From positions 310,001 through 374,000 of the forward strand of contig NZ_CP087599.1 of the NCBI RefSeq assembly GCF_020990385.1: 64,000 bases of DNA. Reading direction: 5' to 3'. Positions 1 to 64,000 of this stretch are shown here, one piece after another. Each line of letters opens with the position of its first letter. Within the stretch, counting starts at the first letter, position 1. Source of the stretch: Paracoccus sp. MA. Lineage in GTDB: Bacteria > Pseudomonadota > Alphaproteobacteria > Rhodobacterales > Rhodobacteraceae. The position numbers and the translations under genes were made by a program. The notes under the pieces were generated by a model that had not been told where the DNA came from, ran no database searches, and worked only from the letters and a program-made list of their open reading frames with translations.

Positions 1-2
1 AG

Positions 3-506
3 GCGCAGGGCATCGACGGCATCGTCGTCGCCTGTTTCGACGATCCGGGCATCGCCGCCTGCCGCGAACTGGCCAGCGGCCCGGTGCTGGGCATCTGCGA
101 AGCCGCGGTGAAGGCGGCCAGCATGCTGGCGACCTCGTTTTCCGTCGTCACCACGCTGCCGCGCTCGGTCCCGGTGATCGAGCACCTGATCCACGGCTAC
201 GGCCTGTCGCACCAATGCCGCCGCGTCCGCTCGGCCTCGATCCCGGTGCTGGCGCTGGAGGAACCCGGCTCGAACGCACGGATCAAGGTGCGCGATGAAA
301 TCCTGTGCGCCATCCGCGAGGACCGCTGCGAGGCCGTGGTGCTGGGCTGCGCCGGCATGGCCGACCTGACGGCCTGGCTCAGCGAGGAGACCGGCATTCC
401 GGTGATCGACGGCGTCAGCGTCGCGACCCGCATGATCGAGGCGCTGGTGGGCGCGGGGCTGAGGACCAGCAAGATCAACGCCTACGCTTTCCCCAACGAA
501 AAATAG
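3..506 (+). CDS. hyuE: Asp/Glu (hydantoin/allantoin-type) racemase, 5' truncated
   Basis: The reading frame is already open at base 3, so the start lies left of the window; about 167 residues are present. Both catalytic cysteines of the two-base Asp/Glu racemase family are readable: one in VVACFDDPG near the left edge and one in VVLGCAGM (about base 350). Members such as hydantoin racemase (HyuE) and allantoin racemase interconvert enantiomers by proton transfer between these cysteines in the cytoplasm. It is followed after 29 bases by an NCS1 permease, which fits uptake and racemisation of a hydantoin- or allantoin-like cyclic ureide. The exact substrate cannot be read from sequence; the family call is firm. 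Confidence 0.85.
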   Translation, partial: AQGIDGIVVACFDDPGIAACRELASGPVLGICEAAVKAASMLATSFSVVTTLPRSVPVIEHLIHGYGLSHQCRRVRSASIPVLALEEPGSNARIKVRDEILCAIREDRCEAVVLGCAGMADLTAWLSEETGIPVIDGVSVATRMIEALVGAGLRTSKINAYAFPNEK

Positions 507-535
507 GGAAGCAGGAAAAGGGAGGAGGACTGACA

Positions 536-1888
536 ATGACAACGCATGAGATGGCGCCCGACAGCGCCGTGACCGAACACAAGGCCGTCGGAGAGGAAAG
601 CCTTGCCCCGCAGGAAACCCGGATCATGGACCCGTGGTCCTACCTGTTCGCCTGGCTGGGCGGCTGCGTCTCGATCGGGACCTTCACCGTCGGCTCGGGG
701 CTGGTGGGCACGCTGAACCTGCTTCAGACCTTCGTGGCCATCGCCATCGGCTGCACCGTCATCGGCGTCGCGCTGATGATCAACGGGCAGGCCGGGCACA
801 AATACGGCATCCCCTTCATGGTGCAGGCCCGCTCGGCCTTCGGCTTCACCGGCACCCGGATCCCGGCGCTGGTGCGCTCGGTCCCGGCCATCGTCTGGTT
901 CGGCTTCCAAAGCTGGATCGGCGCCGGGGCGCTGAACCTCGTCTCGGATACGCTGTTCGGCTATTCCAACATCTGGGTGTTCTTCGTCGGCTTCCAGGCC
1001 CTTCAGATCGGCCTGTCGGTGCTGGGCTTCCACGGCATCAAATGGCTGGAAAACATCGGGTCGGTCTTCATCATCTTCTCGCTGATCTACATGTTCTTCA
1101 GCGTCATCGACAAATACGGCGCCGAGATCAGCGACAACCTGATCAATGTCGAGGGCACCTGGGGCGCACCGTTCTGGGGCGGCACGATGCTGTTCCTGGG
1201 CATCTATTCGACGATGATGCTGAACGTCTCGGACTACGCGCGCGAGCTGCGCAAGAATGTCGGACCGCTCCGGCAGGTGGTGATCTATGCCAACTCGATC
1301 CTGCCGGCGACGCTGTTCATGGGCCTGATCGGGCTGATGGTCTCCAGCGCGACCGGCGAGGTCGATCCGATCAAGGTGTTCTCCAGCGCGGTCGACAACA
1401 AGCTGCTGCTGGTCGTGACGCTGCTGTTCATCGCCTTCGCGCAGGTGACGACGAACATCCTCAACAACGTCGTGCCGCCGGCCTATGCGCTGATGGATGT
1501 GTTCAAGGTCAACTTCAAGACCTCGGCCGTGATCGTCGGGCTGCTGGCCTTCGGCACCTTCCCGTGGGAGCTGGTCAAGGACGAATCGGCGGCGGGCCTG
1601 AGCCTGTTCATCCGCACCTATTCCGCCTTCCTCGGCCCGATCTTCGCGATCCTGGTGGTGGATTACTACGTCCTTCGCAGGCGGAACCTGAACCTCGCCA
1701 AGCTTTATGATCCCGAGGGGCCGTATAAGGGCGTCAACATGGCCGCCGTCATCGCCATGGTCGTCGGCGTCGTCTTTGCGCTGATCTTCTCGGGCATCTC
1801 GTGGTATGCAAGCCTGCTGCCCTCGGGGGTGCTCTACTATCTGCTGATGCAGCACCTGCCCTCCGCCCAGCGTTTCCGCGAGAACTGA
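536..1888 (+). CDS. NCS1 family nucleobase/hydantoin/allantoin permease
   Basis: This 450-residue polytopic inner-membrane protein belongs to the nucleobase:cation symporter-1 family (Mhp1, allantoin and cytosine permeases). The ATG at 536 is preceded by GGAGGAGG at about 521-528. The frame stays open upstream, but those codons overlap the racemase in another frame. Family marks include the N-terminal DPWSYLFAWLGG segment, the VWFGFQSWIGAGALN stretch with the tryptophan and glutamine that line the substrate site in Mhp1, and NILNN later in the protein. About twelve hydrophobic segments can be followed. Its position between two racemase-family genes suggests it imports the racemase substrate, probably a hydantoin or allantoin; this is inferred from context. 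Confidence 0.88.
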   Translation: MTTHEMAPDSAVTEHKAVGEESLAPQETRIMDPWSYLFAWLGGCVSIGTFTVGSGLVGTLNLLQTFVAIAIGCTVIGVALMINGQAGHKYGIPFMVQARSAFGFTGTRIPALVRSVPAIVWFGFQSWIGAGALNLVSDTLFGYSNIWVFFVGFQALQIGLSVLGFHGIKWLENIGSVFIIFSLIYMFFSVIDKYGAEISDNLINVEGTWGAPFWGGTMLFLGIYSTMMLNVSDYARELRKNVGPLRQVVIYANSILPATLFMGLIGLMVSSATGEVDPIKVFSSAVDNKLLLVVTLLFIAFAQVTTNILNNVVPPAYALMDVFKVNFKTSAVIVGLLAFGTFPWELVKDESAAGLSLFIRTYSAFLGPIFAILVVDYYVLRRRNLNLAKLYDPEGPYKGVNMAAVIAMVVGVVFALIFSGISWYASLLPSGVLYYLLMQHLPSAQRFREN

Positions 1889-1891
1889 GCC

Positions 1892-2653
1892 ATGAGCATC
1901 ATCACCGGACAGGCCCGGCGCTGGACACTGGCCGCCGGCTGCGCCATGGGCCTGCTGCAGGGCCAGGCGCTGGCCCAGGACTCGGGGCGGATCATCGTGC
2001 TGATCAACCCGAACTCGAACGAGGCCGCCACGCAATCCATGACCGAACTGGCGCAGGCCGCGGTCGGGGAAGCCGCCACGGTCCAGGGGCGCAGCAATGC
2101 CGGCGCCCCGGCCCTGCTGACCACGCCCGAGGACATGGCCAATGCGGTTCCGGGCGTGGTCGCCGCCGGCACCGAAGCCGCGTCCGATCCGCGCGTCGCG
2201 GCGCTGATCGTGTCGGCCTTCAGCGATCCCGGCCTGCCGGAACTGCGTGCGGCGGTCGGCATCCCGGTCCTCGGCATCGGCGAGGAGGTCTTCCACGAGG
2301 CCGCGCGCGACGGCCGGCCCTTCGGCATCGTGACGGTGACGCCGGATGAAGAACTGATCGAGTCCTTCCGCCAGAAGGCGGCCTCGCTCGGCTACGAGGC
2401 GCAATATCGCGGCGTCCGGGTCACGCCGGGCGACCCGGCCGAACTGGTCCGGGATCCCGACCGGCTCGACGCCGCCCTGGCCGATGCCGTCAGGCAATCG
2501 GTCGGCGAGGACGGCGCCGAGGCGGTGATCATGGGCGGCGGCCCGCTTTCGGCCTCGGCCATCCGGCTGCAGTCGCAATTCGAACAGCCCCTGGTGGTCG
2601 CGGTCACCGCAGCCGCCCGCGCTGCGGCGAAGAAAATCGCGGATCCGGACTGA
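1892..2653 (+). CDS. Secreted Asp/Glu racemase-like protein lacking both catalytic cysteines
   Basis: It starts 3 bases after the permease stop, so translation is probably coupled. The 253-residue product opens with a signal peptide: a charged n-region with RR, a hydrophobic stretch, and a likely cleavage after QALA. The mature part begins with the family hallmark VLINPNSNEA. At the two positions that hold catalytic cysteines in the neighbouring racemase it reads VSAFSDPG (Cys to Ala) and VIMGGGPLS (Cys to Gly). The fold appears intact and there are no stops, but cysteine-based racemisation is not possible. A periplasmic ligand-binding or delivery role beside the permease is one explanation (inference); a recently disabled enzyme is another. 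Confidence 0.8.
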   Translation: MSIITGQARRWTLAAGCAMGLLQGQALAQDSGRIIVLINPNSNEAATQSMTELAQAAVGEAATVQGRSNAGAPALLTTPEDMANAVPGVVAAGTEAASDPRVAALIVSAFSDPGLPELRAAVGIPVLGIGEEVFHEAARDGRPFGIVTVTPDEELIESFRQKAASLGYEAQYRGVRVTPGDPAELVRDPDRLDAALADAVRQSVGEDGAEAVIMGGGPLSASAIRLQSQFEQPLVVAVTAAARAAAKKIADPD

Positions 2654-2692
2654 ACCGCCATCGCACGAGCAACGGGCCGGCATAGAACCCCC

Positions 2693-2722
2693 GCGCCCCG
2701 CACCGTTCCCGGTGCGGGGCGC
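2693..2722 (+). terminator. Hairpin after the racemase/permease operon
   Basis: A perfect 12-bp stem (GCGCCCCGCACC at 2693-2704 pairing with 2711-2722) has a 6-base loop and is followed by a short T-containing stretch (CTCTTTCC). It lies 40 bases after the stop of the secreted racemase-like gene and probably ends that operon. The T-tract is poor, so stem strength is the main evidence. Confidence 0.65.
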
Positions 2723-3142
2723 GCGCGGGCTCTTTCCGGCTTGCTCCATGCAGGTTAGCCCCTTGCGGCGGCACCCGCAGGAGGAATGCGGCAGCGGCCA
2801 TTCGCAGCACCTTCCTGGATGACTCCCCTGTCGCAGCACCTGGACGATGTGGCGGGGTGCACTCTGGGGCCCAAAAGCGCGCCAACCAATGACCGGGATC
2901 TTGATCTTCCCCAAGAAGGAAGCTGCCGATGCCTGATCCAGTGACTACGGACGGCCATCCGGGCGTGCCGCGACCTATGACAGCCCGCATATCCGTGATC
3001 GCGACTGTGCCCACACGCGTGAGATCGACCCCGTGTGCGGCACGGGCAGCCCTGGCGTCGATCCGGCTCAATGCCGTTCAGGTCAGGCGGGCGTCGGGGC
3101 CGTCCGTCCGAGCGAACGGTCAACCCGATCGCAGGTCGTGAT
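2723..3142. other. Intergenic stretch with no supportable gene
   Basis: About 420 bases separate the hairpin from the 3' end of the aryl carrier protein gene. Short open frames exist on both strands. One at 2929-3141 has an AAGGAAG-like ribosome site, but its product (rich in Arg, Ala and Pro, no recognisable motif) is not convincing. I see no RNA gene or repeat here. Confidence 0.5.
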
Positions 3143-3391
3143 CTAGGGTCGCCGCGCCTGGATCAGGCGCCACCAGCCCTCGATGCTGGGCTCCTGAAGC
3201 AGTTCCCGCGCGCTGACCGTGATGCCCGCCTGCTTCAGTTCGGCGACCAGCTTCAGCACCGACAGCGAATCCAGCCCCAGGAACAGCAGGTTTTCATCGG
3301 AACCAATCTCCGCCTCGTCGGGGACAAGCGCCTGCACACGCGTTTCCAGCCATGCCCGGCCGAGCGTTTCGATAGATCCGATGTCGTTCAT
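3143..3391 (-). CDS. Stand-alone aryl/peptidyl carrier protein
   Basis: This 82-residue protein has the phosphopantetheine attachment motif GLDSLSVLKL, with Ser about residue 42, and the usual carrier-protein helices around it. It resembles the aryl carrier domains of siderophore assembly lines (C-terminal part of EntB/VibB, N-terminal part of PchE), here without any fused isochorismatase. It would hold the aryl acid activated by the AMP ligase at 14655-16322 and present it to the first cyclization domain of the synthetase. It is transcribed divergently from the synthetase across about 100 bases. No phosphopantetheinyl transferase gene lies in the window, so loading must depend on one elsewhere. 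Confidence 0.85.
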   Translation of the reverse strand: MNDIGSIETLGRAWLETRVQALVPDEAEIGSDENLLFLGLDSLSVLKLVAELKQAGITVSARELLQEPSIEGWWRLIQARRP

Positions 3392-3443
3392 TTCGATCCC
3401 GTCCTGTCCTGCGCGGCCAAGCCTTTCCTTGACACCGCCATTA

Positions 3444-3462
3444 GTTGAGTATTTTTATCAAC
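3444..3462. promoter_or_regulatory. AT-rich dyad between the divergent carrier protein and NRPS genes
   Basis: GTTGA (3444-3448) and TCAAC (3458-3462) form a 5-bp dyad around an AT-rich centre in an otherwise GC-rich region. The position between two divergent siderophore genes suits a shared operator. No classical Fur box is readable, so the regulator is unknown (an AraC-type or iron-responsive protein is possible). Confidence 0.35.
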
Positions 3463-3490
3463 CACTATCGCCAGACGCAAGGGGATGAAC

Positions 3491-5542
3491 ATGGACCTGA
3501 CCGCCATGCAGGCAGCCTATTGGACCGGGCGCGATTGGAAGGGGCCGGGTGGCGGCGTATCCGCGCATCTGCATACCGAATTCCAGCCGCAAGGGCTGGA
3601 GCCGCAGCGGCTGGACCGCGCGGTGCGCGGGCTGTTCCGCCGGCACCCCATGCTGCGGCTGCGGGTCACGGCCGCAGGCCAGCAGGTGATCCAGCCGCTG
3701 GACGACCGCCACGCCCTGCGGGTCGAGGATCTGCGGGCGCTGGCGCCGGATCAGGCGCAGGCGCGGCTGGCCGCGACGCGGCGGCGGATGACGCATCAGC
3801 GGCTGGACATCGCCTCGGGCGAGGCGGCGGAATTCCTGCTCAGCCTGCTGCCGGGCGGCGAACAGCGACTGCATGTCGACCTGGACATGATCGCGGCCGA
3901 TCCCTCCTGCTTCGGGCTGGTCATGGACGACCTGGCCCGGCTTTACGAGGATCCGGCCGGGATCGCTGCGGTCGAGGAACCCGAAGGCTGCTATTTCGAC
4001 TACCTGGCCCGGCTGCCCCCCGACCCGGCGGCCGAGGCGGCGGATCGGGACTGGTGGCGCGCCCGGCTGTGCGACATGCCGCCGGCGCCCTCGCTGCCGC
4101 TGCGCGACGGGGCGGCCGCGCCGGAAACCACCCGGATCTCGGCCCTGCTGCCGCCGGCGCAGGCCGCGGCGCTGCGGGGGCTTGCGCGTGAATTGCGGGT
4201 CACGCAGACCGCGCTTTACCTGGCGGTCTTTGCCGCCGTGCTGGCGCGGGCGACGGGCGACCGGGCCTTTCGCCTGACGCTGCCGGGCTTCTTTCGCGCC
4301 CCGGTGATGCGCGGCGCCTCACGGCTGGTCGGGGATTTCACCAATATCCTGCCGCTCGGCCTGCGGGTCGGGCCCGAGGCCACGCTGGCCGGACTGGCGC
4401 GCGAGGCAGGGCGCGAGATCGCCGAGGCGCTGTCGCATCAGGCCTGCCCCGGCGTCGCCGTGCTGCGCGAGATGTCACGCGGCGGCCAGGGCGTGGAATC
4501 CGCGCCGGTGGTCTTTACCAGCGGGCTCGACCTGGACGGGGCGCAGCGCCAGCTGCTGAGCCCCCGCGTCGGCCGGCTGTTCGGGCGACTGGTCTGGAGC
4601 GTCTCGCAGGCGCCGCAGGTTGCGCTGGACGTGCAGGTCGCATCGCTGGCCGAGGGCGTGCTGCTGAACTGGGACCTGCGGCTTGACGCGCTGCCCGGCG
4701 ACTGGGTCCGCACCGGTTTCGATGCCTGCCACGCGGCGCTGTGCCGGCTGGCCGATGCGCCCGATCTGGCGGCGGCGCCGCTGTCGGACTGGCTGCCGGC
4801 ACCGATGCGGATGCGGCGGCTGGGCGAGCTGCAAAAGGCCTATCTGCTGGGCCGCGAGGCCGAGCTGCCGCTGGGCCGCACCGCCATGCAGGAATATCGC
4901 TGCTATCGCGGCCCGCTGGATGCCGAAGCCCTGGCGCTTCGGGCCAAGGCGCTGATCGAGCGGCACGAGGCGCTGCGCTGCCGGCTCGACCCTGCCCATT
5001 CCGCGCTGCGCGTGCTGGACGAAGCCGAGCCGCCGCTGGAACGGATCGATCTTTCGGGACTGGCCGTCGATGAGGCCGAGGCGCAGCTCTCTGCCCTGCA
5101 GGACGAATTCGCCCGCGCACCGCTGCCGCTGGACGGGTTGCTGTGGCGGCTGGTGCTGGTGCAATTGCCCCGGCCCCGGGAACAGGCTTTGCTGGTCAAG
5201 ATGGACGCGCTGGCGCTGGACGGCGCCGGGATCGCGCAGGTGATCGCCGAACTGCTGGCGCCCGGGTTGCCGCCGGCCTCCGTCCTGCCCGACCCGCCGC
5301 CCGAACAATCCGACCGCGCCGCCGATGCCGACTGGTGGCGCGCGCGCCTGGCCGGGGTCGAGGGGCCGCCGCGCCTGCCCTGGCGGCAACCGCCAGAGGG
5401 CATCGACCGCCCGCGCTGGCGCCGCGACAGCCGCCGCATCCCGCGCGATCAGCTGGCGCGCCTGGCCCGGCTGGCGGCGGCGCGGAAACTGACCCGCAAC
5501 AGCATCGCCATGGCCGTGGTGCTGGAGGTGCTGGCGCGCTAG
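3491..5542 (+). CDS. Siderophore NRPS, N-terminal part (Cy1 and half of Cy2), ends at an amber codon
   Basis: The ATG at 3491 is preferred over the one at 3485 because AAGGGG sits six bases before it. The first cyclization domain opens with LTAMQAAYWTGRD and has a DMIAADPSC core. The second opens near 4810 with LQKAYLLGRE and has a DALALDGAG core. Both keep the two aspartates of the DxxxxDxxS cyclization motif, but the final Ser reads Cys and Gly. The frame ends at TAG 5540-5542 after VLEVLAR, in the middle of the second domain. The same frame carries on immediately with the rest of that domain. Tandem cyclization domains occur in VibF of vibriobactin, where condensation and ring closure are split between them. 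Confidence 0.85.
   Translation: MDLTAMQAAYWTGRDWKGPGGGVSAHLHTEFQPQGLEPQRLDRAVRGLFRRHPMLRLRVTAAGQQVIQPLDDRHALRVEDLRALAPDQAQARLAATRRRMTHQRLDIASGEAAEFLLSLLPGGEQRLHVDLDMIAADPSCFGLVMDDLARLYEDPAGIAAVEEPEGCYFDYLARLPPDPAAEAADRDWWRARLCDMPPAPSLPLRDGAAAPETTRISALLPPAQAAALRGLARELRVTQTALYLAVFAAVLARATGDRAFRLTLPGFFRAPVMRGASRLVGDFTNILPLGLRVGPEATLAGLAREAGREIAEALSHQACPGVAVLREMSRGGQGVESAPVVFTSGLDLDGAQRQLLSPRVGRLFGRLVWSVSQAPQVALDVQVASLAEGVLLNWDLRLDALPGDWVRTGFDACHAALCRLADAPDLAAAPLSDWLPAPMRMRRLGELQKAYLLGREAELPLGRTAMQEYRCYRGPLDAEALALRAKALIERHEALRCRLDPAHSALRVLDEAEPPLERIDLSGLAVDEAEAQLSALQDEFARAPLPLDGLLWRLVLVQLPRPREQALLVKMDALALDGAGIAQVIAELLAPGLPPASVLPDPPPEQSDRAADADWWRARLAGVEGPPRLPWRQPPEGIDRPRWRRDSRRIPRDQLARLARLAAARKLTRNSIAMAVVLEVLAR
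5540..5542 (+). other. In-frame amber codon interrupting the NRPS
   Basis: The TAG follows codons for VLEVLAR. Downstream codons in the same frame (TPDLAPCVAVPV and on) resume cyclization-domain sequence with no gap. Related domains often carry Trp after ARG in this segment, so a single TGG-to-TAG change would explain it. There is no frameshift or deletion. A sequencing error cannot be excluded. Confidence 0.8.
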
Positions 5543-8500
5543 ACCCCGGACCTTGCACCCTGCGTCGCGGTGCCGGTGGCGCCACCGCCGGGCGGGGCGC
5601 TGGCCAACCGCTCGTCCTTCATCGCCGTCGACTATCGCGCCGACCGGGGCAGCTTCCTGGACCATGCCCGCCGGCTGCAGGAGGACCTGCTGGAGGGCAT
5701 GGCGCATCCCGGTCTGTCGGGGGTCGGCCTCAGCCGGCTGCTGCTGGCGCAGAACGGCGGCCGGATCGCGCTGCCGGTGGTGCTGACCAACGGCATGGGC
5801 TGGGACCGGGTGCCCGCCGATGCCGGGCTGCGGCTGGTGGACGGGCTGGTGCAGACCCCGCAGGTCGCGCTGGACCTGCGGCTGTCGCTGGATGCGGACG
5901 GCGCGCTGCTGCTGCAAGCCGATCACGTCGAGCAGGCGCTGGAGCCTGCGGTCGTCGGCGCGTTGCTGGACGCCGCCGCCCGCGCCTTCGCCGCGCTGGC
6001 CGGGCGGGACGAGCTGACCCTGGCCGGCGCCGATTTCCTGCCGCCGCCACCCGCGGCCCCCGCCGGGGCGGAACATGCCGGCCCCGGCCATCTGGAGCGC
6101 ATCGCGGCGCAGTTGTTCGACGGCGATCCCGACCGCACGGCCCTGATCTGCGACACCCGCAGCACCAGCTACGGCGCGCTTGGCCTGCGGGTGCGGCGCG
6201 TGATGGCCGGGCTGGCCGCGCGCGGGCTCGCGCCGGGCGACATGGTCGCGATCTGCCTGCCGCGCGGGCCCGAGCATCTGGTGCTGACGCTGGCCTGCGC
6301 CTTCTCGGGGCTGGTCTGGGTGCCCATCGACGCCGCCGCGCCGCCCGAGCGGCGCGACTACCTGCTGCGCAATTCCGCGCCGCGGCTGGTCGTGGCCGCA
6401 ACCGACCTGCCCGGCTGGCCGCTGGCCTCGCCCCGCACCCTCGAAGCGCATGACCCGGCCCCGATCCCGCAGGGACTGGCCGCGCTGTCCCGTTCCGAAG
6501 CGGCCGCCTATTACCTTTACACCTCGGGCACCACCGGGCGGCCGAAATGCGTGGTGCTGAACAATCACGCCACCGCGAATGTCATCGGCCATACGCTGGA
6601 TGCCTGGGGGATCGGTGCCGAGGACGCGGTGATCTCGGTCACGCCGCTGCATCACGACATGTCGGTCTTCGACCTGTTCGGCACCCTGGCCGCCGGCGCG
6701 CGGCTGGTGATGCCCGCGCCGGCCGAGGAAAAGGACGCCCTTGCCTGGAACCGTCTGGTGCGCGACCACGGCGTGACCGTCTGGTGCTCGGTCCCCGCCA
6801 TCGTCGAGATGCTGCTGGCCTGCGCGCCGGATGACGGGCTGGCCTCGCTGCGGCTGGTGGCGCAGGGCGGCGACTACATCAAGCCGGCGGTGATCGACCG
6901 GCTGCGCCGGCTGCGGCCCGATGCGGCGCTGTGGTCGCTGGGCGGCCCGACCGAGACCACGATCTGGAGCATCTGGCACCGGATCGGCCCCGAGGACGAC
7001 CGCATCATCCCCTATGGCCGCGCCCTGCCCGGCAACCGCTACCTGCTGCTGAACCCGCAGGGCGAACCCTGCCCCGAGGGCGTGGCCGGCCGCATCCACA
7101 CCACGGGCGTGAACCTGGCGCTCGGCTATCTGCGCGACGGCGCGCTGGAACAGACCGACTTCACCGAGGTCGGTGGCATCCGCGCCTTTCGCAGCGGCGA
7201 CCTGGGGCGGCTGCGCGGCGACGGCACCATCCTGTTCGACAGCCGGGTGAACGGCTATGTCAAGGTGCGCGGCGTGCGCATCTCGCTGGCCGATGTCGAG
7301 GCCGAGCTGGCCGCCCATCCCGCCGTCGCGCAGGCCCTGGTCGTGGACATTCCCGACGCGCGGGGCGAGACGGTGCTGGCCGCGCTGGTCGCCGGTCGCG
7401 ACCTGCCCGAACCGGCCGCGCTGCGCGCCTTCCTGCGCGAACGGCTGCCGCAATCGCACCTTCCCGACCGCATCCTTGCAATCCCGGCGCTGCCGCTGTC
7501 GGCCAACGGCAAGCCCGACCGCCGCCGCGCGCGCCAGATCGCGGGCCAGCCCGGCCCCGAGCCAACCGCACCGCCAGAAGCGCCAGGTGCCGAGCCGGCG
7601 GACGCGCTGACGGGCCTGATCCTCGCCGCCTTCCGCGAGGCGCTCGGTGCGCCCGGAATGGGGCCCGAGGACGATTTCTTCGACCATGGCGGGCATTCTC
7701 TGGTCGCGACCCGGATCATCGGCAGGCTGCAGGCCGAGCATGGCATCGCCCTGCGCTTCACCGACATCTTCCGCCATCCGACCGCCCTCGCGCTGGCCGG
7801 GATCGCCACCCGCAGCGCGCCGGCCGCGCCGATGCCCGCAGCCGGGGACGACGCGGCCGAACCCCAGGCGGCGCCCCTGTCGCTGGCGCAGCAATCGCTG
7901 TGGAAGGCCTATGCCGCCTTCGGCTATGGCGGCATCTTCAATCTGCCCTTTGCCCTGCGTTTCCCGACCCCGGTGGACGAAGCGGTCTTCGGGCTGGCCT
8001 TCGGCGACCTGATCCGCCGCCATCCCGTGCTGCGCAGCCATTTCCGCGAGGAAAACGGCCAGCCGCTGCAAGACGTGGTCCCGGTCGAGCGGCTGGGCGA
8101 TTATCGCTGGTTCTGGATCAGCGCCGAGGCGGGCGAGGCAAACCGCCGGACCGAGGCCGGCCATGTCTTCGACCTTGCCCGCGAATTGCCGCTGCGGCTG
8201 CGCTTCTTCCGCGAGGGGGACGAGCAGGTGCTGTCCATGCTGTTCCACCATATCGTGCTGGACGAATGGTCGCTGAACCTGCTGATGGACCAGCTTGGCC
8301 ACGCCTATCGCCAGCGCGCGGCGGGGCTGGCGCCGGATTGGCCCGACCAGCCGCCGGGCTTCCACCGCTTCGCCGCCGCGCAAAGGGCGGCGGATACGGA
8401 CCGCGCGCATCTGGACTACTGGCTGGATCACCTGCGCGGCGCACCGCGTGCCCGCCCGATCCTCGGCGCTGCGCCGGGCGGGCAGGACCCGCAGGGCGGC

Positions 8501-9205
8501 TGGACCCGGATCGACCTGCCGGCCGAGGTCGCACGCGGGCTTTACGCCACGGCGCGGCGCAACGCGGCCTCGCTTTTCGCGACGGCCTATGCGGCGATCG
8601 GCGCGGCGCTGGGGCGGCTGGGCGGCATCGGCGACCTGGTGATCGGCACCTCGGCCTCGGGGCGCAACGATCCGGCCTGGTTCGACACGGTGGGCTATTT
8701 CACCACCATGACCGCGCATCGGCTGGCGCTGGGGGCGCAGGACACGCCCGCCGCGCTGATCGCGCAGGTCCGCGACCGCATCGCCCGCTCGCTGCCGCAT
8801 TCCGAGGTCCCGCTGGACCTGGTGGGCGAGGCGCTGACCGGCAATCCCGTCACCCGGCTGGACGAGATGTTCGAGGTCTTCATCCAGATCCACGCCCGGA
8901 ACCGGATGAACGGCGCCATCGCGCTGATGGACGGCAGCCGCGTCGAATACCGGCAGATCGACCCGGACAAGGCGGAATCGCTGCTGGGCCTGCAATTCGA
9001 GATCGTCGAGGACGTGGCGGACGAGACCGCCGGCCTGCGCATCATGCTAAGCCATCGCGCCGACCGCTACGGCCCCGCCGAAATCCGCCGGATCACCCAA
9101 GCGGTCGAGGCGATGCTGGCCCGCTTTGCACAGCCGCAGGACGATCAGCCGCTGGACGCCGGCGAGGCAAGCCCCAGATGCGCGGCCAGCGTCTCTCCGG
9201 CATAG
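5543..9205 (+). pseudogene. Siderophore NRPS, C-terminal part (half Cy2, A, PCP, C) after the amber codon
   Basis: This continues the frame of the upstream half without loss. The order is the rest of Cy2 to about 6050; an adenylation domain about 6110-7540 with YTSGTTGRPK (near 6514), GGPTETTIW, FRSGDLGRL and NGKPDRR; a carrier domain with DDFFDHGGHSL near 7680; and a condensation domain with HHIVLDEWS near 8250. There is no thioesterase, so release probably uses the last condensation domain to transfer the chain to an amine, as in spermidine- or norspermidine-based siderophores. The adenylation pocket reads DMFCAGLIWK in the GrsA scheme, which I cannot assign with confidence (Cys, Thr or Ser possible). 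Without suppression this half has no good start of its own (only a GTG at 5570 with no ribosome site). Confidence 0.82.
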
Positions 9206-10386
9206 GCGTGGCGAAAGCGCCGCGCCTCGGCCAGCGCCGGGATCAGTTCGGACAGCAGCAGGTCCAGCGATTCCCCGCTGCCGCCCGGCAGGGCGATGAA
9301 GCCGTCCATGGCCCCGGCATCCGACCAGGCGGCGATCTCGGCCAAGGCCTCGGCCGGGGTGCCGACGAAGGTCCAGTGCCCGGAATTGGCGACCTCGGGG
9401 CGCAGCAGCAGGTCGCGCAGGGGCGGGCTTTCCTGCCGGATCAGCCGCTGCAGCAGCCCCGAATGGGTGCGGCTGCGCAGCGCCGCGTCCCCGGCCGGCA
9501 GGTCCGCGGGGGTCAGGGGGCGGTCCTCGGGCCAGTCGCCCAGGTCGCGGCCGACCAGCGCCCCCAGCTTGGCCCGCAGCGCGGCAGGATCGCGGCGGGC
9601 CTGCGCCTCGCGGAACATCTCCTGCGCCTCGCTCCGGCTGGGCGCCAGATAGGCGTGAAAGCCCGGCAGCAGCCGCGGCGCGTCGTCGCGGCCGGCGGCG
9701 CGGGCCCGGCGCTGCAGGTCCGACCGCAGCTCTTGCCCCGCGGCAGGGTCGGGGACCGAGGCGAAGATCGCATCGGCGACCGAGGCGGCGAAGCCGCGGC
9801 CCTCGGCCGAGGCGCCGGCCTGGAACAGCGCGACGCGCGCGGGATGGCGCGGCACGTTCAGCGGCCCCTCGACCTGATAGAAGGCGCCGCAATGGTCGAT
9901 GGCCGCCAGCCCTTCGGCACCGTGGCTGTCCCAAAGGCGGCGCACGACATCGGTGAACTCGGCCGCGCGGGCGTAACGCTCGGCCGCCGAGGGCATGGCG
10001 GCAAGGCCGAAATTCCGCTCTCCATCCAGCGCGGTGACGATGTTCCAGCCCGCCCGGCCGTTGCTGAGCCAGTTCAGCGTCTGCAATTGCCGCGCGGCGA
10101 CATAGGGCGGATTGAAACTGGTCGAGACCGTCGTGACCAGCCCGATCCGCCGCGTCGCCCCGGCCACGGCGGTCAGCACCAGCGTCGGATCCAGCGCCGC
10201 CCGCGCGATGCGCGGCCCCGCCCCCTTCGGGTCGATGTAAAGGCTGTCTGGCTTGAAGACGAAGTCCAGATGCGCGGCCTCGGCCCGGACCGCCAGCGCG
10301 CAATCCAGCGCCAGCGCCTGGTCCGGGGCCGGCGGCGGCCCCCAGGTCCGGGCAAGGGCCAGACCGATATGCAGCATCCGCGCCAT
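9145..10386 (-). CDS. NtaA/DszA-family FMN-dependent monooxygenase (luciferase-like)
   Basis: This 413-residue flavin-dependent monooxygenase has the family blocks IGLVTTVSTSFNPPYVAARQ and NWLSNGRAGWNIVTAL. The start at 10386 has GAGGAG just upstream. Relatives include NtaA and EmoA, which use reduced FMN and oxygen to break metal-chelating aminopolycarboxylates, and DszA. Here it lies between a siderophore synthetase and the matching importer, so it may modify the siderophore or cleave it to release iron (inference). Its last 61 bases overlap the 3' end of the NRPS on the other strand, and it shares an 88-base divergent region with the importer operon. A flavin reductase partner is not in the window. 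Confidence 0.8.
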   Translation of the reverse strand: MARMLHIGLALARTWGPPPAPDQALALDCALAVRAEAAHLDFVFKPDSLYIDPKGAGPRIARAALDPTLVLTAVAGATRRIGLVTTVSTSFNPPYVAARQLQTLNWLSNGRAGWNIVTALDGERNFGLAAMPSAAERYARAAEFTDVVRRLWDSHGAEGLAAIDHCGAFYQVEGPLNVPRHPARVALFQAGASAEGRGFAASVADAIFASVPDPAAGQELRSDLQRRARAAGRDDAPRLLPGFHAYLAPSRSEAQEMFREAQARRDPAALRAKLGALVGRDLGDWPEDRPLTPADLPAGDAALRSRTHSGLLQRLIRQESPPLRDLLLRPEVANSGHWTFVGTPAEALAEIAAWSDAGAMDGFIALPGGSGESLDLLLSELIPALAEARRFRHAYAGETLAAHLGLASPASSG

Positions 10387-10474
10387 CGCATGCTCCTCGT
10401 GAAATTGCGTCTGGATAATTCCGAGTGTTTTACTTTACGAACCGGAGGACGCGATTGCCAGCCGGAGTGAAAAC
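10387..10474. promoter_or_regulatory. Divergent promoter region, monooxygenase / importer operon
   Basis: This 88-base gap holds an AT-rich core (ATAATTCCGAGTG, then TTTTACTTTACGAA) between the monooxygenase start and the GTG start of the ABC ATPase. It must carry promoters for both directions. I cannot identify a named operator in it. Confidence 0.4.
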
Positions 10475-11254
10475 GTGATCCGCATCCAGGGCCTGACGGT
10501 CGGCTATGGCCGAAAGCCGGTCATTCGCGGGCTGGACGCCTGTTTTGCGCCGGGGCGCTTCACCGCGCTGGTCGGGCCGAACGGCTGCGGCAAATCGACG
10601 CTGCTGAAGGCGGTGATGGGCTTTCTGCGTCCCCAGGCCGGCCGCGTCACGCTGGACGGCGTGCCCATGGCGCGCATCCCGCGCCGGGCGCTGGCACGGC
10701 GCATCGCCTGGCTGCCGCAAGAGAACCATTGCCCCGACTACCTGACCCTGGGCGAGCTGGTCGAGATGGGCGGCCATGCCCGGCAGGGGCTTTTCGCCGG
10801 GCCGGACGACCGCGACCGGCTGCTGTTTCGCGAGGCGCTGCGCATCGTCGGGCTGCAGGATCAGGCGCATCTGCCGGTCAACGCCCTGTCCGGCGGCCAG
10901 CGGCAGCGCGCCTTCATCGCCATGGTGCTGGCGCAGGACACGCCCGTCGTGCTGATGGATGAGCCGGTGAACCACCTGGACGTCACCTATCAATATGCCC
11001 TGCTGGGGCTGGTGCGCGACCTGACGCGGCGCCATGGCCGCACGGTGGTCTCGGTCCTGCACGACCTGAACCTGGCGCTGAGCTTCGCCGACGAGGTGGT
11101 GATGATGTCGGGGGGAGAGGCCCGCGCCTCGGGGCCGGTGGCCGAGGTCCTGAACGCCGCGAACCTGCGCGAGGTCTTCGACCTAGACGCGCAGGTCATC
11201 CGCCACGAGGGGCGGCGGATCTGCCTGCCCGCCCTGCCGGAGCCCAGCGCATGA
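10475..11254 (+). CDS. Ferric-siderophore ABC transporter ATPase (FecE/FepC type)
   Basis: This 259-residue ATPase has Walker A GPNGCGKSTLLK, signature LSGGQRQRAF and Walker B VVLMDEPVNHLD. It starts with GTG at 10475, with GGAG about ten bases upstream. The family powers import of ferric siderophores, haem or cobalamin through FecCD-type permeases on the cytoplasmic face of the inner membrane. The stop overlaps the ATG of the first permease (ATGA), so the four importer genes form one translationally coupled operon. Adjacent siderophore biosynthesis and receptor genes argue that the substrate is the ferric phenolate siderophore rather than cobalamin. Confidence 0.9.
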   Translation: MIRIQGLTVGYGRKPVIRGLDACFAPGRFTALVGPNGCGKSTLLKAVMGFLRPQAGRVTLDGVPMARIPRRALARRIAWLPQENHCPDYLTLGELVEMGGHARQGLFAGPDDRDRLLFREALRIVGLQDQAHLPVNALSGGQRQRAFIAMVLAQDTPVVLMDEPVNHLDVTYQYALLGLVRDLTRRHGRTVVSVLHDLNLALSFADEVVMMSGGEARASGPVAEVLNAANLREVFDLDAQVIRHEGRRICLPALPEPSA

Positions 11255-12249
11255 GGCGCGGCTTTCCGGTCCTTGCGGCGCTGGCGCTGGCGCTTTGCCT
11301 GCTGCTGGCCCTGTCGGCGGGCGAAAGCTGGATCCCGCCCTCGGGGATATGGGCCGCGCTGGCCCGCTTTGACGAGACGCGGCAGGCGGATGTCATCGTG
11401 ATCTACCAGCGCCTGCCGCGCGCGCTGATCGCCATGCTGGCCGGGGCGGCGCTGTCCATGTCGGGGGCGGTCCTGCAGGGCGTGCTGCGCAATCCCCTGG
11501 CCTCGCCCTCGCTGGTCGGGATCAATGCCGGGGCGGCGCTGGCGGTGGTGGCCGGCGCCTTCCTGCTGGGGCTGGAGCCGCGGGCGCAGGGATCGGCCGC
11601 GCTGGCGGGCGGCGGCCTGGGCTTTCTGGCCAGCCTCGGCGTCGCGCGGCTGGCCGGCCATGCGCATGATCCGCGCGGGCTGGCGCTGATCCTGTCCGGC
11701 GCGATCGTCTCGATGTTCCTGGGCGGGCTGACGCAGGCGCTGCTGCTGTCCGATCCGGCGCTGCGGCAGGATTACCTGGGCTGGCTGGGCGGCAATGTCA
11801 GCCATGTCCATGCCGAAAGGCTGGCGGATTTCTGGGGGCTGGCGGCGCTTGGCATGGCGGCGATGCTGCTGCTGGCCCGCCGGCTGTCGCTGCTGGCGCT
11901 GGGGGCCGAGAAGGCCGCCTCGCTGGGCATCGACGTGGCGCGCGCGCAACTTCTGGCGCTGGGGGCGGCGGTGCTGGCCTCGGCCTCGGCTGTGGCGATC
12001 TGCGGACCGCTGGGGTTTCTGGGACTGGTGGTGCCGCATCTGGTGCGGCCGCTGACCGGCGCGCGCTTCGGGGCGCTGCTGCCGGGCTGCGCCCTGGCCG
12101 GGGCCTGCCTGTGCCTGCTGGCCGACCTGATCGCGCGCATGGCGCTTGCCCCCCTGGCGCTGCATACCGGCGTCGTGCTGGAGCTTCTGGGCGGCATCGC
12201 CTTCATGCTGATGGTGCGCCGCTTCTACCTGCGCGGAGCCGAGGCATGA
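11251..12249 (+). CDS. Ferric-siderophore ABC permease 1 (FecCD family)
   Basis: This 332-residue polytopic permease of the BtuC/FecCD family has family features such as RLPRALIAMLAGAALSMSGA, followed by LRNPLASPSLVGI, and CGPLGFLGLVVPHLVRP near the end. About nine to ten membrane segments can be followed. The start overlaps the ATPase stop by four bases, and its own stop overlaps the start of the second permease (ATGA at 12246-12249). With the second permease it should form the heterodimeric channel that receives the ferric siderophore from the periplasmic binding protein. Confidence 0.9.
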   Translation: MRRGFPVLAALALALCLLLALSAGESWIPPSGIWAALARFDETRQADVIVIYQRLPRALIAMLAGAALSMSGAVLQGVLRNPLASPSLVGINAGAALAVVAGAFLLGLEPRAQGSAALAGGGLGFLASLGVARLAGHAHDPRGLALILSGAIVSMFLGGLTQALLLSDPALRQDYLGWLGGNVSHVHAERLADFWGLAALGMAAMLLLARRLSLLALGAEKAASLGIDVARAQLLALGAAVLASASAVAICGPLGFLGLVVPHLVRPLTGARFGALLPGCALAGACLCLLADLIARMALAPLALHTGVVLELLGGIAFMLMVRRFYLRGAEA

Positions 12250-13280
12250 GCAGTCGCGCCCTGGACGGCCGCCGCGTGCTGCGCCTGCCGGGCGGGATGC
12301 AGATCGGACTGGCGAATCTGGCCGCCGCGCTGGCCCTGACGCTGGCGAGCCTGGGGCTGGGGGCGGTTTCGCTGTCCTGGGGCGAGACGCGGCTGGACCT
12401 GCTGGCGCCGCTGGATGCGGATCAGGCTTTCGCGCTTTACCAGGTGCGGCTGCCGCGCCTGCTTCTGGGCTTCATGGCGGGCTGGTCGGTGGCGCTGGCC
12501 GGCGCCATGCTGCAATCGCTGGCCCGCAATCCGCTGGCCGATCCGGGCCTGCTGGGCCTGTCGCAGGGCGCGATGGTGGCGATCATGGTCCTGACCGTGC
12601 TGGCCCCCGGCCTGCCGCCGGCATGGCTGCCGGGCGCGGCGCTGCTGGGCGGCCTTGCGGTCGCGGCGCTGCTGCTGGCGCTGGTCCGCGGCCATGCCGG
12701 CGGGCTGGCCGTGCTGCTGATGGGCATTGCGCTGGAATCGACGCTTTCGGCGGTGACGGCGGTGCTGGTCCTCTATACCCCGCCCGAGACCTCGCATGCG
12801 CTGGCCGGCTGGATGGCCGGGTCGCTGGCGCTGGCCGACTGGCCGCGGGTGACGATGCTGGCGCCATGGTTCGCCGCCAGCCCGATCGCCATCCTGCTGC
12901 TTGGCCGGGCGCTGCGGCTGATCGACCTCGGCGCGCCCATGGCGATGGCGCTGGGGCTGGATGCGGCACGGACGCGGGTGGCGGTCCTGATCGTCGCGGT
13001 GCTGCTGAGCTCGGCCGCCTTGACGGCGGTGGGGCCGCTGATGTTCCTCGGGGTCATGGCGCCGCAGCTGGCGGCGGCGCTGTCGCCCGCCTCGGGCCGG
13101 GCGCGTCTGGTGCTGGCGGCGCTGACCGGCGGGCTGCTGGTCACGGCGGCCGACATGCTGGCGCGCAACGCCGGCACCGATATCGGCCTGCCGGTCGGGC
13201 TGGTCCTGGTGACGCTGGGCGCGCCGCTTTTCGTGCTGGCGATGCGGATGCGGCTGTTCCTGCGGATGAGTTCAAGCTGA
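12246..13280 (+). CDS. Ferric-siderophore ABC permease 2 (FecCD family)
   Basis: This 344-residue FecCD-family permease starts at the ATG that overlaps the stop of permease 1. It shows the same signature blocks: VRLPRLLLGFMAGWSVALAG, LARNPLADPGLLGLSQGA and VGPLMFLGVMAPQLA. It forms the second half of the transmembrane heterodimer. The stop is followed after 13 bases by the binding-protein gene. Nothing suggests damage, in contrast to the synthetase gene upstream. Confidence 0.9.
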   Translation: MSSRALDGRRVLRLPGGMQIGLANLAAALALTLASLGLGAVSLSWGETRLDLLAPLDADQAFALYQVRLPRLLLGFMAGWSVALAGAMLQSLARNPLADPGLLGLSQGAMVAIMVLTVLAPGLPPAWLPGAALLGGLAVAALLLALVRGHAGGLAVLLMGIALESTLSAVTAVLVLYTPPETSHALAGWMAGSLALADWPRVTMLAPWFAASPIAILLLGRALRLIDLGAPMAMALGLDAARTRVAVLIVAVLLSSAALTAVGPLMFLGVMAPQLAAALSPASGRARLVLAALTGGLLVTAADMLARNAGTDIGLPVGLVLVTLGAPLFVLAMRMRLFLRMSSS

Positions 13281-13293
13281 AAAGGAGGACGAG

Positions 13294-14271
13294 ATGCGCC
13301 GATTGCTGATGACCGCCCTTGTGGCGCTGGCCGCCATCGGGACGGGACAGGCCGCCGAGGTGACCGACGATACGGGGCGGCAGGTGCGGATCCCCGACGA
13401 CCCGCAGCGCGTCGTGGCGCTGCACGAGCCGGTGCTGGCGGTGCCGCTGATCGAGCTGGGCGTGCCGGTCGTCGGAATCTACGGCCGGGGCGACGACGGC
13501 TCCAGCCTGACCGCGGGGGATTTCCTGCACGAGATGCTGGGACGTTCCAAGGATGCCGACCCGATCCCCGGGATCGGCCCGGTGGGCAGCATCAACCTGG
13601 AAAAGCTGCGCGCGCTGCGGCCCGACCTGATCATCGGCACCGATTACGATGCCGGCAAGGCCAAGGCCCTGTCCCAGGCGGCGCCGGTCTATCTGCAGAA
13701 CAGCAGCGCCGCGACCGCCCACGGCTTCAGCGTGCAGGAGGAGCTGGCGCGCGTCCTGCATCGCGAGGACCGCTTTCGCGAACTCAGGACCGCCTATCAG
13801 GCCCGGCTGGACGGATTGCGCGGCCGGTTTCCCGACCGCCTGCCCAAGGCGCCGGGGGAAAGGACCTATCTCATCGTCATGCTGACCGACCAGGCCAATG
13901 TCGTGGCCGGCATGTCCGGCGCGGTGCAGGCCCTGGAGGACCTGGGCTATCACCGGGCCGAGATCGCCGGCGAGGGCTCGACCCGGCAGTCGCGCTCGAT
14001 GCTGATCCTGCCCATCGGGGCCGAAAGCCTGGCCGGCCTGAACCCCGACCTGCTGCTGGTGATGACCAGCTTCGCCGCCCCGGCGCGGGACGAGGCGGCC
14101 GCGCGCGCGGCGCTGGACCGGCTTTCGCCCGGCTGGGACCGTTTCATGGCCCCGGCGCGCGAGGGACGGATGGTGTTCCTGGATTCCGCCAGGGTCACCA
14201 GCCCTTCAGTCGCCAGCGCCATGCACACGCTCGACGCGGTCGAGGGCTGGCTGGCCGGGGGGCCGCGCTGA
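13294..14271 (+). CDS. Periplasmic ferric-siderophore binding protein (FecB/FepB type)
   Basis: This 325-residue protein has a clear signal peptide (MRRLLMTALVALAAIGTGQA) and AAGGAGG eight bases before the ATG. The mature part starts with EVTDDTGRQVRIPDDPQRVV, the typical opening of class III (helical-backbone) binding proteins. Phrases such as LRALRPDLIIGTDY and LNPDLLLVMTSF match the family. It would carry the ferric siderophore from the TonB-dependent receptor to the FecCD permeases. Its last 66 bases overlap the 3' end of pchB on the opposite strand. Confidence 0.9.
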   Translation: MRRLLMTALVALAAIGTGQAAEVTDDTGRQVRIPDDPQRVVALHEPVLAVPLIELGVPVVGIYGRGDDGSSLTAGDFLHEMLGRSKDADPIPGIGPVGSINLEKLRALRPDLIIGTDYDAGKAKALSQAAPVYLQNSSAATAHGFSVQEELARVLHREDRFRELRTAYQARLDGLRGRFPDRLPKAPGERTYLIVMLTDQANVVAGMSGAVQALEDLGYHRAEIAGEGSTRQSRSMLILPIGAESLAGLNPDLLLVMTSFAAPARDEAAARAALDRLSPGWDRFMAPAREGRMVFLDSARVTSPSVASAMHTLDAVEGWLAGGPR

Positions 14272-14658
14272 CGGCGAGGGCGCCGGGGCCGACGACCGGC
14301 GGTCTGCGGCCGGCCGCTCTGCGCGGCAGGCCCGCCAATGCGCCACCTGCTGGCGGATGAACCATTCCGCCACCTGCCCGAACAGGGGACCGATGAAATC
14401 GGGGGCGAGGCCCGCCTCGGCGGCCCAGGCCGCGCGTTCGTCCAGCATCTGCCGCACCCGCTCCGGCGCGGGGATCGAGGCGATGTCGGGCTTGAAATCC
14501 GCCGCGGCCAGCACATAGCGCAGCCGCAGCCCCAGCAGCCCGACGATGCGGGCGTCGATCAGGTCGATGCCGCGCCGGACGTCGCCCAGCCCCGCCACCG
14601 CTTCCGGCGGGACCAGGTCCGGCGCCAGATCCTCGGGCACCACGACGGTCGGGCTCAT
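14206..14658 (-). CDS. pchB: Isochorismate-pyruvate lyase (salicylate-forming)
   Basis: This 150-residue AroQ-fold protein removes pyruvate from isochorismate to give salicylate. Compared with Pseudomonas PchB, the active-site residues are all present: Arg in DVRRGIDLID, Arg in GLRLRYV, Lys in ADFKPD and Gln in RQQVAHW. The family core IPAPERV is intact. The C-terminal 40 residues are an Ala/Pro/Arg-rich extension, coded largely where the gene overlaps the binding-protein gene on the other strand. Its ATG overlaps the ligase stop (ATGA), so ligase and lyase form one operon. No isochorismate synthase is in the window; one must be supplied from elsewhere. Confidence 0.88.
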   Translation of the reverse strand: MSPTVVVPEDLAPDLVPPEAVAGLGDVRRGIDLIDARIVGLLGLRLRYVLAAADFKPDIASIPAPERVRQMLDERAAWAAEAGLAPDFIGPLFGQVAEWFIRQQVAHWRACRAERPAADRRSSAPAPSPSARPPGQPALDRVERVHGAGD

Positions 14659-16322
14659 GCACGCTCCTCCTGCCGGGCGGCGACGGGATCAGAAAAATGC
14701 GCCTTGCACAGTTGCTCGCGCAGCTGGCGCTTGTTGACCTTGCCGACGCCGGTTTGCGGAAAGCGATCCAGCACGATCACCTCGTCGGGGATCTTGAAGG
14801 CGGCAAGCCCGGCCTCGGCCAGATGGCGGCGCAACGCCCCCGGCCGGGGCGTGGTGCCCGGCGCGGCCAGCACGAAGGCGCAAAGCCTTTCGCCCATCAG
14901 CGCATCGGGCCGCCCCACCACCGCCGCATCCAGCACCGAGGCATGGGCGACCAGCAGATCCTCGACCTCGTCCACGCCGATCTTTTCGCCACCCCGGTTC
15001 ACCTGGTCCTTGGCCCGCCCCTCGACGGTGATCGCGCCGTCGGCATCGCGCCGCGCGATGTCGCCCGAGCGATAGAAGCCGTCGGCGGTGAAGGCCTGGG
15101 CATTGTGCCCGGCCATGTCGTAATAGCCGCGGATCGTATAGGGGCCGCGGACCTCCAGCTCGCCCGGCTCGCCGATGGCGGCCTCGCGCCCATCCGGGCG
15201 GATGATGCGCAGCTCGTCCCAGGGCGACATGGGCCGGCCCTGGGTGTTCACGATACGCTCCTCGCTGTCGGTCAGCGCGGTGAAGCAGACCAGCCCCTCG
15301 GCCATGCCGAAGACCTGCTGCAGCTGGCAGCCCAGCTCCGGCCGGATACGCCGGGCGCTGGACGGGGTCAGCTTGGCGCCGCCGACCTGCAGCAGTTGCA
15401 GCGACGACAGGTCCGCCCCCAGCCCGGCCTGCGCATCCAGCCACAGCAGCGCCAGCGGCGGCACCAGCGCGGTCATCGTGACGCGATGGCGGGCGATCAG
15501 GTCGAAGCAGATCCCAGCCTCGGGCTCGGGTGCGATGACCACCGTGCCCCCGGCCTGCAGCGTGCCCAGAAAACCCGGGCAGGCCATCGGGAAGTTGTGC
15601 ATCATCGGCAGCACGCACAGATAGCGCGTATCGCCGTCCAGCCCGCTGGCCGCCACCGCCATGCGGATGTTGTAAAGATATTCCATGTGCCGGCGCGGGA
15701 TCAGCTTGGGCACGCCGGTCGTCCCGCCCGAGATCTGGAAACAGGCCACGTCCTCGGCATTGGGACCGGCCGGCAGCGGGAGATCGGGACGGAACAGGCT
15801 GTCGAAGGGCGTCGCGTCCCGGCCGTCGCCAAGCACCACCACATGCCGGACCGAGGGAACCTTGTCCTGCACCCGCCGGGCCAGCGCCACCATGTCATAC
15901 CCCCCGGGCTCCTGCGCCGTCAGGATCGCGCGGGCGCCGGTGAAATTGGCAAACTGGCCAAGCTCAAGGTCGCGATGCCCGGGCAAGGCCAGCACCGGCA
16001 CGACGCCCAGCCGGCAAAGCGCGAAGAACAGCGTGACGAACTCCCCGCAATTGGGGAGTTGCACCACCACCCGGTCGCCGCGAACCAGTCCCAGCGCCGA
16101 AAGCCCGCCCGCCAATGCCAGCGCATCGCGGTGCAACCGGTCGTAACCGATCTGCCGCGCACCGTCGATCAGGGCGATCCGCCGACCCAGCCGCCCGGCT
16201 TGCCGCGCCAGAAGGTCGAAGAATGTCTCGTATCGCCAGATCCCGGCCTCGCGGTAACGGTCAGCAACGTCCCGGGGCCAGAACGGGCAGCGGGCCTGCC
16301 AGTCCAGAGCGTGATCTGCCAC
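14655..16322 (-). CDS. Aryl-acid (salicylate or 2,3-dihydroxybenzoate) AMP ligase
   Basis: This 555-residue stand-alone adenylation enzyme of the EntE/DhbE/PchD/YbtE group activates an aryl acid and loads it on a carrier protein. A GTG start at 16322 with AGGAG six bases before it gives the family-length N-terminus (DHALDWQARCPFWP); the frame is open further upstream but no better start is seen. Motifs: ISGGTTGVPKLIPR, HNFPMACPG, FGMAEGLVCFT, GDIARRDADG and GVGKVNKRQLREQL. From memory of the DhbE aryl-acid pocket, Phe and Cys in HNFPMAC lean to salicylate while Val in EGLV leans to dihydroxybenzoate. The coupled pchB gene supports salicylate. Confidence 0.87.
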   Translation of the reverse strand: MADHALDWQARCPFWPRDVADRYREAGIWRYETFFDLLARQAGRLGRRIALIDGARQIGYDRLHRDALALAGGLSALGLVRGDRVVVQLPNCGEFVTLFFALCRLGVVPVLALPGHRDLELGQFANFTGARAILTAQEPGGYDMVALARRVQDKVPSVRHVVVLGDGRDATPFDSLFRPDLPLPAGPNAEDVACFQISGGTTGVPKLIPRRHMEYLYNIRMAVAASGLDGDTRYLCVLPMMHNFPMACPGFLGTLQAGGTVVIAPEPEAGICFDLIARHRVTMTALVPPLALLWLDAQAGLGADLSSLQLLQVGGAKLTPSSARRIRPELGCQLQQVFGMAEGLVCFTALTDSEERIVNTQGRPMSPWDELRIIRPDGREAAIGEPGELEVRGPYTIRGYYDMAGHNAQAFTADGFYRSGDIARRDADGAITVEGRAKDQVNRGGEKIGVDEVEDLLVAHASVLDAAVVGRPDALMGERLCAFVLAAPGTTPRPGALRRHLAEAGLAAFKIPDEVIVLDRFPQTGVGKVNKRQLREQLCKAHFSDPVAARQEERA

Positions 16323-16680
16323 AGCAATCTCCTTTCGCAATCCGCTGGCGAAGGGTGGGCAAATCTTCCTTGATAGGGAGGACCATGTCCGCTCCGCCGA
16401 AATCCCGACCGTGACGACTGGCGGAGGGCTGAACGCACGGTATCTTATCTTTTTTATCGGATTACTGTCGCACAACTGCAGATGGGTGTAAAGTGATCCT
16501 GCGGCGCAGGTTGTGGCGCAGGGGTCACGCCCTGGATTCCCAGGCGCCGCCGCCCTTGCCCCAAGCCTTGTCAATCGGTTAACCCGGCGCTGTCGCTCGG
16601 CGGTTTCCCGCCGGGGGAACGGAATCGCAAATGGCAGCCAGCATTCGCCAGCCCGCAGTAGATCTGGATAGGGTTTGGAG
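16323..16680. promoter_or_regulatory. Divergent regulatory region, aryl-AMP ligase / TonB receptor
   Basis: This 358-base gap contains the promoters of the ligase-pchB operon and the receptor gene. An AT-rich island at about 16440-16465 (TATCTTATCTTTTTTATCGG) is the likeliest core. An imperfect dyad pairs CACAACTGC (16471-16479) with GCAGGTTGTG (16506-16515). No consensus Fur box is visible. No gene was seen here. Confidence 0.45.
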
Positions 16681-18759
16681 ATGAATGGACATAAAATCCC
16701 GGTGCTGCTTGGCACGGTCGCCATGCTGGCATTGGCCACGGCCCCCGCGCTGGCTCAGGACAATCAGGGCATGGCCGAGGCGGTGCGGCTGGACGAAATC
16801 GTCCTGACCGGCGAAAAGCAGGCGCGCAGCATCAAGGATACCGCCTCTTCGGTGGCCGTCCTGACCACGCGCGACCTTGAGGAGAGCGGCGGGCAGGACA
16901 GCACCGCCGATGCGGCGACGGGCATCGCCAACGTGACCTATGTCGCCTCGGGCGGCCAAGGCGGCGCCCCCACCATCCGCGGGCAGGACAGCGAGGGTCC
17001 GAATTCCGGCGCGGTGGCCTTCTTCGGCGGCACGGCCCCGCGGCTGGCCTTCAATCTGGACGGGCATTACCTGGGCTATAACGAGATCGTCTGGGGCAGC
17101 CAGGCGCTTTGGGACGTCGAGTCGATCGAGGTCTTTCGCGGCCCGCAGACCGCGACCCAAGGCGCGAACTCGATCGCCGGGGCGATCATCGTCAAGACCA
17201 AGGATCCGACTTTCCAGCCCGAGGGCGCCGCGCAGCTGGAATATGGCAGCCACAACCGCCGCCGCGCCAGCCTGATGGCCTCGGGGCCCTTGTCCGAGGA
17301 TCTGGCCGGGCGCATCACCGTCGACTACTGGGCGCGCGACAATTACATCGACTATACCAACCCGGATTTCGCCGTCGGCTCGACCGACCAGGACCATGAA
17401 TCCCGCACCATCCGCGCCAAGCTGCTGTGGCAGCCGCAGGAGATCCCGGGGCTGGAGGGCAAGCTGACCTTCTCGCACAGCCTGACCAACCGGCCGAACT
17501 GGGAAGCCGCGACCGAGCCCTATGAGGATCTGGAAAGCGCCACCGCATCGAATCCCAGCTGGCGGCTGCGCACGAACACCACCATCCTGGATGTCAGCTA
17601 TGAATTCGGCAATGGCTGGACGCTGTTCAACCAGCTGCAATATTCCGACATCTGGATCAAACGCTCGACCGAGCCGGTCGACTCGGGCACGGCGACCCTG
17701 GATCAGGACGTGACCTCGAACGAAACGCGCGTGACCTTCGGCTCGCCCGAGGACCGGATCAGCGGCGTGGCGGGACTGTTCGTCTCGCGCACCGATTCGG
17801 ACGAGCTTCTGGATTACCGCGGCACCACCACCTATGACGACCGCAAGGACAGCCTGGGGATATTCGTCGAAACCACCTGGCGCCTTGCCGACCGCTGGAG
17901 CCTGACCGGCGGGCTGCGCTATCAGCGCGACGACATCACCCGGCGCGGCGTGTCGAGCTTTACCCCGAACGTGCTGGATTACGACGAAAGCTTCGACGCC
18001 TGGCTGCCCAGGATCGCGCTGGCCTATGACCTGGACGAATCGAGCCGCATCGGCGCCATGATCAGCAAGGGCTACAACCCGGGCGGGGTGACGCTGAACC
18101 TGACCAGCGGGGAATACGTGCCCTTTGACGCGGAGACCTCGTGGAACTACGAGATCTTCGGCCGCACCCGGCTGCTGGACGACCGGCTGGAGCTGACCGG
18201 CAACCTGTTCTACACCCAGCTCCATGATGCGCAGCGCTATGTCGTGACCAGCTTGCCCGAGAACATCGGCAGTTCGATCACCGTCAATGCCGAGCGCGCC
18301 AAGTCCTATGGCCTGGAACTGGGGATGGACTATCTGGTACGCGACAATCTGCGGGTCAAGGCGGGGCTGGGCCTGCTGCATACCGAGATCAGCCGCTTCA
18401 CCAGCGCGGAGGCGGATTACCAGGGCCACCGCTTCGGCCGGTCCCCGGACTATACGCTTTCGCTGGCGGCCGATTGGGACATCACCCCGGAATGGCGGCT
18501 CAGCGGCCAGCTGCGCCACACCGACGGCTATTATTCCGACGACAACGAGGACCGCGACACCTGGGTCGATTCCTATACCGTGGCCAATGCCCGGCTGACC
18601 TGGCAACCGCGCGAGAACCTGCAGGCCTTCGCCTATGTCAACAACCTGTTCGACGACCGCTCGGTGACCTATCTGCGGGCCAGCCGCTCGATCGGCGGCT
18701 TCGAGGCCACCGTGGTCGAGCCGCGCGAGGTGGGTATCGGCCTGAAGGTGACCTTCTGA
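16681..18759 (+). CDS. TonB-dependent ferric-siderophore receptor
   Basis: This 692-residue outer-membrane receptor starts at the ATG 16681; an in-frame TTG six bases upstream is less likely. It has a signal peptide (cleavage near APALAQD), a TonB box DEIVLTG, a plug domain with TIRGQDSEGP and VEVFRGPQ-type sequence (IEVFRGPQTATQGANSIAGA), then a long beta-barrel region rich in aromatic strand ends. The C-terminus is KVTF, ending in the expected Phe. It probably imports the ferric form of the siderophore encoded by this locus, or a xenosiderophore if the synthetase is dead. It is followed by a good terminator. Confidence 0.92.
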   Translation: MNGHKIPVLLGTVAMLALATAPALAQDNQGMAEAVRLDEIVLTGEKQARSIKDTASSVAVLTTRDLEESGGQDSTADAATGIANVTYVASGGQGGAPTIRGQDSEGPNSGAVAFFGGTAPRLAFNLDGHYLGYNEIVWGSQALWDVESIEVFRGPQTATQGANSIAGAIIVKTKDPTFQPEGAAQLEYGSHNRRRASLMASGPLSEDLAGRITVDYWARDNYIDYTNPDFAVGSTDQDHESRTIRAKLLWQPQEIPGLEGKLTFSHSLTNRPNWEAATEPYEDLESATASNPSWRLRTNTTILDVSYEFGNGWTLFNQLQYSDIWIKRSTEPVDSGTATLDQDVTSNETRVTFGSPEDRISGVAGLFVSRTDSDELLDYRGTTTYDDRKDSLGIFVETTWRLADRWSLTGGLRYQRDDITRRGVSSFTPNVLDYDESFDAWLPRIALAYDLDESSRIGAMISKGYNPGGVTLNLTSGEYVPFDAETSWNYEIFGRTRLLDDRLELTGNLFYTQLHDAQRYVVTSLPENIGSSITVNAERAKSYGLELGMDYLVRDNLRVKAGLGLLHTEISRFTSAEADYQGHRFGRSPDYTLSLAADWDITPEWRLSGQLRHTDGYYSDDNEDRDTWVDSYTVANARLTWQPRENLQAFAYVNNLFDDRSVTYLRASRSIGGFEATVVEPREVGIGLKVTF

Positions 18760-18871
18760 GGTAAAAGGTCCGGCGAGTTCGACATGGCCCAGGCGCTTCT
18801 GGCCGGCGCCCGGGCCGCACCGCCGGGCCGTCAGGCGCAATTCGACGCGAACGGCAGCGATCCGGACAAGG

Positions 18872-18898
18872 GCACCGGCATTTGGGCCGGTGCGTTTT
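18872..18898 (+). terminator. Rho-independent terminator after the TonB receptor
   Basis: An 8-bp stem (GCACCGGC at 18872-18879 with GCCGGTGC at 18886-18893) has a 6-base loop and is followed by GTTTTA. It lies about 110 bases after the receptor stop and 34 bases before the convergent pcaD stop. Confidence 0.75.
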
Positions 18899-18931
18899 AC
18901 AAAGATGAACCGGCGGAGTTGGGCCGAATTC

Positions 18932-19726
18932 TCACCGCCAAGGTGCTGCGGTCAGGAAATCCTTCAGGACGGTGTCGAACCGCGCCGCCGATTCCAGGTT
19001 CACGATGTGCCGCCCCGGCAGGGACAGGTGACGTCCGCCCCGCACCTCTCCGGCGATCGCGGCCAGTTCGGCCGGCGGGCAGACCGGATCGTCAGCCCCG
19101 GAAATCGCCAGCAGCGGATTGGCGATCTGGTGAAGCCGGCCGCGCAGATCCGCCCCGGCAAGCGCCGCGCAGCATCCCGCATAGCCATCGACCGAGGTGG
19201 CGGCGAAGCTGGCCAGGATCGCCGCGACGCTGGCCGGATCGGCCGCACGAAAGCCCGGCGTGAACCAGCGTTCCGCCGTCGCGGGAAGAAGGCTGCCCAA
19301 GCCCCCTGCCCTGACCTCGTCGATGCGGGCGTTCCAGCCTTCGGCGGTGCCGATCCGGGCGGCCGTGGCGCAGAGAACCACGCGCCCCAGCCGCGCCCCG
19401 GCATGGATCGCCAGCCATTGCCCGGTCAGCCCGCCGATGGACAGGCCGCAGAAATGGCTGCGCGCGATCCCCAGCGCGTCCCACAGCGCGATCACGTCGC
19501 CGCCCAGATCGGCCAGCCCGTAGGGCGGCAACGGCGCGCCGGACCGGCCATGGCCGCGGCGGTCATAGCGCAGGATGCGGAAATCCCGGCAAAGGCTTTC
19601 GATCTGGGCGTCCCACATATGCAGGTCGGTGCCCAGTGAATTGCAGAAGGTCAGCCACGGCTTTTCCCCGGCATCGCCGTCGATGCGGTAGTGCAGCCGG
19701 TGGGTGGGCAGGTCCAGGCAGGGCAT
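18932..19726 (-). CDS. pcaD: 3-oxoadipate enol-lactonase
   Basis: This 264-residue alpha/beta hydrolase opens the enol-lactone ring to 3-oxoadipate, the last step before CoA activation in the catechol branch. The nucleophile elbow is GLSIGG. The acid and base lie in SGADDPVCPP and LPGRHIVNLE. The N-terminal WLTFCNSLGTDLHMWD and LRYDRRGHG blocks are typical of PcaD/CatD. It is the last gene of the cat-ben operon, 62 bases after the transporter. It could equally be called catD; the reaction is the same. Confidence 0.88.
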   Translation of the reverse strand: MPCLDLPTHRLHYRIDGDAGEKPWLTFCNSLGTDLHMWDAQIESLCRDFRILRYDRRGHGRSGAPLPPYGLADLGGDVIALWDALGIARSHFCGLSIGGLTGQWLAIHAGARLGRVVLCATAARIGTAEGWNARIDEVRAGGLGSLLPATAERWFTPGFRAADPASVAAILASFAATSVDGYAGCCAALAGADLRGRLHQIANPLLAISGADDPVCPPAELAAIAGEVRGGRHLSLPGRHIVNLESAARFDTVLKDFLTAAPWR

Positions 19727-19788
19727 GGGCGGCCTTTCATGCGAATGCGGCGCGCGGCGAGGGGCCGCGCGCCTTGTTGCAGGGATCG

Positions 19789-21120
19789 TCAGGCGGCGGC
19801 AAGCCGCGCCGTGTCGCGGGCGCGCCCGTTGGCAAGCGCGAAGACCAGCATCGCCAGGGCCGAGACCGCCGCCGGGATCGCGAAGAGCAGGAAGTTCTGC
19901 TCCAGCGGCAGTTCCCGCGCCAGCAGCACCCCGCCGAAGGTCGGCCCGACGATGGCGCCGATCCGGCCCACGCCCGAGGCCCAGCCCAGCCCGGTCGAGC
20001 GCACCGACAGGTTATAAAGCTGCGCCACGCTGGCATAGAGCAGGATCTGCGTGCCGATGGTCGTGGCCCCCGCGACGAAGACCAGCAGGAACAGCATCGC
20101 CGGCGCCGGGTTGAAGCCAATCAGCGCGATGGATGCCCCGGCGGCGGCGAAGAAGGCGACCACCACCTTCGGCAGGCCGAAACGGTCGCCCAGCCACCCT
20201 CCGGCGATCGCCCCCGCCATGCCGCCGAAATTCAGCGAGAACAGCGACAGCAGGCTCGCCCGTTCCGCATATCCGGCCTCTTGCAGCACCTTGGGCAGCC
20301 ACGACGACAGCAGATAGACCAGCAGCAGGCAGCAGAAGAAGGACAGCCACAGCATCAGCGTGCGCAGCGTCCGGCCGTGGCGGAACAGCTCGGCGACGGA
20401 TGCCGAGGCGCCCTTGGTCTCGGTGAAGACCAGCTGGTCATCGGCCGCCAGCGGGCTGGCCGGGTTGATGCGGGCAAAGATGCGCCGCGCCTCGTCCTGC
20501 CTGCCCTGACGGATCAGGAAACCCAGCGATTCCGGCAGTTTCCACAGCACCAGCGGCAGCAGCAGCAGCGGCACCGCGGCGATGAAGAACATCGGCTGCC
20601 AGCCGAAGGAGGGGATCAGCCCGACGCCCAGCCCCGCCGCGACCATGCCGCCGACCGAATAGCCCGAAAACATCAGCGCCACCATGGTGCCGCGCAGGCG
20701 CTTGGGCGCATATTCGTTCATCAGCGCCACGGCATTCGGCATCAGCCCGCCGCAGCCCAGGCCGGCGATGAAGCGGAAGATCTTGAACTGCTCGGGCGAG
20801 GTGGCAAAGCCGGTCAGCACGGTGGCCGAGGTGAACAGCACGAAGCTGATCGCGACGCCCTTCTTGCGGCCGATCCGGTCGGCCAGCGGGCCCAGGATCA
20901 GCGCCCCGAACATCATCCCGAACAGCGCCCAGGCCTGCAGCGCGCCGGCCTGCGGCTTGGTCAGGCCCCATTCCGCGATCAGCGTGGGCAGCACCGTGCC
21001 CGCCACGAAGACATCGTATCCGTCGACGACCAGCAGCGTGCCGCACAGCGCGACCACCATCCATTGGAAGCGGCCGAACGGACCCTGGTCTATCGCCTCG
21101 CTGACATCTATGTTTCGCAT
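19789..21120 (-). CDS. benK: Aromatic acid:H+ symporter (AAHS family MFS), probably benzoate
   Basis: This 443-residue twelve-helix transporter of the major facilitator superfamily has the AAHS-type DGYDVFVAGTVLP motif in the first helix, GPLADRIGRKKGV in the 2-3 loop and GWLGDRFGLPK in the equivalent 8-9 loop. It closely matches the layout of BenK, PcaK and MhpT. It lies 61 bases after benD and 62 before pcaD in the same operon, so benzoate is the expected substrate. A cis,cis-muconate transporter (MucK) is a close alternative within the family. Confidence 0.88.
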   Translation of the reverse strand: MRNIDVSEAIDQGPFGRFQWMVVALCGTLLVVDGYDVFVAGTVLPTLIAEWGLTKPQAGALQAWALFGMMFGALILGPLADRIGRKKGVAISFVLFTSATVLTGFATSPEQFKIFRFIAGLGCGGLMPNAVALMNEYAPKRLRGTMVALMFSGYSVGGMVAAGLGVGLIPSFGWQPMFFIAAVPLLLLPLVLWKLPESLGFLIRQGRQDEARRIFARINPASPLAADDQLVFTETKGASASVAELFRHGRTLRTLMLWLSFFCCLLLVYLLSSWLPKVLQEAGYAERASLLSLFSLNFGGMAGAIAGGWLGDRFGLPKVVVAFFAAAGASIALIGFNPAPAMLFLLVFVAGATTIGTQILLYASVAQLYNLSVRSTGLGWASGVGRIGAIVGPTFGGVLLARELPLEQNFLLFAIPAAVSALAMLVFALANGRARDTARLAAA

Positions 21121-21181
21121 GTCGTTCCTCCCTTGTTTTTCGCTTGAAAGCCCGGTCAGCCGCTGTCGCCCCCCGCGACGC

Positions 21182-21967
21182 TCATCCCGTGTCGCCTCCG
21201 GCGACGGGCAGGACGGATCCGGTGATGTAGGATGCCTCGTCCGAGGCCAGGAACAGGATCGGCGCGACCTGTTCGTCGATGGTGCCGTAGCGCCTCATCG
21301 GGGCCGATTGCGTCACCTGCTCCACGACTTCGGCCATCCATTGCCGCTCGGCCGGGCTGTCGCCCTCGGCATTGCGCGGGATGCGGCGCGGCGGCGCCTC
21401 GGTCCCGCCGGGAGCGGTGGCGACCACGCGGATGTTCTGCGCCGCAAGCTCCATCGCCAGGGATTGCGTGATCGCGTTGACGCCGCCCTTGGCCGCCGAA
21501 TAAGGGACGCGATGGATCCCCCGCGTGGCGTTCGAGGAGACGTTGACGATGGTGCCGCCGCCGCGCGCCGCCAGATGCGGCAGGACCGCCCGGCAGCAAT
21601 AGAGCGTCGGCATCAAGGATCGACGGATCTCGGCGTCGATCTGGGCGGGCTCGAATTCGGCAAAGGGCCGCATGCGGATCGCGCCGCCCACGTTGTTGAT
21701 CAAGATGTCGATGCCGCCGAACGTTTCGGCCGCATGGCGCATCGCGGCCTCGGCGCCGTCCCAGGTCTCCAGGTCGGCGATGAAGGCGGCGGCATCGCCG
21801 CCCGCCTCGGCCGCCACCTCGGCCACGAAATCGGCGCGGTCCACGAACAGCACCCGCCCCCCTTCGGCCGCCGCGCGCAAGGCCACGGCGCGGCCGATGC
21901 CCTGCGCGGCCCCGGTCACGACCAGCACCTTGCCCACGAAACGCCCGGCGAAGACGGCCCCGGTCAT
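21182..21967 (-). CDS. benD: Benzoate cis-diol dehydrogenase
   Basis: This 261-residue short-chain dehydrogenase oxidises and decarboxylates the cis-diol made from benzoate to give catechol and NADH. The cofactor motif TGAAQGIG and the catalytic Ser and YSAAKGG are present. NNVGGAIRMRPFAEFE and APGGTEAPPRRIPRN are typical of BenD. Its ATG overlaps the benC stop (ATGA, 21964-21967), so expression is coupled to the reductase. Confidence 0.92.
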   Translation of the reverse strand: MTGAVFAGRFVGKVLVVTGAAQGIGRAVALRAAAEGGRVLFVDRADFVAEVAAEAGGDAAAFIADLETWDGAEAAMRHAAETFGGIDILINNVGGAIRMRPFAEFEPAQIDAEIRRSLMPTLYCCRAVLPHLAARGGGTIVNVSSNATRGIHRVPYSAAKGGVNAITQSLAMELAAQNIRVVATAPGGTEAPPRRIPRNAEGDSPAERQWMAEVVEQVTQSAPMRRYGTIDEQVAPILFLASDEASYITGSVLPVAGGDTG

Positions 21968-22983
21968 GCGATGGCCTTCAGGGGCGCGTTGGGGGTGAAC
22001 TTCTCGTAATGGAAGCTGGCGGGGCGGATGCCGTTTTCATCCAGATAGTTACGCACGGCATCGACCATGGGCGGGGGGCCGCACAGATAGACATCGACCC
22101 CGCCCGCCGCCAGCATGTCGCCGGGCATATGCTGCGTGACCCAGCCCTTGCGGGGATGGGCGGATGCGGGATCGGCCACGACAGTCGCGAAGGTGAAGTT
22201 CGGCAACCGGCCTGCATAGGCGGCAATCTGGTCCACCAGCACCAGGTCCAGGTCGCGCGTCACGCCATAGACCAGGTGGATCTGGCGCTGCGACCCGGCG
22301 CGGGCCAGGACCTCCAGCATCGACAGGAAGGGCGCAAGGCCGGTGCCGCCCGCCAGGAACAAGAGCGGCCCGTCGCCGTCCCGCAGATAGAAGCTGCCCA
22401 TCGGCCCGGTCAGCTCCAGCCGCTCGCCCGGCTGCGCACGGGCCAGCCAGCCGCCCATCAGCCCGCCGGGGATCTTCTTGATCAGGAAGCCCAGCCGATG
22501 CTCGCCCGGCGCGGAGCTGAAGGAATAGGAACGGTGATCGCAGCTGCCCGGCACGCCGATATTGACATATTGCCCCGGCAGGAAGGCGGGGGCGTCCTCC
22601 ACCTCAAGCTCCAGCACCACGGCCGCGTCCTGATGCGGCTCGATCCGCGTCACGGTGGCGGCAAAGACCTGCTGGCCGGTCTTGCAGGCCTGCGAGGTCG
22701 TGGGCACCGACAGCACGCAATCCGAGGACGGCACCATCTGGCAGGTCAGCACCAGCCCCTCGGCAGCCTCGTCCTCGGTCAGGGCGTCCTCGATATAGTC
22801 CTCGCCCATGTCATAGGCGCCGCTTTCGGCGCGGCACTTGCAGGTGCCGCAGACGCCGTCCGAGCAGTCCATCGGCAGGTTGATCTTGTTGCGGAACGCG
22901 GCGTCGAGAACCTTCTCGCCCGGCTTGCAATCGACGAAGCGGGTGATCCCGTCCTCGAAGTTCAATGCGATGCGGTAGCACAT
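21964..22983 (-). CDS. benC: Benzoate 1,2-dioxygenase electron-transfer component
   Basis: This 339-residue reductase has an N-terminal plant-type 2Fe-2S domain (cysteines in CSDGVCGTCKC and the later TCQM), an FAD-binding domain (RSYSFSS), and an NAD-binding domain (FLAGGTGLAPFLSML, YLCGPPPMVDAV). It passes electrons from NADH to the BenAB oxygenase. It starts 34 bases after benB and overlaps benD by four bases. Confidence 0.93.
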   Translation of the reverse strand: MCYRIALNFEDGITRFVDCKPGEKVLDAAFRNKINLPMDCSDGVCGTCKCRAESGAYDMGEDYIEDALTEDEAAEGLVLTCQMVPSSDCVLSVPTTSQACKTGQQVFAATVTRIEPHQDAAVVLELEVEDAPAFLPGQYVNIGVPGSCDHRSYSFSSAPGEHRLGFLIKKIPGGLMGGWLARAQPGERLELTGPMGSFYLRDGDGPLLFLAGGTGLAPFLSMLEVLARAGSQRQIHLVYGVTRDLDLVLVDQIAAYAGRLPNFTFATVVADPASAHPRKGWVTQHMPGDMLAAGGVDVYLCGPPPMVDAVRNYLDENGIRPASFHYEKFTPNAPLKAIA

Positions 22984-23017
22984 GGTCGCCTCCTCCTTGC
23001 GGTTGTGCTGGGACGGA

Positions 23018-23533
23018 TCAGACGTGATAGACGTCGATGACCTGGCGGATGTAGTCGTTCTTCAGGACGATCTTCTTGGCGGCGATGGCCAGCCCGTCGC
23101 CGGTCCGTCGCAGGGTCACGAAGATGGTCCCGAAGAACTGGTCGGTGACCTTGTAGCGGTGGTTCAGCGTATGGAAGTTGTAGCGGACATCCACCTCGGT
23201 CCCCCGGTCCTCGACCACCTCGACATTCAGGACGGCGTGGCTGGTGCGCGGCTCGGGCGTCGAGGCGCCGGAACGCTCGGTCTTGATGCGGAAGACGCGA
23301 TCCTCCAGCCCCTCGCGGTTCGGGTAATAGATCAGCGAGATCTGCGACTGCGGATCCTCGGTGATCTGGTCGTTGTCGTCCCAGGCGGGCATCCAGTAGG
23401 TGACGTCGGGCGCATAGCAGGTCAGCCATTCGTCCCATTGCCGGTCATCGAGCAGGCGCGCCTCGCGATAGAGAAAGGCGCAGATGGCGTCGTAGCCCAG
23501 GCTGGTGCCGGTGGTGTCGTGATCCAGGCTCAT
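23018..23533 (-). CDS. benB: Benzoate 1,2-dioxygenase small (beta) subunit
   Basis: This 171-residue structural subunit of the ring-hydroxylating dioxygenase has [20 protein letters not shown] at the N-terminus and [18 protein letters not shown] near the end, as in BenB. The start at 23533 overlaps the benA stop (ATGA), which fixes it; the frame is open far upstream within benA but that part is benA read out of frame. The subunit has a cystatin-like fold and no metal. Confidence 0.92.
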
Positions 23534-24888
23534 GCCGCGGCCCCCCTTTTCTCGGCGGCAAGCGCGTCGCGCATCACCCCGGCCCAATATTCGTGCTGGC
23601 AGACGAACAGCCCCTCGTCCTCGCTGCGTTCGCCGGACAGAAGCGGCTTCAGCCCCATGCGCCGGGCGTTCTCGTCCGGCCCGTCGATCCACAGCGGCGC
23701 GCCGCGCGACATGTCGTTCCACAGCGCCAGGCTGCCGGCATAGGCGGTCTGGCAGGCGCGGAATTCCTCGAGGTCGTCCGAGGTGCCCATGCCCGACACG
23801 TTGAAGAAATCCTCGTATTGGCGGATGCGATGGGCGCGGTCCTCGGCGGACTCGCCCTTGGGCGCGAAGCAGAAGATGGTGACTTCGGTCTTGTCCACGG
23901 AAAGCGGGCGGACGACGCGGATCTGGGTGCTGAACTGGTCCATCAGGAACACGTTCGGATAGAGGCAGAGGTTGCGCGTCTGGTTGACGATGAAGCCCGC
24001 CTTCTCCTCGCCCAGCCGGGCCACAAGATCCTCGCGGCGGTTCCAGACCGGCCGGACCTCGGGGTTCTTCGTGTTGGTCCACAGCAGGATATGGCCGTTC
24101 TCGAACCCATAGACGCCGGCGACGGACTTCGACCAGCTGTTGGCGTCCACCGCCTTGGTGCCGGTTTCGCTGCGCCGCTCCATGGTGGTGGCATAGTTCC
24201 AATGCACCGAGCTGACGTGATAGCCGTCGCAGCCGTTCTCCATCTGCAGCTTCCAGTTGCCGTCGTAGATATAGGAGGAATTGCCGCGCAGGACCTCCAG
24301 CCCCTCGGGGGCCTGGTCAACGATCTGGTCGATGATGATGGTGGTTTCGCCCAGGAACTCCTCCAGCGGCGCGACATCGGCATTGAGGCTGCCGAACAGG
24401 AAGCCGCGATAGCTTTCGAAGCGTGCCACGCGGGTCAGGTCGTGCGAGCCGTCCTTGCCGAACTGTTCGGGATATTGCGTCGTCTTGGCGTCCTTGACCT
24501 TCAGCAGCTTGCCGGTGTTGGAAAAGGTCCAGCCGTGGAACGGGCAGGTGAAGCTGCCCTTGTTGCCCTGCTTGCGGCGGCACAGCATCGCACCCTTGTG
24601 GGCGCAGGCATTGATGACCGCGTGCAGCGTGCCGGTCTTGTCGCGGGTGATGACCACCGGCTGGCGGCCGATCCAGGTGGTGTAATAGTCGTTCGGTTCG
24701 GGGATCTGGCTTTCATGCGCCAGATAGACCCAGTTGCCTTCGAAGATGTGCTTCATCTCCAGCGCGAACAGGTCCTCGTTGGTGAAGATGTCGCGGCGGC
24801 AGCGGTAGAGGCCGGCCTCCTTGTCGTCCTGCACGGCCGTCGCCAGAAGTTGATCCAGGTCGCGTGCCTTCTCGATGATCGCGGACAT
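23530..24888 (-). CDS. benA: Benzoate 1,2-dioxygenase large (alpha) subunit
   Basis: This 452-residue catalytic subunit inserts both oxygen atoms into benzoate to give the 1,2-cis-diol. The Rieske cluster motif is CAHKGAML followed by CPFHGW. The mononuclear iron site is in the C-terminal half ([15 protein letters not shown]). The start at 24888 ([10 protein letters not shown]) is set by GGAGGAAAG just upstream. It lies 112 bases after catA in the same direction and overlaps benB by four bases. Confidence 0.94.
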
Positions 24889-25000
24889 GAGCTTTCCTCC
24901 CAGGGGATGCGCCTTTCGCGGGCCGGCCCCTGCCAGATGTCGGTGATGGTTGATCGGGTTCGGAAGGGGGCGGCCTGCGGCGGCCGCCCGAGAGCATCGG

Positions 25001-25939
25001 TCAGGCGGCAGCGCGGCGGCGCTGTTCATTGGCCTGGTTGTCGACGCCATCGACCAGGGCGGTCAGGTGGATGTCGAATTCGATCTCGGCAAAGGGGCCG
25101 TTCAAGCCGTTGGCGTGGATGCTGTCCTCGTCGGTGCGCTCGACGACATGCGGCACCAGCCCTTCGCGGGTCGCATAGGCGAAATCGTCGTCGATCAGCG
25201 GATCGCCCTCGATATTGATCTGCGTGGTCAGCTTGCGGTGGCCGTCGGCGCTGACGAAGAAATGGATATGCGCCGGCCGCTGGCCATGGCGGCCAAGCGC
25301 CGACAGCAGGGCCTCGGTCGGGCTGCCGGGGGGCACGCCATAGCCGCTGGGCAGGATGCTCTGGAACCTGTAGCGGCCCTGATCGTCGGTGATGATGGTG
25401 CGGCGCATGTTGAAGGGCGCCTGCTTGCCGGTCGGATCGAAATGCGAATAGAAGCCGCGGGTGTCGCAATGCCAGACCTCGACCTTGGCGCCCGGCAGCG
25501 GCCTGCCGTCCGATCCGTGGACCGTGCCGTGCATGATCAGCGTGTGGCCGTCGGTGTCGGTGCCGTCGTCCAGCCGCGCGAAGCCCACCGATTCCGGGGC
25601 ACCCGCGACATAGAGCGGCCCCTCGATGGTGCGCGGCGTGGGGTTCTCGATCCCCAGCGAGGCGTCGATGGCGTCCAGCCGCTCGTCGATGAAGTGATCG
25701 ACCCCCAGGCCCGGCGAGACCAGCCCGGCCTGCCCGGCCGCGCCCAGATCGTTCAGCCAGGCCACGCCCGTCCAGTATTCGTCGGGGGTGATGTCCAGGT
25801 CGTCGATGGCCTTGAACAGGTCGGACATCAGCCGATGCACGATCTGCTTCATGCGCGGATCGCCCTTGTCGTTGTTCAACCCGCTGAGTTCCTTCAGGAA
25901 CTCCTGCACATCGGGTCGATCGAAAATCTTGACGGTCAT
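25001..25939 (-). CDS. catA: Catechol 1,2-dioxygenase
   Basis: This 312-residue intradiol dioxygenase cleaves catechol to cis,cis-muconate. The Fe(III) ligands are recognisable: Tyr in [11 protein letters not shown], Tyr in [13 protein letters not shown], and His in RPAHIHFFV. The N-terminal helical linker ([14 protein letters not shown]) is the usual dimerisation region. It lies 66 bases after catC and is the shared step between the cat and ben parts of the operon. Confidence 0.95.
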
Positions 25940-26005
25940 GGTTTCTCCTCCTGGATTCGCTTGGAAACTGGGCGGGCAGGCTTCCCCGGACCTGCCCGTT
26001 GGGAC

Positions 26006-26296
26006 TTAGCTGTCATCCTCGCGGATGGCGGAAGGGTGGCGCAGAAGCGGCGTGACCTCGATCTCCATGAACGGAAACAGGGGCAGGCCGGACAGGATCT
26101 GGTGCAGCTCGTCGTTGTCGCCGACGTCGAAGATGCTGACATTCGCGTATTGCCCCGCGACCCGCCAGATATGGCGCCATTTGCCGCTGCGCTGCAGATC
26201 CTGCGCATAGGCCTTTTCGCGCGCGATGATCCCGGCGGCTTCCTCGGCCGGCAGATCGCGGGGAAGCTTCACGGTCATGGCGACATGGAACAGCAT
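26006..26296 (-). CDS. catC: Muconolactone delta-isomerase
   Basis: This 96-residue enzyme converts muconolactone to 3-oxoadipate enol-lactone. It has the family N-terminus MLFHVAMTVKLPRDL and the EKAYAQDLQRSGKWRHIWRV and IFDVGDNDELH blocks. The start at 26296 lies 2 bases after the catB stop, so the two are translationally coupled. The family forms decamers of such small subunits. Confidence 0.94.
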   Translation of the reverse strand: MLFHVAMTVKLPRDLPAEEAAGIIAREKAYAQDLQRSGKWRHIWRVAGQYANVSIFDVGDNDELHQILSGLPLFPFMEIEVTPLLRHPSAIREDDS

Positions 26297-26298
26297 CG

Positions 26299-27489
26299 TC
26301 ACACCCTCCCGCCGGGCAGGCTGATCGTCTTGCGGATCCCGTCGCGGGCAAAGAAGGCCAGGCGATCCTCGTCCAGCGCCACTCCCAGGCCGGGGCCGGC
26401 GGGGACGGTCAGCTCGAACTCGCCGTATTCCAGCGGCTCGGCCAGGATCTCCTCGGTCAGCAGCAGCGGGCCGAACAGCTCGGTGCCCCATTGCAGATTG
26501 GCGAAACAGGCGAAGGCATGGGCCGAGACCACCGTGCCCACCGCGCCTTCCAGCATGGTGCCGCCGTAAAGCCCGATCCCCGCCGCATCGGCGATGGCCG
26601 CGACGCGCAGCGCGTTGAAGGCGCCGCCGCTCTGCTCCAGCTTGACGGCAAAGACATCCGCGCCCTGCAGGCGCGCGATCTCGAAGGCGCTTTCGGGGCC
26701 GGTCAGGGATTCATCGGCCATCAGCGCCACGGGCCAGCGCCGCACCAGCCGCCGCAGCGCCGCGGTCTGCGCGACCGGCTGCTCGACCAGCTCGCAGCCC
26801 GCATCGGCAAGGGCGGGAATGCCGAAGGCGGCCTCGCCCTCGGACCAGGCCATGTTCAGGTCCACCCGCACCGAGGCGCGGTCGCCAAGCGCGGCCTTGA
26901 TCGCGGCCACATGGGCGATGTCGTCGCGCATCGGCCGCGCGCCGATCTTCAGCTTGAAGACGCGGTGGCGGCGCAGGTCCAGCATCCGCTCCGCCTCGGC
27001 GATGTCGCGCGCCGTGTCGCCCGAGGCCAGCGTCCAGGCCACCGGCAGCCGGTCGCGCCGCCGTCCGCCCAGAAGCTCGCTGACCGGCAGGCCGACCCGC
27101 TTGCCCTGCGCATCCAGCAGCGCCGTTTCCACGGCCGACTTGGCAAAGCGGTTCTCGCGCACCATCCGGCCGATCCGCGCCATGAGCGCCTGCACCTGCG
27201 TCGCGTCCTGGCCGATCATCACCGGCGCAAACCAGCTGTCGATATTGGTCTTCATGCTTTCGGGGCTTTCGCCGCCATAGGCCAGGCCGCCGATGGTGGT
27301 GCCCTCGCCGATGCCGACGATCCCGTCGCTGCAATGGACGCGGACCAGCATCAGCACCTGCCCGTTCATGGTCGCGACCGAGAGCTTGTGCGGCCGGATC
27401 GTCGGAAGGTCGAGGATCACCGTCTCGACCCGGGAAACGACGGGGCGGATATCGGTGCGCGGGGCGATGGGTGCGAATGACTGGTTCAT
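26299..27489 (-). CDS. catB: Muconate cycloisomerase
   Basis: This 396-residue enolase-superfamily enzyme closes cis,cis-muconate to muconolactone. The catalytic lysine motif FKLKIGARP, metal ligands in VDLNMAW, ELVEQPV and ALMADES, and the C-terminal GTMLEGAVGT are all visible. I prefer the start MNQSFAPIA at 27489; an in-frame ATG at 27531 would add 14 residues. It is the first gene of the nine-gene operon, and the benM-type operator lies 57 bases upstream of its start. Confidence 0.93.
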   Translation of the reverse strand: MNQSFAPIAPRTDIRPVVSRVETVILDLPTIRPHKLSVATMNGQVLMLVRVHCSDGIVGIGEGTTIGGLAYGGESPESMKTNIDSWFAPVMIGQDATQVQALMARIGRMVRENRFAKSAVETALLDAQGKRVGLPVSELLGGRRRDRLPVAWTLASGDTARDIAEAERMLDLRRHRVFKLKIGARPMRDDIAHVAAIKAALGDRASVRVDLNMAWSEGEAAFGIPALADAGCELVEQPVAQTAALRRLVRRWPVALMADESLTGPESAFEIARLQGADVFAVKLEQSGGAFNALRVAAIADAAGIGLYGGTMLEGAVGTVVSAHAFACFANLQWGTELFGPLLLTEEILAEPLEYGEFELTVPAGPGLGVALDEDRLAFFARDGIRKTISLPGGRV

Positions 27490-27545
27490 GACGCCAAATT
27501 GCGGCGGCGGCCCCTTTCTGTCCAACACCATTTGGATTTGAAAGA

Positions 27546-27560
27546 ATACCCTGAAGGTAT
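27546..27560. promoter_or_regulatory. BenM/CatM-type LysR operator (ATAC-N7-GTAT)
   Basis: ATAC (27546-27549), seven bases, then GTAT (27557-27560) is an exact match to the site bound by the muconate/benzoate-sensing regulators BenM and CatM in Acinetobacter. It lies between catB and the divergent LysR gene. A second half-site, ATAC at 27607-27610, has no matching GTAT and could be the weaker subsite. Confidence 0.8.
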
Positions 27561-27655
27561 TATGGTGAAGAAAATATGGCCCCGCGGCCAGTTACCCCGC
27601 CACAGAATACCAAAAACAATCATCGTTTTTGCTCTTGCCTGCCCAGAGGATGGCC

Positions 27656-28609
27656 ATGGATCTGCGACAGCTGCGCTATTTCACCGCGGTCGCGCGGGAA
27701 CGGAACTTCACCCGCGCGGCTCAGACCCTGAACATCGCCCAGCCGCCGCTGAGCCGCCAGATCCAGCTGCTGGAGGAGGAGCTGGGCGTCGCCCTGATCA
27801 TTCGGAAAAGCCGGCCGATCAGGCTGACCGACGCGGGACGGCTGTTCTACGAACAGGCGCTGCAGGTGCTGGGGCGGGTCGACCAGATGAAGGACGCGAC
27901 GCGCCGCGTCGGGCTGAATCGCAACCGGGTGCTGTCCATCGGCTTCGTGGCCTCGACCCTCTACGGCGGCCTGCCGGTGCTGGTCAGGAAACTGCGCCAG
28001 AACGTGCCCGAACTGGACATCCAGCTGCTGGAAATGCTGTCGATCCAGCAGATCCCCGCGCTGAAGGAAGGCCGCATCGACATCGGCTTCGGCCGCCTGA
28101 AGCACAGCGATCCGAATGTCGTCGGCACCGTCCTGCGCGAGGAGCGGCTGGTGGCCGCCCTGCCCCAGGACACCCCCCTGGCGCGGGATCCCGCGCCGCT
28201 GCCGCTGGCTGCGCTGGCCGGGCAGGCGCTGATCGTCTATCCCAAGGAGCCGCGCCCCAGCTATGCCGACCAGGTCCTCAACCTGCTGCAGGACGAGGGC
28301 ATTCGCCCGGCCGAGGTGCTGGAGGTGCGCGAAATCCAGACGGCGCTTGGTCTGGTCGCGGCGGAGTCGGGCATCTGCATCATCCCTTCCTCGGCCCGGC
28401 AGATGCGGTCGGACGTGCGCTATCGGCTGATCGACAGCCCGCGGGCGACATCGCCGGTCATCCTCAATCACCGCGCCGGCGACGCCTCGCCCTATCTCGA
28501 CCTGGTCAGGCAGCTGATCCGCGACATGTATGCCGAAAACCCGGTCTGGCTGGAGGCCAACAATCTTCGCCCAACCCCTCCCGACGACCGCAGACCGGAC
28601 CGCGCGTAA
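27656..28609 (+). CDS. catR: LysR-family regulator of catechol/benzoate genes
   Basis: This 317-residue regulator has an N-terminal winged helix (MDLRQLRYFTAVARERNFTRAAQTLNIAQPPLSRQ region) and a C-terminal effector domain. It matches CatR/CatM/BenM in length and in phrases such as LGVALIIRKSRPIRLTDAG. The start at 27656 has AGAGG six bases upstream; 27650 is a less well spaced alternative. Divergent placement from catB with the ATAC-N7-GTAT operator between them supports control of the operon by cis,cis-muconate, benzoate or both. Confidence 0.9.
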   Translation: MDLRQLRYFTAVARERNFTRAAQTLNIAQPPLSRQIQLLEEELGVALIIRKSRPIRLTDAGRLFYEQALQVLGRVDQMKDATRRVGLNRNRVLSIGFVASTLYGGLPVLVRKLRQNVPELDIQLLEMLSIQQIPALKEGRIDIGFGRLKHSDPNVVGTVLREERLVAALPQDTPLARDPAPLPLAALAGQALIVYPKEPRPSYADQVLNLLQDEGIRPAEVLEVREIQTALGLVAAESGICIIPSSARQMRSDVRYRLIDSPRATSPVILNHRAGDASPYLDLVRQLIRDMYAENPVWLEANNLRPTPPDDRRPDRA

Positions 28610-28671
28610 GGTCCTGCGCCGAGGTCACCGTGCGTTGCCTGCCATCAGGGAATGCAGGGCACGGTCGAGGC

Positions 28672-28782
28672 TGTGTCAAAACTGCTCAACTGGACTGCAT
28701 GTTGTCAGGGGCTTTCGAAGGCCGAAGTTCGCGCACGCGACCCGCGCCATCCCGAGCTCCGGCGCCCTGCCGGGCCGTTTTA
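28672..28782 (-). mobile_element. Probable remnant end of another insertion sequence
   Basis: The stretch begins GGCTGTGTCAAAACTG, which looks like the terminal repeat of several IS families. On the minus strand it encodes ARVACANFGLRKPLTT and a stop within a frame, resembling a transposase C-terminus. The complete IS5-type element starts immediately next to it, so it probably jumped into or beside this remnant. The assignment rests on pattern only. Confidence 0.4.
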
Positions 28783-28784
28783 GG

Positions 28785-29144
28785 TCATGTTGACAAATGG
28801 CGGAGCCAGAGCCTGATGCAGGCGACGTCGACGAAGCCAAGGAAGCTTTCGGCGGTTTTGTCGTAGCGGGTTGCAAGGCGGCGGCTATTTTTCAGCTTGT
28901 TGAAGCAGCGCTCGACCATGTTGCGCAGGGTGTAGATGGTCATGTCGACAGCCTTGCGCACCCTTCGGTTCCTTCGCATCGGTATCATGGGCAGGGCGTT
29001 GCGGCTCTCGATGTCTTCCCGAATTTTATCAGAGTCATAGCCCCTGTCGGCGACCAGAACTGCTGGTTGCGGCAGGTTGTCGGCCATCACCATATCATAG
29101 CCGGTGTAGTCGGAATCCTGCCCCGGCGTGATCTCGGTCCTCAT
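28785..29144 (-). CDS. IS5-family transposase, frame B
   Basis: This is the C-terminal half of the transposase, with the second catalytic Asp in VLVADRGYDSDKIRE and the Glu in NMVERCFNKLKNSRRLATRYDK. Upstream of the ATG at 29144 the same frame already reads transposase sequence (GGFSTKIHLRVNG). The functional product is therefore the A-B fusion made by frameshifting rather than a separate protein. Its stop lies inside the left terminal repeat. Confidence 0.85.
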   Translation of the reverse strand: MRTEITPGQDSDYTGYDMVMADNLPQPAVLVADRGYDSDKIREDIESRNALPMIPMRRNRRVRKAVDMTIYTLRNMVERCFNKLKNSRRLATRYDKTAESFLGFVDVACIRLWLRHLST

Positions 29145-29566
29145 CGGGAGGCCTGCGCCGTTGACGCGGAGATGGATCTTGGTCGAGAAGCCACCTCTCG
29201 AACGGCCAAGAGCCTCTTTCGGAGTCCCCCTTTTGCGCCCGCCGCATGATGATGGGCGCGGATCACAGTGCTATCAACCATCTGGAGCTTGTCTGGCGCG
29301 ATCCCAGCGTGGTTCAGCGCATCCAGGATATCCTCCCACAGTCCCGCCAAAGTCCAGCGGCGGAACTGACGGTAGACCGAGGACCACTTGCCAAACTCTT
29401 CGGGCAGATCGCGCCATGGCGCACCAGTCCTTGCGATCCAGAATATACCATTCAGAACAAGACGATGGTCCGCAGGTTTCCGCCCGTTAGGGTGCCGGAC
29501 GGCACGAATGAAGCCCTCGAAGAAGGTCCACTCATCGTCGGATATCAGGTTGCGTGCCAAGTTCAT
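29141..29566 (-). CDS. IS5-family transposase, frame A
   Basis: This 141-residue first half of the transposase has the N-terminal ISDDEWTFFEGFIRAVRHPNGR region, PWRDLPEEFGKWSSVYRQFRRW, and the first catalytic Asp in MVDSTVIRAHHHAAGAKGG. Right after that point the frame drifts into unrelated sequence. The true continuation is in frame B, reached by slippage on AAAAGGGGG (complement of 29226-29234), typical of this IS group. Confidence 0.88.
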   Translation of the reverse strand: MNLARNLISDDEWTFFEGFIRAVRHPNGRKPADHRLVLNGIFWIARTGAPWRDLPEEFGKWSSVYRQFRRWTLAGLWEDILDALNHAGIAPDKLQMVDSTVIRAHHHAAGAKGGLRKRLLAVREVASRPRSISASTAQASR

Positions 29567-29721
29567 CTCCCACGTAGAGATGAGCTTGAATCATAGGACG
29601 ACTGCCAGAGGAATCCCTTTTGTCAACACGACCTAGCCGCTGGCATTCGGCGGCGCGGCACCTGTTCCTGTCCGCGGCGGGCGGCTTTCCATCGGACGGG
29701 AGAGGGTTTTCGCGCGGCCAA

Positions 29722-29746
29722 GGAACGGATGCATGCCGGGCGCGTT
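29722..29746 (+). promoter_or_regulatory. EcfG-type stress promoter upstream of the HWE kinase
   Basis: GGAAC (29722-29726), 16 bases, CGTT (29743-29746): an exact match to the consensus recognised by alphaproteobacterial general-stress sigma factors. It lies about 95 bases before the kinase start. Confidence 0.75.
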
Positions 29747-29840
29747 GTCAGAAATCCGCTTCCCGCGACCTTGATCGTCCAGGAACCATGTTTGCGCGCA
29801 TCCGCGCGCGGGGTCGCCAGACATGGAGGGAAGGCTGCGC

Positions 29841-32800
29841 ATGAAGGAAGGACGTCAGGCGTTCCTGCTCCGTCTCAGCGATGCGCTGGCGGCGATTCCG
29901 GATGCCGCGGAAATCCAGGAAACGGCGGCGCGCCTGCTGGCGGAACGCCTCGGCGCGGATCGCGCCGCCTATCGCGAGGTCGCGGCGCCGAACGATGCGC
30001 GCAACGCCGGGACACATGCCCGCCCGGATGCCCCCGGCCGGCAGGGCGATGACCGGCGGGGCGATGACCGGCAGGGCGATGGCGGGGCGCGGCTGGCGGG
30101 CCGGATGGGCGAGCGGCTTCGGCAGGGCAAGCCGGTCGCGCTGGCCGATATCGCGCAGGATCCCCGCATCGGGGCCGAGGCACGCCGGGCCTTTCTGGCC
30201 GCCGGAACCCGGGCGCTGCTGGTGGTCCCGCTGCTCCGGCACGGCCGGGAGGCGGCCAATCTGGTCCTCGAACACGGCGCGCCGCGCGACTGGACCCCGG
30301 CCGAGGTGAAGCTGGCCGCCGAGGTGGCGGAGAGGGCGCGGGCCGCGGCCGAGCGGGCGGGGGCGCAAATCATCCTGCGCCAGAGCGAGCAGCGCGTCAG
30401 CAAGCTTCTCTCGCTGATGCCCGCCGCCGTCTACACCTGCGATGCCGAGGGCCGGCTGACCTTCTTCAACCGCCGCGCCGCCGAGCTGTGGGGGCGGGCG
30501 CCGCGGCTCGACGATGCCGGCGAGCGGTTCTGCGGATCGTTCCGGCTGTGGACCGCTGACGGCGCGCCGCTGCGGCCCGAGGACAGCCCGATGGCCGAAG
30601 CCCTGCGCGACGGGCGCAGCGCCCGCAACCTCGAAGTCGTCCTCGAACAGCCCGGCGGTGCCCGGCTGGTCACCCATGCCAGCATCGACCCGCTTTACGA
30701 CGATGACGGCCGGCTGGCGGGGGCGATCAACGTCTTCGTGGACGTGACCGAACGCAAGCAGGCCGAGGCCGCCCTGCAGGCCAGCGAGGAAACCCGCCGC
30801 CGGAACCAGAACTGGCTGGCCGCGCAAAAGGAGGCGTTCCGCGCCGCCATGGACGGCGCGGCGCTGGACGTCTCTCTGGGCATCCTTGTCGCGGCGGCGG
30901 TCGAGCAGGAAAAGGGGGCGCTGCGATGCGCCTTTTACCTTGCCGATCTTGAAAGCGCGACGCTGCACCATGTCGTCGGCATGACCGACGCCTATGCCGA
31001 GCGGGTGAACGGCTTCGAGGTCTCGCCCGAGTCGCTTGCCTGCGGACTGGCCTTCGCCAGCGGCCAGCCGGTCATCACGCCCGACGTCACCCGGGAACCG
31101 CGCTGGCGGCCCTGGATCTGGCTGGCGCGCGACTTCGGCTATCGCGCCTGCTGGTTCTTTCCGGTCGAGACCGCCTCGGGACAGCTCGTGGGCGCTCTGG
31201 CGATGTATTTCGCCGAGCCGCGCGAGCCCACGGCCCGGGATCGCGAGCTTGCCGCGGCGCTGACCCAGACCGCGGCCATCATCATCTCGCGCATGTATGC
31301 CGAGGCGGCCTTGCGCGGCAACGAGGCGCAGCTGGCCGAGGACCTGCAGGCGATGGAGGAGCTGCACGCCGTGGTAAGGGATCTGATCGGCGCCAAGCCG
31401 CCGCAGGCGCTTTACGACCGCATCGTCCAGGCGGCGGCGGTGCTGATGCGTTCGGATGCCGCCAGCATCCAGGTGCTGGACCATGAACACGGCCAGCTGA
31501 AACTGCTGGCCCATCGCGGATTTCACCCCGAATCCGCCCGGTTCTGGGAATGGGTCGGCATGGATGGCGCCAGTTCCTGCGGACGGGCCTATCACAGCGG
31601 CGACAGGGTGGTGATGGCGGATCTGGAACCGCTGATCGACGATCCGGCCGAGGTGGGGGCCTATCGCCGCTCGGGGCTGCGCGCCGTGCAGTCCACGCCG
31701 CTGCGGACCCATCGCGGCACGGTGCTCGGCATGCTCTCGACCCATTGGCGCCGGCCGCACCGGCCCAGCGAGCGCGAGCTGCGCTTCCTGGACCTGCTGG
31801 TGCGGCTGGCGGCCGATCTGGTCGAGCGGGTGCAGGCCGAGGACCGGCTGCGCGCCAGCGAGGAGCGGCTGCGCCGGTTCGGAGAGGCCTCGCATGACAT
31901 CTTGTGGATACGCGACGCGAAAACCCTGCAATGGCAATATCTCACCCCCGCCTTCGAGACCATCTACGGGCTGGGGCGCGACGCGGCGCAGGCGGGCGAC
32001 AATTATCGCGCCTGGATCAGGATGATCGCGGCCGAGGACCGGCGCAAGGCCAGCCATGCCATGCGCCAGGCCCGCCTGGGCCGGCACGTCACCTTCGACT
32101 ATCGCATCCGCAGGCAGAACGACGGCACCACCCGCTGGCTGCGCAGCACCGTCTTTCCGATCACCAACACCGCCGAGCGGGTGACGTTGATCGGCGGCAT
32201 CGGCCACGACCTGACGCAGCTGCACAAGGCGGGGCTGCGCCTGCAAACGCTCATGGAGGGAATCCCCCAGCTGGTCTGGCGCGCCATCGACGGCGGGCAC
32301 TGGACCTGGTCCAGCCCGCAATGGACCGACCATACCGGCCTGAGCAGCGAGGACAGCGCCGGGCTGGGCTGGCTGGACGCGCTGCATCCCGACGACCGGG
32401 ACAAGGCCATGCATTTCTGGAACGCCGCCGTGCGCACCGGCCATCTTGAGATGGAGGGCCGCATCCGCCATGCCGCGACCCGGCAATACCGCTGGTTCCA
32501 GACCCGCGCCACGCCGGTCCGCGACGAATCCGGCATGATCGTCGAATGGCTCGGCACCTCGACCGACATCCACGAGCTGCGCGAATTGCAGGAGCGGCAG
32601 AAGGTCCTTGTCGCCGAATTGCAGCACCGGACCCGCAATCTGATGGGCGTGGTCCGCTCGATGGCCGACAAGATCGCGCGCACCAGCACCGACCTGGCCG
32701 ATTTCCGCGAACGGTTCCACGACCGCCTGGCGGCGCTGGCCCGGGTCCAGGGCCTGCTGTCGCGGCTGGAGGAACATGACCGCGTGACCTTCGACGACCT

Positions 32801-33230
32801 GATCCGGACCGAGCTTTCCGCCATGGGCAGCGCCTCCGAGCGGGTGGTGCTGCACGGACCGCCGGGCGTCCGCCTGCGCTCCTCGACCGTGCAGATTCTG
32901 GCCCTGGCGCTGCATGAGCTGGCGACCAACGCGGTCAAATACGGCGCGCTGGGTCAGCCGGCGGGCCGGCTTGCGGTAAGCTGGCGGCTTCAGCCGCAGG
33001 GCGGGCAGGACAAGCCCTGGCTGCATATCGACTGGCGCGAAAGCGGGGTCAGGATGCCGCCTTCGGGCGCGGGTCCGCATGGCAACGGCCAGGGCCGCGA
33101 GCTGATCGAGCGCGCCCTGCCCTATCAGCTCAGCGCCCGGACCTCTTACAGCTTCGGACCGGACGGCGTGCATTGCACCATCTCGATCCCGGTCTCTGCC
33201 AGCACGACGGAGCCGGACCGGCATGACTGA
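29841..33230 (+). CDS. Multi-sensor HWE-family histidine kinase (GAF/PAS)
   Basis: This protein of about 1129 residues is soluble, with no membrane segment or signal. The ATG at 29841 follows GGAGGGAAGG; 29823 is an alternative. The order is an N-terminal GAF-like domain interrupted by a Gly/Asp/Arg repeat (GRQGDDRRGDDRQGDGG), a PAS domain (LLSLMPAAVYTCDAEGRLTF), two GAF-like domains, two further PAS domains, and the kinase. The kinase has phosphoacceptor ELQHRTRNLMGVV and the HELATNAVKYGAL box of HWE kinases. Such kinases feed PhyR-type or single-receiver regulators in the general stress response. An EcfG-type promoter precedes it, and the stop overlaps the receiver gene by 8 bases. Confidence 0.88.
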   Translation: MKEGRQAFLLRLSDALAAIPDAAEIQETAARLLAERLGADRAAYREVAAPNDARNAGTHARPDAPGRQGDDRRGDDRQGDGGARLAGRMGERLRQGKPVALADIAQDPRIGAEARRAFLAAGTRALLVVPLLRHGREAANLVLEHGAPRDWTPAEVKLAAEVAERARAAAERAGAQIILRQSEQRVSKLLSLMPAAVYTCDAEGRLTFFNRRAAELWGRAPRLDDAGERFCGSFRLWTADGAPLRPEDSPMAEALRDGRSARNLEVVLEQPGGARLVTHASIDPLYDDDGRLAGAINVFVDVTERKQAEAALQASEETRRRNQNWLAAQKEAFRAAMDGAALDVSLGILVAAAVEQEKGALRCAFYLADLESATLHHVVGMTDAYAERVNGFEVSPESLACGLAFASGQPVITPDVTREPRWRPWIWLARDFGYRACWFFPVETASGQLVGALAMYFAEPREPTARDRELAAALTQTAAIIISRMYAEAALRGNEAQLAEDLQAMEELHAVVRDLIGAKPPQALYDRIVQAAAVLMRSDAASIQVLDHEHGQLKLLAHRGFHPESARFWEWVGMDGASSCGRAYHSGDRVVMADLEPLIDDPAEVGAYRRSGLRAVQSTPLRTHRGTVLGMLSTHWRRPHRPSERELRFLDLLVRLAADLVERVQAEDRLRASEERLRRFGEASHDILWIRDAKTLQWQYLTPAFETIYGLGRDAAQAGDNYRAWIRMIAAEDRRKASHAMRQARLGRHVTFDYRIRRQNDGTTRWLRSTVFPITNTAERVTLIGGIGHDLTQLHKAGLRLQTLMEGIPQLVWRAIDGGHWTWSSPQWTDHTGLSSEDSAGLGWLDALHPDDRDKAMHFWNAAVRTGHLEMEGRIRHAATRQYRWFQTRATPVRDESGMIVEWLGTSTDIHELRELQERQKVLVAELQHRTRNLMGVVRSMADKIARTSTDLADFRERFHDRLAALARVQGLLSRLEEHDRVTFDDLIRTELSAMGSASERVVLHGPPGVRLRSSTVQILALALHELATNAVKYGALGQPAGRLAVSWRLQPQGGQDKPWLHIDWRESGVRMPPSGAGPHGNGQGRELIERALPYQLSARTSYSFGPDGVHCTISIPVSASTTEPDRHD

Positions 33231-33582
33231 ACCCCTGCTCAAGGCCCGCCGCATCCTTGTGGTCGAGGACGAATTCCTGCTTGCGGCCGAGCTTCGGGGC
33301 GAACTGGAACGGGCCGGCGCCATCGTGGTCGGGTGGGCGGGAACGCTTCAGGACGCGATGGCGCTGATCAGAGCCGAAAAGCGGCTGGACGGCGCGCTTC
33401 TGGACGTGAACCTGCACGGAGAAGCCGCCTTTCCCGCAGCCGACCTGCTGATCGAGCGGGGGGTGCGGTTCGTGTTCGTGACCGGCTACGACCAATCCGC
33501 CCTGCCCGACCGCTTCGCGGGCATCCTGCGGCTGGACAAGCCGGTCGATATGGAAAAGCTCGTGCAGGCCATGGGCGGGTGA
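33223..33582 (+). CDS. Single-domain response regulator (receiver only)
   Basis: This 119-residue receiver domain has the acidic pair in ILVVEDEF, the phosphoacceptor Asp in GALLDVNLHGE, the Thr in FVTGYDQSAL and the Lys in RLDKPVD. There is no output domain. It starts inside the last codons of the HWE kinase (8-base overlap), so it is almost certainly that kinase's partner, acting as a phosphate sink or shuttle as MdrA/SdrG-type receivers do in stress signalling. Confidence 0.88.
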   Translation: MTEPLLKARRILVVEDEFLLAAELRGELERAGAIVVGWAGTLQDAMALIRAEKRLDGALLDVNLHGEAAFPAADLLIERGVRFVFVTGYDQSALPDRFAGILRLDKPVDMEKLVQAMGG

Positions 33583-33584
33583 AC

Positions 33585-33600
33585 CCCGCCGCAAGGCGGG
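33585..33600. terminator. Short hairpin between convergent receiver genes
   Basis: CCCGCC (33585-33590), loop GCAA, GGCGGG (33595-33600) lies in the 25-base gap between two convergent stops. The tetraloop hairpin could end transcription from both sides; there is no T-tract. Confidence 0.45.
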
Positions 33601-33607
33601 CAACGGA

Positions 33608-34171
33608 TCAGTTCAGGTGACGCCTGCGCCGTTTCGCATATTCCTTCCCAAGCAGCCGCAGAAGCCATGCTTTCAGCTCCTGCTCGGCCTGTCCCCGCTC
33701 GGTCATCGCGACGGCGGATTTCAGCGCCGCCTCGACCAGCCGCTCGGCCGAGGCCCTGTCCGGCATCACCCGCTGCGCCTGCACCAGCATGTCGACCACG
33801 ATGGTTTCGATCGATTCCGAAGGCCGGACGGGCAGGCGGTCGTGTTGGGCATGCAGGTCATGCAGCATCGGCCGGGCGTGGCTGGGCTTGCTGTAGATCC
33901 GGGCATCGCGGAACCGCGGCGGCACGAGCTCGTGATGGCCGCCGGTCAGAAACAGAAAGGGGATGCCGGAGCTCTTCAGGGAATCGGCGATGCAGAAAGA
34001 GGTCTCGTCGCCCAGTTTCACGTCGAGGATGGCGGCCTCGATCCGGTCGTCGCAGAGAATGGCGTCATGCACGTCCGCAAATGGGCCCACGACGGAATCG
34101 CCCAGCTCAAGGATCTCGGTCGTCAGCTGTTCCGCCAGGAAATAATCGTCCTCAACAACGAGAATGCGCAA
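33608..34171 (-). CDS. Response regulator with a C-terminal helical extension
   Basis: Of 187 residues, 1-115 form a receiver domain (ILVVEDDYF, AAILDVKLGD, LFLTGGHHE, IYSKPS). The remaining 70 are a helical, charged tail ending in KEYAKRRRRHLN with no known output motif. The start reads TTG at 34171, with GGGGGG and GAAGG upstream. It faces the HWE kinase operon convergently. A GGAAC-N16-AGTT promoter lies about 100 bases upstream, placing it in the same stress regulon. Confidence 0.82.
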   Translation of the reverse strand: MRILVVEDDYFLAEQLTTEILELGDSVVGPFADVHDAILCDDRIEAAILDVKLGDETSFCIADSLKSSGIPFLFLTGGHHELVPPRFRDARIYSKPSHARPMLHDLHAQHDRLPVRPSESIETIVVDMLVQAQRVMPDRASAERLVEAALKSAVAMTERGQAEQELKAWLLRLLGKEYAKRRRRHLN

Positions 34172-34273
34172 CCTTCACCCCCCTTCTGCGGGCGCACTGG
34201 TCGCATCCCGGAACCAGCCGCGGCCTGCCCCCGTGATCACGATCTGCCCGCCCGAACCCACCGGACCGGAACC

Positions 34274-34298
34274 AACTCGCAAGCGCGCGGAATGTTCC
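34274..34298 (-). promoter_or_regulatory. EcfG-type promoter upstream of the 34171 response regulator
   Basis: On the minus strand GGAAC (34294-34298), 16 bases, AGTT (34274-34277). It begins GGAACAT like several other sites in this island. The last element differs from CGTT by one base. Confidence 0.6.
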
Positions 34299-34436
34299 CC
34301 GGCGCGGCCGGCATGGCCAAGCCGCAGGCAGCGCCATGGCGGACGCCTGCAGACCCGTGCGCTGTCATGGTCCCTGCGGCAGAACATCGGGCTGGTGGGG
34401 ACCGCCGGAATCGGGCGGTCCCCGGCGCGGATAGGG

Positions 34437-34928
34437 TTACCAGTCGTCGCGGAACCGGCCGCGCGCGCCTTCGCCCATGCGGTCGTCGGCGCGGGTATAG
34501 CCGCGGCGCCCGCGGTCGTTGTAATCGCGCAGCTCGTCCTGGCGGCGGCGGCGCTCGGCCTCCTCATCGCCGAACCACGAGGCGACCTCGTCCCCGGCGC
34601 GATCCGTCCAGTCGCGATCGTCGCGGCCATAGCCGCCTTCCCGGTCCTGCCGGCGATGGGTGCCGTAGGCGCCGCCGTAATCGCCCCGGCCATAGCCGCG
34701 GCGGGGATCGTCGCCATAGCCGCCGCCATAGCCGCCGGGCCGGCCGGAATAATCGCCGTAGGGCGTGCCATAGGCGCCGCGCCCATAATCGCCGTAGCGC
34801 CCCGACCGGCCATAGTCCCGGTCGCGATAATCGCTGTCGTCGTCGCGGGCGTAGCGGCTGCGATAGGACCGCTCGGAATAATCCGGGTCCCAGCGATTGC
34901 GGTCTTCGTCCCTCCAACGATCTGCCAT
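34437..34928 (-). CDS. WFGD-motif low-complexity (D/R/Y/G-rich) protein
   Basis: This 163-residue hydrophilic protein is made mostly of Arg, Asp, Tyr and Gly. The repetitive middle (GYGGGYGDDPRRGYGRGDYGG) looks disordered. Near residue 115 it has the conserved block VASWFGDEEAERRRRQDE. The start at 34928 is the first in-frame Met after an EcfG-type promoter about 50 bases upstream. The WFGD block recurs twice in the repeat protein at 38685-39371. Function is unknown; a stress-induced disordered protectant or scaffold is an inference from composition and promoter. Confidence 0.78.
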   Translation of the reverse strand: MADRWRDEDRNRWDPDYSERSYRSRYARDDDSDYRDRDYGRSGRYGDYGRGAYGTPYGDYSGRPGGYGGGYGDDPRRGYGRGDYGGAYGTHRRQDREGGYGRDDRDWTDRAGDEVASWFGDEEAERRRRQDELRDYNDRGRRGYTRADDRMGEGARGRFRDDW

Positions 34929-34976
34929 GTCATCCTCCTGTTCGGTCAGCGCCGCCGCGGGCGGCTGGGTGCGGAC

Positions 34977-35001
34977 AACCGGGGGCGGGCCGGAATGTTC
35001 C
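34977..35001 (-). promoter_or_regulatory. EcfG-type promoter upstream of the WFGD protein gene
   Basis: On the minus strand GGAAC (34997-35001), 16 bases, GGTT (34977-34980), 49 bases before the ATG. The -35 element reads GGAACATTCC, as at 34298. Confidence 0.68.
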
Positions 35002-35018
35002 TGAAAACCGCCGCCCGC

Positions 35019-35492
35019 CTACCAGAGCTGCGCCGGCCGGGCGATCATCAGCCAGAAGATGCCGAGGACGGCGGCAAAGGCCGGAAAGCCGAAGGCGAAC
35101 CAGGTCCGGAACAGCCGGAAATAGCGCGGCGGCAGCGCCTGCCCCTCGCGCAGCGCCGCCACGGCAAGGTCGCGCATCCGCATCTGCATCCAGACCACCG
35201 GCAGCCAGAAGGCGCCGGTCAGCAGATAAAGCAGCAGCGACAGCACGATCCAGTGCTCGCCCAGCCCGTAGCCCAGATGCCAGGCCAGCGCGAGCCCGGT
35301 CAGCGGCTGCGCCACCACGGCGGTGGCGGTGAACAGGAAATCCGCGATCACCACGATCCGCGCCACGCCGGCGATCACTGCCTTGTCGCCCGAGCGATGC
35401 GCCAGCAGCATGAAGAAGGCGATGCCGGCGCCGGTCCCCAGCAGCACCGAAGCGCCGATGATATGCAGGTATTTCAGGCCAAGATACAGCAT
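35019..35492 (-). CDS. DUF2269-type small integral membrane protein
   Basis: This 157-residue protein has four hydrophobic helices (YLHIIGASVLLGTGAGIAFF, IVVIADFLFTATAVV, WIVLSLLLYLLTGAFW, AFGFPAFAAVLGIFW) and conserved histidines in the first helix. This resembles the DUF2269 membrane family, whose function I do not know. The start at 35492 shares one base with the stop of the upstream SDR-DoxX gene, so it is translationally coupled to it and under the same EcfG-type promoter at 36882-36906. Confidence 0.75.
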   Translation of the reverse strand: MLYLGLKYLHIIGASVLLGTGAGIAFFMLLAHRSGDKAVIAGVARIVVIADFLFTATAVVAQPLTGLALAWHLGYGLGEHWIVLSLLLYLLTGAFWLPVVWMQMRMRDLAVAALREGQALPPRYFRLFRTWFAFGFPAFAAVLGIFWLMIARPAQLW

Positions 35493-36781
35493 CAGCGTTC
35501 GTCCAGGATCGCCAGCGCCACGAAATGCGCGACAAGGATCGGCCAGATCTTCAGCAGGGGCCCCAGCGGTTCGTTCCACAGCTCGGGCAGCAGCAGCGTG
35601 CCGGCGACGATGTAGAAACAGGACAGCCCGATCGCCGCCCACAGCCCGCGCCGCGCCGTCGGCCGCCAGGCGATGGCCAGCCCGATGGCCAGATCGGCCA
35701 GCGCCCCGGCGACCACGCCCGGCCCGGCCAAGGCGCCGGTCCGGGCGCGATGCATCAGCTCCAGCCCGTTCTCGAAGCCGGTGGTCAGCGAAATCACCGC
35801 CGTCAGCGTCCAGAACAGCACCAGCACCACGAACAGAACCGGCTTGATGGGGTAAAGCCCGGCGAACCAGCGTTCCTGGACCGAGGCCGGACGTGCGCGC
35901 AGCGCCTCGGCCAGGCTGCGGGGCCGGATGCCGGTGATCTGCGTCCAGGGCCCGGGATCGCCGACGGCGCCGTGGCGGATCTCGCGCCGCGCGGTGCTGC
36001 GCAGCGGCGGGCGCCAGCCCAGCCTGCCGGCCAGATCGCCCAGCCGGTAAAGCAGCCCGGCCGCCCATCGCGGCAGCGCCAGGGTCCGGGCCGGGCGCCA
36101 GCCCAGCCAGACGCGATGCAGCGCCACCACCTCGGCAAAGGACAGCCGTTCGGGCCCGGCCAGTTCCAGCGCCAGCCGTGCCGGCCGGTCGGGCTGGACG
36201 ACGAAGGCCACGGTCTCGACGACATCCTCCAGCGCCACCACCTGCAGGGGGCCGGTCTCGGGCATCACCGGCAGCACCGGCAGGACCGCCAGACCCCGGA
36301 TCAGCGCGCTGGCGCCGAAGACCGGGCCGCCCAGCACCACCGAGGGCCGCAGGATCACCCAGTCCAGATCCAGCGCCATCAGCGCCCTGTCGCCTTCGAG
36401 CTTGCTGGCCGAGAAGGCCGAGGCCTGCTGCCGGTCCACCCCGATGGCCGAGAAATGCACCACCCGCCGGATGCCGGCCGCCGCGCAGGCGCGAAACAGC
36501 GCCGCCGCGCCGCCGGCATGGGCGGCCGTCGTGTCCTCGCGGGCATTGTCCTGCAGCACGCCGACGCAATTCACCACCGCCTCGACCCCCTCAAGATGCG
36601 GCCGCCAGAGGTCGGGATCGTCCGCCTGCCCGAAATCCACCCGGATCCATCGCGACACCGCGCCGAAGGCGGGCGGGCGGGCGCTGCGGCTTGCCCCCAG
36701 CACGACATGGCCGTCGGCGGCAAGCCGGGCGCAGACGCTCTGCCCGATCAGGCCGGTCGCGCCTGTCACCAGCACCCTCAT
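35492..36781 (-). CDS. NAD(P)-binding SDR fused to a DoxX-like membrane domain
   Basis: This 429-residue fusion has residues 1-280 as an extended short-chain dehydrogenase/NmrA-like domain (VTGATGLIGQSV, NCVGVLQDN, VHFSAIGVD). The C-terminal 130 residues hold four hydrophobic helices typical of DoxX-like proteins (PVLFVVLVLFWTLTAVISLT, FYIVAGTLLLPELWNEPLGP). Such fusions are found in bacteria with unclear redox roles. The start at 36781 has no strong ribosome site but is the first Met of the Rossmann fold. Transcription probably starts from the EcfG-type promoter 100 bases upstream, and the DUF2269 gene follows with one-base overlap. Confidence 0.82.
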   Translation of the reverse strand: MRVLVTGATGLIGQSVCARLAADGHVVLGASRSARPPAFGAVSRWIRVDFGQADDPDLWRPHLEGVEAVVNCVGVLQDNAREDTTAAHAGGAAALFRACAAAGIRRVVHFSAIGVDRQQASAFSASKLEGDRALMALDLDWVILRPSVVLGGPVFGASALIRGLAVLPVLPVMPETGPLQVVALEDVVETVAFVVQPDRPARLALELAGPERLSFAEVVALHRVWLGWRPARTLALPRWAAGLLYRLGDLAGRLGWRPPLRSTARREIRHGAVGDPGPWTQITGIRPRSLAEALRARPASVQERWFAGLYPIKPVLFVVLVLFWTLTAVISLTTGFENGLELMHRARTGALAGPGVVAGALADLAIGLAIAWRPTARRGLWAAIGLSCFYIVAGTLLLPELWNEPLGPLLKIWPILVAHFVALAILDER

Positions 36782-36881
36782 GGCCGGCCGGCCCGCGGCG
36801 TGCTTCTGGGCCGCATGGCGGCGGCGCGCCTGAAAGCTGGGTGGTTCATGGTCCCGTCTCCCGCAAGAAAGGCCGGTCCTG

Positions 36882-36906
36882 AACCCGCTGGCGGCGGCTT
36901 TGTTCC
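36882..36906 (-). promoter_or_regulatory. EcfG-type promoter upstream of the SDR-DoxX operon
   Basis: On the minus strand GGAAC (36902-36906), 16 bases, GGTT (36882-36885), leaving a leader of about 95 bases. Confidence 0.65.
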
Positions 36907-36984
36907 GGCGTCGACGAAAAGCCCGGCCAAGGGTCATGTCGCGCAGGCAGCGCCTTTCGCGGTTTCAAAGGACCGGCCGGAGGA

Positions 36985-37011
36985 AGCCCCCCGCTTTTAA
37001 AACGGGGGGCT
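36985..37011. terminator. Strong bidirectional terminator-like hairpin
   Basis: AGCCCCCCG (36985-36993) pairs with CGGGGGGCT (37003-37011). The 9-base centre CTTTTAAAA provides T-runs in either direction. It lies 5 bases after the stop of the 41-residue membrane peptide gene. Confidence 0.75.
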
Positions 37012-37016
37012 GGCTC

Positions 37017-37142
37017 TCAATGCTCGGCAGGTTCGATCCATACTCCCATCGCCTGCATTGCAATCACCGACGCTGCTGCAAAAACCGCGCCGGTCATGAC
37101 GCCGGCGACCAGCGCCGATGCGAGAATCGTTTGATGTGGCAT
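37017..37142 (-). CDS. 41-residue single-span membrane peptide
   Basis: This small frame encodes 41 residues: a short polar start, a long hydrophobic helix (ILASALVAGVMTGAVFAAAS and on), then a polar tail ending WIEPAEH. An AGGAGGTG ribosome site stands five bases before the ATG at 37142, and a strong terminator follows at once. This complete small transcription unit is better supported than most frames of this size. I do not recognise the family. I found no EcfG-type promoter upstream. Confidence 0.65.
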   Translation of the reverse strand: MPHQTILASALVAGVMTGAVFAAASVIAMQAMGVWIEPAEH

Positions 37143-37296
37143 GCTCACCTCCTGATGCCTGTGAGCGGCGCCCCCACGCGCTTATGGAATTAACGCATGA
37201 GCAAAAACCCATTGGCGGAAATTGGCTGGACTGCCCATTGCGTCAGCACCCTGCAAGGCGAAATGGCACAGCCGTTTCCGGAATACGGGCGTGTCT

Positions 37297-37321
37297 GGAA
37301 CAATGCAGCGATTTTCCGGTT
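37297..37321 (+). promoter_or_regulatory. EcfG-type promoter upstream of two small hydrophilic genes
   Basis: GGAAC (37297-37301), 16 bases, GGTT (37318-37321), 49 bases before the ATG at 37371. Confidence 0.68.
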
Positions 37322-37370
37322 GTTAGCGCCTTTGCCGGAAAAGGCATTTCAGCGAGGAAAGGAAAAAGCC

Positions 37371-37568
37371 ATGGCAAGCAAGCATCCCAAGACCCGCCAT
37401 CCCTCGGACGCCGATCTGCGGCACGATCCCGGTATCGGCCGTTCGAAGGGCGTCAACCGCAAAGACCCCGAGATCGGCGGCGAAAATACCTTCGAGGGCG
37501 ATGTGCTGAACGATACCACGCCGCAGGGCGGCGTCGATCCCCGGCAGCGCGGCCGCGAAAACAAGTGA
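37371..37568 (+). CDS. Small hydrophilic stress-island protein (65 aa)
   Basis: This 65-residue, highly charged protein has no hydrophobic core (ASKHPKTRHPSDADLRHDPG at the start, VDPRQRGRENK at the end). The ATG at 37371 has an AGGAAAGGA ribosome site, and an EcfG-type promoter lies 49 bases upstream. Composition suggests a disordered protein. I do not recognise a family. The longer upstream extension of the frame is not needed, because the promoter would lie inside it. Confidence 0.7.
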   Translation: MASKHPKTRHPSDADLRHDPGIGRSKGVNRKDPEIGGENTFEGDVLNDTTPQGGVDPRQRGRENK

Positions 37569-37597
37569 CGCGGCGATATAATATCCAGGAGGCAAGA

Positions 37598-37846
37598 ATG
37601 ACCGGAAAGAAAACCCGTCAACAGCAGCGCCAGATTATCGAGAAGCGCGTGGATACCAGCAATGCCGGCAAGGATTTCGATCCCCGCCCCTATCTTGAGG
37701 CCGCAAAACATCCTGAGGGGCAAATAACCGAAGGGCGGGTCAGGCCGCAGGATCTGGAAAACGACGATGGCGACCCTTCTCCCAAGGGGGAAAATCAGGA
37801 AAGCCAGCACCACAAGCGCGACGGCCGGCCGGAGGACGAGGGCTGA
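37598..37846 (+). CDS. Small hydrophilic stress-island protein (82 aa)
   Basis: This 82-residue protein is rich in Lys, Gln, Asp and Glu. It starts MTGKKTRQQQRQIIEKRVDT and ends in a polar tail (HHKRDGRPEDEG). AGGAGG stands six bases before the ATG, and the gap to the preceding small gene is 29 bases, so both are probably on one transcript from the EcfG-type promoter. No family is recognised; it is likely disordered. Confidence 0.68.
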   Translation: MTGKKTRQQQRQIIEKRVDTSNAGKDFDPRPYLEAAKHPEGQITEGRVRPQDLENDDGDPSPKGENQESQHHKRDGRPEDEG

Positions 37847-38246
37847 ACCCCGCCCGGCCGAATGGCGAACCCGGCCGGTTCATCGCCCGAGGGCGGCCGG
37901 ATCGAGGCCGAAGCGCCCGAGCCGGGGTCGCCATCCCCCGACCGCCCGGAATTCGGCTCGGCCATCCGGCGATGCCGCTCGGCCAGCATTCTCGGCCAGC
38001 ATTCCCGCGGGCGTCACATGCGCCGCCGCCACCTGCAGCCGGGTTTTCCTGCCGGTAACGATCTGCTCCTCCCCGCCATCATCGCCTTGAAGCCCGCCTC
38101 GGCCACCGAGGTGGATCCTCTGTTTCATGCGGGGCCTGGCCGGGGTGGACGGCCAGCAGCGCCGTCGCCCGGCTTGAGGCTGTCTTGTCCTTCCGCAGGT
38201 CCTGCAGGGCGGCGGCTGCATCCCGAACTCTCCCGTCCGACGTGAT
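37847..38246. other. Intergenic stretch without a supportable gene
   Basis: This is about 400 bases between the convergent ends of the 82-residue protein gene and the tail-anchored protein gene. Open frames of 60-127 codons exist on both strands, but none has a ribosome site or recognisable sequence. A terminator is expected here; the DNA is so GC-rich that I could not single one out. Confidence 0.45.
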
Positions 38247-38630
38247 TCAGTTTTGGCTGTTTGCGCGGATGAGGATGGCTGTGATGATGATCAGCAGCAG
38301 GATGGCGAGGACGGCGAGCCTCTGCGGCAGGGGGCGCGGGCCGGGGTTGCGGCGGGCGCGGGCGCCCTGGGCCAGCTCGGCGCGGCGCGCCAGGCGCAGC
38401 TGCTCGCGGCTGACCGGGGTGCCCGCCGCCTCGTCGTCGGTGCCCAGCGGCGCCGCCGCCGGGTCGGGAAAGCCCAGCTTGTCGCCGGTCCGGCCGGCGT
38501 CGATCTCGGCGCGCAGCCGCAAGGGATTGGCGCCGCGGCTCTCCTCCGGCCGCTTTCCTGCTTCCGTCTCCGGCCCGGGCGCGCGCGCCTTCTCCATCGC
38601 CTTCTCCGTCGCCTTCTCCGGCCTGCTCAT
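38247..38630 (-). CDS. Tail-anchored hypothetical protein
   Basis: This 127-residue protein has about 100 charged residues (SRPEKATEKAMEKARAPG at the start, EQLRLARRAELAQGARARRN later) followed by one hydrophobic C-terminal segment (LAVLAILLLIIITAILI) and a short polar end. The topology suggests a tail-anchored inner-membrane protein. It lies 54 bases downstream of the repeat-protein gene, with a hairpin between, and may be read with it. No family is recognised. Confidence 0.62.
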   Translation of the reverse strand: MSRPEKATEKAMEKARAPGPETEAGKRPEESRGANPLRLRAEIDAGRTGDKLGFPDPAAAPLGTDDEAAGTPVSREQLRLARRAELAQGARARRNPGPRPLPQRLAVLAILLLIIITAILIRANSQN

Positions 38631-38653
38631 CGATCCGGTCCCACGGGGCGGAA

Positions 38654-38673
38654 AGGGGGCCTTGCGGCCCCCT
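38654..38673 (-). terminator. Hairpin after the repeat-protein gene
   Basis: AGGGGGCC (38654-38661), loop of four, GGCCCCCT (38666-38673), followed on the minus strand by TTTCC. It may terminate, or attenuate, transcription into the 38630 gene. Confidence 0.5.
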
Positions 38674-38684
38674 CTCGCCCGGGT

Positions 38685-39371
38685 TCAGCGGCGCCCGCGC
38701 GAGGCATGGCGCCGGTCGTCGTCATCGTCGCGGCGATGGTCCCAGCCGCGGCGTGCCGCCTCGGCATGGCCCTCGGGATCGCCGAACCAGCCGCCCTGGC
38801 CGCCCTGGCCCTGGCCGCGCCCATAATCGTCGTCGCGCCCGCGCGAGGCATAGCGCCGGTCGTCGTCATAGCGCCGCGAGGAGGCGTAGCGGCGGTCGTC
38901 GTCGTCGCTCACGAAGCGGCCGCGGCTGTCGCGCTCGCGGTCGTCGTCCCGGCGCGACGCGCCCTGCCCGGCGCCCCGGCCGCGCGAGCCGTAGCGGTCG
39001 TCGTCATCGTCGCGGCGGTGGTCCCAGCCGCGGCGTGCCGCCTCGGCATGGCCCTCGGGGTCGCCGAACCAGCCGCCCTGGCCGCGGTCGCGCCCATAAT
39101 CGTCGTCGCGCCCGCGCGAAGCATAGCGACGGTCGTCGTCGTAGCGCCGCGAGGAGGCGTAGCGGCGGTCGTCGTCGTAGCGCCGCGAGGAGGCATAGCG
39201 GCGGTCGTCGTCGTCGCTCGCGAAGCGGCCGCGGCTGTCGCGCTCGCGGTCGTCGTCCCGGCCCGACGCGCCCCGCCCGGAGCCCCGCCCGCGCGAGCCA
39301 TGGCGGTCGTCGTCGTCGCTGACGAAGCGGCCGCGCTCGTCGCGCTCGGGCATGTTCGAATTCCTCGGCAT
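38685..39371 (-). CDS. WFGD repeat protein from an internal in-frame start (short form)
   Basis: AGGAGG stands six bases before the ATG at 39371, inside the longer open frame, giving a 228-residue product. It begins MPRNSNMPERDERGRFVSDD and consists of two near-identical units of about 94 residues (282 bp offset in DNA). Each has RGRFxSDDDDR, RRYDDDRRYAS copies, and GGWFGDPEGHAEAARRGWDH. It is almost entirely Asp, Arg, Ser, Tyr and Gly, so probably disordered. The WFGD block links it to the protein at 34437-34928. Function is unknown; the stress-promoter context suggests a protective or condensate-forming role (inference). Confidence 0.7.
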   Translation of the reverse strand: MPRNSNMPERDERGRFVSDDDDRHGSRGRGSGRGASGRDDDRERDSRGRFASDDDDRRYASSRRYDDDRRYASSRRYDDDRRYASRGRDDDYGRDRGQGGWFGDPEGHAEAARRGWDHRRDDDDDRYGSRGRGAGQGASRRDDDRERDSRGRFVSDDDDRRYASSRRYDDDRRYASRGRDDDYGRGQGQGGQGGWFGDPEGHAEAARRGWDHRRDDDDDRRHASRGRR

Positions 39372-40082
39372 GATATCCTCCTGATTTGCCGTAAGGTGCC
39401 GCGGTTGCGGCGTCGCCGCGCCGTCCTGCCCGGACAGCGCCGTCATGCAGGCGCGGATGCGCCTGCCCAGGGCCGCGGGCTCCACCCCCGCGGCCCTGGC
39501 CTTGGCAAGAAGGCCGCTGCGCGGCTTCTCCTCGCGTTCGACGATCCCGCCGATCATCCGGGCCGCGACGCGCAGCCCGGCCAGCGCCAGCGGCCCGTCC
39601 AGGTCCCGCCCGGCCCGGCCGAGCAGGAACGACACCAGATCCGCCTCGACGGCGTTCTCGGTCAGCAGCGGGAATTCCTGCAGCCCCGCCTCGGCGGCGG
39701 CGTCGTAGAGCAGCCGATGCGCCCCGGCATGCCGCGCCCAGGCCTCGGCCAGGCGCGGCAGCACGGCTTCGGCCTTTTCGGCATCGGCCACCCCGGCGCA
39801 TTCGCCCAGAAGCGCGCGCAGGGCCTTGTGATGGCCGCGCAGCGCGGCGAAGCCGTCGCCCCGGCCATCCGCCTGATCCTGATCCTGATCCTGATCTTGC
39901 TCCTGATCTTGATCTTGCTCCTGATCCGGCTGCTCCTGATCCGCCTGGTCCTGGCCGGATTGCGCGCCCGATTGCGGCCCCGATTGCGGCCCCGATTGCG
40001 TCCGGGCCCGATCCTCCGGCCCGCCCTCCTGCCCGCCCTCCTGCCGGCGCCTGCTGCCGGAGGTCTCCGTCTCACGCGCCAT
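38685..40082 (-). CDS. Hemerythrin-like protein in frame with a C-terminal WFGD repeat region (long form)
   Basis: This is a 465-residue open frame from the ATG at 40082, which has GGAGG eight bases upstream and an EcfG-type promoter 44 bases further up. Residues 1-75 are low-complexity Gln/Asp/Glu/Ser (QSGPQSGPQSGAQSG, DQEQDQDQEQDQDQ). Residues about 76-235 are helical with GHHKALRALL and HAGAHRLLYDAA, suggesting a hemerythrin-like metal-binding bundle (tentative). The rest is the D/R/Y-rich repeat protein also made from an internal start at 39371. There is no stop between the two parts, so read-through gives the fusion unless translation stalls. Proteolysis or separate initiation could also yield two products. 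Confidence 0.6.
   Translation of the reverse strand: MARETETSGSRRRQEGGQEGGPEDRARTQSGPQSGPQSGAQSGQDQADQEQPDQEQDQDQEQDQDQDQDQADGRGDGFAALRGHHKALRALLGECAGVADAEKAEAVLPRLAEAWARHAGAHRLLYDAAAEAGLQEFPLLTENAVEADLVSFLLGRAGRDLDGPLALAGLRVAARMIGGIVEREEKPRSGLLAKARAAGVEPAALGRRIRACMTALSGQDGAATPQPRHLTANQEDIMPRNSNMPERDERGRFVSDDDDRHGSRGRGSGRGASGRDDDRERDSRGRFASDDDDRRYASSRRYDDDRRYASSRRYDDDRRYASRGRDDDYGRDRGQGGWFGDPEGHAEAARRGWDHRRDDDDDRYGSRGRGAGQGASRRDDDRERDSRGRFVSDDDDRRYASSRRYDDDRRYASRGRDDDYGRGQGQGGQGGWFGDPEGHAEAARRGWDHRRDDDDDRRHASRGRR
39872..40004. repeat. Hexamer and 12-bp tandem repeats inside the hemerythrin-like gene
   Basis: From 39872 to about 39950 the DNA is built of CTGATC-type six-base repeats coding for Asp-Gln/Glu-Gln runs. 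From about 39958 to 40004 a 12-base unit (CGATTGCGGCCC and variants) repeats four times, coding Gln-Ser-Gly-Pro. Both units are multiples of three, so length changes keep the frame. Confidence 0.75.
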
Positions 40083-40441
40083 GTGATGCCTCCATCTGAT
40101 GCCCCTCCATGCTGTGGGGCCGATGAACCGGCAGGGGGCGCAAATGTTCCCGCCCCGGCCCAGGCCGCCGCGGCGACGGCAGGGGCCGGAAGGCAGGGAA
40201 AGGAACGGGGGCCGCCGGGGCCACCCCCCCTCCGCAAGCCGCCGCAAGCCGCCGCAAGTCCTTGGAACGCAAGGCCCCCGGAACGCCAGGCCCCCGGCGG
40301 CGCCCCGCCCGCATCGCCCGAATGTGAGCGGGAGGGCGCGTCCCGTTCTGCAACACTGCCGGAATATGCAGGTTGCAGAGGGTCGCCAAGCGGCGACGAT
40401 CGATTAAGATATGTCAACTCGCCTGGAAGATGGAGACCCCG
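40083..40441. other. Divergent intergenic region with stress promoter and short repeats
   Basis: This is about 359 bases between the hemerythrin-like gene (minus) and the NepR-like gene (plus). It holds the EcfG-type promoter at 40126-40150, and CCGCAAG-based 10-base repeats near 40240. There are two close GGAAC copies (about 40263 and 40279) without a matching second element. No further gene was seen. Confidence 0.5.
40126..40150 (-). promoter_or_regulatory. EcfG-type promoter upstream of the hemerythrin-like/repeat gene
   Basis: On the minus strand GGAAC (40146-40150), 16 bases, GGTT (40126-40129), 44 bases before the ATG at 40082. Confidence 0.7.
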
Positions 40442-40684
40442 ATGGCCAACGCTGAAGGCGGCCCCGCCGTCGATCCCGAGCCGGACCCCGAACTGGACAG
40501 GGCCCTGGCCGACCTGCTGGCGCAGACCGAGAAGGAGCCGGTCTCGCCGCGGCTGCGCGAACTGGCCAGGCGGCTCGAGACGGCGCTCGAGGACGCCCGC
40601 CACCGCCGCGCCGGCCCCGGCAAGGCCGCCGGCAATGGCCCCGGCGATGGCGGCGGTCCCGGCAAGGGCGGCGGCGCCCGCTAG
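40442..40684 (+). CDS. nepR: NepR-like anti-sigma factor
   Basis: This 80-residue protein has a central two-helix segment, LDRALADLLAQTEKEPVSPRL followed by RELARRLETALEDA. It matches the NepR pattern (helix, Glu-Pro-Val/Ile-Pro linker, helix) of the anti-sigma factor that holds EcfG in alphaproteobacteria. The tail is Gly/Pro/Lys-rich and probably disordered. The start at 40442 has GGAG seven bases upstream. It lies 99 bases before an EcfG-like sigma gene in the same direction, the canonical arrangement. The linker Pro is replaced by Ser (EPVSPRL), so the call is probable rather than certain. Confidence 0.62.
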   Translation: MANAEGGPAVDPEPDPELDRALADLLAQTEKEPVSPRLRELARRLETALEDARHRRAGPGKAAGNGPGDGGGPGKGGGAR

Positions 40685-40719
40685 CCCCGGCCGCTTTCCG
40701 CCCGGCCGCGCTTTCGCGC

Positions 40720-40744
40720 GGAACCATCCCCCCGTCCCGGCATT
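40720..40744 (+). promoter_or_regulatory. Weak EcfG-type promoter candidate before the sigma gene
   Basis: GGAAC (40720-40724), 16 bases, CATT (40741-40744), 39 bases before the sigma ATG. The second element deviates from NGTT by one key base, so autoregulation here is only possible. Confidence 0.4.
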
Positions 40745-40783
40745 GACTCGGCGTCGCCACCTCGAGGATCGCGAAGGACCGTC

Positions 40784-41257
40784 ATGTCGGACGACATACT
40801 CGGACATATCCCAGCCCTCCGGGCCTATTCGCGCGCCCTGTGCAGGTCGGTCCCCGATGCCGAGGACCTGGTCCAGGAGACCCTGCTGCGCGCCATCGAG
40901 AACGCCCATCGCTACCGGCCCGGCACCAACATGCGCGCCTGGCTGTTCACCATCATGCGCAACCGCTTCCTGACCAATTGCCAGAAGGCCGCGCGCGAGC
41001 GCACCGGGGCGGCGGATTGCGCCTCGCTGCTGGCGCAGGTCAGGCCCGGGCAGGAATGGCACCTGCAGGCGACCGAGCTGCAGGCGGCGCTGCGCGAGAT
41101 GCCGCGGCATTACCGCGAGGCGATCATCCTGGTCGGGGCGCTCGGCGAGACCTATCTCGACGCCGCCCGCATCCTCGACTGCGACATCGGCACCATCAAG
41201 AGCCGGGTGAACCGGGCGCGTTCGATGCTGCGACGGGTGCTGGAGCCGGCGCTCTGA
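40784..41257 (+). CDS. ecfG: EcfG-type RNA polymerase sigma factor
   Basis: This 157-residue ECF sigma factor has region 2 (IPALRAYSRALCRSVPDAEDLVQETLLRAI, then RYRPGTNMRAWLFTIMRNRF) and region 4 (LREMPRHYREAIILVGALG, and TIKSRVNRARSMLRRVL). The sequence is of the ECF15/EcfG kind that directs the alphaproteobacterial general stress response at GGAAC-N16/17-CGTT promoters. It follows a NepR-like gene and lies within 12 kb of nine such promoters, which strongly supports the assignment. PhyR, the usual anti-anti-sigma factor, is not in the window. Confidence 0.85.
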   Translation: MSDDILGHIPALRAYSRALCRSVPDAEDLVQETLLRAIENAHRYRPGTNMRAWLFTIMRNRFLTNCQKAARERTGAADCASLLAQVRPGQEWHLQATELQAALREMPRHYREAIILVGALGETYLDAARILDCDIGTIKSRVNRARSMLRRVLEPAL

Positions 41258-41400
41258 CCCGACCCCCGGGCCGACCCGGGCCCCGGGCGCCTGGGCCGGG
41301 GCATGGTCATGGCCAGGGCCGGGCGGCTCGCCGGAAGGACGGGCGGGGAACCGGCGCGGGAACATATGCGGGGAAGACGGGCCGGGAACATTTGGAGCCT

Positions 41401-41425
41401 GGAACATTTGCCCGGCCGGGCGGTT
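41401..41425 (+). promoter_or_regulatory. Orphan EcfG-type promoter
   Basis: GGAAC (41401-41405), 16 bases, GGTT (41422-41425), beginning GGAACATTTGC like the site at 40150. It faces the gene-free region up to 42155. Confidence 0.55.
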
Positions 41426-41773
41426 TCCCGCCTTCCCGGAGGCAGCCGGCACGCCCTGCGGAAGTTCCCCTCGCGCGCCGCCGGTCCGCGGCCCGGGGGC
41501 AGGCGCGCCGCGCCGGGCGGTTCCGCCGGCCGCGCGCGCGCCCCTCGGGGCCGCGGCGGGCGCCGGCCCTGCCGGGGTCGGGGCGCGGCCGCCACGCCGC
41601 CGCCCGGCCGCATCCGGAGGACCCGGAGCGGCGGGCCGGCAGGCCGGCGGCGGCCGCGTCCCGATTGAGGCGGCCAGAACGAGGCGGCCAGAATGAGGTG
41701 GAGCGTTCGAGAGGGCCGATCGAGGCGCGGCCGAGCAGGGCGAGGCGAATGATGCCGGCCGACGGGTCCGGCC

Positions 41774-41815
41774 GTGCGTTCGGCCCTGTGCGTTCGGCCT
41801 CGTGCGTTCGGCCTT
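41774..41815. repeat. Three tandem 14-base repeats
   Basis: The unit GTGCGTTCGGCC plus two variable bases (CT, TC, TT) repeats three times at 41774, 41788 and 41802. It lies in the gene-free region; the function is unknown. Confidence 0.7.
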
Positions 41816-42155
41816 GTGGCCCCGCCTTGCCGGAGGGCCGCCGGCGTGCCCCGCCCTCCTGCGTTTGCGGCCTTCCGCATCCCCCGCCGGCTTTGCCTCC
41901 GCGCCGGTGCCGCCGCCGTCCTGCCCGGGCTTGCCGGCCCAAGGGGGCGTCGCGCCGCGGCCGAGCCTGGAGGCCCTCAGGTCCCGCTTCAGGACCGGGC
42001 CCGGGCTACTCCCCTCCGGTCCTGGCCGCCCTCCTGCCCGGGACGTTCCCCGGAGGGGGACGCCTCATGCCGCGGCCATCCTGCGCACCCCGCCTGCGGC
42101 GGGCATGCGTTTCCCGGCACCGATGCCTGCCTCGCCGCCCCGCCGGAGGCCCGCC

Positions 42156-42653
42156 TCAGGCCGGCTCGACCGCGTCGCGGTTGGCCTCGCTCTCGGCGAT
42201 CTCGGTCAGCAGCTCGTCGGTCTGCGATTCCTCCTCCAGCGTCTGCTCCAGAAGCGCCGCCGCCTCCTTCAGCCCCAGCTGCCGCGCCCATTGCCGCAGC
42301 GTGCCGTAGCGGGCGATCTCGTAATGCTCCACCGCCTGGGCGGCGGCGATCAGCCCGGCATCCAGCGCCGGGGCGCCCTTGAAGGCCGCCAGGACCTCCT
42401 CGCCCTCCTCGATGATGCCGTCGATGGCCGGGCAGGTCTTGCCCCGCGCCGGCTTGCCCAGAAGCTCGAACACCTGCTGCAGCCGCTCCACATGCGTCTC
42501 GCTCTGCTCGCGGTGCTGCTCGAAGGCCTCGCGCAGCCGCTCGGACTGCGCCCCGCGCGCCATCTTCGGCAGCGCCTTCACGATCTGCCGCTCGGCATAA
42601 TAGATGTCCTTCAGCGTGTCGTGGAAAAGATCGTCGAGGACCTTGTCGGGCAT
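42156..42653 (-). CDS. YciE/YciF-family ferritin-like stress protein
   Basis: This 165-residue DUF892 (YciE/YciF) protein is a four-helix ferritin-like bundle with the expected ligands in DIYYAERQIVKALPKM, REAFEQHREQSETHVERL and EHYEIARYG. The start at 42653 has AAGGAGA upstream. The family is induced by osmotic or general stress and may be a ferroxidase-like protein. An EcfG-type promoter stands about 58 bases upstream, so it belongs to the sigma factor's regulon. Confidence 0.9.
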   Translation of the reverse strand: MPDKVLDDLFHDTLKDIYYAERQIVKALPKMARGAQSERLREAFEQHREQSETHVERLQQVFELLGKPARGKTCPAIDGIIEEGEEVLAAFKGAPALDAGLIAAAQAVEHYEIARYGTLRQWARQLGLKEAAALLEQTLEEESQTDELLTEIAESEANRDAVEPA

Positions 42654-42710
42654 CGGATGTCTCCTTCCTGAAAAAAAAACAGCCCCGGAACCCGGAGCCG
42701 CGACGCAATC

Positions 42711-42735
42711 AACAAAACCAAGGCAAAGATGTTCC
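42711..42735 (-). promoter_or_regulatory. EcfG-type promoter upstream of the YciE/YciF-like gene
   Basis: On the minus strand GGAAC (42731-42735), 16 bases, TGTT (42711-42714). Confidence 0.7.
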
Positions 42736-42737
42736 AC

Positions 42738-42762
42738 GGAACAATCAGAAGAGAAAAAGGTT
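42738..42762 (+). promoter_or_regulatory. Second, divergent EcfG-type promoter, antisense to the HxlR gene
   Basis: On the plus strand GGAAC (42738-42742), 16 bases, GGTT (42759-42762). It is back-to-back with the promoter at 42711-42735, the two GGAAC boxes being two bases apart. It points into the 3' end of the HxlR gene on the opposite strand. Confidence 0.5.
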
Positions 42763-43169
42763 CAGGCCCGCGGCTGGGGTGCGGGCGCGGCCGGGCCGGG
42801 GCGGGCCTGCTCGCCCCGCGCCAGGTCGAAGCGCGCCTGCGCGGCCTGTATCGTGCCGATATTCGCCAGCGCCCATTGCGCCAGGGCGCAGACCGGCTCG
42901 CGCAGCGACCGGCCCAGTTCGGTCAGTTCGTAGTCCACGCGCGGCGGGATGCTGGGCGTCACCGTGCGCGACACCAGCCCGTCACGCTCCAGCCCGCGCA
43001 GCGTCAGCGTCAGCATGCGCTGCGAAATGCTGGGAATCTCGCGCCGCAGCTCGTTGAAGCGCCTCGGCCCCTCGGCCAGGACCGAGACGATCAGCAGGCT
43101 CCACTTGTCTCCGATCCGCTGCAGGACGGCGGTAAAGGCCCTGCAACCGAAACTGTCGGGGTCGTGCAT
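42762..43169 (-). CDS. HxlR-family redox-responsive transcriptional regulator
   Basis: This 135-residue winged-helix regulator has the HxlR layout: N-terminal Cys in [20 protein letters not shown], the recognition helix [20 protein letters not shown], and [14 protein letters not shown]. The conserved N-terminal Cys is used by relatives (HypR, QorR, YodB) to sense quinones or disulfide stress. It is divergent from an azoreductase gene, as YodB is from azoR1, so it probably represses that gene until electrophiles appear. The C-terminal 25 residues are an Ala/Pro-rich tail. Confidence 0.88.
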
Positions 43170-43209
43170 GGGAAGATCCTCCGGTTACCTCTGTGCGACC
43201 ATGGCACAG

Positions 43210-43269
43210 CCATGTAAGCGCGGCACAGGATTGTGCCTTCTTGCGGCCGGCCGCATGCCGGTTACATGG
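43210..43269. promoter_or_regulatory. Dyad sequences in the hxlR/azoR divergent region
   Basis: GGCACA (43222-43227) and TGTGCC (43232-43237) form a perfect 6-bp dyad. CCATGTAA (43210-43217) and TTACATGG (43262-43269) form a second, wider one. Either could be the HxlR operator in the 137-base gap. Confidence 0.45.
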
Positions 43270-43306
43270 GAAGCCGCAGTATATATTCCATACCTAGGAG
43301 GCAATA

Positions 43307-43855
43307 GTGACCATCCTGCATATCGACAGCAGCATCACCGGCGAAAACAGCGTCAGCCGCGCGGTCAGCCGGGCCATCGTGGACAAGCTGGCCGCCGGGC
43401 GGCCGGATGCCCGCGTCGTGCACCGCGATCTTGCCCGCCATCCGCTGCCGCACCTGACGCTGGACGCCCTGGCCGACGCATCCGTGCTCGAGGAGTTTCT
43501 GGAGGCCGAGACGGTGGTGATCGGCGCGCCGATGTACAATTTCACCCTGCCCAGCCAGCTGAAGGCCTGGATCGACCGCGTCGTGGTTTCCGGCCGGACC
43601 TTCCGCTATACCGAGGCCGGGCCGGAGGGGCTGGCCAAGGGCAAGCGCGTGATCGTCGCCCTGGCGCGCGGCGGCTTCTACAGCGAGCATCCGGCCGCGG
43701 CGCTGGAGCATCTGGAGACCTATCTGCGCTCGGTATTCGGCTTCATCGGCATCGCGCCGGAATTCGTCATGGCCGACGGGGTGAATCTGGGCCCCGAGCA
43801 GCGGCAGGCCGCCATCGAGCAGGCCCTGGGCCAGACCCTGGAACTGGCGGCCTGA
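43307..43855 (+). CDS. azoR: FMN-dependent NADH azoreductase (quinone reductase)
   Basis: This 182-residue flavodoxin-fold enzyme has the FMN phosphate motif DSSITGENSVSRAVS, the flavin-binding PMYNFTLPSQLKAWIDRV and ARGGFYS. AzoR enzymes reduce quinones and azo compounds by two electrons with NADH. The start is GTG at 43307 with TAGGAGG six bases before it. It is controlled in all likelihood by the divergent HxlR gene. Substrates in the cell may be quinones from catechol oxidation, which would fit the neighbouring aromatic pathways. Confidence 0.9.
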   Translation: MTILHIDSSITGENSVSRAVSRAIVDKLAAGRPDARVVHRDLARHPLPHLTLDALADASVLEEFLEAETVVIGAPMYNFTLPSQLKAWIDRVVVSGRTFRYTEAGPEGLAKGKRVIVALARGGFYSEHPAAALEHLETYLRSVFGFIGIAPEFVMADGVNLGPEQRQAAIEQALGQTLELAA

Positions 43856-43956
43856 TCGCGATGCGGCCCGGCAGGCGCCGGGCCCGTCCCGGCGGCGGGG
43901 ACGGATGCCGGCCCAGCCTTGCCGCATGACGCGAGGGCCCGCCCCCCCGCCGCGGG

Positions 43957-45897
43957 TCAGCCGCGGATGCCGGTGGCGAACATCGGCCCGCCGCGCCAGC
44001 GCGGGAAGCCGTAGCCGTGGATCTCGACCAGATCGATATCGGCAGGCGCCTGCGCGATGCCCTCCTCCAGGATCGCCTGCCCCTCGGCGGCCATTTCGGC
44101 GACAAGGGCCTGGGCGATCTCGTCGCGGCTCATCGCCGGGCCGGGCCGGATTTGGCCCGCCAGCAGTTCGGCCACCGCCGGGGAAGGCTGCGGCCTGCGT
44201 TCGCCCGGGGCATAGTCATACCAGCCGCCGCCGGTCTTCTGGCCCTTGCGGCCGGCGCGCACCAGGATGTCGCCCAGCGTCTCGGGCACCTCCTGCCCCG
44301 CCGCCCGCGCGCCCTCGCGCTGCAGGAAGGCGATGTCGAGCCCGCCCAGATCCTGCGCCTCGAACGGGCCCATGGCAAAGCCATAGCCGCGCATGGCGGC
44401 GTCGATTTCTGCGATCGGCACGCCCTTGCGGACCAGCGCCTCGGCCGCGGCGCGATAGCGTTTCAGGATACGGTTGCCGATGAAGCCCTCGCAGATGCCG
44501 GCGCGGACCGGGATCTTCTTCAGCAGCCGCGCCAGCGCGAAGCCGGTGGCCAAGGTGCGGTCCGAGGTTTCCGGCGCGGGCACGATCTCCAGGAGCTTCA
44601 TCACATTGGCCGGGCTGAAGAAATGCAGGCCAATGAAACGCTTGGGGTTGGGCAGCCCCTCGGCGATGGCGCGCGGATCGAGATAGGAGGTATTGGTCGC
44701 CAGCACCGCATCCGGGCGGCAGACCCGGGCGAGTTGCTCGAACACGGCGCGCTTGACGCCGATTTCCTCGAACACCGCCTCGATGACCAGATCGGCATCG
44801 GCGAGGCTGGCGTAATCCGTCGTCCCGGTGACGCCGGCCGCCAGGGCCTCGGCCTGCGCCTCGGTCAGCTTGCCGCGCTTGACGCCGCCCGCGAAGATGC
44901 CGCGCAGATTGGCAAGGCCGCGCGCCACCGCCTCGTCGTCGCGCTCGACCAGGGTGACGGGCAGGCCAGCCTCGCGCAGGGCGGCGCCGATCCCCGCGCC
45001 CATGGTGCCGCCGCCGATGACCGCCGCGCGGCGCAGGGGCAAGGGGTCCACCTCGCGCAGGGCGGCCGGGCGCAGCGCGGCGCGCTCGGCGAAGAAGACA
45101 TGGCGCAGCGCCGCCGCCTGATCCGAGCCGCGCAGTTCCAGGAAGGTCTGGCGCTCGAAGGCCATGGCCTCGGCGAAGGGCGCCTCGACGGCCTTGCGCA
45201 GGCAGGCCAGCGCCCGCAGCGGCGCGGCAGCGCCCTTGGCGGCTTTGGCCACGGCCTTCTCCTGCTCGGCCCAGAAACCGGCATCGGGCGCGGCGACGGG
45301 ACGGGCCGAGACCGGCGCGGGCAAGGGCCGGGCCAGCGCCTGCCGGGCGAAGGCTGTGGCGCCTTCCAGCAGGTCGCCCTCGATCACCGCATCGACCAGC
45401 CCGGCGGCGAGGGCCTTCGGCGCGCGCATCGGCCGGCCCGAAGTGACCAGCTCCACCGCCAGCGCGGCCCCGGCAAGGCGCGGGGTGCGCACCGTGCCCG
45501 AGGCGCCGGGAACGATGCCCAGGCTCACCTCGGGCAGGCCGACCGAGGCGTCGGGGGCGGCCACCCGGAAGCGGCAGCCCATCGCCACCTCGAACCCGCC
45601 GCCCAGGGCCGAGCCGTGGATGGCCGCGACCCAAGGCTTTTGCGCAGCCTCGATCCGGTCCACCAGATCGTGCAGGTGCGGCGGCTGCGGCGGCTTGCCG
45701 AATTCGGTCACATCGGCCCCGGCGATGAAGGTGCGACCGGCGCAGATTAGCACCACCGCCGCGACCTGTGGGTCCGCGTCCAGCATGTCCACGGCATCCC
45801 ACAGCCCCTGCCGGAGCGCCTGGCTCAGCGCGTTGACCGGCGGGTTGTCCACGGTGACGATGGCGATTTCCCCTTGGCGGGCGATGGTGACGGTCAT
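43957..45897 (-). CDS. Enoyl-CoA hydratase / 3-hydroxyacyl-CoA dehydrogenase fusion
   Basis: This 646-residue two-domain enzyme has a hydratase/isomerase domain in residues 1-190 (oxyanion GSALGGGFEVAMGC, catalytic Glu in GLPEVSLGIVPGASGT) and a dehydrogenase domain from about 290 (AAVIGGGTMGAGIGAALREA; NTSYLDPRAIAEGL; GLHFFSPANVMKLLEIV; EGFIGNRI). It is shorter than FadB but like FadJ-type fusions of alphaproteobacteria. No separate paaF or paaH is in the window, so it may carry out those beta-oxidation steps for phenylacetate (inference). It lies 4 bases after livF. Confidence 0.87.
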   Translation of the reverse strand: MTVTIARQGEIAIVTVDNPPVNALSQALRQGLWDAVDMLDADPQVAAVVLICAGRTFIAGADVTEFGKPPQPPHLHDLVDRIEAAQKPWVAAIHGSALGGGFEVAMGCRFRVAAPDASVGLPEVSLGIVPGASGTVRTPRLAGAALAVELVTSGRPMRAPKALAAGLVDAVIEGDLLEGATAFARQALARPLPAPVSARPVAAPDAGFWAEQEKAVAKAAKGAAAPLRALACLRKAVEAPFAEAMAFERQTFLELRGSDQAAALRHVFFAERAALRPAALREVDPLPLRRAAVIGGGTMGAGIGAALREAGLPVTLVERDDEAVARGLANLRGIFAGGVKRGKLTEAQAEALAAGVTGTTDYASLADADLVIEAVFEEIGVKRAVFEQLARVCRPDAVLATNTSYLDPRAIAEGLPNPKRFIGLHFFSPANVMKLLEIVPAPETSDRTLATGFALARLLKKIPVRAGICEGFIGNRILKRYRAAAEALVRKGVPIAEIDAAMRGYGFAMGPFEAQDLGGLDIAFLQREGARAAGQEVPETLGDILVRAGRKGQKTGGGWYDYAPGERRPQPSPAVAELLAGQIRPGPAMSRDEIAQALVAEMAAEGQAILEEGIAQAPADIDLVEIHGYGFPRWRGGPMFATGIRG

Positions 45898-45901
45898 TTC
45901 C

Positions 45902-46603
45902 TCAGATCCCCAGATAGGCTTCGCGGATGCGCGGATCGGCGATCAGTTCCGCCGCCGGTCCCTGCATTGTGATGCGGCCGGTTTCCATGACATAGCCCCG
46001 GTCGGCAATCTTCAAGGCGCCGAAGGCGTTCTGCTCGACCAGCAGCACGGTGACGCCAAGCGCCTTGAGCCCGCTGACCACGTCGAAGATCTGCTGGACG
46101 ATGATCGGCGCCAGGCCCATCGAGGGCTCGTCCAGAAGCAGGCAGGACGGCCGGCCCATCAGCGCCCGCGCCATGGCCAGCATCTGCTGCTGGCCGCCCG
46201 ACAGCCCGCCGGCCGCCAGGTTGCGCTTTTCGCGCAGGATCGGGAACATCTGGAACGCGTCCTGCATATCCTTTTCCACCCGGTCGTCGCTGTAGAGGAA
46301 GGCGCCGAGGCGCAGGTTCTCCTCGACCGTGAGGTTGGTGAAGATCTGCCGGCCCTCGGGCGATTGCGTCAGCCCGCGCGCCGGGCGGCGATGCGCCGGC
46401 ACCCCGGCCAGCGGCTCGCCCCGGAAGGTGATCTGCCCGGCCGAGACCGGCTGCACGCCCGAGAGGCAGCGCAGCAGCGTGGTCTTGCCCGCGCCGTTGG
46501 CGCCGACCACGGTGACGATCTCGCCGGAATCGACATGCAGGTCGATGCCGTGCAAGACCTCGATGCGCCCATAGCGCGAGCGCAAGCCCTCAACCGTCAG
46601 CAT
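45902..46603 (-). CDS. livF: Branched-chain/aromatic acid ABC transporter ATPase LivF
   Basis: This 233-residue ATPase of the LivF type has GANGAGKTTLL, LSGGQQQMLAMARAL and LLLDEPSMGLAP. The ATG at 46603 has AGGAGG six bases upstream. It overlaps livG by 14 bases. The operon livK-H-M-G-F lies between paaN and a beta-oxidation enzyme, so an aromatic acid such as phenylacetate is as likely a substrate as branched-chain amino acids. Confidence 0.88.
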   Translation of the reverse strand: MLTVEGLRSRYGRIEVLHGIDLHVDSGEIVTVVGANGAGKTTLLRCLSGVQPVSAGQITFRGEPLAGVPAHRRPARGLTQSPEGRQIFTNLTVEENLRLGAFLYSDDRVEKDMQDAFQMFPILREKRNLAAGGLSGGQQQMLAMARALMGRPSCLLLDEPSMGLAPIIVQQIFDVVSGLKALGVTVLLVEQNAFGALKIADRGYVMETGRITMQGPAAELIADPRIREAYLGI

Positions 46604-47369
46604 CGGCACCCTCCTCGGTTCCCAGATAGGCGGCGATCACCGCCGGGTTGCGGCTGACCTCGGCCGGCGCACCCTCGGCGATCTTCTCGCCATGGTCCAG
46701 CACCACGATATGGCTGGAAATGCGCATGACCATCTTCATGTCGTGCTCGACCAGCAGGATGGCGGTGCCGGATGCCGCGACCTCGGCGATCAGGTGGTCG
46801 ATCTCCTCGGTCTCGACGGCGTTGCAGCCGGCCGCCGGCTCGTCGAGCAGCAGCACCTTGGGCTTCATCGCCAGCGCGCGGGCGATCTCCAGCCGCTTGA
46901 GCGAGCCATAGGACAGGTTCCCCGCCTCGCGATCCGCCGCCCGCTCCAGCCCGACCCGGGCCAGAAGCGCGCGCGCACCCGCATCGGCCGCCCGCGCCCG
47001 GCGGCGCGAGGCGGGCAGGTGCAGCAGGTCGGCCAGCACCGCCCCCCGCTCCTGCAGGTGAAAGCCCGAGATGGCGTTTTCCAGCACCGTCATGTTCTGG
47101 AAGATCTGCAGGTTCTGGAAGGTGCGCGACATGCCGCGGCTGGCCAGCCGGAACGGCGCCATGCCGGTCACGTCCTCGCCTTCCAGCACCACCCCGCCCG
47201 AGCCGGGCTGATAGACGCCCGAGATCATGTTGAACAGCGTGGTCTTGCCGGCGCCGTTCGGGCCGATGACCGAGACGATCTCGCCCGGCTCGACCTTGAA
47301 GCTGACATCGTTCACGGCCTTGATGCCGCCGAAGCTGATGCCCAGACCTTCGACCGAAAGCAGCGTCAT
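46590..47369 (-). CDS. livG: Branched-chain/aromatic acid ABC transporter ATPase LivG
   Basis: This 259-residue ATPase of the LivG type has GPNGAGKTTLFNMISG, LSYGSLKRLEIARAL, LLLDEPAAGCN and the C-terminal switch region LLVEHDMKMVM. It pairs with LivF on the cytoplasmic face. In the LivG family the Walker B Gly-Cys-Asn stretch is usually GLN or GMN; the Cys is a mild variation. The start lies just after livM, with a four-base overlap. Confidence 0.88.
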   Translation of the reverse strand: MTLLSVEGLGISFGGIKAVNDVSFKVEPGEIVSVIGPNGAGKTTLFNMISGVYQPGSGGVVLEGEDVTGMAPFRLASRGMSRTFQNLQIFQNMTVLENAISGFHLQERGAVLADLLHLPASRRRARAADAGARALLARVGLERAADREAGNLSYGSLKRLEIARALAMKPKVLLLDEPAAGCNAVETEEIDHLIAEVAASGTAILLVEHDMKMVMRISSHIVVLDHGEKIAEGAPAEVSRNPAVIAAYLGTEEGADADG

Positions 47370-48325
47370 TCGTCCCTCCCCCTCAGCTTGCGCAGGACCG
47401 AGGGCAAAAGCCCCTCGCGCAGGAAGATCATCACCAGCATCATCACCAGGCCCAGCACCAGCTGCTCGTATTCGGCAAAGACGGTCAGCGCCTGCGGCAG
47501 CAGCGTCAGGATGCCGGCGCCGAAGATCGCGCCCAGCACCGAACCGGCGCCGCCCAGCACGGCCATGGTCACCATCTCGATCGAATGCATGAAGCCGGCG
47601 ACATCGGGGGTGATGAACTTGTTCTGCAACGCCACCAGCGAGCCCGCGACCGAGGCATAGACGGCCGAGATGACGAAGGCCTGCAGCTTGACCCGGGCCA
47701 CGTCGATGCCGACGGTGCCGGCGGCGATCTCGGACCCGTGCAGCGCGCGCAGCGCCCGGCCGCTGGGGCTTTGATGCAGGTTCAGCGCCAGCCAGGCGCC
47801 GGCCAGCAGCACGAGCCCGCAGAAGAAATACCAGAACTGGCCGTTGGTCAGATCCAGCCCCCAGTCTTTCAGCAGCCCGCGCAGGCCAAGCTCGGGCACG
47901 GCGATGCCGTCGGGGCCGCCGGTCAGCTGGCGCTCGTTGTTCAGCACCATCGAGACGAGGATGCCGAAGCCCAGCGTGGCCACGGCGAGGTAATAGCCCT
48001 TGAGCCGCAGGATCGGCCGGCCGACCAGATAGGCCAGCACGCCCGAGATCGCCGCGCCCAGCACCACGGCCAGCGACGGATGCAGGCCCAGATGCGTCGG
48101 CGCCAGCGCGCAGGCATAGCCGCCGATGCCGGCGAACCCGGCATGGCCCAGGCTGATCTGCCCGGCATAGCCGGTCAGGATGACGATGCCGGTCACGGCC
48201 AGCCCGTTGACGAAGATCAGCGCGCCGACCCGGTAATAATAGCCCGAGGGAAAGAAGAAGGGCGTCACCGCGATCAGCGCGGCCAGCACCAGCAAAGTGG
48301 CGGATTTGGCGGTCAGTTTCGGCAT
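47366..48325 (-). CDS. livM: Branched-chain/aromatic acid ABC permease LivM
   Basis: This 319-residue polytopic permease has the LivM signature GYAGQISLGHAGFAGIGGYACA and GLVALQNKFITPDVAGF-like endings. The ATG at 48325 shares one base with the livH stop (TGATG). It forms the membrane channel with LivH. Confidence 0.88.
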   Translation of the reverse strand: MPKLTAKSATLLVLAALIAVTPFFFPSGYYYRVGALIFVNGLAVTGIVILTGYAGQISLGHAGFAGIGGYACALAPTHLGLHPSLAVVLGAAISGVLAYLVGRPILRLKGYYLAVATLGFGILVSMVLNNERQLTGGPDGIAVPELGLRGLLKDWGLDLTNGQFWYFFCGLVLLAGAWLALNLHQSPSGRALRALHGSEIAAGTVGIDVARVKLQAFVISAVYASVAGSLVALQNKFITPDVAGFMHSIEMVTMAVLGGAGSVLGAIFGAGILTLLPQALTVFAEYEQLVLGLVMMLVMIFLREGLLPSVLRKLRGRDE

Positions 48326-49197
48326 CACACCCGCTCCGTCGATTTGCGGCCGAACAGGCCCTGCGGCATGAAGAACAGCACCAGCAGGATCACCACGAAG
48401 GCCGCGGCCTCCTTGTAGGTCGAGGAGAGGTAGCCCGCCGTCAGCGCCTCGATCAGCCCGATCAGGAAACCGCCGGCCAGCGCGCCCTTGGGATTGCCCA
48501 TGCCGCCCAGCATGGCGCCGGCAAAGCCCTTCAGCGCAAAGCCGATGCCGACGTTATAGGCGGTCAGCGTGATCGGCGTCGCCAGCACCCCGGCCAGCGC
48601 GCCGATCCCGGCCGACAGCGCGAAGGACAGCGTCATGACGAAATTGGTGTTGATGCCGACCAGTTGCGCCGCCAGCCGGTTGTTCGAGGTCGCCAGCACC
48701 GCCCGGCCCAGAAGCGTACGGGTGAAGAACAGCCACAGCCCGGCAAAGACCACCAGCGCGCCGCCGATCACCCACAGGCTTTGCGGCTGGATCGTCGCGC
48801 CGCCGATGCGCAGCGGCGTGTCGCCCGAAAAGGCGGGGAAACTGTGGATCTGCTTGTCGAACACCAGCTGCGCCGCGCCCTGCAGAAAGACCGAGGCGCC
48901 GATGGTGATGATGATCAGCGACACGACCGGCGCGCCGCGCGCCGGCTCGATGGCCAGCTTGTTGATGGCGACCCCCAGCGCCGCGGTGGCGACGATGGCG
49001 ATCAGCGCCGCCAGCGGCAGCGGCAGGCCGGCGGCATGGGCGAACCATGTGATCATGCCGCCCAGCATGACGAACTCACCCTGGGCGAAGTTCACCACGT
49101 CCGAGGCGTTGTAGATGATCGTGAAACCAAGGGCGACCAGCGCATAGACCGCGCCCACCGTCAGCCCTGAAAACAGGAATTGCAGAAGTTCAGACAT
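48325..49197 (-). CDS. livH: Branched-chain/aromatic acid ABC permease LivH
   Basis: This 290-residue permease has the LivH opening LLQFLFSGLTVGAVYALVALG and NASDVVNFAQGEFVMLGGMI. AMLGGMGNPKGALAGGFLIG lies near the C-terminus. It follows livK after 67 bases that hold a stable hairpin. Confidence 0.88.
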   Translation of the reverse strand: MSELLQFLFSGLTVGAVYALVALGFTIIYNASDVVNFAQGEFVMLGGMITWFAHAAGLPLPLAALIAIVATAALGVAINKLAIEPARGAPVVSLIIITIGASVFLQGAAQLVFDKQIHSFPAFSGDTPLRIGGATIQPQSLWVIGGALVVFAGLWLFFTRTLLGRAVLATSNNRLAAQLVGINTNFVMTLSFALSAGIGALAGVLATPITLTAYNVGIGFALKGFAGAMLGGMGNPKGALAGGFLIGLIEALTAGYLSSTYKEAAAFVVILLVLFFMPQGLFGRKSTERV

Positions 49198-49236
49198 GCC
49201 GAGGCTCTCTGGCTGGGCTCTCCCGAGCGGGCGGAA

Positions 49237-49258
49237 GCGGTCCCCCTGCGGGGACCGC
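49237..49258 (-). terminator. Intra-operon hairpin between livK and livH
   Basis: GCGGTCCCC (49237-49245), loop CTGC, GGGGACCGC (49250-49258) is a perfect 9-bp stem just after the livK stop. There is no T-tract, so it may be an mRNA-stabilising or attenuating hairpin that keeps binding protein in excess over permease, as is common in such operons. Confidence 0.6.
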
Positions 49259-49264
49259 GCGGGT

Positions 49265-50410
49265 TCATTCGACGATGGACCAGCTGCCGTCCTTGACCTC
49301 CAGCATGCGGAAGGCCGACAGGTCCAGCCCCAGATGGTCCTCGGGGGTCATGGTGTAGATGCCGGTCGTGCCCGCCAGCCCCGAGGTCTGTTCCAGCGCG
49401 TCGCGGATCGCCTCGGGCTCGGCCGAGCCGGCGCGCGTCACCGCATCGACCAACAGGGCGAAACCGTCATGGGCATAGCCGCCGAAGGTGCCGACCGGCT
49501 CCTTGAACTTGCCCTCATAGGCGGCCTTGTAGGCCGTCACCACCGGCTTTTGCGGATCGTCCTCGGCCAAGAGGTCCGCGACCAGCAGCGCGGTGCCGGG
49601 CAGGCGCACGCCCTCGGCGGCCTCCTTGCCGGCCAGCTCGATGAACCCGTCCGAGGCGACGCCATGCGACTGGTAAAGCGGCAGCTCGATGCCCAGCTGG
49701 CGATAGTTGCGGGTCACGATGGACGGGCCCTGGCCGAAGCCCGGATTCAGCACCGCCTGCACGCCCGCCGTGTTGCGGATCTTGGTCAGCTGCGCCGTCA
49801 TGTCGGCGTCCTTGGGGTCGTAGGTCTCGTCCGCGGCGATCTCGATGCCGTATTCGCCGACCACGTCCTTGCACTGCGCCTGCATCGAGGCGCCGAAGCC
49901 GTCGGTGCCCGAGATCATGCCGATCTTCTGGATGCCGCTCTTTTGCATGTCCTCGAAGATCTTCTGGCAGGCCATGCGGTCGGTATGCGGCGTCTTGAAG
50001 GTGAAGGGCTTGACGGGCTGGACGATGTCGATGGCGCCGGCCAGCGAGATGAAGGGGATCTCGGCGTCCTCGGCCACCGACAGGATCGACATCGAGGTGC
50101 CGGTGGTGGTGCCGCCGATGATGGCCTGCACCTCGTCATCCTCGATCAGGCGGGTGGCGAAGGTACGCGCCTTGTTGGCGTCGCCGCCGTCGTCGTAAAG
50201 CACCAGCGCGATCTCTTCGCCGTTGATGCCGCCCTTGGCGTTCAGCTCTTCGACCAGCATCTGCAGGGTCTTGGCCTCGGGATCGCCCAGGAAGGCGGCC
50301 GGGCCGGTGGCCGAGACCGAGGCGCCGATCCTGATCTCGGCGCTGGCGGCAGAGGCCAGGCCAAGCGCGATCAGCGCCGCCGGAACGGTCGTCATCAGGA
50401 TATTCTTCAT
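49265..50410 (-). CDS. livK: Periplasmic binding protein for the Liv-type importer
   Basis: This 381-residue protein has a signal peptide (MKNILMTTVPAALIALGLAS then AASA) and the type I periplasmic fold: IRIGASVSATGPAAFLGDPE, IGGTTTGTSMSILSVAE and FGGYAHDGFALLVDAV. Members bind branched-chain amino acids, amides, urea or aromatic acids. It starts 34 bases after the paaN stop in the same direction, so phenylacetate or a related aromatic acid is the likely ligand here. A proof from sequence alone is not possible. Confidence 0.85.
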   Translation of the reverse strand: MKNILMTTVPAALIALGLASAASAEIRIGASVSATGPAAFLGDPEAKTLQMLVEELNAKGGINGEEIALVLYDDGGDANKARTFATRLIEDDEVQAIIGGTTTGTSMSILSVAEDAEIPFISLAGAIDIVQPVKPFTFKTPHTDRMACQKIFEDMQKSGIQKIGMISGTDGFGASMQAQCKDVVGEYGIEIAADETYDPKDADMTAQLTKIRNTAGVQAVLNPGFGQGPSIVTRNYRQLGIELPLYQSHGVASDGFIELAGKEAAEGVRLPGTALLVADLLAEDDPQKPVVTAYKAAYEGKFKEPVGTFGGYAHDGFALLVDAVTRAGSAEPEAIRDALEQTSGLAGTTGIYTMTPEDHLGLDLSAFRMLEVKDGSWSIVE

Positions 50411-50443
50411 GGTTTGTTTCCTCCCAGAAACGAGTTGACTTGG

Positions 50444-52093
50444 TCAGGCCGCCGCCGGCCGCCGCCACATGGCGCGTCGGAACCGGCTGGCGACGAAGGC
50501 GGTGTCGGTCAGGCTGGCATTGCCCGCCGGGTTGGCCCCGGTCACGTGGAAATCGCTGAAGGCCGCCGACTGGTTGACATAGATGTTGCCGGTCAGGTTG
50601 ACCGACAGGTTGACGCCGGCCGCGGCAAAGGCCCGCGCGGCGCGGGCGATGCGCGCCTCGTCCCGGTCGTAGAGCGCGGCGGTGATCGCCCCCTGGCGGC
50701 GGGCCAGATCGGCGGCGCGGGCAATGGCGGTATCGGCATCCTTCACCGCGACGACGAAGGCGATGGGGCCGAAGCATTCCCGCTCGCAGGCCGGATCGCC
50801 GTCCCGCAGCGCCAGCAGCAGCGGCGTGGCGGTGCGCCCCTGCCCCAGCGGCGCCGAATCGCGCAGCACCCGGCCAAGCCCGCGCGCCTGCTGCACGCGC
50901 TCCAGCGTCGCGGGGTTGGCGATGGCGCCGCAGATGCCCGCGGCGCGGGCCGGATCGGCCAGCAACGCGTCGATGGCGGCGGCGAGCGTCAGCCCGACTT
51001 CATCGCAGCTCTTGTGGCCCTGGTCGGTGTCGATGCCGCCCTCGGGGACATAGATGTTCTGCGGCGCGGTGCACATCTGCCCGGAATAGAGCGCCAGCGA
51101 AAAGGCCAGGTTGGCGCACATGCCGGCGAAATCGTCGGTGGCGGCGATGGTGACGGTGTTCACGCCGGCCTCTTCGGTGAACAGCTGCGCCTGCGTCGCG
51201 TGGCCGCGCAGCCAGTCGCCGAAGGCGCCCGAGCCGGTATAGTCGATCAGCCGCACCGCCGGGTGGGTGGCCAGGTCCTGCGTGATTTCCGCGCCGCGCT
51301 CGTCCACGGCCAGCAGCACCGAATCGGCCGGCAGCCCGGCCTCGGCCAGCACCTCGCGCAGCACGCGGACGGTCAGCGCCAGCGGCAGGATGGCGGCGGG
51401 ATGCGGCTTGACGATCACCGGGTTGCCGGTGGCAAGGCTGGCGAAGATCCCGGAATAAGAGTTCCAGGTCGGGAAGGTGTTGCAGCCGATGGCCAGCGAC
51501 AGGCCGGCCGGCACGATGGTCCAGTGCTTTTCCAGCACGATCGGCGCCGCCTTGCCCTGCGGCTTTTCCCAGCGCGCCTGCGGGGCGAATCGGGTCATCT
51601 CGTCCCAGGCCATGGCCACGGCCTCGAGCCCGCGGTCCTGCGCATGCGGCCCGCCCGCCTGGAAGGCCATGGCGAAGGCCTGCCCCGTGGTGTGCATGGT
51701 GGCATGGCCCATCAGGAAGCTGATGCGGTTGAGCCGGACCAGCGATTCCAGGCAGACACCCACCCGCGCCTCGGCGCCGGCCGCCGCCAGTCCCGGCGCC
51801 GCCGCCTGCGCGGCCGCGATCAGCGTCGGGGCATCGGCGGCCGGATAGGTGATCCCCAAGGCGCCGCCAAAAGGAGAGACCTCGCCGCCCAGCTGCCGCT
51901 GATTCGGGTGGCCCGGCAGCTCGAAAGCGGCATTGCGCAGCGCCTCGAACCCGGCCTGACCGTCCTCGCGGGCGGTTTCGCCATAGAGCTTGCCGCTTGG
52001 AATCTCGGGAAACGGGGTCCAGAAGGCACGGCAATGCAGCGCCTCCAGCGCGGCGTCCAGCAGCGGCCGATGGCGGTCGAAAAATTCTGTCAC
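50444..52093 (-). CDS. paaN: Phenylacetate degradation aldehyde dehydrogenase PaaN
   Basis: This 549-residue aldehyde dehydrogenase-fold protein of the PaaN group has NTFPTWNSYSGIFASLATGNP, PVIVKPHPAAILPLAL, YTGSGAFGDWL, FTEEAGVNTVTI and the catalytic Cys in YSGQMCTAPQNIYVP. The GTG start at 52093 has GGGGGGAGC upstream; an ATG further upstream would include the operator region. PaaN members are thought to replace or supplement the aldehyde dehydrogenase half of PaaZ. A full PaaZ is also encoded at 56468-58528, so this strain has both. It is divergent from paaG across a TetR-type palindrome. Confidence 0.85.
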   Translation of the reverse strand: MTEFFDRHRPLLDAALEALHCRAFWTPFPEIPSGKLYGETAREDGQAGFEALRNAAFELPGHPNQRQLGGEVSPFGGALGITYPAADAPTLIAAAQAAAPGLAAAGAEARVGVCLESLVRLNRISFLMGHATMHTTGQAFAMAFQAGGPHAQDRGLEAVAMAWDEMTRFAPQARWEKPQGKAAPIVLEKHWTIVPAGLSLAIGCNTFPTWNSYSGIFASLATGNPVIVKPHPAAILPLALTVRVLREVLAEAGLPADSVLLAVDERGAEITQDLATHPAVRLIDYTGSGAFGDWLRGHATQAQLFTEEAGVNTVTIAATDDFAGMCANLAFSLALYSGQMCTAPQNIYVPEGGIDTDQGHKSCDEVGLTLAAAIDALLADPARAAGICGAIANPATLERVQQARGLGRVLRDSAPLGQGRTATPLLLALRDGDPACERECFGPIAFVVAVKDADTAIARAADLARRQGAITAALYDRDEARIARAARAFAAAGVNLSVNLTGNIYVNQSAAFSDFHVTGANPAGNASLTDTAFVASRFRRAMWRRPAAA

Positions 52094-52124
52094 GGCTCCC
52101 CCCACACTTGACCAGATTATCATT

Positions 52125-52136
52125 GACCGGCCGGTC
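52125..52136. promoter_or_regulatory. PaaR-type TetR operator between paaN and paaG
   Basis: GACCGGCCGGTC (52125-52136) is a perfect 12-base palindrome, with flanking bases extending it to ACCGACCGG on one side. This fits the ACCGAC/GTCGGT-type sites I recall for PaaR regulators. It sits between the divergent starts, 32 bases from the paaN GTG, and a TetR gene (paaR) ends the paaGIKR operon. Confidence 0.7.
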
Positions 52137-52196
52137 GGTTTATGCAACAAAAATTTTCAGGGAGCCCCCGAAAGCCGGGGCAAGGGAGTTTTACCG

Positions 52197-52985
52197 ATGA
52201 CGGAAACCGTCCTGGCGGCCTTGGCCGATGGCGTGCTGACACTGACGCTCAATCGCCCCGACAAGCTGAATTCCTTCAACGAAGAGATGCATCTGGCGCT
52301 GCGGGCCGGGATCCAGCGCGCCCATGACGATGCCGCGGTGCGCGCGGTCCTGCTGACCGGCGCCGGGCGCGGCTTTTGCGCCGGGCAGGATCTGGGCGAC
52401 CGCGACCCGCGCAAGGGCGGCCCCGCCCCCGATCTGGGCCAGACGCTCGAAACCTTCTACAACCCGACGCTGCGGCTGATCCGGGCGCTGGAAAAGCCGG
52501 TGGTCTGTGCGGTCAACGGCGTGGCGGCCGGGGCGGGGGCCAATATCGCCTTCGCCTGCGATATCGTGCTGGCGGCGAAATCGGCGAAGTTCATCCAGGC
52601 CTTCTCGAAGATCGGGCTGGTCCCCGATGCCGGCGGCACCTTCAGCCTGACCCGTATCCTGGGCGAGCTGCGCGCCAAGGCGCTGGCGCTGACGGCCGAA
52701 CCGCTGCCGGCGGAACAGGCCGCCGCCTGGGGCCTGATCTGGAAGGCGGTCCCGGACGAGGCGCTGATGGACGAGGCCGGCGCGCTGGCCGCGTCCCTTG
52801 CCGCGGGTCCGACGCTGGGCCTGGGCCTGACCAAGCGGCTGATCCAGGCGGCCGCCACCAACAGCCTTGACCAGCAGCTGGACATGGAGCGCGACTGCCA
52901 GCGGCAGGCCGGCCGCAGCGCCGATTACGCCGAGGGCGTCACCGCCTTCCTGGAAAAGCGCAAGCCGGAGTTCCGGGGACAATGA
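52197..52985 (+). CDS. paaG: Ring-1,2-epoxyphenylacetyl-CoA isomerase
   Basis: This 262-residue crotonase-family enzyme turns ring-epoxidised phenylacetyl-CoA into the oxepin-CoA. It has the family blocks GRGFCAGQDLGDRD, VCAVNGVAAGAGANIAFACD and KIGLVPDAGGTFSLTRILG; the Asp in VPDAGG takes the place of the hydratase Glu, as in PaaG. The start at 52197 follows the PaaR palindrome. It overlaps paaI by four bases. Confidence 0.9.
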   Translation: MTETVLAALADGVLTLTLNRPDKLNSFNEEMHLALRAGIQRAHDDAAVRAVLLTGAGRGFCAGQDLGDRDPRKGGPAPDLGQTLETFYNPTLRLIRALEKPVVCAVNGVAAGAGANIAFACDIVLAAKSAKFIQAFSKIGLVPDAGGTFSLTRILGELRAKALALTAEPLPAEQAAAWGLIWKAVPDEALMDEAGALAASLAAGPTLGLGLTKRLIQAAATNSLDQQLDMERDCQRQAGRSADYAEGVTAFLEKRKPEFRGQ

Positions 52986-53446
52986 AAGACGCAACCATGA
53001 AGCCCGTTTCCCAGATGACCCCGCAGGAGCTGGCCGAAGCCTCGGCCAAGGCGATGTGGAACGACGATTCCGCCAGCCAGCGGCTGGGCATGAGCCTGGA
53101 CCATATCGCCCCGGGCGAGGCGACGCTGTCGATGACCATCACCGAGGCGATGTCGAACGGCCACGGCAATTGCCACGGCGGCTATATCTTCACGCTGGCC
53201 GACAGCGCCTTCGCCTTCGCCTGCAACAGCTACAACCAGTTGGTGGTCGCGCAGCATTGCTCGATCACCTATCTGGTGCCCTGCCGCATCGGCGACCGGC
53301 TGACGGCGGAGGCGCGCGAGGTCTCGCGCCGGGGCCGCTCGGGCATCTACGACATCCGCATCACCAATCAGGACGGCGCGCATGTGGCCGAGTTCCGCGG
53401 CCATTCCCGCACCGTCAAGGGCACCCATCTGCCGGTCGAATCCTGA
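52982..53446 (+). CDS. paaI: Hydroxyphenylacetyl-CoA thioesterase
   Basis: This 154-residue hotdog-fold thioesterase has the PaaI core NGHGNCHGGYIFTLADSAFAF. PaaI releases CoA from dead-end hydroxyphenylacetyl-CoA products. Its ATG overlaps the paaG stop (ATGA). Residues QHCSITYLVPCRIGDRL are typical of the tetrameric group. Confidence 0.9.
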   Translation: MKDATMKPVSQMTPQELAEASAKAMWNDDSASQRLGMSLDHIAPGEATLSMTITEAMSNGHGNCHGGYIFTLADSAFAFACNSYNQLVVAQHCSITYLVPCRIGDRLTAEAREVSRRGRSGIYDIRITNQDGAHVAEFRGHSRTVKGTHLPVES

Positions 53447-53474
53447 CCGCAAAGCATTGCAAGGGGAGGAATCC

Positions 53475-54785
53475 ATGCATCCACTGGCGCCGGAAAAGAA
53501 GGAGCTGGACCCGATCGAGATCGCATCGCGCGACGAGATCGAGGCCCTGCAGTTCCACCGCATGAAGCGGTCGCTGAAGCACGCCTTCGAAAATTCGCCC
53601 TTCTACCGCAACCGCTTCATCGAGCATGACGTCCATCCCGAGGACCTCAAATCGCTCGCGGACATCGCGAAATTCCCCTTCACGGTAAAGCAGGACCTGC
53701 GCGACACCTATCCTTTCGGCATGTTCGCCGTTCCGCAGTCCAAGCTGGTGCGCATCCACGGCTCGTCCGGCACCACCGGCAAGCCGACCGTGGTGGGCTA
53801 TACCCAGGCCGATATCGACCATTGGGCGAACCTGATCGCGCGCTCGATCCGCGCCGCCGGCGGGCGGCCGGGCGACATCCTGCACAATGCCTATGGCTAC
53901 GGGCTGTTCACCGGCGGCCTCGGCGCGCATTACGGGGCCGAGCGGCTGGGCTGCACCGTGGTGCCGATCTCGGGCGGCATGACCGAGCGGCAGGTGACGC
54001 TGATCCACGACTTCAAGCCGCGCATCATCATGGTGACGCCCAGCTACATGCTGTCGATCCTGGACGAGTTCCGCCGCCAGGGCCTCGATCCGCGCGAATC
54101 CTCGCTGCAGATCGGCATCTTCGGCGCCGAGCCCTGGACCAACGCCATGCGCGAGGAAATCGAAGAGGCCTTCGGCATGCATGCCGTCGACATCTACGGC
54201 CTCTCCGAGGTCATGGGCCCCGGCGTCGCCATGGAATGCGTCGAGACCAAGGACGGGCTGCATATCTGGGAGGACCATTTCTACCCGGAAATCATCGACC
54301 CGGTGACCGGCGAGGTGCTGCCGGATGGCGAGCTGGGCGAGCTGGTCTTCACCACGCTGACCAAGGAAGGGCTGCCGATGGTGCGCTACCGCACCCGCGA
54401 CCTGACCCGGCTGCTGCCCGGCACCGCGCGTTCCATGCGCCGGATCGAGAAGATCACCGGCCGCAGCGACGACATGATCATCCTGCGCGGCGTCAACGTC
54501 TTCCCGACCCAGATCGAGGAGCAGATCCTGAAATGCCGGGGCCTCGCGCCGCATTTCCAGATCGAGTTGACCCGCTCGGGCCGCATGGATTCGATGATCG
54601 TGCATGTCGAATGCACCCCCGAGATGACCGACGAGGCCGCCCGCGCCCATTCCGCCAAGGAGCTGGCGCATCACATCAAGAGCGTGGTCGGCGTCTCGAC
54701 CCGGATCGAGGTCAGGGATCCGAATGCCCTTGCCCGTTCGGAAGGCAAGGCCAAGCGGGTGCTTGACAACCGGCCCAAGACATGA
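53475..54785 (+). CDS. paaK: Phenylacetate-CoA ligase
   Basis: This 436-residue acyl-CoA ligase of the short PaaK type has FENSPFYRNRF at the N-terminus, HGSSGTTGKPTVVGYT as the AMP-binding loop, YGLSEVMGPGVAMEC, and RSDDMIILRGVNVFPTQIE. It activates phenylacetate with CoA and ATP, the entry step of the pathway. GGGGAGGAATCC stands before the ATG at 53475. A strong terminator follows. Confidence 0.93.
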   Translation: MHPLAPEKKELDPIEIASRDEIEALQFHRMKRSLKHAFENSPFYRNRFIEHDVHPEDLKSLADIAKFPFTVKQDLRDTYPFGMFAVPQSKLVRIHGSSGTTGKPTVVGYTQADIDHWANLIARSIRAAGGRPGDILHNAYGYGLFTGGLGAHYGAERLGCTVVPISGGMTERQVTLIHDFKPRIIMVTPSYMLSILDEFRRQGLDPRESSLQIGIFGAEPWTNAMREEIEEAFGMHAVDIYGLSEVMGPGVAMECVETKDGLHIWEDHFYPEIIDPVTGEVLPDGELGELVFTTLTKEGLPMVRYRTRDLTRLLPGTARSMRRIEKITGRSDDMIILRGVNVFPTQIEEQILKCRGLAPHFQIELTRSGRMDSMIVHVECTPEMTDEAARAHSAKELAHHIKSVVGVSTRIEVRDPNALARSEGKAKRVLDNRPKT

Positions 54786-54837
54786 TGCCGCATCGCGGCA
54801 GCCGGCATGACATGCGGTCGCAGACCCGCTAAATCGA

Positions 54838-54865
54838 AAGGGGGCCGGCGCGCCCCCTTGTTTTT
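54838..54865 (+). terminator. Rho-independent terminator after paaK
   Basis: AAGGGGGC (54838-54845), six-base loop, GCCCCCTT (54852-54859), then GTTTTT. This separates paaGIK from paaR, which may still be reached by read-through or have its own promoter. Confidence 0.8.
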
Positions 54866-54910
54866 CTCGCCTCCCGACCGCGGGCGAACAAATGATCTTG
54901 TGAGGATGGC

Positions 54911-55510
54911 ATGGCTCGGACACGGGCAGCGGATTTCGAGGAAAAGCAGCGCGGCCTGTTGGACAAGGCGGCCGAGGTCTTTGCCGATCTGGGCATGGAA
55001 AAGGCGTCCATGGCGCAGATCGCCGCGCATAGCCAGGTCTCCAAGGCCCTGCTTTACCATTATTATCCCAGCAAGGATGCGCTGATCTTCGCCATCATCA
55101 TCACCCATCTGGAAGAGCTCGACGCCGCCATCGAGGATGCCGACGACCCCGGCCTGCCGCCGCAGCAGCGCCTGCGCCGGCTGGTGGGCACGCTGCTGGA
55201 CCGCTATCGCGGGGCGGACAACCAGCACAAGGTTCAGCTGAACGCCACCCCGGCCCTGGCCGACGACCAGAAGGCCGAGATCCTGGGCGTCGAGCGGCGC
55301 ATCGTGAAGCGCTTCGCCGCGGTCCTGCGCGAGATCAACCCGGCGCTGGACGATCCGCAGCGCCCGCTGCTGACCCCGGTCACCATGTCGCTGTTCGGGA
55401 TGATGAACTGGGTCTATATGTGGTTCCGCGACGGCGGCCGCATCACCCGCGAGGATTACGCCGACGTGGCGACGACGCTGATCCTGGAGGGGATCAAGGC
55501 GGTGCGGTAA
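54911..55510 (+). CDS. paaR: TetR-family regulator PaaR
   Basis: This 199-residue TetR regulator has the helix-turn-helix MAQIAAHSQVSKALLYHYYPS. Its ligand domain ends VATTLILEGIKAV. Placement after paaK, and the GACCGGCCGGTC palindrome upstream of paaG, agree with PaaR repressing the paa genes until phenylacetyl-CoA binds. GAGG lies six bases before the ATG. Confidence 0.88.
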   Translation: MARTRAADFEEKQRGLLDKAAEVFADLGMEKASMAQIAAHSQVSKALLYHYYPSKDALIFAIIITHLEELDAAIEDADDPGLPPQQRLRRLVGTLLDRYRGADNQHKVQLNATPALADDQKAEILGVERRIVKRFAAVLREINPALDDPQRPLLTPVTMSLFGMMNWVYMWFRDGGRITREDYADVATTLILEGIKAVR

Positions 55511-55599
55511 TGCCGCGACGCGACGGTTCTCGACGGAGTGCCCCGCGAAGCGCAGGCGGAAGTCCCGGTGACGGGCAGCTGACCGGAAGCGAAGCGATC

Positions 55600-56394
55600 A
55601 TGCAGACCGTGCCCAGGCAATTCGAGCAGATACCCGCCGCGCTGGCGACCTTGCGAAACATCCTCGGCGATGCGCTGCTTGCAGCCTATCTGCATGGATC
55701 GACGGCTTCGGGCCAGCACCGGCCGCAAAGCGACATCGATCTTCTGGCCGTCGTGGATCGCGCCCTGTCCGAAGGTCAGCGCAGCGACTTGCTGGCAGCC
55801 CTGCTGCGTCTTTCCGGCCGCCACCCCGCCGCGCCGGGCGGCCCGCGCTGCCTTGAGGTGATGATATTCCGCCGCGCCGACCTCGCCGAGCCTGCTTCTT
55901 GGGGCCGGGCGGAATTCGTCTATGGCGAGTGGTTGCGGGAGGCGTTCGAAAGCGGCAGCAAGGCGATGCCGGCGCGTGATCCCGAACATATCCTGCTTCT
56001 CGCACAGGCGCGCGAAGAGGCTATTCCCCTGTTCGGCCCGGGCGCGGACCAGCTTCTGCCCGCATTTCCCCCGGCCCGTCTCCGGCAGGCCATGCGCGAC
56101 ATGCTTCCGGCCCTGCTGGCCGGTTTGCACGGGGATGAGCGGAACGTCCTGCTGACGCTTGCCCGGATGTGGCATACGGCGAGCACCGGACAGTTCGCCT
56201 CCAAGCAGGCCGCCGCCCTTTGGGCAAAGCGGCGAATCCGGGGGTGGGAAGCTGCGACGCTGGACCATGCGCGGCAAGCCCATCTCGGCGAGATCGCCGA
56301 TGACTGGAGCAGCAGGTCCGACGCGGCGCAGCGATTGGCCGCGCATCTGGAAAGGCAGATCGCCGGCGAACTGGGAGTTTCCGAGGGGTCCTGA
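55600..56394 (+). CDS. AadA-like aminoglycoside nucleotidyltransferase
   Basis: This 264-residue protein has the nucleotidyltransferase motif YLHGSTASGQ with SDIDLLAVVD, and a C-terminal block ERNVLLTLARMWHTASTGQF followed by ASKQAAALWAKRRI. This is characteristic of ANT(3'')(9)/AadA enzymes that adenylylate streptomycin and spectinomycin. Length agrees with the family (about 260). The ATG at 55600 has GGAAGC upstream. No integron, IS or attC site was seen beside it; it sits inside the paa locus, 89 bases after paaR, so it looks like a resident chromosomal gene. Whether it confers resistance is unknown. Confidence 0.82.
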   Translation: MQTVPRQFEQIPAALATLRNILGDALLAAYLHGSTASGQHRPQSDIDLLAVVDRALSEGQRSDLLAALLRLSGRHPAAPGGPRCLEVMIFRRADLAEPASWGRAEFVYGEWLREAFESGSKAMPARDPEHILLLAQAREEAIPLFGPGADQLLPAFPPARLRQAMRDMLPALLAGLHGDERNVLLTLARMWHTASTGQFASKQAAALWAKRRIRGWEAATLDHARQAHLGEIADDWSSRSDAAQRLAAHLERQIAGELGVSEGS

Positions 56395-56428
56395 CCAGCC
56401 GCTGGCCGGTCCGGGCTTTCGCAGGTGC

Positions 56429-56461
56429 GGGCAGGGACGATCCCGAAGCACCGCCCTGCCC
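56429..56461. terminator. Hairpin between convergent aadA-like and paaZ genes
   Basis: GGGCAGGG (56429-56436) pairs with CCCTGCCC (56454-56461) around a 17-base loop in the 73-base convergent gap. It may serve both genes. Confidence 0.5.
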
Positions 56462-56467
56462 TTCCGC

Positions 56468-58528
56468 TTATTCCGCCGCCTGCGCCAGCGGCCACTCCTT
56501 GGCCACCATGGTCAGCACGTCGTATTGCGCCACGACCTCGCCCTTCTGGTTGGTGACCTGGCAATCCCAGCGCACTTCGCCATGGCCGGCATTCTCGCGC
56601 GGGTTGATCTCCTTGCAGGTCAGCCGCACCTGCAGCGTGTCGCCGAAATAGACCGGGGTCAGGAAACGCAGGTTGTCCACGCCGTAATTGGCCAGAACCG
56701 GACCCGGATTCGGCTCGACGAACAGGCCGGCCGCGAAACTGGCGATCAGGTAGCCATGCGCGACGCGGTCATCGAAGAACGGGTTCGCCTTGGCCGCCGC
56801 CTCGTCCATATGGGCATAGAAGGTGTCGCCGGTGAAATGCGCGAAATGCTCGACATCCTCGCGGGTGATGGTGCGCGTCGCCGTGACCAGCTGGTCGCCG
56901 ATGCGCAGCTCGGCCAGCGACTTGCGGAAGGGATGCACGCCCTGCTGCGCATCGGCGCCCTCGATCCAGCGGCCGGTGACGGCGGAGAGCAGCCGCGGCG
57001 CGCCCTGCACGGCGGTGCGCTGCATGTAATGCTTGACGCCGCGGATGCCGCCCATCTCCTCGCCGCCGCCCGCACGCCCCGGTCCGCCATGGACCAGCGG
57101 CGCCAGGGGCGAGCCGTGCCCGGTCGAGCTTTTCGCCGAGGCGCGGTTGCCGATCAGCACCCGGCCGTGCCAGGGGGCCGCGCCCAGCACCGCCTGCTCG
57201 GCGACCTTCGGATCGTCGGTAAAGACCGATGTGACCAGCGAACCCTTGCCCAGCCGCGCCAGCGCCACCGCCTCGTCCAGGTCGTCATAGGGCATGATCG
57301 TCGAGACGGGACCGAAAGCCTCGACCTCATGCACCGCCGCCGCCTCGAAGGGCTTCGCCGCATGCATCAGCACCGGATTGAGGAAGGCGCCCTTGGCAGG
57401 ATCGCCCGAGGTCACGCGCACCGCGTCCGGGTCGCCCGCCACGATCTCGGCCGCCGCCTGCAGGTCGCGGATGCGCTCGCGCACCTCCTCGCGCTGGTCG
57501 AGGCTGGCCAGCGGCCCCATGCGCACCCCCTCGTCGCCCGGCAGGCCAAGCGCGGTCTTGCCCAGCCGCTCGTCCAGCGCGGCGACCAGCGCATCGACCT
57601 GGGCGCGCGGCGCGATGACGCGGCGGATGGCGGTGCATTTCTGCCCGGCCTTGACCGTCATCTCGCGCGCGACCTCGCGCACGAACAGCTCGAATTCCGG
57701 CGTGCCCGCCACCGCGTCCGGACCCAGGATCGAGGCGTTCAGGCTGTCCGCCTCCATGGTGAAGCGCACGGAATTGGCGACGATCGCCGGATGGGTCTTG
57801 AGCTTGCGCCCGGTCCAGGCCGAGCCGGTGAAGGTCACGGCGTCCTGTTCGGTCACATGGTCCAGAAGATCCCCGACCGAGCCGCAGATCAGCTGCAGCG
57901 CGCCCTCCGGCAGGATGCCGGTCTCGACGATGCGGCGCACCATCAGCTCGGTCAGATAGGCGGTCTGGCTGGCGGGTTTCACCAGGCAGGGCACCCCGGC
58001 CAGCAGCGTCGGCGCGATCTTTTCCAGCATCCCCCAGATCGGGAAGTTGAAGGCGTTGATATGCACCGCGACGCCATGCAGCGGCGTCAGGATATGCTGG
58101 GCGACGAAGCTGCCGTCCTTGGACAGGACCTCGACATCGCCATCGGTCAGCACGCGGGTATTCGGCAATTCGCGCCGGCCCTTCGAGGCATAGGTCAGCA
58201 TGGTGCCGATGCCGCCCTCGATATCCACCCAGCCGTCGGTGCGGGTGGCGCCGGTATGCAGGCTTTCGGCGTAGAACTCCTCTTTCTGCGCCATCAGCGC
58301 CAGGCCCAGGGCCTTGAGCATGCCGGCGCGCTCGTGGAAGGACATGGCGCGCAGCTTCGGCCCCGCCACCTCGCGGCCATGGGCCAGCGCGGCGGCGAAG
58401 TCGATGCCGCTTGAATCGATCACGGCGACCGGCTCGCCGGTGGCGGCGTCCAGCAGGGTCTGGCCCTGCTGGCTGCCGGGGGTCCAGCCCCCGCAGACAT
58501 AGCTTTCAAGACAGCGCGGAGTGGTCAT
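56468..58528 (-). CDS. paaZ: Bifunctional oxepin-CoA hydrolase / aldehyde dehydrogenase
   Basis: This 686-residue fusion has an aldehyde dehydrogenase domain in residues 1-520 (INAFNFPIWGMLEKIAPTLL, VTFTGSAWTGRKL, KAGQKCTAIRRV with the catalytic Cys) and a hotdog-type hydratase domain in the C-terminal 150 (FTGDTFYAHMDEAAAKANPFF, RVAHGYLIASFAAGLF). It opens oxepin-CoA and oxidises the semialdehyde in phenylacetate breakdown. It is the last gene of the paaA operon in this direction. PaaN upstream duplicates one half of its activity. Confidence 0.93.
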   Translation of the reverse strand: MTTPRCLESYVCGGWTPGSQQGQTLLDAATGEPVAVIDSSGIDFAAALAHGREVAGPKLRAMSFHERAGMLKALGLALMAQKEEFYAESLHTGATRTDGWVDIEGGIGTMLTYASKGRRELPNTRVLTDGDVEVLSKDGSFVAQHILTPLHGVAVHINAFNFPIWGMLEKIAPTLLAGVPCLVKPASQTAYLTELMVRRIVETGILPEGALQLICGSVGDLLDHVTEQDAVTFTGSAWTGRKLKTHPAIVANSVRFTMEADSLNASILGPDAVAGTPEFELFVREVAREMTVKAGQKCTAIRRVIAPRAQVDALVAALDERLGKTALGLPGDEGVRMGPLASLDQREEVRERIRDLQAAAEIVAGDPDAVRVTSGDPAKGAFLNPVLMHAAKPFEAAAVHEVEAFGPVSTIMPYDDLDEAVALARLGKGSLVTSVFTDDPKVAEQAVLGAAPWHGRVLIGNRASAKSSTGHGSPLAPLVHGGPGRAGGGEEMGGIRGVKHYMQRTAVQGAPRLLSAVTGRWIEGADAQQGVHPFRKSLAELRIGDQLVTATRTITREDVEHFAHFTGDTFYAHMDEAAAKANPFFDDRVAHGYLIASFAAGLFVEPNPGPVLANYGVDNLRFLTPVYFGDTLQVRLTCKEINPRENAGHGEVRWDCQVTNQKGEVVAQYDVLTMVAKEWPLAQAAE

Positions 58529-58603
58529 TGGCGTTTCCTTGGTCAGTCTTGGTTTTGGTCAGGCGGCCGGCCGCGCCCCAGGGGAACGCGGCCGGAACGC
58601 CGA

Positions 58604-59356
<753 letters not shown>

Positions 59357-59378
59357 GGGTTCCCCTCCTGCGCCCGGA

Positions 59379-60455
59379 TCATTCGTCATAGGTGACGACC
59401 ACGCGGTCGCTGACCGGATAGGCCTGGCAGCTCAGCACATAGCCGGCGCGGACCTCGTAATCCTCCAGCGCGTGGTTCACCGCCATCTCGACCTCGCCTT
59501 CCAGCACCTTGCAGCGGCAGGTCGAGCAGACGCCCGCCTTGCAGGAATAGGGCGCGTCCATGCTGTTGGCCAAGGCCGCCTCCAGGATCGTCTCGCCCTG
59601 ACGCGGCATCTGGAAATTGCGCGTGGCGCCGTCCAGCGTCACCGTGGCGGCAACGCCCTCGCCCGCCTTGACCGCCTCGCGCGAGACGGCGCGGGCCTTG
59701 GCCCGGCCCGGCTGGCTGGAGGCGAAGAGCTCGAACTTGATCTGATCGTCGCGCAGCCCGTGGTCGCGCAAGGATGCCGCCACGGTCAGCATCATCGGCT
59801 CGGGCCCGCAGATGAAGGCGGTGTCCACGGCCTCGGCATCCAGCCAGTGCTGGAACAGCGCCGTCATCTTGCCCGCGTCGATGCGGCCGGTGAACAGGTC
59901 GATCTCCTGCCCCTCCTGCTCCAGCACATGGATGACCGAGAAGCGGCCCAGATGCTGGTTCTTCAGATCCTCCAGCTCCTCGCGGAACATGATCGTGTTG
60001 ATCTGGCGGTTGGCATAGACCAGCGTGAACTGCGCCCGCGGCTCGCGCGCCAGCACGGTCTTGATGATCGACAGCACCGGCGTGATGCCCGAACCGGCGG
60101 CGAAGCCCAGATACTGCTTTTCCGCCCCGGGATCGAGCGGGGTGAAGAACTTGCCCATCGGCGGCATCGCCTCGATCTCGTCGCCGGGCGCCAGATTCTC
60201 GTTCGCCCAGGTGCTGAAGGCGCCGCCATCGACGCGCTTGATGCCGACGCGTAGCGCGCCCTCGTCCTTGCCGGCGCAGATCGAATAGCTGCGGCGCAGC
60301 TCCTCGCCGTCGAAGTCGCGGCGAAAGGTCAGGTATTGCCCCTGGGTGAAATCGAACAGCGCGCGATCCTCGTCGCGGGGGGCAAGGGTGACGACCACCG
60401 CGTCGCGCGTCTCGCGCTTCACGTCGATGACCTTCAGCGGGTGGAAGCGTGCCAT
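59379..60455 (-). CDS. paaE: Phenylacetyl-CoA 1,2-epoxidase reductase
   Basis: This 358-residue reductase has FAD and NAD domains first (RSYSICAG, FAAGSGITPVLSIIK, FICGPEPMML) and a plant-type 2Fe-2S domain last (CKAGVCSTCRCKVLEG and SCQAYP). It passes electrons from NADPH to the PaaABC oxygenase. It lies 31 bases after paaD. Confidence 0.94.
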   Translation of the reverse strand: MARFHPLKVIDVKRETRDAVVVTLAPRDEDRALFDFTQGQYLTFRRDFDGEELRRSYSICAGKDEGALRVGIKRVDGGAFSTWANENLAPGDEIEAMPPMGKFFTPLDPGAEKQYLGFAAGSGITPVLSIIKTVLAREPRAQFTLVYANRQINTIMFREELEDLKNQHLGRFSVIHVLEQEGQEIDLFTGRIDAGKMTALFQHWLDAEAVDTAFICGPEPMMLTVAASLRDHGLRDDQIKFELFASSQPGRAKARAVSREAVKAGEGVAATVTLDGATRNFQMPRQGETILEAALANSMDAPYSCKAGVCSTCRCKVLEGEVEMAVNHALEDYEVRAGYVLSCQAYPVSDRVVVTYDE

Positions 60456-60486
60456 GTGGGTATCCTTCCTGAAGCGGGGCGCATTC

Positions 60487-61008
60487 TCAGATGCATTTGA
60501 AATAGTCGAAGGGTTCCAGACAGTCCTTGCAGCGATAGCTCGCCTTGCAGGGGGTCGAGCCGAACTGGCTGATCTTTTCGGTATTGGCCGAGCCGCAGCG
60601 CGGGCAGGCGATGGTCAGGTTCGCGCCGGTCATCCGGGCGATGCGCCCGGCGATCTGCCCGTCCGCCGCCGTGCCGTCGATGGGGGGCGCGATGCCATAG
60701 GCGCGCAGCTTTTCCCGCCCCTCCGGCGTGATCCAGTCGGTGGTCCAGGGCGGCGACATCTGGCGTTCCAGCCGCAGCTTGTCGATGCCGCGGCCGCGCA
60801 GCGCGGTCTCGATGTCCAGGTTGATGATGCTGGTCGCGGGACAGCCGGAATAGGTCGGCGTGACCTTCACGACCAGCGTATCGCCCTGCCATTCGACGCC
60901 GCGGATGATGCCCAGGTCGGTCAGGCTGATCACCGGGATCTCCGGGTCGGGCACCTCGGAAAGCCAGCCCCAGACCTCCTCGACGCTGGGATGGGTCGCT
61001 GCGGCCAT
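60487..61008 (-). CDS. paaD: Phenylacetyl-CoA epoxidase maturation protein
   Basis: This 173-residue DUF59-type protein has an N-terminal MIP18-like domain (VEEVWGWLSEVPDPEIPVIS, TPTYSGCPATSI) and a C-terminal zinc-ribbon-like region with CPRCGSANTEK and CKDCLEPFDYFKC. PaaD is thought to help assemble the metal or iron-sulfur centres of the epoxidase. It lies 6 bases after paaC. Confidence 0.92.
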   Translation of the reverse strand: MAAATHPSVEEVWGWLSEVPDPEIPVISLTDLGIIRGVEWQGDTLVVKVTPTYSGCPATSIINLDIETALRGRGIDKLRLERQMSPPWTTDWITPEGREKLRAYGIAPPIDGTAADGQIAGRIARMTGANLTIACPRCGSANTEKISQFGSTPCKASYRCKDCLEPFDYFKCI

Positions 61009-61014
61009 GGCGCT

Positions 61015-61869
61015 TTACCAGCTTGCGCCCGGATAGGCGCGCTGCAGGAACTGCATCTCGGCCAGGATATAGCCCAGATGTTCGGTATGGACGCCCTGCT
61101 TGCCGCCCTTATGCGCGAAATCGCTTTCGGGGACCTGCAAGGTCGCCTCGCCCAGCACATGGCGCAGGGTCTCGTCCCAGCCGGCGCGCAGGCTGGCCGG
61201 GTCGGGGGCGATGCCGCGCGCCGCCATCTCGGCATCCTTGTCGTCGCCCAGGAACATCTCTCCGGTATAGGGCCAGAGCGCGTCCAGCGCCTCCTGCATG
61301 CGGCGATGGCTTTCCTCGGTCCCGTCGCCCAGCCGCACCACCAAGTCGGACGAGCGTTCCAGGTGATAGGCGACCTCCTTGCCGGCCTTGGCCGCGATCT
61401 CGGCCACGCGCGGGTCCGAGGACGCGGACAGCGCCTTCAGCAATTCATGGTGCCAGGCGTCGAACAGGAGCTGCCGCATCAGCGTATGGCCGAAATCGCC
61501 GTTCGGGCGCTCGACAATCAGCAGGTTGCGGAAATCCCAGGCGTCGCGCAGATAGGCGAGGTCGTCGGCGGTCCGGCCCTGCCCCTCGACCTCGGCCGCG
61601 AGGCCGAGCCAGAGCTGGGTCTGGCCGATCAGGTCCAGCGCCACATTGGCCAGCGCAATGTCCTCTTCCAGGGCCGGCGAATGGCCGCACCATTCGGACA
61701 CGCGGTGGCCCAGGATCAGCGTCGAGTCGCCGATGCGCAGCAGGGTTTCGAACAGCGCCTCCTGCCCGGCATCGGGCTGGGGCACGGTCGGATGGGTGGG
61801 ATGGGCCTTGGCCTCGCGCCGGGCAAGGTCCGCCACCTCGGGCGTGTTCATGTCGGGCAGCGACGGCAT
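61015..61869 (-). CDS. paaC: Phenylacetyl-CoA 1,2-epoxidase structural subunit
   Basis: This 284-residue ferritin-like structural subunit has RIGDSTLILGHRVSEWCGHSP, LEEDIALANVALDLIGQ and HTEHLGYILAEMQFLQRAYP. The ATG at 61869 shares one base with the paaB stop (TGATG); a GTG three bases upstream is an alternative. It forms the stable heterodimer with PaaA. Confidence 0.93.
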   Translation of the reverse strand: MPSLPDMNTPEVADLARREAKAHPTHPTVPQPDAGQEALFETLLRIGDSTLILGHRVSEWCGHSPALEEDIALANVALDLIGQTQLWLGLAAEVEGQGRTADDLAYLRDAWDFRNLLIVERPNGDFGHTLMRQLLFDAWHHELLKALSASSDPRVAEIAAKAGKEVAYHLERSSDLVVRLGDGTEESHRRMQEALDALWPYTGEMFLGDDKDAEMAARGIAPDPASLRAGWDETLRHVLGEATLQVPESDFAHKGGKQGVHTEHLGYILAEMQFLQRAYPGASW

Positions 61870-62153
61870 CACATATGCCCCACTTCTTCGGGAATGTCGA
61901 AAAAGGTCGGGTGGCGATAGACCTTGCTGTTCGACGGCTCGAACAGCGGCCCCTTGTCCGAGGGGCTCGACGCCGTGATCTGCGCCGAGGGCACGACCCA
62001 GATCGACACGCCCTCGTTCCTGCGAGTATAGACGTCGCGGGCGTTCATGATCGCCATTTCAGCGTCGGGCGCGTGCAGGCTGCCGACATGGCGGTGGTTC
62101 AGCCCGTGCTGGCCCCGGATGAAGACCTCCCAGAGCGGCCATTCCTTGGACAT
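61869..62153 (-). CDS. paaB: Phenylacetyl-CoA 1,2-epoxidase subunit PaaB
   Basis: This 94-residue protein has the PaaB opening SKEWPLWEVFIRGQHGLNHR and the ARDVYTRRNEGVSIWVVPS block. It links PaaAC dimers and helps dock the reductase. The start at 62153 is preceded by GAGAGAACC; the frame is open upstream but the conserved N-terminus fixes the start. Confidence 0.93.
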   Translation of the reverse strand: MSKEWPLWEVFIRGQHGLNHRHVGSLHAPDAEMAIMNARDVYTRRNEGVSIWVVPSAQITASSPSDKGPLFEPSNSKVYRHPTFFDIPEEVGHM

Positions 62154-62208
62154 GGTTCTCTCCCTAAACTTGGTTCTGCGACTGGCGCGTGTTCCTGGCG
62201 ATGACGGG

Positions 62209-63198
62209 TTATTCGGCGGCCTGCGCCCGGCGGGCGGCGGCCTTCTCGGCATGGGCCATCAGCCCCTCGCGGAACCAGGCGCCGTCCTCCCAGGCCTTGA
62301 CGCGGGCGCCCAGCCGGTCCTTGTTGCAAGGCCCGTTGCCGGCGATCACGTCGAAGAATTCCGACCAGTCCGGCTCGCTGAAATCGTAGCCGCCCTTTTC
62401 CTCGTTCCATTTCAGGTTCGGGTCGGGCACGGTCAGGCCCAGATATTCCGCCTGTGGCACGGTCTGGTCGACGAATTTCTGCCGCAACTCGTCATTGGTG
62501 TTCATCTTGATCTTCCACGCCATCGACTGCGCGGAATGCACCGAGTCCTTGTCGGACGGCCCGAACATCATCAGCGCCGGATACCAAAGCCGGTTCAGCG
62601 CATCCTGCGCCATGCGCTTCTGCGCCGGCGTGCCCTGCGCCATCTTCATCATGATGGCATAGCCCTGGCGCTGGTGGAACGACTCCTCCTTGCAGATGCG
62701 GATCATGGCGCGGGAATAGGGGCCGTAGCTGGTCCTTTGCAGCGGCACCTGGTTCATGATCGCCGCGCCGTCGACCAGCCAGCCCACCGCGCCCATGTCC
62801 GCCCAGGTCAGCGTCGGGTAGTTGAAGATCGAGGAATATTTCATCTTGCCGGCGTGCAGCAGTTCCATCAGCTCGTCGCGCGAGACGCCCAGCGTCTCGG
62901 CCGCCGAATAGAGATAGAGCCCGTGCCCGGCCTCGTCCTGCACCTTGGCCAAGAGGATCGCCTTGCGCTCCAGCGTGGGCGCGCGGGTGATCCAGTTGCC
63001 CTCGGGCAGCTGGCCGACGATCTCGCTATGCGCGTGCTGGCCGATCTGGCGGATCAGCGTCTTGCGATAGCCCTCGGGCATCCATTCCTTGGGCTCGATC
63101 TTCTCGCCGCGGTCGATGCGCTCCTGGAAGGCAAGCTCCTCGGGCGTCATCTCCTCGCGGGTCTTGGCGCCTTCGGATTTCACAAGCTGGGCATACAT
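62209..63198 (-). CDS. paaA: Phenylacetyl-CoA 1,2-epoxidase catalytic subunit
   Basis: This 329-residue di-iron catalytic subunit binds the metals through ExxH-type motifs in [20 protein letters not shown] and [17 protein letters not shown]. It epoxidises the ring of phenylacetyl-CoA. The start [10 protein letters not shown] at 63198 is preferred over an upstream one that overlaps the thiolase end; GGGGAGGATCC stands before it. It is followed by paaB after 55 bases. Confidence 0.95.
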
Positions 63199-63217
63199 GG
63201 CTGGATCCTCCCCTGGA

Positions 63218-64000
63218 TCAAACGCGTTCGATGATGATGGCGATCCCCTGTCCCACACCGATGCACATGGTGCAGAGCGCATAGCGCCCACCGGTGCGAT
63301 GCAGCTGATACATCGCCGTCGTCACAAGCCGGGCCCCCGACATGCCAAGCGGATGGCCAAGCGCGATGGCACCGCCGTTCGGATTCACATGGGCGGCATC
63401 GTCGGGCAGGCCAAGGTCGCGCAAGGTCGCCAGCGCCTGGCTGGCGAAGGCCTCGTTCAATTCTATCACATCCATCTGCTCGATGGTCAGCCCCGCACGC
63501 GCCAGCACCTTTTTCGCCGCCGGCGCCGGGCCGATGCCCATGATGCGCGGCTCGACCCCCGCAGCGGCCATGGCGACGATGCGCGCCTTGGGCGTCAGAC
63601 CGTGCCGCCTCGCGGCCTCGCCCGACAGGATCGCCAGCGCCGCGGCGCCGTCATTCACGCCCGAGGCATTGCCGGCGGTGACCGTCAGATCCGGGCCGTT
63701 CACGCCTTTCAGCTTGGCCAGCGTCTCGGCGGTGGTGCCGGGGCGCGGATGCTCGTCGGTGTCGAAGACGATGGGCTCGCCCTTCTTCTGCGGCACGGTG
63801 ACCGGCACGATCTCGTCGCGGAAGATGCCGGCCTTCTGCGCCGCTTCCCAGCGGGCTTGGCTGCGGGCGGCGAAGGCGTCCTGGTCGGCGCGGCTGACGG
63901 CGAAATCGGCGGCCACGTTGTCGGCGGTCTGCGGCATCGAGTCGATGCCGAACTGCGCCTTCATCGCCGGGTTGACGAAGCGCCAGCCGATGGTGGTGTC
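63218..64000 (-). CDS. paaJ: 3-oxoadipyl-CoA / oxepin-pathway thiolase, 5' truncated by window edge
   Basis: The open frame runs off the right edge, so the N-terminal part with the nucleophilic Cys is missing. About 260 residues are present. The C-terminal thiolase motifs are intact: [46 protein letters not shown] and the second catalytic Cys in [12 protein letters not shown]. It lies 19 bases before paaA, as expected for PaaJ, which cleaves 3-oxoadipyl-CoA and a C8 intermediate. The same enzyme would also finish the benzoate pathway, whose thiolase is not next to the ben-cat operon. Confidence 0.9.

Follow-up and report, generated by a model that had tools for sequence, protein, structure and literature searches.

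This locus raises the question of whether a single codon has deprived a Paracoccus strain of one of its siderophores. In the window (the whole stretch of 64,000 nucleotides analysed here, located on the 671,525-base contig C3 of a 4.47 Mb genome in three contigs), an NRPS frame was open from 3491 to 9205, and its sole break was a TAG codon at 5540-5542. We regard it as probable that this TAG is a real, recent nonsense mutation which stops parabactin, while uptake of ferric parabactin and the synthesis of brucebactin and enterobactin are predicted to persist.

The amber codon in the NRPS frame

The original prediction held that an in-frame TAG at 5540-5542 splits an otherwise continuous NRPS, and that sister genomes should be compared over the site. 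This comparison bore the interruption out. The NRPS of P. denitrificans DSM 413 formed one frame over the site (1917 codons stop to stop), as did that of the Paracoccus genome G103 (1918 codons), and both carried a sense codon where the window has the amber codon on the forward strand. Based on the open frame, the domain matches and an alignment of the two cyclization domains, the upstream piece (3485..5542, forward strand, 685 aa) comprised the first cyclization domain (Cy1) and the first half of the second (Cy2), and it was open from either start candidate, ATG at 3485 or at 3491. The downstream piece (5543..9205, forward strand, 1220 codons) contained the rest of Cy2 followed by A, PCP and C, and ended at the natural stop, TAG at 9203-9205.

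The domain order of the NRPS was Cy-Cy-A-PCP-C. In the Pfam search, two Condensation-family stretches were detected in the upstream piece, only the better one being located, while AMP-binding, carrier (PF00550) and, at the end, Condensation (PF00668) domains were detected in the downstream piece. No Pfam match to a thioesterase was obtained in the NRPS, and the protein was closed by the PCP and the terminal condensation domain. Cy1 was placed at residues 4-437 by its match to solved cyclization domains of HMWP2, PchE, EpoB and others, and the same structure-chain search gave no match of Cy2 to a solved Cy domain. Pfam and PDB matches, together with the Cy1/Cy2 alignment, showed that two tandem Cy domains precede the single A domain, and D-x4-D, which we take to be the Cy-domain motif, was seen in both Cy1 and Cy2 in this alignment. 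When Cy1 was aligned with Cy2, the latter from the natural whole relative P0123, the stop fell shortly past the midpoint of Cy2, a position given by alignment and not by structure, in agreement with the predicted location inside the second cyclization domain. Trp had been named as the usual residue at this column, from which a one-base change would suffice. The residue was Trp in 24/24 relatives chosen from 120 listed, and within this codon a single base separated the window from each of G103 and DSM 413.

The corresponding 20 kb on plasmid 1 of PD1222 served as a control; of its 20 annotated genes, the 2 cut at the edges were omitted. All 18 neighbours matched the window without an internal stop, although one, at just 61% likeness, serves less well as a control, and three were matched over slightly less than full length. 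Compared to G103 and the Paracoccus genome G078, the window showed no other stops or gaps in either NRPS piece, in the carrier gene or in any of the eight neighbours. No second intact NRPS copy was found in the genome, where the search at 1e-150 gave a single match. With close relatives open over the same site, the gene would be classed as a unitary pseudogene by nonsense mutation, and loss of its product is predicted.

The siderophore block and the genes kept elsewhere

The NRPS lies in a block (3047..18759) which is shared as one piece with G103 (99.05% identity over 15.7 kb, no gaps, 150 differences). A stand-alone carrier protein (3143..3391, reverse strand, 82 aa; PF00550, 2.4e-10), whose gene was open in each of the three genomes compared, is likely an aryl carrier, putatively for salicylate. 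The iron-siderophore importer was encoded by four open genes with domain matches on the forward strand, namely the ABC importer ATPase (10475..11254), FecCD-type permease 1 (11251..12249), FecCD-type permease 2 (12111..13280, its real start probably near 12249) and the periplasmic binding protein (13294..14271). On the reverse strand, a chorismate-mutase-type protein (14206..14658; PF01817) is likely an isochorismate-pyruvate lyase for salicylate. It was accompanied by an aryl-AMP ligase (14655..16739, reverse strand, domain starting near 16280), likely salicylate-specific, which scored 647 bits against TIGR02275, below the cut-off of 723.55. Unlike the DHB-AMP ligase on another contig, C2, the ligase of the block has Cys at the position of DhbE Ser240, which we assume to be the ligase selectivity site, with Cys there as in salicylate ligases. 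The TonB-dependent receptor (16675..18759, forward strand) was identified by domain match and was open. The importer, receptor and ligase genes were open throughout, as had been expected. Salicylate synthesis had likewise been called intact, which stood for the lyase-like gene in the block, but the isochorismate synthase lies on the other replicon.

Three minor features of the block were also recorded. A TGA-N9-TCA pattern in the AT-rich divergent promoter region (3446..3460, forward strand), presumably resembling a RirA (IRO) box, is well placed but may be a chance match; the pattern is too common in the window (13 matches vs 6.6 expected, a number reached by 4/100 shuffles), and it was set aside as evidence. 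The tRNA-Arg called by ARAGORN at 16044-16131 lies within the ligase gene and is likely a false call. The luciferase-like monooxygenase gene (9145..10386, reverse strand; PF00296) was open in the window and G103, while 62 bp of it (window 10225-10286) were missing in P. denitrificans DSM 413 and HAMBI_2443; it is probably broken in P. denitrificans.

A further set of siderophore genes was found on C2, and its DHB, condensation and EntF-like genes were open. It included an isochorismate synthase scoring above the NCBIfam subfamily cut-off, an open isochorismatase gene, a dehydrogenase placed as EntA, and a DHB-AMP ligase that matched the solved chain 3o82_A with 732.7 bits. A motif match pointed to a carrier-like stretch in the last part of the frame that closes at L204 9606. 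Beside the DHB genes was a stand-alone condensation protein of a single domain, and these two features suggest that it is VibH-like. An EntF-like protein of 1294 aa contained C, A, carrier and thioesterase domains, its score of 815.8 bits being below the NCBIfam EntF cut-off of 2400. P. denitrificans PD1222 is described as producing parabactin, brucebactin and enterobactin, and brucebactin is considered there an intermediate of parabactin (PMC13251462). From the DHB, condensation and EntF-like genes on C2 and the products of PD1222, it is predicted that parabactin is lost while brucebactin and enterobactin are kept. In this way, the proposal that the strain had lost synthesis but kept uptake stood for uptake, its genes being open, but was too strong for synthesis, since siderophore genes are retained on C2 and the predicted loss concerns one product.

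Judged by its domain order, by the lyase and ligase site beside it, and by the product known from P. denitrificans, the NRPS of the block most likely serves the salicyl-oxazoline arm of parabactin synthesis. The P. denitrificans parabactin pathway has an orthologous block that contains the lyase and the likely salicylate-type ligase and shares 96.5-97.7% DNA identity, but its gene is whole, whereas the window copy carries the TAG and sits on a 671-kb replicon. The vibriobactin synthetase VibF of V. cholerae, acting with VibB/VibE/VibH, is similar in its tandem Cy domains followed by A, carrier and terminal C, and in the separate carrier, aryl ligase and condensation genes. VibF is described as having six domains including two C domains (PMC5577590), in contrast to the interrupted Cy-Cy-A-PCP-C of the window; the six-domain layout including C1 was not found here, the single C domain being located after the PCP. 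In VibF, Cy2 is reported to condense aryl and threonine, Cy1 to cyclize, and the last C domain to transfer to the polyamine (PMC5577590). By analogy, the window NRPS would work like VibF with a layout that is not identical. The cluster would then make the salicyl-threonine oxazoline arm and join it to bis-DHB-spermidine. Translation ending at the TAG would leave Cy1 and half of Cy2, lacking the adenylation, carrier and final condensation domains, and with such a truncated protein, threonine loading and transfer of the arm would fail. Parabactin from neighbours would still be taken up through the intact receptor and importer.

Age of the stop and alternative explanations

Changes on each branch were counted for the window versus G103 with G078 as outgroup and the stop excluded, by simple site counting with small counts. 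On the window branch, the ratio of nonsynonymous to synonymous changes was 7:13 for the NRPS (omega 0.21, binomial P 0.0006) and 3:6 for the part downstream of the stop (P 0.016). The ratios were 4:10 (omega 0.16) for the four importer genes and 8:9 (omega 0.29) for the receptor on the same branch. The NRPS on the own branch of G103 showed 4:2 (omega 0.77), changes so few that the comparison between branches is weak. Purifying selection is still visible in the NRPS on the window branch, which suggests a recent stop; selection acted on the gene along most of this branch, which fits a late stop, a base error or a working split.

A base error in the assembly, or a mutation confined to the sequenced culture, with the gene whole in the wild strain, would account for a single changed base where selection on the gene is otherwise normal. 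However, the 18/18 control genes free of internal stops and the unbroken rest of the block indicate a low local error rate, and this explanation appears unlikely. Still less probable is that the stop is read through, or that the two pieces act as a split enzyme, parabactin being made in both cases. The low nonsynonymous rate in both NRPS pieces agrees with this, and heterodimers of different VibF mutants are reported to restore lost function (PMC5577590). Natural divisions at apparent domain borders also occur in relatives, as Cy-Cy proteins that lack an A domain (P0003 and P0004) and likely as a Cy protein paired with a Cy-A protein (P0014 and P0202, which both bear the name Rhodomicrobium lacus and have longest contigs of equal length), but the cut in the window falls inside Cy2 and not at a domain border. 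P0003 (Advenella sp. S44) and P0004 are proteins of 876 and 957 aa in which no A domain was found by Pfam. For re-initiation, the 16 in-frame starts within 5543-6300 had weak Shine-Dalgarno matches (2-4 of 6), a weak point against it because the candidates for the true start reached 3-4. Readthrough is opposed by the terminator of the NRPS itself, which is also TAG (9203-9205); two block genes end in TAG, those closing at 9205 and 3143. It is also opposed by the tRNA genes, as no CUA anticodon was found among the 44 detected by covariance search of the genome and ARAGORN on all 44 loci, in a survey that was incomplete and missed tRNA-Tyr. Both tRNA-Tyr and tRNA-Ile(GAT) were absent from the list of 44; two pattern searches also missed tRNA-Tyr, and it was not among the 65 tRNA lines of a scan of the examined loci. 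Suppression of the TAG is unlikely. The genome (G000) was 99.99% complete, yet it gave no 16S rRNA match and no tRNA-Tyr, so that ribosomal regions, together with any tRNA genes they contain, may be missing from the sequence searched.

We give very little credence, the least among these explanations, to a true siderophore cheater, a strain which makes no siderophore and uses those of others through the intact receptor and importer. Both are open, with omega of 0.29 and 0.16 on the window branch, and truncated pyoverdine loci with kept receptors are described in Pseudomonas non-producers (PMC5583256). But the enterobactin and brucebactin genes on C2 look complete, so that the strain should still make siderophores. 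The pyoverdine structural non-producers resemble the window in that synthesis is broken and the receptor kept; large regions are missing there, whereas one codon is changed here and other siderophore genes are present (PMC5583256). That a receptor can be kept when siderophore synthesis is lost is already known, and complete Pseudomonas non-producers are described as lacking large regions (PMC5583256). Another comparison is offered by the schF3 disruption in the vibriobactin-like cluster of Serratia plymuthica, reported to abolish all catecholates except enterobactin (PMC7962358). There too the NRPS of a vibriobactin-like cluster is lost and enterobactin kept, but in a laboratory mutant, while the window is a natural sequence (PMC7962358). 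Brucebactin retention is predicted here from the stand-alone condensation gene, whereas the Serratia mutant kept only enterobactin. Taken together, a recent nonsense mutation stopping parabactin is likely an ordinary gene loss and not a complete cheater.

Losses and exchange of the block in relatives

Among the 40 of 282 records listed, window 44-64 kb shared 92-93% identity with plasmid 1 of P. denitrificans and, over 58% of the query, 95.3% with P. pantotrophus. One record at 99% or more fell outside these 40, and the search may omit very near records. As judged from these matches, the strain is a Paracoccus close to both species and not clearly either. The natural whole relative P0123 (1904 aa), representative of a protein cluster of 40 member sequences, was used as the query in a genus-wide search of 125 Paracoccus genomes at a threshold of 1e-150. 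NRPS matches were obtained in 10/125 genomes, six near (87-95%) and four distant (46-56%). The six near-orthologues included 2 whole genes (G078 and G103), 3 broken differently, with the window strain and its 1 TAG among them, and 1 cut by a contig end (G075, P. binzhouensis). In G097, the NRPS matched only to window 7907 and then ran into other sequence inside a 1.5-Mb contig, for which no match was found in the window or in the 40 kb surrounding the P. denitrificans locus. In G143 (P. versutus), the NRPS had large gaps and frame changes and the receptor was in three frames. In the block of P. versutus DSM 582, where NRPS and receptor were both decayed, the counterpart of window 9214-15130 was missing. 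A further allele, P0016 (Paracoccus sp. pheM1), had residues 235-392 joined to 1278 onward, and the shortened form P0126, which represents 23 member sequences, was 89% identical to the window piece. The lesions differ, and the NRPS losses in relatives look independent. The suggested loss at the one-mutation stage fits in that the window strain is one codon from its whole sisters, but the loss is not unique, as other near-orthologues are broken differently. The freshly interrupted siderophore gene is a true observation of an ordinary kind, in a block also broken in relatives. Sister lineages may show later stages of loss, and the natural series (whole, one stop, truncated, decayed including the receptor) offers material for asking whether a costly siderophore yields to cheaper ones.

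Between the window strain and G103, two loci compared elsewhere were 88.1% (EntF) and 92.5% (isochorismatase) identical, vs 99.05% for the block. The left flank of the block was common to G103, DSM 413 and G097, while the surroundings differed in the window, where a racemase gene lies on one side and benzoate genes on the other. The replicon or record carrying the block was 1.5-1.7 Mb in G103, G097 and HAMBI_2443, the last identical to DSM 413 across the 23.66-kb locus, vs 671 kb in the window strain. Over 6.56 kb, the G097 remnant with its left flank shared 99.92% identity with P. denitrificans, and the EntF and isochorismatase loci of G097 were 84-85% identical to those of G078. Recent horizontal exchange of the block looks to be the simplest reading of these comparisons. 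More tentatively, and with somewhat more doubt than belief, the block could be a public-good module passed around in the P. denitrificans group, moving between species and replicons and repeatedly inactivated by differing lesions, whereby strains would drop to the cheaper brucebactin and enterobactin and keep parabactin uptake, with the window strain at the first step.

The second locus for parabactin synthesis is likely this block, which earlier work may already have recorded. A 2021 paper calls the parabactin cluster unidentified (PMC7962358), but in another the assignment of parabactin moieties to NRPSs is credited to a 2014 study (PMC8273931), and a 2024 paper names parabactin, in antiSMASH results, as one of the documented clusters (PMC11537045). 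Among the titles and abstract openings searched, no account of the locus as broken in Paracoccus was found. Genes matching a benzoate/catechol degradation set (window 18935-27531) adjoin the siderophore block. By the right end of the block, a 77-bp stretch (window 18773-18849) is repeated at 437 kb of C3 and in relatives with 77% identity, and it is possibly a mobile-element remnant.
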